The notes below the pieces were generated by a model. The model did not search any database, was not told the origin of the DNA, and worked only from the letters and a program-made list of their open reading frames with translations. 33,560 nucleotides of DNA from Fragilaria crotonensis (Eukaryota; Bacillariophyta; Fragilariophyceae; Fragilariales; Fragilariaceae): the NCBI GenBank assembly GCA_022925895.1, contig JAKSYS010000678.1, forward strand, positions 1-33,560, written 5' to 3'. The stretch's first letter is position 1; each line of letters starts with the position of its first letter. A program made the translations under genes and the position numbers. Shown here piece after piece: positions 1 to 33,560 of this stretch.

Positions 1-40
1 ATCCAGGAAGAACAGCCCACAATAGTGCAACCAGCGCATC

Positions 41-679
41 ATGGTTCCGGGTCAGGCGATCCTCACCTTTCTCATCCTTTTAATTGCACCAAAGGCCGTC
101 TTCTCTGATTGTGTTGTCCGTGACCGGTTCATTGGCGTGGACAGCGGCAACCTTGTAATTGCATCCTTTAGCTACGACCCCACAGTCAAAGATGGAACTA
201 ATCAGACTGTGATCCAAAAAGCTGTCTTGCCAGCGATCGAGAAGACTCTAGCCGAGCAAAGTGCCCCGTTGCTTATCCCGGGCTGTGCTCAGGCTGAAAC
301 TGACACGTCCCAATACCTTGACATCGTTGGCATCGACCTTGATCCAACGGATGCCATTGCGGGTAGATGCGCCAAGAAACCAAACTGTTACACAATCAAA
401 TGCAAGACCAGTATCTACGTGAAATCTAGTTCTATCGGGGTAGTATCAAGTTACCTCTCCGTCACAGCGTCGTTACTCCGAAACATGACGACGGGAACCA
501 GTGCTGATCAGGTCATCGTGTCATTAGACAACTTCAAAATTGCAACTGATCCGTCTACAGTTACACCTCAGAATGGTGCTCTGAACAATACTCTATTTTA
601 TGGCATATTTATTGGCTCAATTTTGTGCTGCTGGGCAATCCCTTGTGTATGCATTTGGTGGTGTTGTTGCAGTGGGTAA
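41..679 (+). CDS. Small secreted/type I membrane protein of unknown function
   Basis: A 212-residue protein whose family I do not recognise. Residues 1-22 form a hydrophobic signal peptide (FLILLIAPKAVFS) followed by a Cys-containing ectodomain of about 160 residues with several possible N-glycosylation sites (NQT, NMT, NNT). Near the C-terminus (about 183-205) is one membrane segment that is extremely Cys- and Trp-rich and ends in the short tail WWCCCSG, a likely palmitoylation or packing site. The start is supported by an in-frame TAG at 23-25, just upstream. The layout suggests a plasma-membrane or endomembrane protein facing the lumen or outside. Signal peptide and membrane segment are read directly from hydropathy; the function is unknown. 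Confidence 0.65.
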   Translation: MVPGQAILTFLILLIAPKAVFSDCVVRDRFIGVDSGNLVIASFSYDPTVKDGTNQTVIQKAVLPAIEKTLAEQSAPLLIPGCAQAETDTSQYLDIVGIDLDPTDAIAGRCAKKPNCYTIKCKTSIYVKSSSIGVVSSYLSVTASLLRNMTTGTSADQVIVSLDNFKIATDPSTVTPQNGALNNTLFYGIFIGSILCCWAIPCVCIWWCCCSG

Positions 680-2547
680 ATGACGAGGTACTGGGAGTAA
701 GCGCGTGGGAAGTAGGCAAGGTAGTAACAACGCAAGCCGCGACCTCCAACTTGACTAAGCCACCATTAAATTCGCCTCGACTGGCACGAACCTTCAGGTT
801 AAGCAAGCGACTCCTTCGTCTACTGGCCGATGGATGAAAGGCAGATTCCCACGATGTTGTTTATATATATATGTAGTCATACTGCATGTGCACAAGCTCT
901 TCGTGCACCGTCCGGTACCAGGTGCTACCTGGTACCTGGTACTGCTGGCTAGTACCGGAGTAGGGGCCTCCAGGGCCTGGCCGTATGAACGTGTGACATG
1001 TGTCATTTGATAGTTAGATGCAGATACACGTAGATGTGTCACAGGAACACATGGACAATGAACAGACATCGTCGACCGCTGGCCGCTTCCGGATCCCCCC
1101 CAACTTTTTTTTTCCGGACCGTCCGTCCTTATGTCGGGAAAAAGTTACTCAAAAAACAAAGTTGAGCCAACCTCAACTTTTCGTTGCAAAGTTGCGTGAC
1201 AAAGTTGGGCTCCAACTTTAAAAAGCAACTCTAGCTAGTCTACTTTGAAAAAAAGTTGAGGGTGTTCGAGTCAGGTTAATCGTAAATCGTATCTTCATAG
1301 TTCATAGATCATAGTTCAAAGTTCATACTTCATACCATTAGCACAACATCACAACGTTAGCAGCGTTCGTCATTGCTCTTCACAAGCATAAACAAACAAC
1401 ACTTCCCTCGCTATGATGGACTTGACGCCGAAGCCCTTACACTGTTGAGGAATGTGATTGGGTCCCTTTGTACGTAATAGTGCACTCACGGTGTTGTAAA
1501 GAAACGACAAGTATGGCTGTATGCATACTCGCAGTCCAAGTAGAAGTGGCGCGGAGATTCGAGATTTGGTTGACAGTTAAGGATGCGTGAGAGAAAGGAT
1601 GTGCGAGAGAATCTGGCACAAGTATTGGGTCAGAAATCAAACCATCGGCAAGAGAAGGGAACACGAAAGAATTGATTGGTGTAGCCTGGAATCATGCCAA
1701 GAATGACTGGCATTGGTCACGGAACACCGTGCCCCAAACAATTGTCACCAATGCCGAATGATGTTGAAGAAGGGGAGGAGGTCGGTGAAACAAATTGGGT
1801 CCTGAACAGTGACGAACAGAAGAGGAATACAATGTGCAGGATATTGTTATAATTGCTGTTGCGGAATACTTGATTGGATTTCAGCGACAAACACTGCTCT
1901 CCGACTGAGTAATTGTGCAATAATAATAGGCATACAGAAAAGGCATGTTCTTTATAGAGTCGCATACTACTAGCTAAGATATGACATGACAACATGACAT
2001 ATTAAGTGTACAGAGGTCTGCAGATGTCGGTGCCATCGTTGAGCATGATCGTCATGAACTCGAACGTGTACTGGAGTGTGGTGGACAGTGGGCAGAGGAC
2101 AGCGTACTCGACAAATTCACACGAAAACAACGGTCGCCTTGTCAACGAACCCGGAAAATGGACATGTTTTGGTTTTCTTCGATTTTAAGGACGAGTAGCG
2201 GACAAAGTTGAAACCGAAGTTGGGGGTGAGTTTTGAAACCAGTTTTTTCCTACGATAAGGATGGGAGGATGGGCCTCAACATTCAAAATGTCGTCGAAAA
2301 AAAAGGAATTAGGAATGTTGACCATATCGCGCTTCTCGTTTCGGTGGAGAACAATGACAGAAAGACCAATTTTCACTGTTGATTCGTAATGTATTCCATT
2401 TTTTTTCAAAACATCGCACCCGTCCCAAATCATTCGAATTGGATTGGGTGACAATTGGTATGCCACACATGAGATTCGATCAACGAAGACTTCTCTCTGC
2501 TCTTGTCTCTTAGTAGTACGTACTGTGCAGATCATCTCAGTATTCCG
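680..2547. other. Intergenic region with repeats, no supported gene
   Basis: No open frame in this 1.9-kb stretch has recognisable domains or coding-like composition. It holds a GTAC-palindrome patch (about 905-955), a cluster of AAAGTTG/CAACTTT motifs (about 1098-1262), a short run of TTCATAG-like repeats (about 1289-1335), and the presumed promoter of the glycosyltransferase starting at 2548. A 116-codon minus-strand frame at 2185-2535 overlaps the upstream part of that gene and has no recognisable features. Confidence 0.6.
1098..1262. repeat. Cluster of AAAGTTG / CAACTTT motifs in both orientations
   Basis: Within about 165 bp the heptamer AAAGTTG or its reverse complement CAACTTT, with near variants, occurs about eight times, separated by A/T homopolymers. 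Examples lie near 1100, 1143, 1159, 1174, 1186, 1200, 1213 and 1250. Neighbouring copies in opposite orientation could pair into small stem-loops. It may be the remnant of a small transposable element or a dispersed binding-site array; nothing else identifies it. Confidence 0.5.
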
Positions 2548-4050
2548 ATGAAGATTAAATCGAAAGGATCCAGGCGAATCAGGATTACCGCGACGTCCAT
2601 ACTCGTGGCAACGGCTATGTGTGTTTCGATTGTCATTTTCCCAGCCCTCCTATACGTTCCACCTCATTTGGATCAAACGACGGAAAATGGCCGGTTCGCT
2701 CCATTGAGATTAACTGATACCCGAAAAGTGCTGGGTCAAAACCACACTGGAAACCTGCGACCTTTCCGTGCGACAAGTAGCGAACCGCGATACTTTTTGG
2801 TCTTCTCGACCAGTTGTGATAAAATTCAAGATTGGCAAGCCATGGCTTTTTTCTATTTTGCATACAAAGTGAATCAACCCGGGTATGTGGTGCGCATTGT
2901 ATCGGGCTGCAGGTTTGACTTTCAGATTAAGGCGCAAACAACAGTTTTCGAAAAGAGAATAGCACCCATGTCCCCTCGATTCTCCTTGCACATCACACCC
3001 GACTTTGGTGTCAAAGACAATAAAAAGTACTGGAACAAACCACACGGGCTGTTGGATTGGATGGAAAAGGGGCTGGGATTCCCGGAGCGGGCGGCAGAAT
3101 ACGAAAATGATATAATTATCATTCTTGATCCCGATATGATGCTTCTGCAGCCGATCACTCATTACTTCGACAACTACTCTTCCGGGTGGGTCGCCAAGAC
3201 TATGACCGACAAGGTAGTGCCTGGGATACCTGTTGCGCAGTACTATGGATTTGGGAGTTCTTGGTTGACATCATTAAAGGGAAGATTAGATTACGTTGTC
3301 GGGTCAGATTCTCCGGCGTTGGACGTCTCTCTTCAGGATGCTTCCGACTACTACCCTGCAGGCCCACCTTACTTGGCAGTCGCCAGCGATATGTACAACA
3401 TTGCTGTACATTGGGTCCGGTTCCTGCCTCGTGTCCACGACTTGTTTCCGCAGTTCATGGCAGAAATGCATGCGTATTCCATTGCGGCCGCTCATTTGAA
3501 AATGCCACACCAACTTGCAAAAGGATTCATGTTGTCGGACGTTGGTGCGAGCAAGAAAGAGGCATTTGATTTTCTAGATGGTGTGACTCGACGCGACGCG
3601 TGTCTGCCAGACATTCCGATTGAGAAGTTGCCATACGTGATGCACTACTGTCAACGATACGCCGTCGGACGGTGGTTCTTTAGCAAATACAAGCTGCGTG
3701 AAGACTTTTTCGACTGCGATGCCCCTTTGATGAGAGAACCGCCCAGAAATGTGGCTGAATTGTACGATTGGCACATTTTTCCTAATGGTGTAGAATTTGG
3801 AGACTATCATGACGAGTGGACACAACAGCTTATCATCCGGCACACGTGGATGCTTTGCACAGTCCTTTTTTCCCTAAACGAAGCGGCAATAGACGTCAAA
3901 ACAAAACACTGTGGACCAACGGCAAATTTTATGAAGACATTTCATTTCCACGACGAAAAGTTGTTCCAGCTTGCACTGAATGATACTTCGAATCCATTCC
4001 TTATTCAGGATAAGAACGAGAGGAACATGAAGCTGTTTTTTGGCACATAG
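2548..4050 (+). CDS. HPAT/SGT-like peptidyl O-glycosyltransferase (copy 1), type II Golgi membrane protein
   Basis: A 500-residue member of the hydroxyproline O-arabinosyltransferase/peptidyl-serine galactosyltransferase superfamily (GT95/GT96-like). Such enzymes add a sugar to hydroxyproline or serine of secreted glycoproteins in the Golgi. I chose the ATG at 2548 (MKIKSKG) over 2503 because it places a basic cap directly before the single N-terminal membrane anchor (about residues 12-36) and matches the MKKIQ starts of copies 3 and 4. Visible motifs are the opening strand FLVFSTSCDKIQDWQ (about 83-97), a NKPHGLLDW block (about 163), the metal/donor-binding DPDM (D194-P-D196), AGPPYLA, and EMHAYSIAAAHLK, which matches the EMYGYSFGAAE block of plant HPATs. 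It ends 54 bp from the convergent VHL/cyclophilin gene. Donor and acceptor specificity cannot be read from sequence. Confidence 0.85.
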   Translation: MKIKSKGSRRIRITATSILVATAMCVSIVIFPALLYVPPHLDQTTENGRFAPLRLTDTRKVLGQNHTGNLRPFRATSSEPRYFLVFSTSCDKIQDWQAMAFFYFAYKVNQPGYVVRIVSGCRFDFQIKAQTTVFEKRIAPMSPRFSLHITPDFGVKDNKKYWNKPHGLLDWMEKGLGFPERAAEYENDIIIILDPDMMLLQPITHYFDNYSSGWVAKTMTDKVVPGIPVAQYYGFGSSWLTSLKGRLDYVVGSDSPALDVSLQDASDYYPAGPPYLAVASDMYNIAVHWVRFLPRVHDLFPQFMAEMHAYSIAAAHLKMPHQLAKGFMLSDVGASKKEAFDFLDGVTRRDACLPDIPIEKLPYVMHYCQRYAVGRWFFSKYKLREDFFDCDAPLMREPPRNVAELYDWHIFPNGVEFGDYHDEWTQQLIIRHTWMLCTVLFSLNEAAIDVKTKHCGPTANFMKTFHFHDEKLFQLALNDTSNPFLIQDKNERNMKLFFGT

Positions 4051-4104
4051 ACTCTTGGAATTGGATGCTAATGCAGCCAAGACGCGAAGGTTGGCAACTT
4101 AAGT

Positions 4105-4970
4105 CTAAAGTTCTTCGGTGCCATCATTGCTCTCACTTGAAAGGATGCGACACTCATTGATGTAGCTCAACTTTGGAAACTCCCTCTTCAGATATTCATA
4201 ACCATCTTCTTCGTAGATAAGTTGTGGATCCGGCCCAGATCCCCACGGCGGCATATCACCGTAATCATACCATTGTGCAACCGTGGACATCGATTCTGGT
4301 TCCACAAACCCAAAGGGTGTCTCCCATGAATTTTCTTTGCCGAAATATGCGAGCTGCGCTTCTCCAGTATCTGGCATGACAATGAAAATTTCACTGGATC
4401 GAGAGTCCGGACCGGATCCAGCATAACTCATGTAGCCTGGTTGAAAGGCAATTCCTTTCGGGGCATCGTCCTTGATGTTGGCCGTTCGATATTCAGTACG
4501 CAGTTCATAATCGGCGCCGATTCCGAATTGTGTCAAAGAATTCCTTCACAACACGATTGAGACCGCATCCGTCAAAGTAGCTACGGTGCACCAATTCCAA
4601 GAACCGACCCGCACCGATAGGCGCCCAATCGGGTTTGACGACGACTCGCAAGTCGCCAGTAGAGGTGGTACATAGAACATGGACCGAATCATCGCCAATT
4701 GCATGAGTTTCATGGTTACTCTGGACCAATACTGTGTGGCGTTCCTGCCGGAAGTAGTACACAAAGGTATGACCAATGGACGTCTCGTGCACGGTCTCGA
4801 GGTAGGGGAACGAGACTGTCCACAGCAACTTCAGACCCGGAAGACTCGTCGAACCAGAATAGCTCGACCGCCTTCTCAGAGAAGTTGATGAAGGAAACTT
4901 TGATGTCTTCGGCAAGAGCGAAGTTTAAGACATGGGCCACCAACAGGAGCAGAATGCACGACGGCACCAT
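4105..4970 (-). CDS. Secreted VHL-beta-like + divergent cyclophilin fusion, reading frame broken twice
   Basis: Three overlapping minus-strand frames read as one protein of about 287 residues. The preferred start at 4970 (MVPSCILLLLVAHVLNFALA) is a clean signal peptide in a good start context; an upstream ATG at 5045 exists. Residues 24-75 resemble the pVHL beta domain: FINFSEKAVELFWF, then SLVP, then TSIGHTFVYYF, keeping the W, S and H that line the VHL hydroxyproline pocket, with Y98 and W117 replaced. The C-terminal part resembles a cyclophilin: GRFLELVHRSYFDGCGLNRVV, then TQFGIG, then YAGSGPDSRSSEIFIVM, keeping catalytic-type Arg, Phe and Gln. The frame changes at GGGG 4805-4808 and again at AAA 4535-4537 (forward strand); each is repaired by removing one base. 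Either both are sequence errors or the gene is decaying. It converges on HPAT copy 1 and diverges from copy 2. Domain assignments are by eye. Confidence 0.6.
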
Positions 4971-5519
4971 GGTCCTGAATGACGAAGGAATAAAGATCCT
5001 GGAGTGAGCTGCTGCTATGAATGAATTTATTCTGAATTTTGACATTGTGACCAGGATTTCTGGGGTGCAGTACCAGGTACATGTAGTGTAGACAGTTCTG
5101 TACTGGTACTACAGTATTTGGCATTCGCATGACGGGTTCAGTGGTGTGTTGTACTGTACGTTATACCAGATCCGCACGTACGGTTAGGAGTTTGGAGTTC
5201 GGAAACCGGAAGTGTAGGTACAAGTACCGGTAGCCGTGATTCCGACAGTGGTCATTAACTGCCGGTACAAGTACTCTTCATGTCGTAGATCAGCACTGTT
5301 CGACAAAAGCACTTGCTAAGATTCCTCTGACTGTTACGAGTTACGATACTTGTCAATCGGCGACAGTACTCTGTACTCAGTATCGTACCGCCTATGCACA
5401 TATAGACCCGAGTCCAGAGTCCAGAGTCGTGCCAGCGTTTTGGTCTTGCATTACGATTTCATTCGCCAGCCACAACACGAACTCGTTGGAGGGCTGAGAG
5501 ACCTTCATTCCGACCAAAC
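4971..5519. promoter_or_regulatory. Bidirectional intergenic region, GTAC-rich
   Basis: This 549-bp gap separates the divergent VHL/cyclophilin gene and HPAT copy 2, so it probably carries both promoters. It contains many GTAC tetramers within GGTACA, CAGGTAC and AGTACTC contexts (about 5068-5280 and 5360-5390). No known diatom promoter element is recognised with confidence. Confidence 0.45.
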
Positions 5520-7004
5520 ATGGCGCGAGTAAGGGTGGTAGGAGTGGCCACTCATGCCCTCCATGCGTTCTCAGGGCTTTTGGGGATGACCTTGGTTGTC
5601 TGCGTATTTTTGTGGACGTATCTGCCGTCAAATGATCTACATCCAGTCGGTCATCCATTGGACGCTCTGAATGTCCTCCATCACGATGTTGTCGAGCCAC
5701 CACATGAAATGCTTGTCGGGAAGAAAGAAGATAAAGTTCATGAACCAGTCCATGAAGGTGGCGCGACTGACCCTCACTATTACATGGTCTTCTCAACGGA
5801 CTGCTCTCCCTATCAAGATTGGCAATCGTACCTGTTCTTTTACTTTGCCAAGAAGGTTGGCCAAGCGGGCACTGTCACACGCATTGTTTCGGGATGCAAG
5901 GATCACGATCGCAAAACTCTCCAAAGCTTCCACGACGAGAAAATTGCCGTCATGTCGGATGCCTTCAAGATACATTTTGCACCTCCGTGTCCAGACAGTC
6001 GATCCAAGTATTTCAACAAGCCTTATGGACTGCGGGATTTCATGGAGAAAGCCTTAGGATATCCAGACAATAAACACGATGACGATATCATCATGATAGT
6101 GGATCCTGATATGATGCTGTTGAGACCATTGACACATAAGTTTGACCTGCTTCGAATCAATTGGGTGATTGCTGACGCCGATCATTACGACACTGTCGAG
6201 CATGGAAAACCCATTGCCCAGACCTATGCGTATGGAAGTTCGTGGATCACAACCTTGGGACTAAATGCCTCGAGCATCGCAGGGAAAGACTCACCCGCAC
6301 TATATCTCAGCCTCATGGACGCTGCCAAACAATATCCCGCGGGTCCACCTTACCTCGCTACAGCTCGAGACATGTACAACATTGCGGTACATTGGACAAA
6401 ATTTGTGCTCAAAGTACACGACATCTTTCCAAAGATGATGTCTGAGATGCATGCGTACAGTTTTGCAGCAGCTCATTTGAAGCTACCGCATCAGCTTACC
6501 ACAAGTTTCATGGTTTCTGATGTGGACTGTCCAGATCTCGAGGGATGGAACTTTCTTGAAAATATGAAACGTGAAGACGCCTGCGTTCCGGATGCTATTC
6601 CAATGGAAGATTTACCATATGTCCTGCACTACTGTCAGCGTTTCGCACTTGGCCGGTGGTTCTTTGGTAAACATAAGATTCCCAAGAAATTCTTTGATTG
6701 CAAAGCACCTCTGCTGCGCGAACCTTCGTACGATACAGCAGCAAAATACGATTGGTATCTCCTTCCCAACGGCAAGGATGTAAGTGTCTATACCAAGAAG
6801 CCCTTTCGAATACTGCAGAATGGATGGGCCATGTGTCGTATGATTCGATCCCTCAATGAAGTAGCGGTTGACTACAAGACCAAATACTGCCCCAAAGATT
6901 CGATCAACCTGGACAAGTCCTTCGTATTTCACAAGTCGGCCGAGTTTGAGGCCTTTCTGGGAGGCGATGTGCCCGCTTTGGTCCTCGAACGCTACGACCA
7001 CTAA
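5520..7004 (+). CDS. HPAT/SGT-like peptidyl O-glycosyltransferase (copy 2), type II Golgi membrane protein
   Basis: A 494-residue paralogue of the other three HPAT-like proteins and the most divergent of the four. A single hydrophobic anchor (about 16-36) follows a short basic N-terminus, then a His-rich stem. The catalytic domain shows YMVFSTDCSPYQDWQ (about 88-102), FNKPYGLRDFMEK (about 155-167), DPDM (D175, D177), YAYGSSW, AGPPYLATARDMYNIAVHW and EMHAYSFAAAHLKLPHQL. These correspond in order to conserved blocks of plant and algal HPATs. Expected role: glycosylation of hydroxyproline- or serine-rich secreted or wall-associated proteins in the Golgi; substrate not determinable. Its stop lies 33 bp from the stop of the convergent GNAT gene, so 3' UTRs must overlap. 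Confidence 0.85.
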   Translation: MARVRVVGVATHALHAFSGLLGMTLVVCVFLWTYLPSNDLHPVGHPLDALNVLHHDVVEPPHEMLVGKKEDKVHEPVHEGGATDPHYYMVFSTDCSPYQDWQSYLFFYFAKKVGQAGTVTRIVSGCKDHDRKTLQSFHDEKIAVMSDAFKIHFAPPCPDSRSKYFNKPYGLRDFMEKALGYPDNKHDDDIIMIVDPDMMLLRPLTHKFDLLRINWVIADADHYDTVEHGKPIAQTYAYGSSWITTLGLNASSIAGKDSPALYLSLMDAAKQYPAGPPYLATARDMYNIAVHWTKFVLKVHDIFPKMMSEMHAYSFAAAHLKLPHQLTTSFMVSDVDCPDLEGWNFLENMKREDACVPDAIPMEDLPYVLHYCQRFALGRWFFGKHKIPKKFFDCKAPLLREPSYDTAAKYDWYLLPNGKDVSVYTKKPFRILQNGWAMCRMIRSLNEVAVDYKTKYCPKDSINLDKSFVFHKSAEFEAFLGGDVPALVLERYDH

Positions 7005-7037
7005 CTGCGTGACGAGATAAAAACTACAGTACCTTCG

Positions 7038-7997
7038 TTAGGTTAATGACTTGCGCAGAAACACCAATGGAACACCATCCACCATGTACAGTCCTGTCTT
7101 GAGGACGTTGGGTTCCATCCAATCAAATTGATGCATGACGGAATCCATCACAACGGGCTCGTAGCCCAACGTTTCATACAGCTTTTGCGGGATTTTTCCA
7201 GTCTCACTGTCGGCATCTACATGCAGGGAGATGGACGTACACTCCCATTGTTTGGCTATACCCTCTACTGCCGACATTAACAATTTGCTGTATCCCTTTC
7301 CTCGATAGCTTTCGTCAACGAGCAGGTTTGAGACCCATCCATTGGGCTCCGGTAGGCCTTTGGATTCACTGTAGGCCTGTTTGAAGAAGAGCGGGAGAGG
7401 TACGGGCGGTGGGTTTCGTTCAGGATCCAGGGGCTGGATGGAAAGTTCGACAATTGCCGCCACGTTCCCGTTAGCTTCGAGGCAAATGATATTGTAGTCG
7501 GGTGCGATGTCCGGCAGCGAGTTGTCATATCCCTGCACCCTCCGAGCAATCTTCATTTCTAGGGAGAGGCTGACGAAAGGCCCAAAAATGATGGAATCGA
7601 ACCATTTCGATATGGCTTTAGAATTGAGATTGTTCCAGGGAAAGCCGCTATCTTCAGGAGGTGTGCCAAACTCCTTCACACACATCGGTACGACAGTTGA
7701 AAGATCTTGCCGCTCCAAGAATCGGACCGTCAGTTTGTCATCGTCGTTACTGCAAAAGCTGTAGGGTAGCAACAGCGATTCACTTCGCAAATTTTCAATG
7801 ACTTCATTGGAGAACTTAGTGCTGCTGTCGAATTTCTTCTCTCTTCGTGTGCCAAAAAAGAGATAACATTTGGTTTTGGAGTGTTCTCCTTTGTTCGGAG
7901 TCGATATCCGTGATGGCGATCTATATGGAACCACGAAGGCATCGGCTATCGTGAGTACCGCCAAAAGGAGAGAGATACGAGGTATCATTGACGCCAT
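7038..7997 (-). CDS. GNAT-family N-acetyltransferase, probably plastid-targeted
   Basis: A 319-residue protein. The N-terminus MASMIPRISLLLAVLTIADA is a signal peptide, and cleavage before FVVP gives the ADA-F junction typical of the bipartite ASAFAP motif of diatom plastid preproteins, followed by a Ser/Arg-rich transit-peptide-like stretch. The acetyl-CoA-binding motif A lies at about residues 226-250 (VSNLLVDESYRGKGYSKLL, containing the R-x-x-G-x-G pyrophosphate loop form RGKGYS). It is followed by a motif B-like segment with LYETLGYEPV. Substrate could be a protein N-terminus, a polyamine or a small metabolite; nothing in the sequence decides. The stop is 33 bp from the HPAT copy 2 stop. 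Confidence 0.75.
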   Translation of the reverse strand: MASMIPRISLLLAVLTIADAFVVPYRSPSRISTPNKGEHSKTKCYLFFGTRREKKFDSSTKFSNEVIENLRSESLLLPYSFCSNDDDKLTVRFLERQDLSTVVPMCVKEFGTPPEDSGFPWNNLNSKAISKWFDSIIFGPFVSLSLEMKIARRVQGYDNSLPDIAPDYNIICLEANGNVAAIVELSIQPLDPERNPPPVPLPLFFKQAYSESKGLPEPNGWVSNLLVDESYRGKGYSKLLMSAVEGIAKQWECTSISLHVDADSETGKIPQKLYETLGYEPVVMDSVMHQFDWMEPNVLKTGLYMVDGVPLVFLRKSLT

Positions 7998-8718
7998 GCC
8001 CTGTGTAACTGGTACCTGGTAACAGTTGGGAGCTGTTCCGGCATGAGGTGAGGTGTGAAGGGTGAAGGTATGAATGTTCGGGTCGGAAGGTCAGGAACGA
8101 ATTTGTCATTCTTCGCGTGTGTTGAATGAAGAATGAAGGTGTTATGCATACCTGTCAGGCATCGTACCATGTACAGGCGGTACAGGCGGTACAGGCGGTA
8201 CAGGTGGTACAGGTGGTACAGGTATGCATAGTAATATACGAAAAACGCGCTGGCAGTAGCACGTAGCAAGTGAAAGTACTGGACTACTGGCGTATCGTGT
8301 ACTCCGAGATCCTACTACTAGTACCTGGTGGACTAACACTGCATACTTCGTCGTTCAAGTACTTGTACGATACCAAATTTAGCAGCAGGTACATGTACTA
8401 CCGTAGTACTGGAGTCTAAGGACAAGTATGCATATGATGTACTGAGTACTCCGTATGATATACGGTATATATTGTGAACTTGGACTACCAGGTACTACCG
8501 GTATGCTGAACGAGTATGACTCCAATTGTTTACCTCATTGCATTAATCGGCCTGTCACGTTATACCACGTAACATTAGTTAGAAGTTAGAATACATTGAT
8601 TCGGAACGCTACAAATACACCTCTAGAACATGAAGGCGGGATGGCAATTTCATGTTGACAGACAGTGAAACATTAATTTAGTAATGGCAATTGCTACATC
8701 ACACCAACTTATTTCCCT
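7998..8718. other. Intergenic region with a 9-bp tandem repeat and GTAC palindromes
   Basis: There is no credible gene here. The stretch holds the 9-bp repeat at 8170-8223 and a dense series of GTAC-containing words from about 8330 to 8515. It lies between the 5' end of the GNAT gene and the 3' end of the AP-2 mu gene, so it should include the GNAT promoter. Confidence 0.5.
8170..8223. repeat. 9-bp tandem repeat (GGTACAGGC/T), about six copies
   Basis: The unit GTACAGGCG or GTACAGGTG is repeated head to tail about six times, with the first copies carrying C and the later copies T at one position. All reading frames stay open across it (for example LYRLYRLY or VPPVPP), but that is a property of a 9-bp period and not evidence for a gene. 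It is embedded in the larger GTAC-rich patch and may be polymorphic between strains. Confidence 0.8.
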
Positions 8719-10244
8719 CTAGATGCGAATCTGATAGTTTCCAGCCTTCGTTATGTATCGAACCCATCGCTGGGTATTGTAACCAGACTTGTCGTAGACT
8801 CGCAAGAACCGAACATGCACGCCGCTCGCTGTAAACATAGGAACTTGAAACTCAACACCAATAGGAGGTCTGACCCATGGCTTAGGTCGCACAGTCGGCA
8901 TTAGGTCCACTTCCGCGTTAATGTGGCACTCGGCCTTACCTGGGAAACGCTTGACACGCCAGACAATCGCTTGCTGTTCAGGCTCATACTTCGCACGACC
9001 GAAAAGAGCCTTAATCTTTGCTTTAGCAGTGTTCTTAGGCACCGGAATCTTAATGACCACGTGCGTAGCGAACAACTGATCAGAGAAATTGGCAATGACC
9101 TTGAGGTTAATAGAGACTCTGTTTGAGGAAAAGGGTTAGAAAAATGCCGATCCCCCGCCTGTTCACAACACGAAGAGATTCGTACCTTGTATGTCCATGT
9201 TCTTCCTGAACGGCTGGAATAAATCTAAATGGTACGTTGATATTGTCCGTGACACGGTATCTCATAAGTTCAAATTCGCCGTCAGGTGGAATAAAGGTAA
9301 TCGTGCGATCGGCATCAAACTTTCCGAGGCGGACACATCGATGGAAAGTACAGTCATCAATTTCCACTCCTGGCTTGCGTTGGCCTGTCTCTTCCCGATC
9401 AATCACAAGCTTATCGTTCAGACCAAATTTGCATTCCGGCATGCCAGTCAATTTAGTATTCATCTGAACTTGACCAGTAACTTCATTACGCAAAACGCTG
9501 CCAGTGCTGGACAACAAAAGATTGACACTCTCCAAGACATCAATATAAACCTCATTTCTCTTGTGCTTAATGCCTTCACGTCGCCAATCGATTGCACCAG
9601 TAATTTGACTCGTCAACTGCGATGGCTCAGGTTCATCTTGAGGGCGGACGTTCCCCAAATTAATGTAGAGACGCAAGACATCCACAGCACAATTTTGAGG
9701 GTATCCAAAATCCATCGTTTCATCCATCAATTCGTAAATAAGCGTCATGTTGTTTCTCATGGAGTTCTCGTCAAACTCTTCCCCCAAGTAGGCCTTCAGG
9801 ATTGCAATCTTCTGAAAAAGGTACTCGAAAACCAATGCGGGATTCACGTTGGACCTAGTAATAGCGACAAAGTACATGTTCAAGTGACGTGTGTAGAGGA
9901 ACGAACAGTTCTCAATGCGTTTGACTGGAGCTTGAGTGCCGGTCTCCTTTGCAGCAATGACCTGTGTCGAAGAACCATGAGTACATGCGGGTCACGGCTG
10001 TGGGTCATCATACACTCCGTATGGGACGGTGATCAACAAGCAAATTGAGACCTACCTGAAGGCGAAAGGAGTCGGCTGCCGCACGGCTTACATCGTCACT
10101 GGATGCAAGAAAGGGACCAATTGTTGAGAATCATCAAAGAAGAAGGCGCACGCATACCACACGTGGACAAAGGAAAACCTACCGGTACTGCCGGGAGATC
10201 ATTACGTCTCCTTTTTGATTCAAGATCATGATCATAGAAATCAT
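8719..10244 (-). CDS. AP2M1: AP-2 complex mu subunit (clathrin adaptor), four exons
   Basis: The medium (mu) chain of the plasma-membrane clathrin adaptor, which binds tyrosine-based sorting signals and phosphoinositides during endocytosis. I built four exons: 10183-10244, 10056-10098, 9186-9961 and 8719-9118. The three GT-AG introns are 84, 94 and 67 bp. The product is 426 residues, close to the usual 435. Exon 1 gives the longin start MISMIMILNQKGDVMISRQY; exon 2 gives DDVSRAAADSFRLQ; exon 3 carries FGYPQNCAVDVLRL, GAIDWRREGIKHKRNEVYID, KLTGMPECKFGLNDK and CTFHRCVRLGKFD; exon 4 ends WVRYITKAGNYQIRI. The MPECKFG and DDCTFH blocks favour AP-2 mu over AP-1 mu. All phases join without a break. 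The first two exons are too short for ORF finders. Frames open on the opposite strand here are shadows. Confidence 0.92.
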
Positions 10245-10527
10245 GGTGACTAAATCACGCTTCGGACGACAGATGGATCAAGAGCTCTGGAGTCTGGAGT
10301 CGATGGTCGAATGCTTGACAACGACTGGGTGCACGTCGGTTTTGGGGCACAGGAGCGACGGCGTTGGAGCACGGGAACAATATCGAGGGAGGCAGGAAGG
10401 TCCGGCCCAAGCACGTTTCGCGATTAAATAGATGTACCTTAAGGATGGGCGCGCCAGCCAATGTCCGGCCGGCGTGATGAGTGCTTGTTAGGATCTGTGT
10501 CGTTTCATTCGAGCTGGCAAGGTTCAG

Positions 10528-10795
10528 CAAATGTCAGCAGATTTCTTTTTCGTCAGCAAATGTCAGCAGATTTGCTTTTCGTCAGAAAATGTCAGCAAAC
10601 TTGATTCTCGTCAGCAAGCGTCAGAAGATGTCAGCATCACCGTAGCTTTTGTACTGGGAAAAACTCGTTTTCGTCAACATATGTCAGAAAATGTCAGCAG
10701 ATTCGTTTTTCGTCAGCAGATGTCAGCAGATTCGTTTTTTGTCAGCGCATGTCAGCAGATCTGTCTTTTCGTCAGCAAGTGTCAGCAAAACGAAG
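10528..10795. repeat. Degenerate minisatellite with a unit of about 29 bp (GTCAGCA-based)
   Basis: Units follow the pattern GTCAGCAGAT, TCGTTTTTC, GTCAGCAAAT with a period near 29 bp. Three are fairly clean at the left end and three to four at the right end, with a more degraded middle around 10615-10690. GTCAG occurs over fifteen times. The unit itself contains two GTCAGCA half-units, so it may have grown from a shorter 10 to 19-bp repeat. There are no regularly spaced unique spacers, so it is not a CRISPR array. Confidence 0.75.
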
Positions 10796-11504
10796 ATGAC
10801 GCTGGCATATCCAGTTTAGCACCAGCCAGACACGGAACGGAAATGATTTTCGCCTCCGGCCAGCGTGTATTCGACCTTGATTCACGACTAAGCGTGTATT
10901 ACCGGACCTTCCAGCCCGAGTGAATCCTTGCGCTCTACTGTACAAGTTCCTACGCCTCTCCCCCGCACTAGTATCTCGTATGTACTCGGGCTAGAGGAGG
11001 GGGGCACTCTTGACACGAAGCAGCTACGCAGGGTTTTATGGTTGTAAAAGTATGATAGAGTGAAGATGGATAAAGATACCCGGATTTTCAGTATGCCCCG
11101 TGCATATGACATATGAATATGATATGCCTCGGATGACCACAGACCACAGGCAAAAGTATGTCATCCCAGTGTACTCTATGATACAAGCATACCAGGTACT
11201 CGGAGCTCGGAGTACAATCGTAGTAGAATACCTTGTACTACTACCAGGTACAGTACCAGGTACCATTATACCCGGAAGGACCTTGTCCCCCAGTACGTAC
11301 TCACGTACTGGTATGCACAGTACTGGCCTTGAGACGCGGTCATAATTCTTTTTCAAATATGGTACTACCAGTACTCTCTGGCCCTACTACTAGAACCTAG
11401 TACAAGAAGTACGTAAAAAATTGATCCGATGTGTGACATCGTAAGACACAAAAGCCTCTGGATTGCTGGATTGTGCCTGCTGGCCACGGATAGACAGGTA
11501 TGCT

Positions 11505-11725
11505 AATAGCGACCAAAGGAATTATGACCGACGATGACCGAAAATTAGAAACGGCCCTCTAGTTTTGCACACAGCCGAGTTAACTGTTAACCCGTGTAAT
11601 GGTGGCTTCCTATAGGCTATACGAAGCCACCATTACACGGGTTAACAGTTAACTCGGCTGGGTGCAAAACTAGGGCCGTTTCCAATTTTCGGTCATCCTC
11701 GGTCATAATTCCTTTGGTCGCTATT
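11505..11725. mobile_element. Near-perfect long inverted repeat (hairpin), MITE or foldback element candidate
   Basis: The arms are about 103 bp each and pair almost base for base: AATAGCGACCAAAGG on the left pairs with CCTTTGGTCGCTATT on the right, and GTTAACAGTTAACTCGGC in the right arm answers the left arm. The central loop is only about 13 bp (around CTATAGGCTATAC). With a one-base gap the pairing extends a few bases further out on each side. The element carries no ORF. It ends about 140 bp before the RING/TPR start codon, so it may lie in the promoter or 5' UTR. Confidence 0.8.
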
Positions 11726-11863
11726 GCATACATACACCGGTACCCACAACGATTTCAGTACTTGTATGTACCCCATTTGAGACTTGAGACTGAACTTCAT
11801 CAGTCTCTCTCGTTGCCAGCAAAGCCTTCATATCAATTGACCAACCTACTACTCCAGGGCGCC

Positions 11864-13891
11864 ATGGGATTAGATTTGGATCACGTGGAGTCTGACCGAA
11901 GCCATTATGTGACATTTGTCTGCAAAATTTGCAACGGCTTAGCCGACATGAATGCAATGGTAACCGCCAAGTGTAGTCATGCATTCTGCAAATCCTGTGT
12001 CGATGATTGGTTGACAAAGTCGACTGGATGTCCGGTTTGTAACTTACCTTTGGAAGGTACATCAGGCGAAGAAAAGGGGTCGACTGGTCGAAAGGGGCCT
12101 TCTCCGAATGGTATCATGTCTCTTCAAACTTCGCAACCATTGGCATTTGCCTGTCTGTCGAGAATCAAGGTATGCTGTCCTCGTTGTACGACGTGGAGAG
12201 GAGAGTACGGACAGCTTGTGGAACACGTGAAGGTGCATAATTCGGCTCGAGATTCCGCTCCGCATGAACAAGTTCGAAGACCAGCCACCCGAAGGACTAC
12301 GGAAATTTTTTCGAGTCGACAGATGGGAAGTCCTGCTATTCGACGGCAGAATTCGGTGTCGATCCCACCAACAGCATCGGATTTCCGGAAAATGGAACCT
12401 CGAAGGTCCGTTGTTGCACCCTCCGCAACCAGCGAACCAGAGGAGTCACTTTCATGGCCAGACGACAGTCTGGGGAAGGAACCTGGCAGTGAAGGAGATA
12501 CTAGATCACAACGGGCCAAGAAAATGGGACGATCACCTGCACCGAATGCAGGACAGAATAAGGCTGCACTGTCCGAAGCAGGCATTCTGAAGGAAAAAGG
12601 AAACGCAAAGTTCAATAGAGGTGAATACGTGGAGGCCAAAGGCTTGTATGATCAGGCTCTGGCAATTGTCAAAGATATAAAGTTTTCCTCCGACGAAGAA
12701 AGAATTGCTGTTGCTTCTCTTTATTGTAACCGCGGAGCAACTTATGCGAAAGAGAAACTAACTGATGAGGCTATTCGTGATTATGACGCCGCTATCCGTA
12801 TTGCTCCTGAGTTCCCAAAGGCATATGCAAGGAAATGCAAGGTATTGGCAGCGAAGGGCAGATTGGCCGAGGCCAAAGCTTTGATGGAAACCGCTGTCTT
12901 AAAGATTCCTGGTGACAAAGCGTTGTTGGATGAACTCAAAAACGCAAATCGGATTCTTGAGGGGATGGAAACCATTACGAAGATGCTTCAGCTTCGTCAA
13001 TACGTTGAAGCCTGCAACGCTGGTGCATCCTTGCTGAGAACGACGGATAACATCGAAGCAATTCTATTGTCAGCTGAGGCGGACGCTTCCACAGGGCTCA
13101 TCGAATCTGCCTTGGAAAAGTGTGAATTCGTCTTGATGGGCGACCCAGCGAACGTGATTGGATTGAGAACTAAAGGTTGTGTATCGTTTTTGGCAGGAAA
13201 CATGGAGGTCGCGAGCAGCTTGCTCAAGGAGACCCTCAACCTAGACCCGAACGACGTCAACGCTAAAGAACTGCTGCGGGTGCACCGCAAGGTGCAGAAC
13301 GATTTGAATAAGGCTAGAGCAGCGTCTGCCGATGGATCCAGGGCTATGCTGAAAAAGGCTGTCGAATTCTTTACTTCCGCCATCGACGAAGAATCGATCC
13401 CTCCTTCATGCCCGCTGATGATTAGTCTACGAACAGAACGGGCAGAAGCTGCCATGCAATTAACGCACTTCGCAGGAGCACTCTCAGATGCCCGCGCTGT
13501 TATTGAAGCCAGCCCACGATGCGTGCAAGCCTGGGTGATCAAAACCAACTCGTTGATTGCCACTGGACGCGCGCTTGAAGCTCGGAACGAACTAAAGGGA
13601 GTCAGACAGACCTGGGCCCGCAACCTGCCTGAAATTGAGGGAGCGTATAAGCGTGCTGATTTGGAAGCCAAGATTGATGACGCTGACAAGGAACTTCGTG
13701 CGATGGTTTCGAGTCCTTCGACTGGGCGTAGGAGTGAGGAGCTTCAAGGTGAGCGATTGTCCAGCTCGGACCATCACGACACTCTTAGGGCTTCTGTTCC
13801 CAATCCCAGAGTCACTAGAAGGCCTAGTTACGAGGCAGGCAGGACAGACAAGCATTTAATGGCAAGCAAAGTCGTCGGTACACGGAGATAA
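11864..13891 (+). CDS. RING-finger / TRAF-type zinc finger / TPR protein, probable E3 ubiquitin ligase
   Basis: A 675-residue protein. I chose the ATG at 11864 (gcgccATGg context) because the RING begins 20 residues later; the in-frame ATG at 11714 would start inside the hairpin element and add an unlikely leader. Residues 20-59 form a C3HC4 RING (C20, C23, C37, H39, C42, C45, C56, C59), and about 104-125 a second Cys/His finger (CCPRC ... H ... H) of TRAF type. A low-complexity Ser/Arg linker follows. TPRs begin at about 239 (GILKEKGNAKFNRGEYVEA, then NRGATYAKEKLTDEA, then AYARKCKVLAAKGRLAEA) and weaker helical repeats continue to about 610. The expected role is ubiquitin transfer with TPR-mediated partner binding; substrate unknown. 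The protein may continue into the tail at 13835-14160. Confidence 0.82.
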   Translation: MGLDLDHVESDRSHYVTFVCKICNGLADMNAMVTAKCSHAFCKSCVDDWLTKSTGCPVCNLPLEGTSGEEKGSTGRKGPSPNGIMSLQTSQPLAFACLSRIKVCCPRCTTWRGEYGQLVEHVKVHNSARDSAPHEQVRRPATRRTTEIFSSRQMGSPAIRRQNSVSIPPTASDFRKMEPRRSVVAPSATSEPEESLSWPDDSLGKEPGSEGDTRSQRAKKMGRSPAPNAGQNKAALSEAGILKEKGNAKFNRGEYVEAKGLYDQALAIVKDIKFSSDEERIAVASLYCNRGATYAKEKLTDEAIRDYDAAIRIAPEFPKAYARKCKVLAAKGRLAEAKALMETAVLKIPGDKALLDELKNANRILEGMETITKMLQLRQYVEACNAGASLLRTTDNIEAILLSAEADASTGLIESALEKCEFVLMGDPANVIGLRTKGCVSFLAGNMEVASSLLKETLNLDPNDVNAKELLRVHRKVQNDLNKARAASADGSRAMLKKAVEFFTSAIDEESIPPSCPLMISLRTERAEAAMQLTHFAGALSDARAVIEASPRCVQAWVIKTNSLIATGRALEARNELKGVRQTWARNLPEIEGAYKRADLEAKIDDADKELRAMVSSPSTGRRSEELQGERLSSSDHHDTLRASVPNPRVTRRPSYEAGRTDKHLMASKVVGTRR

Positions 13892-14160
13892 ACCCGCGGG
13901 TCGCCAGCGTTATTACAGATATATCTGAGGACGCCGACCGCAGACGAATGTCGTATGGCGACCAACCGAGCAGACGGGAGAGTATAGTTGTTGATCGGGG
14001 AACTGCATTTGAAAAGTCTGATGTAGTCCGAGCAAATAGCAGAGAACCGAGATTTGAGAGTAAAAACACCAATCCAAAAGGGGAGAGCGTAACGAGACAG
14101 TCGATAAGGAGACCGAGTGTGAACGAAGATGACCTCAGGCGACGTATCAGCATGATATAG
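13835..14160 (+). CDS. Probable C-terminal extension of the RING/TPR protein (spliced or frameshifted tail)
   Basis: An open frame runs to a TAG at 14158-14160 and encodes an Arg/Ser-rich tail of about 107 residues (SRRYTEINPRVASVITDISE, then MSYGDQPSRRES, ending RRRISMI). It can be joined to the upstream ORF by an intron of 86 bp from GT at 13749 (CAAG/GTGAGC, a good donor) to AG at 13833-13834 (a weak acceptor lacking a pyrimidine tract), which keeps phase. Alternatively one frameshift near 13830-13860 would join them. A recognisable copy of this tail exists at 17978-18415. It ends 12 bp before the stop of HPAT copy 3. Confidence 0.45.
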
Positions 14161-14172
14161 GACATCGCCTAT

Positions 14173-15606
14173 TTATCCAGGATTGTCTTCCTTTCCATCC
14201 CTCTCAAAGGGATTTGTAGGATCATTCAGCATTTCTTGAAATAGGGTCTCGTCGTGGAAGTGCCAGCTCTTGTCAAAGTTCGCTGTCCCACCGCAATGCT
14301 TTTCTTTCAGTGATGTAGACACTTCATTCAAGGAATAGATCATTTTGCATAGCATCCACCCATGCAGTACAATGCTATGTTCGTTCTTTCCTTTCACAAA
14401 TTTTTCGCCTTCAACTCCGCTTGGAAAGGCGTTCCAGTCGTATATTTCAGCAACATTCAGAGGAGGTTCCCTGAGCAATGGGGCCTCGCACTCGAAGAAA
14501 TCCTCTCGAACCTTGTGTTTGCTGAAGAACCAGCGTCCGAGGGCATATCGGTGACAATAGTGCAAGACAAGTGGCAGATTCTCTTGTGGAATTTTTGGTG
14601 AGCAGGCCTCGGCTCGCGTCACATTGTCTAGGAACTTGAAACCCTCGTACTTGCCCCCATCTGATACATCGGATACCATAAAGTCGGGTGTCAGTTGATG
14701 AGCTAACTTGAGATGAGCTGCGGCAACGGAGAAGGCATACATTTCAGCCATGAAATGAGGAAAGAGGTCGTGCACGCGAGGTAGAAACTTGACCCAGTGT
14801 TTGGCAATAGCATACATATCTTTGCCGGTGGCCAAGTATGGCGGACCAGCTGGATAATACAAAGCCGCTTCACTATTTGTCAACTTATGAACCGGAGAGT
14901 CAGGTCCCACGACATGCGACACATTTCCATTCAAAGAAGTCAACCAGGCTGAACGATATCCGTATTTTTGAGCGATCGGAAATCCGTGGACTACCTTGTC
15001 GCCCTTGAGTGTGCCAATCCATGTAGGCTTGAAGTTGCCAAAGTCATGTGAAATTGGTCTCAGAAGCATCATGTCGGGATCCATAATGATAATAATGGAA
15101 TCATCATGGTCTGTGGCGTTCTCTGGGAAACCAAGTTCCTTTTCCATCCAGTCTAACAGCCCATATGGTTTGTTCCAGTACTTCTGGTTGTCACGCACGT
15201 CGAAATCAGGAGTTATGTGCATCTGAAAGTCTGCGTTAAGTGGAGCAATCTTTTCCGCATGAATCTTCGTCAACGCCGCCGCTTCTTCTTTTGTGCACCC
15301 CGAAACCAATCTTGTCACAGTTCCTGACTGTTTCACGTTCTTGGCAAAGTGAAAGAACGCCATTCCTTGCCAGTTCTGAAATGGCGAGCAACTTGTCGAG
15401 AACACCATATGATGGTGGGGCCCCGAACGTTTTGACTTGTGCTGCTGCCGGATTTGGTTGTCGCCTTCGGATGCTGCGACTCCAAGTAGAGGGTGGCTGT
15501 TTGACTGTATATTTGCCGGGGGGAGAAAGCTCATAAATGACAGCAAAGTCATCATACCCACCGCTGAAATGGCAAAAAACAGCATGAACGGTTGGATTTT
15601 CTTCAT
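14173..15606 (-). CDS. HPAT/SGT-like peptidyl O-glycosyltransferase (copy 3)
   Basis: A 477-residue type II membrane protein, nearly identical to copy 4 at 18422-19855. The membrane anchor is at about residues 7-29, directly after MKKIQP. Conserved blocks are HMVFSTSCSPFQNWQ (about 66-80), WNKPYGLLDWMEKELGF, DPDM (D166, D168), AGPPYLATGKDMYAIAKHW and EMYAFSVAAAHLKLAHQL. The expected role is a Golgi glycosyltransferase acting on hydroxyproline- or serine-containing glycoproteins. One oddity is YGYRSAW at residues 205-211, where the other three copies have G at the R208 position (YGFGSSW, YAYGSSW, YAYGSAW). It lies in the duplicated 1.9-kb block and converges on the RING/TPR gene. Confidence 0.85.
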   Translation of the reverse strand: MKKIQPFMLFFAISAVGMMTLLSFMSFLPPANIQSNSHPLLGVAASEGDNQIRQQHKSKRSGPHHHMVFSTSCSPFQNWQGMAFFHFAKNVKQSGTVTRLVSGCTKEEAAALTKIHAEKIAPLNADFQMHITPDFDVRDNQKYWNKPYGLLDWMEKELGFPENATDHDDSIIIIMDPDMMLLRPISHDFGNFKPTWIGTLKGDKVVHGFPIAQKYGYRSAWLTSLNGNVSHVVGPDSPVHKLTNSEAALYYPAGPPYLATGKDMYAIAKHWVKFLPRVHDLFPHFMAEMYAFSVAAAHLKLAHQLTPDFMVSDVSDGGKYEGFKFLDNVTRAEACSPKIPQENLPLVLHYCHRYALGRWFFSKHKVREDFFECEAPLLREPPLNVAEIYDWNAFPSGVEGEKFVKGKNEHSIVLHGWMLCKMIYSLNEVSTSLKEKHCGGTANFDKSWHFHDETLFQEMLNDPTNPFERDGKEDNPG

Positions 15607-15635
15607 TGTTCCTCGTTCAATGGATGCATCGACGT

Positions 15636-17689
15636 TATCAGAGGGACGAGTACTATGCCGCTCAGAGGAATTGCATCGGCATAAATCATAACCAATGCTT
15701 AATCTCTCATGAACATCAGGCTTAAGTTTCTGCTAATGCTCCAAAAAAAAGGTAAGAGTGAGGTAAAGATGTGTGTGCAGTGTGCAATGAACAATGATGG
15801 AGATAAACGGTGTTAGACGCTCGATCCGAAAACCTGTGTCAATTTTGGGAAAGAGGTTCCAAATTGGTACTTCAAATCGGCATTTTACCAATTTGTGCTT
15901 TCCAAATTGGTAAACACTTCCAATTCGTTGTTGTTTCTTCGGTACATTAGCGCAGACAAAAAGGCGGCATATTCTATGCTCGTTGTGTTCCATCTCTCAG
16001 TAAGTCAACATCCTTGAACAAGAGGAATGTTACATCAGTTGAACAAATCAAATTCTCTGAGAAAGTTGGTAAGTCAAGACATTCCAAAATGCACATGATG
16101 CTGTTCCATCTTCTGGTCAACTGAGTGCTGTTTGGTGTTTTCCATTTGGAACACAACTTATGGGTGAGAATGCAGAGGATTTTGACCAGCTTGATAGGCA
16201 GGACCTCTCACAATTTGTTTGTTGGATCACAAATCAATATTATGTCATTCATAAATCTGTCTTGCTTGGGTGACCATGCATGGTTTGAAGACAGGGTTGG
16301 TGCTGAGAAGGCGAATGTAGTATCCTTGCATAACAAAAAGGTGATTTCAGCATCAGGAGCAGAAAATATAGGGTTGCTAGTCGCTAATGAATGCACAATT
16401 TACTGAGGATGCATTCTCAGAAGGGTATCACTCTTGATGACAACAACAGCATCCAAAACTTGTTGTAATGGCCAATGCCATACATGCAACTAATGAAGAC
16501 CCCGCCGCTTTCAAGTGGTACAAAGGAAACATCAATGAGTCAATTCTGAAATTTTACATTGATAGCAATTTGATGGAAGGCAACAACTTGACGAAAAGCA
16601 ACAGCAAGTGCTAAGGTGCAATGAATACATCTGTCAGAAGAAAGGGATTGCAGTTTGTGTTCATGATGATCAAGCAATGGCAAGGGAGGATTTAGATGCG
16701 TCGAACTTAGCTTACAGAAAATGGAACGCTTGTTAAAAGAACTAGCAAATAGAGATGGAGACTCACGGGATCCCAACTGATCACCCACTTTTCACTGTCA
16801 CCAAGGCAGATTCATACGAGTCTACATTCGATGCTTGATTGCTTGGTAGGAGCTAAAGCACGATAAGTTGCTTGCACCGAGACGAATCCTAGTAGTCGGT
16901 GTGAGAGAGGATCAGGCTTGATGTTGCCAATGAGGTTTCTAACAGCTTCCAGACTATTCTCCACTTCACTGAAAACTATGCAAATGCCTGCTTAACTAGA
17001 ATTTTCCATTGACTGAGCAAATCATTGAGGAGCAACTTGCTGTGAACCAGAGCGAGGGAATGGAATCAAAACATGATCAGAGATGACGTGTCCATTGTCT
17101 GCCAAACCATGAAAACCATGTGGCAATGAGTCAATCTATTGCTTTAGTAGTTTAGTTAAGGTCAGTGCATTTGCATCAGGGAAACTCCCAGGAGCTGTCA
17201 CTGATAAATTAAAGAAACTTACCAGAATGATTTGACAAAGCCTGAAACAATCAGGCTATCATTTTTGTGGTGACCTGAGTTAAATGCTACAACAGGTTCT
17301 CAGTCTCACTTGCTGAAGGGGATCTGATTAAGGCCGTCAACTTATCAACAAGTGCTCTGACACAGCCCCTGAAGATGGGCCTGGAAGCATGTGCCCTCAA
17401 AGTGTGAAGCAAACTTTTCCAATCCATCGATATCACAAGAATATGACGGGAGTGAATCAGGCTGAGGTTTTCGGTTCGTTCAAGTCATCGGAGAAAGGGT
17501 CCAGTCGGTGTCTGACGCGACGGAGGAAACATTCCTAGCGGCACCAGCGGCTGTCGCCCTTGGCGTGGGTTGCGTTGGTGATTTGTTCTGGGCAGCCGAC
17601 ACAGCAAGTCTCGAATTCGGGAAGTGAGGGTTGGAGACAAGCCAATGATCCTGAAGGTCTGGGCACAAAGGTGAGCAGATGTCTTTTGA
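15636..17689. other. Long region without a gene, relatively AT-rich, possible decayed element
   Basis: About 2 kb between copy 3 and the NOP9 fragment. The part from about 15980 to 17440 differs from neighbouring DNA: more A/T, few GTAC words, and many short frames broken by stops (longest about 93 codons at 16125-16406). One 48-codon stretch from 16468 has coding-like composition (FKWYKGNINESILKFYIDSN). I cannot match it to a family. A decayed transposable element or captured gene is possible. Near 15855-15915 the words CCAAATTGGTA and TACCAATTTG repeat in alternating orientation and could form a stem. Confidence 0.4.
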
Positions 17690-17977
17690 TGAGTTGGGTG
17701 ACTTCGGTGAAATCTTTGGACAGCTGTTCACCTTCCCTTGGAACTATGAGTGTATTGGCTGCTGTTGACGAAATGACGTTGATTCCTTTGCGGGAGACAA
17801 CCATGGCGCACAGATTATCGAACTCATGGCACGGATTGGCCCTACATATCCAGAAACAGCTAGCTAGTTGTATTCTTATGGGGTAGAGTGGCTACTATTT
17901 GCAGCTAGCGACCCATCGCTACGGGCCTCATGCCTCGCAGAGGATTTTGCAACTTGAAGAGACGTCGTACTCGGATA
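17690..17977 (+). pseudogene. Decayed fragment of the NOP9-like PUF gene (5' part)
   Basis: This stretch aligns with about 20815-21093 of the intact gene downstream. Shared words include TTGCGGGAGACAA, GCACAGATTATCGAACTCATGGC, CTAGCGACCCATCGCTACGG and GATTTTGCA. It is broken by stops (for example GGGGTAGAGTGG, where the parent reads GCAGGGTTGAGTGG) and by indels, so it cannot encode the PUF segment. It stops abruptly at about 17975 and passes directly into the duplicated RING/TPR tail, giving a chimeric junction. Confidence 0.75.
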
Positions 17978-18415
17978 CGAGCTTCAAACAGAACGATTCT
18001 CCAACTAGGATCATCACGTCAACGCTAGGGCGTCCGGTCCCAATCTCAGAGTAAGGCCGAGTTGCGAGCCACGCTGGAAAGGCATTTCACAAGTCCTGGC
18101 AAGCAAACTCATCGGCCCACAGAAATAATCGCGTGTCGAGCCTGTGCTACATCCGGAGCATCGGCAGAGCGTGGTATATCTGATGACGCCGATCACAGAC
18201 GAGTGTCTTATGGCGACCAACCGACGAACAAGGAGAGCGTAGGTGTTGATCGGGGAACGGGATTTGAAAAGTCTGATGTAGTCCGAGCAAATAGCAGAGA
18301 CCTGAGAGTAAGAAAACCAACCCAAAGGGGGAGAGCGTAACGAGATAATCGGTTAGAAGATGGAGTGCGCACGCAGATGACCTAAGACGACGTATCAGCA
18401 TGATATAGGATGTTG
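17978..18415 (+). pseudogene. Duplicated 3' tail of the RING/TPR gene
   Basis: It matches 13739-14160, including GAGCTTCAA, GTATGGCGACCAACC-like, AAAAGTCTGATGTAGTCCGAGC and CGTATCAGCATGATATAGGA. A 92-codon frame (18062-18340) still reads SYGDQPTNKES and FEKSDVVRANSRD, like the parent tail, but there is no RING or TPR upstream and the donor GTGAGC of the parent is changed to ACAGAAC. No start or promoter is apparent, so it is a passenger of the duplication. It lies beside the 3' end of HPAT copy 4. Confidence 0.7.
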
Positions 18416-18421
18416 TGCCTA

Positions 18422-19855
18422 TTATCCAGGATTGTCTTCCTTTCCGTCTCTCTCATACGGATTTGTAGGATCATTCAGCATTTCTTGAAATAGGGTCTCG
18501 TCGTGGAAGTGCCAGCTCTTGTCAAAGTTCGCTTTCCCACCGCAATGCTTTTCTTTCAGTGACATAGACACTTCATTCAAGGAATAGATGATATTACATA
18601 ACATCCACCCATGCAGTACAGTGCTGTGTAAGTGATTTCGTTTCACGAAGTTTTCGCCTTCAATACCGTTTGGAAAGGCGTTCCAGTCATATATTTCAGC
18701 AACATTCAGCGGAGGTTCTTTCAGTAATGGGGCCTCGCACTCGAAGAAGTCCTCTCGAAGCTTGTATTTGCTGAAGAACCAGCGTCCGAGGGCGTATCGC
18801 TGACAATAGTGCAAGACAAGAGGCAGATTCTCTTGTGGGATTTTTGGCGAGCAGGCCTCGGCTCGCGTCACATTATCAAGGAACTTGAAACCCTCGTGCT
18901 TGCCCCCACCTGATATATCGGATACCATAAACTCGGGTGTCAGTTGATGAGCTAACTTGAGATGAGCTGCGGCAACGGAGTAGGCATGCATTTCAGCCAT
19001 GAAATGAGGAAAGAGGTCGTGCACGCGAGGTAGAAACTTGACCCAGTGTTTGGCAATAGCATACATATCTTTGCCAGTGGCCAAGTACGGCGGACCAGCT
19101 GGATAATACAACGCCGCTTCTCTATCTGTCAACTTATGAACCGGAGAGTCAGGTCCCACGACATGCGACACATTTCCATTCAAACAACTCAACCAGGCTG
19201 AGCCATATGCATATTGTTGAGCGATCGGAAATCCGTGGACCACCTTGTTGCCCTTGAGTGCCCCAATCCATGTAGGCTTGAAGTTGCCAAAATCATGTGA
19301 AATCGGTCTCAGAAGCATCATGTCGGGATCCACGATGATAATTATGGAATCATCATGATCAGCTGCTTTCTCCGGAAAACCAAGTTCCTTTTCCATCCAG
19401 TCTAACAAGCCATGGGGTTTGTTCCAATATTTCTGGTTGTCATGCACGTCGAAATCAGGAGTTATGTGCATCTGAAAGTCTGCGCTAAGTGGAGCAATCT
19501 TTTCCGCATGAATCTTCGTCAACGCCGCCGCTTCTTCTTTTGTGCACCCCGAAACCAATCTTGTCACAGTTCCTGCCTGTTTCACTTTCTTGGCAAAGTG
19601 AAAGAACGCCATTCCTTGCCAGTTTTGAAATGGCGAGCAACTTGTCGAGAACACCATATGATAGTTGGGGCCCGAACTTTTTGGCTTGTGCTCTTGTCGG
19701 ATTTGGTAGCCGCCTTGGGCTGCAGAGATTTCAAGTAAAGGGTGGTTGTTTGGTTGCACATTTGCCGGGGGGAGAAAGCTCATGAATGACAGCAACGTCA
19801 TCATACCCACCGCCGAAATGGCAACAAACAGCATGAAGGGTTGGATTTTCTTCAT
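18422..19855 (-). CDS. HPAT/SGT-like peptidyl O-glycosyltransferase (copy 4)
   Basis: A 477-residue type II membrane protein, the recent sister of copy 3, with no length difference and only scattered substitutions. The anchor lies at about residues 7-29. Motifs: YHMVFSTSCSPFQNWQ (about 65-80), WNKPHGLLDWMEKELGF, DPDM (D166, D168), YAYGSAW (G208), AGPPYLATGKDMYAIAKHW and EMHAYSVAAAHLKLAHQL. All blocks expected in an active enzyme of this superfamily are present. Differences from copy 3 concentrate in the stem (about residues 32-62) and near 385-400. Function as for the other copies: Golgi glycosylation of secreted proteins, substrate unknown. Confidence 0.85.
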   Translation of the reverse strand: MKKIQPFMLFVAISAVGMMTLLSFMSFLPPANVQPNNHPLLEISAAQGGYQIRQEHKPKSSGPNYHMVFSTSCSPFQNWQGMAFFHFAKKVKQAGTVTRLVSGCTKEEAAALTKIHAEKIAPLSADFQMHITPDFDVHDNQKYWNKPHGLLDWMEKELGFPEKAADHDDSIIIIVDPDMMLLRPISHDFGNFKPTWIGALKGNKVVHGFPIAQQYAYGSAWLSCLNGNVSHVVGPDSPVHKLTDREAALYYPAGPPYLATGKDMYAIAKHWVKFLPRVHDLFPHFMAEMHAYSVAAAHLKLAHQLTPEFMVSDISGGGKHEGFKFLDNVTRAEACSPKIPQENLPLVLHYCQRYALGRWFFSKYKLREDFFECEAPLLKEPPLNVAEIYDWNAFPNGIEGENFVKRNHLHSTVLHGWMLCNIIYSLNEVSMSLKEKHCGGKANFDKSWHFHDETLFQEMLNDPTNPYERDGKEDNPG

Positions 19856-19885
19856 AGTTCCTCGTTCAATTTATGCATCGAGTTT

Positions 19886-20705
19886 GACCCTATCAAAAGG
19901 CCAACATCCATGCACAGTGTGCAGAAGAAGCATTCACAACATGTGCTCTACAGCTTTGAGTGGTAATTTCGTATGATTCCTGCATTCCTGCAGTACTGTA
20001 CCATGGTACTAGTAAGTTTGTCGCCAAAAATGCATGACAGTTGTTACTGGTTACGGAGTTCTACCGGTAGTTCAATGCAACGTCTATGTAACCGTTAGTG
20101 ATGACACTGTATCTATGTACAGTACCTAGTACACAGATTCAATGACTTCTTCAGTTCTCAGCGGTACCAGTGCACCAGTACACTACAGTTCTTCAGTACG
20201 TGTACTCCAGTTGTCGAGAACTACCGGTGTGCTACTGTACCAGGTACAGTAGTTCCAGTACGTAGGACTGAACCATACGGGTCCGATTAGGTTTCACCAA
20301 TTTGACGTCAGCGCCCACGTCACAGTACTGATGTCTTCACGTTCAACGTACTGACATACAGTACTACAGTAAGACAGTAACATACTGAGAGCATCGTGAT
20401 TGGTATGAAATACGCGCTGACGTCAAATTGGTGAAACCTAATCGGATCTGGTTACTGTAGCGGACGGCGCACATCCAGAACTCTGCAGTACTGGAGTATT
20501 GTACTATCAGGCGGTAGTAGAGTACCAGCTTCTGGGTACCAGGTACAAGTACCCGTACTGGTATGAGCAGCGTTAAGACAGATTTAATCGACTCTACGCT
20601 GTACATGTTGACGGTCTGGCGACTCACCACTCATTCCTAGAGTAGAGGGAAATACAATACACAATACTCCTTCATCTTCGATAGGAAAAATACTGAGAGT
20701 CGACA
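19886..20705. other. Intergenic region with GTAC islands and a perfect inverted repeat
   Basis: This 820-bp stretch separates the divergent HPAT copy 4 and NOP9-like genes and should contain both promoters. It is among the densest GTAC regions of the window (about 19988-20280 and 20340-20560) and contains the 33-bp inverted repeat at 20282-20446. No gene is supported. Confidence 0.5.
20282..20446. repeat. Perfect 33-bp inverted repeat, 99-bp spacer, CRE-like palindrome in each arm
   Basis: The left arm 20282-20314 and right arm 20414-20446 are exact reverse complements (TCCGATTAGGTTTCACC ... on the left). Each arm contains TGACGTCA (20303-20310 and 20418-20425), the palindromic cAMP-response-element core also described in CO2/cAMP-responsive diatom promoters. 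The spacer is GTAC-rich and carries no ORF. It could be a small MITE with 33-bp terminal repeats or a regulatory module about 260-420 bp upstream of the NOP9-like start. Confidence 0.8.
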
Positions 20706-22821
20706 ATGGCGGATTTCGATTATAATCGCCCAAGACGGCCCAATCCTGAGACCATCGCCTACCTCAAGTCTCTTCCCCTATCTCTTGTCCCTGCTAAGGA
20801 AGAGATCTCGAAGTTTCTTGACAAATCCGACAAAGAATTCCCTTCACTCTTGGCAGCCTCCATGGCCGCTATTGACGAAATTCGTCATGAAGTTGCTTCC
20901 CTTGCGGGAGACGAAGATGGTGCACAGATTATCGAACTCATGGCGCATATTTCCCTTCCCTATTCAGAAACGGCTGCTCGTATTCTAATGGCAGGGTTGA
21001 GTGGCTATCATTTACATCTAGCGACCCATCGCTACGGATCTCATGTCGTGCAGACGATTTTGCAGCTTGCAGTGACGTCGTCCTCGGACACGGAGTTAGC
21101 GCAACATGATGATGCTCCGCAGCTTTCTACAAGTAATCTTCCTTCGCTGCAAGAATTGATCACCTGCATGGTCGAGGAATTAACGCCTTCGGCTCCAGAA
21201 CTGGCCGTGCATATTTGTGGGTCACATGTTCTGCGATCGCTTGTTTGTGTGTTAGGAGGCGTGCAACTACATCAGCCGGAGAGAAGTTCTGCTCGACGCG
21301 GTCGCGAAAAGACAAAGAAGAAGAAAAAGAAAAAGCAAGACGACTCGCAGCAAATCACCAATGCGGGCATTCTGGAAATGAGCCCTGCACCCAAGAGTTC
21401 CAGATTCTTTGCGGACAAAGAGTCGCTTCAATCCCTTTTGGACTCTTTCTGGGGATCTGACAAGCTCGGTGAACTGCAGAAAATAGCGTGTCACCCTAGC
21501 GCTGGGCCACTCCTGATGGTTTGCCTTCGCGTTCTGACTTTCTGTTACAGCGCGAACACGGACAATTGGATTGACTCTGGCGAGAAAGGCAACAACAATA
21601 AACTCGGAATCCTCAAAGCTCAACCTCAGTACGAACTCGGTTCTCCGGCTCACGACTTGGTCAAGCGACTCTTGTTGTTGAATGATTCAAAGCAGGATAA
21701 AGTTGGAGAAATCATTTACGGTTTGTCCGGTGAACCGCGTGGATCACATGTGTTGGAATTACTGATGCGGATCAGCCCTGATGAAATCTACAAAATTATT
21801 TTAGCCAAGGGTGACTTTGCAAACACCCTGCAAGAATATGTGGAGCACGATGTGAGCAACTTTGTAGTGCAAACATTGTTCTGCACCGTTCGTACGAAGG
21901 AGCAAGCCGATCAACTGCTCCGAAGTGTGGAAAGGCTCGTTGCAAACGGCTACGCCATTGACTCAAGAAAGAGTCGGGTGGGTATCTTTTGGAGAGCCGC
22001 AGAACTAGCTGCAAAGTTCCAGGTACACCAGGAACCGCTTCTCAAGGCATTGAGCCTTGGAACAGGGGCATTGATGACACTCGATGGGGATGTTCCAGTT
22101 CTGGAACAAGGAGCGAACTCGTCAGAAAGCCGCCGACAGGCTTCCCCTGTCCCGCTGAAAGACTGCATTCATCCCTTGCTTAATCTCAAAGCTCCTTTGA
22201 AACATGGCGATCGCCTCACATTAGGGGTGGAAGGAACCAGGGCCATTTACCATCTTCTGCGTTTTGAGCCCAAACTATGTGGTGGCCTGCTCGATGGATT
22301 AACGAGCATGACTCCAGACGAGCTCGAGATGCTAGCAAAAGATGGATTGGGAGTCGATGCGTTTGGGACGGCATTTTGATGGCCCTATTAGTGAGAAACC
22401 CTTTCAACATGCCGCTTGCAATCTTTTGAAACGATTGAGTGGTCGGTGGGTTGCCCTGGCGTCTGATCGCGTCGGTCATCATTGCGTGATGAAGCTATTT
22501 GATGCCTTGAAGTTGGACGACAAGGCAGTACTGACGGCTGAATTAGCTCAGGGTAGCAACCGGCTTGGAGGAAGTGCAATGGGTAGGAGCATCATGGAGG
22601 CCTGTGCTGTGAACGCTTTCTTGAATGGAGAGAATGCCTGGAAGGATGCTGTACGTAAGCTAAACAAGGGCGACGCATGGGTTAATGATCTTTTGGTTGC
22701 AGAGCCAGAGGGCAAGAAGAAGCGTCAACGCAATCAACCGCAAACAGAGACTGCCAAGAAGTCGAAACCATCCGCGGTCGACTCAATAATACAAACAATC
22801 ACCAACGCTGTGAAACAGTGA
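20706..22821 (+). CDS. NOP9: NOP9-like PUF (Pumilio-repeat) RNA-binding protein, frame broken near 22350-22377
   Basis: A nucleolar PUF-repeat protein needed for 18S rRNA maturation in other eukaryotes. The first frame (557 codons to 22379) starts MADFDYNRPRRPNPETIAYL and contains degenerate PUF helices such as LATHRYGSHVVQTILQL, AVHICGSHVLRSLVCVL, LSGEPRGSHVLELLM and YVEHDVSNFVVQTLF, plus a Lys-rich insert (KKKKKKKQDD, about residue 205). The second frame to 22821 continues with LASDRVGHHCVMKLFDAL, SAMGRSIMEACAVNAFL and a basic tail (KKKRQRNQ). Between them a third frame gives the PUF-like GSRCVWDGIL; one added base at GGG 22349-22351 and one at TTTT 22374-22377 join all three into about 705 residues. 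Either these are homopolymer undercalls or the C-terminal repeats have been lost. The NOP9 assignment rests on repeat order and the basic insert and tail. Confidence 0.75.
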
Positions 22822-22858
22822 GCAGTCAAAGGCAAGGAGGTGCTTTCTCTCGTTTACC

Positions 22859-23956
22859 CTAGGCCAATAAACCCATGTAAGGCATAATGATTTGTGGAAT
22901 AGGCTCTTCCGACGTGCCTGTATCTCCCAACGAGATCATTTTCTTCGCGGTTGTGACTCCACTCATGACGAGGACTGAGATCATTCCACTGTCTTCCCCA
23001 AACTTTATATCGGTATCTAGCCGGTCTCCAACAAACATGGTTCGTGCAGGATGCAGATTGTGCTCTTTGATTATCATTTGCGCCAGTACAGGGCTTGGCT
23101 TGCCTACATTGATCGACATTCGCCGTGAGCCGTGCTCAAGCGCCTTGACAATGCATCCATTTCCCGGTAAATGTCTACCATCGGCACCCACCAGGTCAAA
23201 GGAGTCTTGATTGGTGGAAATGAAAAGAGCGTTGGGATTTCGCTGAAGTAGCACGTTGGCTATTGCGAGCTTTCGGTAATTGAAGGCCGTGTCCAAGCCA
23301 ACACACACTGCGTCCACTGGATTCTCTGGAAAATTGTAGTCGGCCAACTCATCGCGGCTCATGGAGGCCGGTTGATCCGCGCATGTACCACCGGAGACAA
23401 TAAACCCAGCTTCTTGAATTTCTGAGCAAAGTCCTTCCGATCCCACAACGTGCACTCTTGAACCACCTGGCAAGTTGTTCCTCAGGTATTGTGAGCAAGC
23501 ATAAATGCTTCCGACCATTTGATCTACGGTAAGACCGTCACAGTCCATGATTTCCGAAATTTTGGACTGAAGCTGTTGTCGATTCATAGCTGCATTATTC
23601 GTAACAAAGAAGCACTTCTTGCCGTTCTCTAGCAAAGTCTTTAGAGCTTCGGAGGCGTTGGGTGACAGGTCTTTGCCACGATAGAGGACGCCGTCGCAAT
23701 CAAACAGGATTGCATCTACATTTTCCTTCACAAATGATGCCGCTTCCTCTCTTGACGTCCAAATTACAGGCTTCTTGGAAGACATAATATTTCCGTAGTG
23801 TGAAATTAGTTTCTGGGTCTCCTGCACTGATTCCTCCAGCATAATGTCGGTGATGGACCGAGTTGCACACACATGGTTGATCTGTCGTGCCGAGACGCGG
23901 ACCACGAAGGAGAGGGATGGCGAAAGCATGGATGCCAAGACGATTGACATCTTCAT
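22859..23956 (-). CDS. HAD-superfamily phosphatase, phosphoglycolate/4-nitrophenylphosphatase type, probably plastid
   Basis: A HAD phosphatase with a class II cap, like eukaryotic phosphoglycolate phosphatase, which clears the Rubisco oxygenation product 2-phosphoglycolate. I prefer the start at 23956 (MKMSIVLASMLSPSLS-FVV) because it gives a signal peptide with an S-F junction of ASAFAP type; an upstream ATG at 24019 would add 21 residues and bury it. From the preferred start, motif I is DCDGVLY (D86, D88), motif II VTNNA (T119-N120), the motif III Lys lies in VGKPSP, and motif IV is GDRLDTDIKFG; total 365 residues. All catalytic positions are present. A pyridoxal phosphatase or other small-molecule substrate cannot be excluded. 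Its stop is 38 bp from the end of the NOP9-like gene. Confidence 0.85.
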   Translation of the reverse strand: MKMSIVLASMLSPSLSFVVRVSARQINHVCATRSITDIMLEESVQETQKLISHYGNIMSSKKPVIWTSREEAASFVKENVDAILFDCDGVLYRGKDLSPNASEALKTLLENGKKCFFVTNNAAMNRQQLQSKISEIMDCDGLTVDQMVGSIYACSQYLRNNLPGGSRVHVVGSEGLCSEIQEAGFIVSGGTCADQPASMSRDELADYNFPENPVDAVCVGLDTAFNYRKLAIANVLLQRNPNALFISTNQDSFDLVGADGRHLPGNGCIVKALEHGSRRMSINVGKPSPVLAQMIIKEHNLHPARTMFVGDRLDTDIKFGEDSGMISVLVMSGVTTAKKMISLGDTGTSEEPIPQIIMPYMGLLA

Positions 23957-24246
23957 TATTGTGGATGCTAGTGCGTGATGAATTGGTGTTCTAATGACTG
24001 TGCGGAGGGTATCGATCACTGCCTATGTAGACAGACCTAATGGGTCGTCACGGTATGATGTGCAAAACCTGAGGAGGGATTCCACAAGTTGTGTTCACAG
24101 TCGATATGCATTCTACGGTCTACGGTATAGGATACAGTACTGGAGTACTCCGGGTTTGCACATGATCCTTGTATGCCGAGGGGACCGAATTTAGGCCGCG
24201 ACCTACAGTATTACTCCGGCTATGCTACCCAAGGGCATCTCATAAG
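23957..24246. promoter_or_regulatory. Short gap, presumed HAD gene promoter and ABCG gene 3' end
   Basis: 290 bp with a small GTAC patch (about 24118-24150: CTACGG repeats and AGTACTGGAGTACTC). No gene is seen. Confidence 0.4.
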
Positions 24247-26398
24247 TCACTCCCTGTCACCACTCTTTTTCGATCGTAGAGCCAGATAAGCAATGTACCT
24301 CGGAACAGTGCTGAGGACAAGAAGCATGCCCACGTTGAAAGCAAGTGAGCCATCCACCCTGAGGAACGCCTTGACTTGATCAGGAGTTGCGTATCCCGTG
24401 TCAGAATCTCCACATATATCCTGCAGGACTCCGCTTCCGTCACAAGGAACATTTTCATCAAACACGAGCTGTTGCGCTGCATCAAAAGCGAACTTGAAAG
24501 GCGACAAATATCGAGCCCAAGAAACAAAGGCGGGAACGTTCTCGACGTAGAAGCCGCCGAGCAGCATCAGTCCCAACGCAAATACAGTCATTACAGCAAG
24601 CGCCTTCTGCAGGTCGTAAATGCTAGCGCCGACGAGGAGACCAACTGCTTCACCAGACAAGACACTTAGCAAACTGCATCCTGTCACTCCGAGAAACACT
24701 GTAAACTTCCCGTTGACTCCAGACATCCAGAAGGAAATGATGGTGTAGATGAGAGGAAGGATAAGGCGGGTCGGAGCTTCACTGGTCGTCTTGGCCAAAA
24801 AGTAGGCACTCAATCGATAGGATCCACTTGCACGTTCCTTGAGAATCACGTCACGCTCAGTAGGAAAGGCCATCAAAGCATTGAACATGGAATCAAACAC
24901 CCAGTATGTCATGGCGAAGAACAAGAATGACGAGGTGTCTGGCACTGATGCTTCAGTGTTTCCTAACTGGAAATACAAAAGACCCGTGACAAGTCCAAGG
25001 GCAGCAGACTTGATAAAGTTGAGAGGAGTGAAGATGGCGGAGCGACTGTTTTTCATACTCCTGTGTGTCAGCACAAGGTACTGAGATAACCAGTTAGTGT
25101 TGTACTTGTTCATGCTTTCCAACAAACTTTGATCCTTCGGTGTTTCGCTCGGCCAAGATTCCACGACATGCATGTCCTGCTCCCTCGCAAGCGCCTCATT
25201 GTCCCACGAATCAATTAGACGTCCACGAGGTTTGCCTTCGTCGACCAAGGATGATTTACGACGATGATGGAGGGGTTGGGAGGAAGCGTCAGGAGTATCT
25301 TTGTCTTCCCCCGTTGGTCCATCCAAGAGTATAGATGGTGTTTGAATTGCGCCTTTCGTACGTGTGGAATCATTATCGGCTAGGCCGTAGACAACATCCT
25401 CGACGAAGTTATCGGAAACCAGCAAGTCCATCCAATGATCAGCAGCATTGTACCCTTCCGGTGTCTTAAACCCAAGGTCACTAAGATATGACAATGAGCA
25501 AACGGGAGTTCCAAAGAAGACCACATTGCCTTCCGCCAACATGAGGAGCTTATCAAAGGATCGAAAGACAGCAGAACTTGGTTGATGTATACTTGTGATC
25601 ACTGTCTTCTTCTCTGAGCGGCATAGTTTATGTAGTAGCTCGATCAGCGCAACCGCGCTCGTGGAGTCAAGACCACTTGTGGGTTCATCCAAGAGGAGCA
25701 CCTCGGGATCTGTGAGAAGTTCTGTAGCAATGTTTATTCGCTTCTTTTCACCTCCGGAACAAAGCATGATGGGAGAACCCGCCACCTTGTTCAATCTTAG
25801 CAGGGAAATCACCTTGTCAACCTCAACAATCTTATCTTCCCTTGAAACCGTGGACGGAAGCCGGAGAAGGGCAGTGTAGACAAGCTGGTCTTTGACTGTC
25901 AAGTGGTCAAAGAAAACATCAGATTGCTTGACGTACGCAATCTTGGACATGAGCTTCTTTCTTGATTGAGAAGTAAGAGGCCTGCCGTTAATACTAATAG
26001 TACCAGTGTCATAGCTCGAGCGACCAGAAAGAATATTGAGCAAGCTGGTCTTTCCGCTACCTGAGGCAGGAGAGTGAGATGCTGCCACAACGTGGAGGGA
26101 GAGGGAGGAGCAAATACGCACCAGATGGACCCATCAATGCCAGCACCTCGCCAGGTTCGGCCGATCCTGATACTTCGTCCAAAATGGTCTTGACCACTGG
26201 GCATGCCCTAGAAAGGGAATCCCTGGAGCCTGCAGTTTGTGATGCGATGGACCCCCTCAGCAAACCTGACGATAACTCCTTCACCTGCACCTTCTTTACT
26301 ATTCGACTCCATCTCAAATGAAAGCCAAAGTTCTGAGATGGCAAGTCCCTGGGGGGATTGGCCTCAACGTCAGTGTTGGCGTGGTTTTCACTTATCAT
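24247..26398 (-). CDS. ABCG (White-type) half-transporter, two exons
   Basis: A 696-residue ABC half-transporter with the nucleotide-binding domain before the membrane domain, the order of the G subfamily. Exon 1 is 26122-26398 and exon 2 is 24247-26060; the 61-bp GT-AG intron splits the Walker A loop (GPS|GSGKT), which becomes complete only after splicing. Other motifs: AYVKQSDVFFDHLTVKDQL (Q-loop), LCSGGEKKR (signature; C replaces the usual V), VLLLDEPTSGLDS (Walker B, D-loop) and ITSIHQPSS (H-loop). The C-terminal half has about six membrane segments, starting at LNFIKSAALGLVTGLLYF, and includes MAFPTERDVILKERASGSYR typical of ABCG. An in-frame TAA lies just upstream of the ATG. It probably dimerises and exports lipids, sterols or xenobiotics; substrate unknown. 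Confidence 0.92.
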
Positions 26399-26780
26399 CA
26401 GGTGAAGAGGTTATCAACGTTGTTCTTGCTTGGGGTGTATGAAAGTGAAGAGAGGAGCTTAAACCAAGGGAATATTTTTGTGCGAAGGTTTTTGTTAATT
26501 CTGTTCTTCAGATGTGCTCAATGCATAGACGTGCATGAAGTGACAAGTGACTCGATGATGTTGGCGGAAATGAACAATGAATCTGACGCATTTGAACTGC
26601 ACACTACACGAATCGTGTTTCTAGCGAGCGACGACTGACGATGCATGTTGCATGTTCCTTCGATGCCGGTACTCGAGTACTTGTAGCCGGTGCATACTCC
26701 TTGGACTCGGAGCGTAATGGTGGAATACATACCTTGTAGCATTACTAAAAAGCCATATATCCTACTCCTTTTTAAATTTG

Positions 26781-26843
<63 letters not shown>

Positions 26844-27375
26844 GGAGTATGACCACTCTGAGGTACCGTTGTACTGTTACGTGGATCACATGTACTACAG
26901 GTCTACAGTACATAAATCGACGGTAATTTATGTCGACAGTGTCCTACGTTACTGAAGTAAAATACTATACGGATTCAAAGTTACTGGACGGAATACTCAT
27001 TGAATTTGCTGTAAACAGGTTGCTTCGCAAATGCTCTATGAATACTGTAAAACACCAGAATGTATCGTACATACTCCGATCAGTTGTGAGGAACCCACTA
27101 GTAGATATAAATATATGACATGTGACATGTGTTACAGCATCATCCATGCTACTACGGTACCACTGTACCTCGTGAAAGCAACAAGTAACTCCTACAAACT
27201 CCAGTATGATGCAAGTCGTACGCCGGTAGACTCCGAGCATACACGGCGCACTCACTGAGCTCTAAACCCACATGCTACATGGGCGCATTCATTGAACAAG
27301 TAATTGAGAAGAAATCAGAGAGCATGCACAACAACTTAAAATTCATACACAGCTACGCGAATCAGATCCAAGAGC
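26399..27375. other. Intergenic region with a GT microsatellite, no supported gene
   Basis: About 980 bp between the 5' end of the ABCG gene and the 3' end of the four-TM/disordered-tail gene. It contains GTAC words (about 26665-26695 and 26855-26910), the GT repeat at 26782-26840 and otherwise unremarkable AT-rich sequence. Short frames here are interrupted by the microsatellite or have no recognisable features. Confidence 0.5.
26782..26840. repeat. (GT)29 microsatellite
   Basis: An uninterrupted GT dinucleotide run of about 59 bp. Runs of this length are expected to vary between alleles and may be mis-sized in assemblies. Confidence 0.95.
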
Positions 27376-29816
27376 TTACAGGGACGCTTCATCTGGACCA
27401 TACTCTTTACCGGGATCCCGGCTCACCAAGATTGCTCGCAATGTGGGGTCGAAAATGATAACTTCTGGTTGTGGTGGAGCACGGCGTTTGTTGGACGGGG
27501 CGACAGTTCGGGCTCGTCGACGCACTGTGTCCTCGTGCATACGTCTGACACGAGCTTTGCGAGCCCTACGTGAGACTGTGCTTCGGAAAGACCTGTCGGC
27601 AAGACTATCTTCGGAAGCAGATGAATCATCCGAAACCACATTTATGTGAGGCGAGTGAATGCCAGCTTTCTCAACGCGCTCAGCGCGAAACCTGGCGGCT
27701 GCAGACTTGCCACGAGGAGTCGGAGTTGGAGAAAGAGGGTGAACAGAACTCCGCTTTCTGCGCGGGACACTCATGCCGCGGCCACGTTGCGGAGGGGTGA
27801 CCTGCGGCTGATCGAGTGTCATGTCCTTTGTAGAACCAATGCTGGAACTCAACTCTGTACTTTCCTCACTGTTGTCCACCTGGGATTCGCCTGTCGCTTC
27901 GCCAGCTTTGCCAAGGATGTCACTGACATGTGAGTCAGAATCCTCCGAAACGCAGTCCAGCTCTAGACGAAGGAGATTACCCGAATCTGATTGATTGACG
28001 CCAGACTCCTTCGTCTCCGTAAGTGCAAAGCCCAACCGATCAGGAGCTGATTTAACTCCTCGAAAAGTATAGTCCTGAGATAAACTCTTTTTGACCTTCC
28101 TTTCGTCGCCTGAAGATCCCATCTCTTGGAGATCTCCTGCTGTCTCTTCTTCAATTGTTAGGTCCAGCAATGACGTGCGTGAACCTACCGAGTTCGTTGC
28201 CGAGTAGGCTCGTCGGACACGGCGCCGATGGCGTCGGTGTTTTCGAGGAGATTCGTCGTTCGATGAATCAGACGATACTGATGATCCAGATACACCACCG
28301 TCCACCTCTTCATCATCCGGGAAGTCACCGTACGATGCCAAAGAAATCTCGCTGGCACTATCTTCAGCCCTGTAAATCTTGGGCTCGGGGTCTTCCACAG
28401 TATCTGCGATCGAAATAGTCGTTGGCAACAAGATACCAGCATTTGCCGCGGCGTGCAATGCATTCCAATCGTGGAGTAATACTTGACTTCTCGAATCCTT
28501 AGCGCCCGGCGGCGAAGGCGTCTCTTCTTGACAGAGTTTGCTCAGATCTTGTGGAGACATGGGAGACGTAAAATCTTCTGGGAGACCGTCGATCTCGTCC
28601 TCAACATCAGCGTCGGAATCTCCGTCGTCGTCCAGGTGAGAATATCGCGACTTGTTGCGCGTCGTTTCGCGCTTCATTCGTTCCGCTAGGGAGCGGATCC
28701 CTGTGATTATAATCTGTCGTGGGGGCTGCATGCAAGACGCGTTCGGCGATTCGCCGTCCCCAAGAGGAATGCCTTCTCCTCTCCTAATTCCAACGCAGGC
28801 GGCGCTTCCGTGTGGGAATGAATGGTCAGGAGTTCACGTGGTTGTTGAATGGGCATGCCATCTCCAGAAGTATTGTGCGGGTCGTTTTCATCATCAAGTA
28901 AATCCGGTGGCAGTGGTTCCAATTGAGCAAATGTGCGCTGTTCTTCGGCATACTGCACCATATCCTCGAGATCACCAAAAGTTCCCACAGACTTGTTATC
29001 GTCGTCTGGTCGTTTTCCGTCGGGCATGACCTTGAGCATTAATCTCGAGTTGTTGGAATCTGCATAATAACTTCCATTCTCCAACAGCTCCATGCGCGAC
29101 ACGTCATTCACGGATTCCGAATCTGTGGCTGCCAAACCGAGACCCGTGGCCCACTTTCTTCGCTTGATCCAACGACTCCATCTGGACTCCAACTGCGGCT
29201 GTCTTGCCATGCCTTCCTGGCGCTCCTTCTGGACTCGCCATGCATTGAGTTCGTTCGCCCACATGGGTGGATCTTGACACTGAGTCAAGATTGTTAGAGT
29301 AACCCAGAATATAGTGGAGATACTGAGCATGATGCAACCTGTAGACATTGTACAAACATTTTCCTTGCAGGGTTCTGAAGCGAAGATCACATACATGGGA
29401 GACTGGAGGATTGCCGACACGCCCGCGAGAAAAGAAAGAACTTTCCAGTTCAAATCCGTGGGACCAAGGAAGATGGTCAGTGCCCACGAAAGCGACACAC
29501 CGAGGGCTCCAACGACGGAAGATGCAATCCAAAAGTAGAGGCTCATGGACCATAACTGGTCAGTTCCCCGCACGAAAAACCGGGGCGTCTCGCAGAGAAG
29601 TCCAAGTTTAGTTTCGGTAATATCCACGGTAATGCCCTCATCAGTGACATACTCCAAGAAGGATCCTGGGTTCGCTTGGACATTGATGAAATCGCATGTT
29701 GTTCCGGCCACGAGCACAAAGCTGTATGCAATCGATGCCAGAACGGCCGTGGAGAGTGCTGGGAGACGGTGATAAAAGATATGAGTGTTTCCCATGGCAC
29801 AACTATGGGCCAACAA
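27376..29816 (-). CDS. Four-TM membrane protein with long disordered acidic tail (two frames, probably one gene)
   Basis: Two minus-strand frames overlap by 25 bp: 28707-29816 (369 codons) and 27376-28731 (451 codons). The first starts with MLAHSCAMGN or, more likely, at the second Met (MGNTHIF). It shows four membrane segments (about residues 20-40, 93-117, 124-146, 157-178), a Cys-containing loop between the first two (CDFI ... LLCETP) and then a charged tail. It ends with an out-of-place Arg-rich stub right after AFLLG. Adding one base at CCCC 28758-28761 (forward strand) continues AFLLG into DGESPNASCMQPPRQ of the second frame and gives one protein of about 820 residues with a very long Ser/Asp/Glu/Arg-rich tail. 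I do not recognise the family, though four-TM proteins of this layout are common in diatoms. The alternative is two separate genes, but the second frame has no domain of its own. Confidence 0.6.
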
Positions 29817-30385
29817 TGCGGTGACTCTTAACTCAATGGCCCCGTCGCCTGCTTCCCTTAGATGTTAACAGCAATGATGACCTACGGTAGCTAGAGGGCA
29901 AGATGTGGTGATGTTGTATGTGTTGCGAGTCTTGTAGTGGGATGTTGGCCGTTTCTATTATTCCGATCAATTTGCTATTATGGCATCCTCGGTGCGGCAC
30001 CATGAAACTTAAAAGCTATGTAGGACGTAGGATTGGCAGGATATTCGAAAACAAGACTTGAGGCGCGAAAATGCTCACTCGCAAGGAAAGTATACATGTA
30101 CCATTTTTCAATCCCAGGTCATCCGCACCATGGATGATTGAAATTTGTCGAATTCAAGAGCATATTGAATTTTATATCATATACGGTGATGAACTCAGTA
30201 GTCACGCTAAATTTGACGCATCCCAACGGTTGAGGCGTCTGTGTGACACGGCAGGCGTGCGAGGTGCACGAGCATGACAACAAGGGGCAGATTTATTGCG
30301 ACCGACCAACGCCTAAATTTCCAATTCCCAATCATTCCAAATTTTGCTCAGTAGCTCTTCTCGCCCAATTCTTGTTGTTTCCACC
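29817..30385. promoter_or_regulatory. Divergent intergenic region, no gene
   Basis: 569 bp between the 5' ends of the four-TM gene and the aminotransferase locus. It should hold both promoters. I see no recognisable element; a 68-codon frame at 30071-30277 has no recognisable features. Confidence 0.4.
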
Positions 30386-31642
30386 ATGGCCGCCGTTTCG
30401 GAGTCGACGATTCGCAAAATGACGCGCCTTGCGCATGAATACGGAGCGGTCAATCTGAGTCAAGGATTTCCAAATGAAGCACCTCCAGTGTCGGTGCGAT
30501 TTGCGCTGGCATACTCTGTGATTACAGGTCAAGTTCCGACCGAAACAGTGACCAAGGCGAGTCTCATCACTGCATTGGAAACGAAGTCAAATTCGAAGTC
30601 GGATGTTACCAATCAGTACTCCCCTCCCATGGGAAGACGCGACGTCCAAGAGAGTATAGTTTCATACTACAGTAGGCTGTACAATTACGAGAAACCGATG
30701 CCAATCACATCACCATCACACTAGGTGCAACTGAAGCGGTCGCCACGGCACTGAGAACAGTTGGGAAACCCAACGACAAGGTGGTTATCTTCGAACCATT
30801 CCACGAATTGTATCCAAATCAATGCAAGATATTCCATCTCGAACCCGTCTATGTGACGCTGAAGGAGATAGGCGGGGATTGGAAGTATAATTCAGACCAG
30901 TTACGAGAAGCCCTCTCTGGAGCAAAGATCCTATTGCTGAATTCACCACAATCCAACAGGAAAAGTCTTTAGTCTGGAGGAGCTCGCTGAAATCGTCCAT
31001 TGGTGTACTGAATTTGACGTATACATTGTAACTGACGAAATCTACGAACACATGATCTATCCCGTCGATGTGCGCCACCACTTGCTGCCTCAAAGTTTTC
31101 CGGACGCTAAAGATCGCATCTTGATGTGCAATTCGATTGGCAAGTCAGCCTCTGCAACTGGTTGAGGTTGGGATGGTGCCTCCACCCTCCTCATTTGACA
31201 GAAGTGTACCGCGGCATTCACGATCAACTAGTTGTCATGAGTCCGCATCCCATGCAAGTCGCTGCGCTTACCTATTTGCGCCTGCCAGATGATTACTTTA
31301 CCGTTGGATTGCGCGGACGATATTGGGGCGCATAGTCAAGCTCATGAAGGTTTTGCGAGACGTTGGTTTCAAAGTCTCCCAACCGCAAGGGGCATACTAT
31401 CTTTTTCCAACTACACAGGCGTCGCCAAGCTCCAAGGCATGAGTCCTATGGAAGCTGCGATGTATTTGATAGAAGAAGTAGGTGTCGCATGTGTTCCAGG
31501 CGATAATTTTTATGGAAAGTCTATCGAAGATCGCAGCCAATACCTTCGTTTTGCAGCATGTCGCTCAGAAGATGACGTCGACGCCGCTTGCAAGCTATTG
31601 ATCGAAAGATTATCACATGGTACCGTGTCGCCTAATATTTAA
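30386..31642 (+). pseudogene. Class I PLP aminotransferase (kynurenine/methionine/glutamine transaminase type), five frame breaks
   Basis: An aminotransferase of the KAT/CCBL (ybdL-like) group. The ATG at 30386 sits in an ideal context (ccaccATGg). Pieces in order: NLSQGFPNEAPP, TITLGATEAVATAL (PLP phosphate-side loop), VVIFEPFHELYPNQ, YIVTDEIYEHMIY (Asp binding the PLP ring N, and Tyr), SIGKSASATG (K is the Schiff-base lysine) and QPQGAYYLFPTT. The frame changes near 30696 (one base missing), 30946-30951 (two missing, within N-P-T-G), 31162-31165 (one G), 31325-31328 (one G of GGGG) and 31418-31419 (one G). All five are apparent losses. Either it is a young pseudogene with every catalytic residue still legible, or this stretch has undercalled homopolymers. 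It overlaps the end of spermidine synthase by about 4 bp, tail to tail. Confidence 0.75.
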
Positions 31643-32499
31643 TCTTCAAAGATGGCTCTCTTTGCAAACGCTGGCAAGACAAAGGCTGCCTCATGGAGCT
31701 CAGGCGTATAGTAGCGCAGCTGTTTCTGAACCTCATCACTGGGCCTGCGAGCAGGCACATTGCACGCCCCGCGCCCCTTGGTGGCCACCACGAAACCGAT
31801 TTGACCACTTGGATACGTTGGAATTGTGGTGTAGGCATAGCCAACATCGGTGAATGTTTGGGAAATGCTCTTGATAAGTGGTCGAATGAGATGAACATGC
31901 AACCACATACATTCGCCCTGAGTGCAAACGATACCACCCTGACGCAAGCATTTGTTCATAGCATTGAAGAAGGGTGTCTCAAACAACACTGATGCGGGGC
32001 CGATCGGGTCGGAAGAGTCTGTAATGATAACATCAAAAGAATCCTGATTCTGCTCCATAAAGACTGCCCCATCCATGACATGCACAGTAACGCGTGGATC
32101 GTCGTACCCCTTGGCCAAGCCTGGAAGGTATTTCTTGGAAACGTCAATAACGCCCTGGTCAATCTCGCAGATGACAATCTCCTCGACTCCTGGGTGCCTT
32201 GAGATTTCTCTTAGAACGCCGCCGTCTCCTCCCCCGATAACCAGTACTCTCTTCGGATTCTCGTGTGCAAACAATGGAATGTGTGCGATCATCTCCTGGT
32301 ACGAGAATTCATCGCGTTCCGTGACCTGGATGACACCATCAAGTACCAGAACATTGCCGTGGGCTTCCGACTCAAAGACGAGGATATCTTGAAAGAGCGA
32401 CCGATGATGATCAATTACTTTCTTAACTTTGAGAGACATGGCTTGGCCACGCCACAGCTCACCTCGCTCATGGAACCAGCCGTCAATGATGAGGTCCAT
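31639..32499 (-). CDS. SPDS: Spermidine synthase
   Basis: A 286-residue aminopropyltransferase that joins decarboxylated S-adenosylmethionine and putrescine into spermidine; cytosolic by lack of a leader. An in-frame TGA just upstream fixes the ATG at 32499. Motifs: the N-terminal GWFHERGELWRGQAMSLKV lid and strand region; DEFSYQEM (about 63-70); GGGDGG (89-94) for dcSAM binding; CEID (E112); MDGA (D143); and the active-site loop DSSDPIGPA (D161 and D164). The C-terminal YPSGQIGFVVATK is also typical. Full length and intact. In diatoms polyamines also feed long-chain polyamines of the silica wall, but this enzyme is the general one. Its stop overlaps that of the convergent aminotransferase locus. 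Confidence 0.95.
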   Translation of the reverse strand: MDLIIDGWFHERGELWRGQAMSLKVKKVIDHHRSLFQDILVFESEAHGNVLVLDGVIQVTERDEFSYQEMIAHIPLFAHENPKRVLVIGGGDGGVLREISRHPGVEEIVICEIDQGVIDVSKKYLPGLAKGYDDPRVTVHVMDGAVFMEQNQDSFDVIITDSSDPIGPASVLFETPFFNAMNKCLRQGGIVCTQGECMWLHVHLIRPLIKSISQTFTDVGYAYTTIPTYPSGQIGFVVATKGRGACNVPARRPSDEVQKQLRYYTPELHEAAFVLPAFAKRAIFED

Positions 32500-33560
32500 A
32501 CCACTATTGGCGTGTTGTCATGAGAACATGCGAAAATCCTTGGTGGTAAGTGGTAATCCTTAAAATCGTTTCACTTACTTAATGCCCTGTGATTCATTCT
32601 CACCACTCATTGGAATGGTATTAGTGTGATGGGTAGATAAAGCAGAAGCGAGAAGACGGAAGGAAAGGACAACAGAACAGACAAGGGCTAGAATTGATGT
32701 GCCTCGAGTAGATCTCATGGTTGAGGCATGTCCAAATTGGATGGTGGACGCTGACAGTTGCAGACAGTAGACCGTGTGATGCGACGATAGGACACCATCG
32801 GCTCCCGTCTGTACGTCACCTCCAGCATCGAGAGTGTCCCTCCCCAGCAGCAGGGCCGGTGGATCGTTACGTTTTCGCTCCAGAATTCGATATTGTCCCT
32901 CCCCAGCAGCAGGGTCGGTGGATCGTTAAGTGTTCGCTCCAGAATTGAAGGACTCCTGTTTTTTTTTGGTTTTTCCCTTTGAGGTTTAGAGAGAACTGAG
33001 GATTACATGTCGCCGATGAAAACTGTTTTCTGCATGGATTCTGGTATTCTGCGGGATTCTTCAGCTCTCCCACCTCGCTCGTCGGCTGTTTGTCGCGATG
33101 GACTTCGAAATTGGTAGTGACACTAGAGGCACTACCGGTAGGTAATAGCTGGCGGGGGTTGTGACGTTGTCACATGCTCCTGCTGCCATAGGAGGAGTTA
33201 CCATGCCCTCCATCGACACGAACAGTAGAGTGCTTGTCGTCGTCGCCTGCGGCCCAGCAGAGGCCAAGGGCAGGCCAGGTTGTGGAGTCGAAGCCGGAGG
33301 TGGGGTGGGGTGAGCCAGAGGGGTGAGCCGGAAAGAGCTGCCTCGCAGCATAGCTGCAGAGATGCCGGACATGACAGGCTGTACCTGGACGTGTATGTAG
33401 CGGTACGTTTTATCCGAGTGCCAAACAATGGCCTGCTAGGAGTCGGATGCGGTTGTCAGAGTTGATGCCTGTGCAGAGTAATGCCATTGCCTCACCTGCC
33501 TGCTGAGTTGAACATATCAAAACATCAGCAACAGAAAAGGCCGGTTTGGGTGCAAGATCA
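32500..33560. other. Terminal region without a supported gene
   Basis: About 1.06 kb upstream of spermidine synthase to the window end. It contains a 59-bp direct repeat (32836-32948). A 103-codon minus-strand frame at 33061-33372 is Pro/Thr/Ala-rich (PLAHPTPPPASTPQPG) and could be the N-terminus of something, but no domain or splice signal backs it. A gene may begin beyond the right edge. Confidence 0.4.
32836..32948. repeat. Two-copy 59-bp direct repeat
   Basis: The unit beginning GTCCCTCCCCAGCAGCAGGG is repeated at a 59-bp offset (starts 32836 and 32895) with a few substitutions, the second copy being slightly shorter (both carry GGTGGATCGTTA and TCGCTCCAGAATT). It lies upstream of spermidine synthase. 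Confidence 0.85.

What the first reader, a model, noticed from the sequence alone, without database searches (positions are those of the whole stretch)
4105..4970. Secreted VHL-beta-like domain fused to a divergent cyclophilin
Directly visible: a signal peptide, a segment matching the pVHL beta-domain pattern (F-I-N-x-S ... E-L-F-W ... S-L-V-P ... S-I-G-H-T-F), then cyclophilin-type blocks (GRFLELVHRSYFDG, LNRVV, TQFGIG, YAGSGPDSR). Known: the VHL beta domain binds hydroxyproline through W88, Y98, S111, H115 and W117; here the W, S and H positions appear kept and Y98/W117 changed. Cyclophilins isomerise prolyl bonds. Inferred: a secretory-pathway protein that may recognise (hydroxy)proline and isomerise nearby bonds. 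I know of no characterised protein with this layout.
Basis: partly seen in the sequence, partly recalled or inferred. Interest (0 to 1): 0.72.

Follow-up and report, generated by a model that had tools for sequence, protein, structure and literature searches.

The report
VHL-like domain fused to secreted cyclophilin
A eukaryotic gene, broken by two one-base frame shifts in this sequence, appears to encode a secretory-pathway protein that joins a relative of the hydroxyproline-reading part of the VHL tumour suppressor to a proline-bond-flipping enzyme, and it sits between two genes that resemble hydroxyproline sugar-attaching enzymes.

Summary
The observation largely holds. On the minus strand, 4970 to 4105, one gene encodes 287 aa once two one-base frame breaks are read through (runs at 4805-4808 and 4535-4537). 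The cyclophilin is certain: Pfam Pro_isomerase E 1.6e-13, 51.6 bits against a cut-off of 21.7. Its subfamily is common in one bacterial phylum. The VHL domain is sub-threshold in Pfam (13.9 bits, cut-off 21) and unreported for the whole protein. An independent profile of 27 bacterial VHL domains scores it 18.4 bits; the best of 5000 shuffles reaches 8.0. Aligned with human pVHL, W88, H115 and N78 are kept; S111 is Thr, Y98 is Val, W117 is Phe. I read it as a secretory/ER prolyl isomerase with a VHL-like substrate-binding module. Hydroxyproline recognition is plausible but unproven. No eukaryotic relative could be searched, and the structure model was uninformative.

The parts
4105..4970 (-). 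Whole gene: ATG at 4970 (ACCATGG context), stop 4105-4107; 287 aa when two one-base frame breaks are read through
   Evidence: an upstream in-frame ATG at 5045 would add 25 aa (sequence)
4911..4970 (-). Signal peptide, residues 1-20 (MVPSCILLLLVAHVLNFALA), cleavage likely after ALA
   Evidence: sequence; the most hydrophobic 12-residue stretch of the protein starts at residue 4; no signal-peptide program was available
4724..4910 (-). VHL beta-like domain, about residues 21-82; pocket residues W39 (W88), V50 (Y98), T63 (S111), H67 (H115), F69 (W117)
4805..4808 (-). Frame break 1: run of four C on the gene strand, one base more than the frame needs
4144..4690 (-). Cyclophilin-type peptidyl-prolyl isomerase domain, about residues 94-275, including the YGDxPPxGxGPD...FPKLxYI tail of its subfamily
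4535..4537 (-). Frame break 2: run of three T on the gene strand, one base more than the frame needs
4108..4119 (-). C-terminal TEEL, resembling ER-retention signals (one residue off the recalled [KRHQSA]-[DENQ]-E-L pattern)
   Evidence: sequence; pattern recalled, not tested
2473..4050 (+). Neighbour, tail to tail: HPAT-like (hydroxyproline O-arabinosyltransferase family) open frame with N-terminal hydrophobic anchor
   Evidence: PF23452 E 2.1e-4, 21.2 bits, below the 23.9 cut-off; its DNA aligns with that of the other three copies
5406..7004 (+). Neighbour, head to head: second HPAT-like open frame (ATG at 5520), with an intergenic stretch 4971-5519 between the two starts
   Evidence: PF23452 E 1.1e-7, 32 bits, above cut-off

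Best explanation
A eukaryotic secretory-pathway prolyl isomerase. A signal peptide sends it into the ER, and a C-terminal TEEL may hold it there. An N-terminal VHL-like beta domain serves as the substrate-binding module. The following cyclophilin domain catalyses cis-trans isomerisation of prolyl bonds near the bound site. The likeliest clients are proline- and hydroxyproline-rich secreted or cell-wall proteins, which the neighbouring HPAT-like enzymes may later glycosylate. Shown here: the domains, their order, the single frame apart from two one-base breaks, and the neighbours. Inferred: ER residence, that the cyclophilin is active, what the VHL-like pocket binds, and any functional link to the neighbours. 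The two breaks are most likely sequencing or assembly errors in short base runs.
For: Pro_isomerase 51.6 bits. Arg55, Phe60, Gln63, Ala101 and Phe113 equivalents kept in the window and in 17 of 17 aligned bacterial rows (human cyclophilin A numbering recalled). VHL-like domain by independent profile, 18.4 bits against a best shuffle of 8.0 in 5000, and by hhalign, score 28.5 against a best of 21.5 in 200 shuffles. The profile holding it finds human pVHL at 5.9e-15, although that score comes mostly from the 15 bacterial rows. W88 and H115 kept, S111 as Thr, the commonest residue there in bacterial VHL domains (18 of 27). HPAT-like genes on both sides, four in the window, 3 of 4 above Pfam's cut-off. 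No in-frame stop in 287 codons. A similar one-base break occurs in the NOP9 gene of the same window.
Against: Pfam VHL is sub-threshold (12.3-13.9 bits, cut-off 21) and unreported for the full 287 aa at E up to 10. The unjoined first piece gives no VHL match, only NPHP3 at E 0.28. Y98 and W117 are changed, and W117 is W in 27 of 27 bacterial domains. Cyclophilin Gln111 is Glu, where 17 of 17 aligned rows have Gln. The fold model of the VHL part has mean pLDDT 48.5. Two breaks in one 866-base gene could mean a pseudogene. Physical neighbourhood in a eukaryote is weak evidence of joint function.
Confidence: 0.5

Rival explanations
1. A secreted cyclophilin with a VHL-fold beta-sandwich that does not bind hydroxyproline: the domain is a structural or general protein-binding extension.
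For: Two of five pocket residues changed, including W117. VHL-like domains are scattered in bacteria: 26 of 26 rows match VHL and every other family listed at E up to 0.01 is in 1 row.
Against: W88, H115 and a hydroxyl residue at S111, which line or hydrogen-bond hydroxyproline in pVHL (PMC9528729, passages), are kept. HPAT-like neighbours.
Confidence: 0.33
2. A recently broken pseudogene of such a protein.
For: Two frame breaks in 866 bases, whereas the four HPAT-like frames in the window are long open frames.
Against: No in-frame stop in 287 codons. Both breaks are single extra bases in short runs, and NOP9 (expected to be conserved and needed, recalled) shows the same kind of break, which points to sequence error.
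Confidence: 0.17
3. The VHL resemblance is chance and the N-terminal part is an unrelated beta-rich extension of an ordinary secreted cyclophilin.
For: Sub-threshold Pfam score; not reported for the full protein; no VHL in the unjoined pieces; uninformative model.
Against: 18.4 bits against 27 independent VHL domains, best of 5000 shuffles 8.0. Best of 823 six-frame pieces even in its broken frame. In the joined forms VHL was the only Pfam family besides cyclophilin, at E up to 10 and up to 1.
Confidence: 0.07
4. Two genes, or an intron-separated model, rather than one fusion protein.
For: Three frames in the raw sequence.
Against: One-base joins restore near-exact family spacing across each break. 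The linker between the domains is open in one frame, with no stop and no in-frame ATG.
Confidence: 0.04

Closest known systems
pVHL beta domain (Pfam PF01847; human VHL)
   Same: N78, W88, G114, H115 and nearly the same spacing between W88 and H115 (28 against 27); Thr for S111
   Different: Y98 is Val, Y112 is Ser, W117 is Phe; no alpha domain (elongin-binding part, recalled) follows, a cyclophilin does; signal peptide; Pfam score below cut-off
Bacterial VHL-like domains (23 of 282 genomes in the phylum of G001)
   Same: Domain core; Thr at the S111 position is their commonest state (18 of 27)
   Different: They keep W117 in 27 of 27; none of 26 scanned rows matches cyclophilin at E up to 0.01, though at least three rows (L006, L010, L026) were cut by the locus end
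Cyclophilin subfamily found in the phylum of G001 (L001, L031-L045)
   Same: Near full-length similarity, 35-43% identity in the fetched matches; NIKDDAPK-like block; tail GPDQ...G..YLK..FPKLDYI
   Different: The window has Glu for Gln111, an insertion at YFGKENSWETPFG, and the fused VHL-like domain
Other multi-domain cyclophilins: dual FKBP-cyclophilins (PMC6316441) and oomycete cyclophilins (PMC7168621)
   Same: Cyclophilin combined with another domain in single-celled eukaryotes
   Different: The partner here is VHL-like; 'VHL' occurs 0 times in the held main text of either paper (figures and supplements not seen)
P3H1-CRTAP-cyclophilin B collagen complex of animals (recalled)
   Same: An ER cyclophilin coupled to hydroxyproline biology
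   Different: There it is a complex of separate proteins with a hydroxylase; here it is a fusion with a putative reader domain

Membership tests
Cyclophilin-type PPIase (PF00160) | Profile score above the curated cut-off | tested here: met
   51.6 bits against 21.7, E 1.6e-13; the middle frame piece alone also passes, 27.5 bits; the last piece alone does not, 14 bits
Cyclophilin-type PPIase (PF00160) | Catalytic Arg55, Phe60, Gln63, Phe113 (human cyclophilin A numbering, recalled) | tested here: met
   all kept; Gln111 is Glu
Cyclophilin-type PPIase (PF00160) | Isomerase activity | not testable with these tools
   needs an assay
VHL beta domain (PF01847) | Profile score above the curated cut-off (21 bits) | tested here: not met
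   12.3 and 13.9 bits; not reported for the full protein or the unjoined pieces
VHL beta domain (PF01847) | Similarity to independent family members beyond chance | tested here: met
   18.4 bits, best of 5000 shuffles 8.0; hhalign 28.5 against best shuffle 21.5 of 200
VHL beta domain (PF01847) | Hydroxyproline pocket W88, Y98, S111, H115, W117 (PMC9528729, passages) | tested here: inconclusive
   W88 and H115 identical, S111 as Thr, Y98 as Val, W117 as Phe
VHL beta domain (PF01847) | Beta-sandwich fold (recalled) | tested here: inconclusive
   single-sequence model, mean pLDDT 48.5, no residue at 70 or more
pVHL E3 ligase subunit | Alpha domain that binds elongin C (recalled) | tested here: not met
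   the segment after the beta-like domain is a short linker and a cyclophilin
ER-resident protein | Signal peptide plus KDEL-type C-terminus | tested here: inconclusive
   hydrophobic N-terminus with ALA end; C-terminus TEEL deviates at its first residue (pattern recalled)
HPAT (PF23452), the neighbouring genes | Profile score above cut-off 23.9 | tested here: inconclusive
   3 of 4 above (32, 34.1, 34.2 bits), 1 below at 21.2

The most novel reading that the evidence does not exclude
A hydroxyproline reader fused to a prolyl isomerase: the VHL-like domain docks on hydroxylated proline in the ER, the cyclophilin flips nearby prolyl bonds, and the protein works in one cell-wall glycoprotein route with the adjacent HPAT-type glycosyltransferases. 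It would be a secretory counterpart of the oxygen-sensing reader pVHL.
Probability: 0.22. Interest if true: 0.78.

Novelty: new variant of a known kind. Interest (0 to 1): 0.52.

Why it matters
VHL is known as the hydroxyproline reader of oxygen sensing. A VHL-like domain in the secretory pathway, fused to a prolyl isomerase and encoded between hydroxyproline-glycosyltransferase-like genes, would suggest that hydroxyproline reading also serves the folding or maturation of secreted proline-rich proteins. It would give a directly testable candidate for how single-celled eukaryotes handle such proteins.

Tried and rejected
No whole genome is held for the window. Scans of viral contigs with the joined protein and with the VHL part found no relative. 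The phage search with the middle frame piece gave one weak hit, E 0.07, not followed. The genome-contig scan gave only two loci, both bacterial cyclophilins. The structure model of residues 20-95 was too poor to search with (mean pLDDT 48.5), so no fold search was made. A viral-contig search with an alignment of bacterial VHL domains could not run. Rfam found nothing in the window at its gathering thresholds. NCBIfam gave only sub-cut-off PPIase matches for the joined protein. An intron at either break was rejected on spacing. Programmed frameshifting was considered and set aside without a test: it would need two events in one gene.

Literature: ten searches; judged from the listed titles and abstract starts, none describes this architecture (one search listed 10 of 13 papers, one search listed 7 of 8). 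Passages of PMC7773692, PMC9528729, PMC9002001, PMC7168621 and PMC6316441 were seen by term search, none as a whole.

Full report
What is there. The gene lies on the minus strand, ATG at 4970 and stop at 4105-4107. The raw sequence splits it over three frames. Reading through one extra base in the C run (plus-strand 4805-4808) and one in the T run (4535-4537) gives 287 aa without a stop. The start has an ACCATGG context; an in-frame ATG at 5045 could add 25 aa. The pieces were scanned apart first. The middle piece matches Pro_isomerase above cut-off and the last piece below it; no piece alone gives VHL, and the first piece gives only NPHP3 at E 0.28.

Cyclophilin. Joined, the match is 51.6 bits, E 1.6e-13, over residues 100-232. 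The best PDB matches by sequence are cyclophilins, E 2e-7 at best. The one genome-contig scan found a myxococcal protein (L001) matching residues 102-275, 41% identity in the best segment. In the same phylum 157 of 188 genomes have a match at E 0.001 or better, and the best-scoring ones run over nearly the whole domain. In an alignment of the window with 17 bacterial rows (16 distinct genes), the Arg55, Phe60, Gln63, Ala101 and Phe113 equivalents are kept in all; Gln111 is Gln in 17 of 17 rows and Glu in the window (numbering recalled). So the 'divergent' cyclophilin is a member of a widespread subfamily with its own GPDQ...FPKLDYI tail.

VHL-like domain. In the joined forms Pfam VHL is the only other family named, but below cut-off: 12.3 bits on residues 1-154, 13.9 bits on the domain alone, against 21. 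It is not reported for the whole 287-aa protein at E up to 10, a result against it. For an independent test I collected VHL domains from bacterial genomes: 23 of 282 genomes, 28 places, all above cut-off. A profile from 27 of them (L015 dropped) scores the window domain 18.4 bits and the full protein 15.2. The best of 5000 shuffled domains is 8.0 and the best of 2000 shuffled full proteins 5.0. Without any frame repair, the first piece (4719-5108, minus) is the best of 823 six-frame pieces of the window, 10.5 bits, E 0.016; the next best is 7.2 bits. hhalign gives 28.5, probability 76%; the best of 200 shuffles is 21.5. A profile of the window domain plus 15 bacterial ones finds human pVHL at 5.9e-15, which shows mainly that the bacterial set is truly VHL.

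The pocket. PMC9528729 (passages) names Trp88, Tyr98, His110, Ser111, His115 and Trp117 around hydroxyproline, with Ser111 and His115 bonding its hydroxyl. In the window these are W39, V50, E62, T63, H67 and F69. In 27 bacterial domains W88 is W in 27, H115 is H in 26, S111 is T in 18 and S in 6, W117 is W in 27, and Y98 is Y in 15. The window thus keeps the two hydroxyl-contacting positions in kind and loses Tyr98 and Trp117. Hydroxyproline binding is possible but not shown.

Location. Residues 1-20 look like a signal peptide, with the most hydrophobic stretch of the protein at residues 4-15. The protein ends in TEEL, one residue off the recalled ER-retention pattern. No localisation program was available.

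Neighbours. The genes on both sides, 2473-4050 and 5406-7004, match Pfam HPAT, the hydroxyproline O-arabinosyltransferase family: 21.2 bits, below the 23.9 cut-off, and 32 bits, above it. Two more copies lie at 14173-15732 and 18422-19870 (34.1 and 34.2 bits) in an 88% identical duplicated stretch. The VHL-cyclophilin gene is tail to tail with the first and head to head with the second. tblastn found no second copy of it in the window. This fits a hydroxyproline theme, but tandem duplication can also place genes together by accident.

Frame breaks. Both breaks are single extra bases in short runs. The NOP9 gene (20697-22821) has the same kind of break, most simply placed at GGG 22365-22367. 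Sequencing or assembly error is most likely; a young pseudogene cannot be excluded.

What I could not do. No eukaryotic genome collection could be searched, so neither the organism nor the spread of the architecture is known. That it is a eukaryote follows from its genes (NOP9, clathrin-adaptor medium subunit, RING-TPR protein); 'diatom' is untested. The single-sequence fold model was uninformative. 0 of 26 bacterial VHL-bearing rows match a cyclophilin at E up to 0.01, some of them cut by the locus end. Judged from titles and abstract starts, none of ten literature searches listed a paper on this architecture (listed in Tried and rejected), and an oomycete cyclophilin survey (PMC7168621) and a review of dual-domain immunophilins (PMC6316441) hold the word VHL 0 times in their held main text.

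Verdict. The two parts are known families in a combination I did not find described. The hydroxyproline-reading mechanism is a fair hypothesis at about one in five.

Noticed in passing
2473-4050 (+), 5406-7004 (+), 14173-15732 (-), 18422-19870 (-): Four open frames resembling hydroxyproline O-arabinosyltransferases (PF23452), each with an N-terminal hydrophobic anchor and a DPDM motif (sequences); 3 of 4 above Pfam's cut-off.
   Followed up: partly
13739-15632 and 17979-19881: Direct segmental duplication, 88% identical, carrying one HPAT-like gene each; a fragment at 17756-17979, 78% identical to part of the NOP9 gene, adjoins the second copy.
   Followed up: no
22336-22379: NOP9 gene shows a one-base frame break, most simply an extra G at GGG 22365-22367, the same kind as the two in the VHL-cyclophilin gene.
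   Followed up: partly
11498-11731: A 234-base stretch 94% identical to its own reverse complement, i.e. a long near-perfect palindrome.
   Followed up: no
20282-20446: A second, weaker self-inverse stretch, 73% identical to its reverse complement.
   Followed up: no
11600-13891 (+): A RING-finger plus TPR protein in one open frame.
   Followed up: no
10524-10629 and 10683-10787: Two arrays of a related 29-base repeat; also 59-base repeats at 32820-32946 and a (GT)29 run at 26783-26840.
   Followed up: no
Bacterial open frames in alignment A2 (rows not named by the call): One VHL-bearing bacterial open frame also matches SpvB and TcdB-midN families (probably L006), and one also matches a protein kinase domain.
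   Followed up: no
L015 873-1100: A place reported above Pfam's VHL cut-off (27.1 bits) whose translation on either strand barely matches the profile of the other 27 (4.1 and -0.9 bits).
   Followed up: partly
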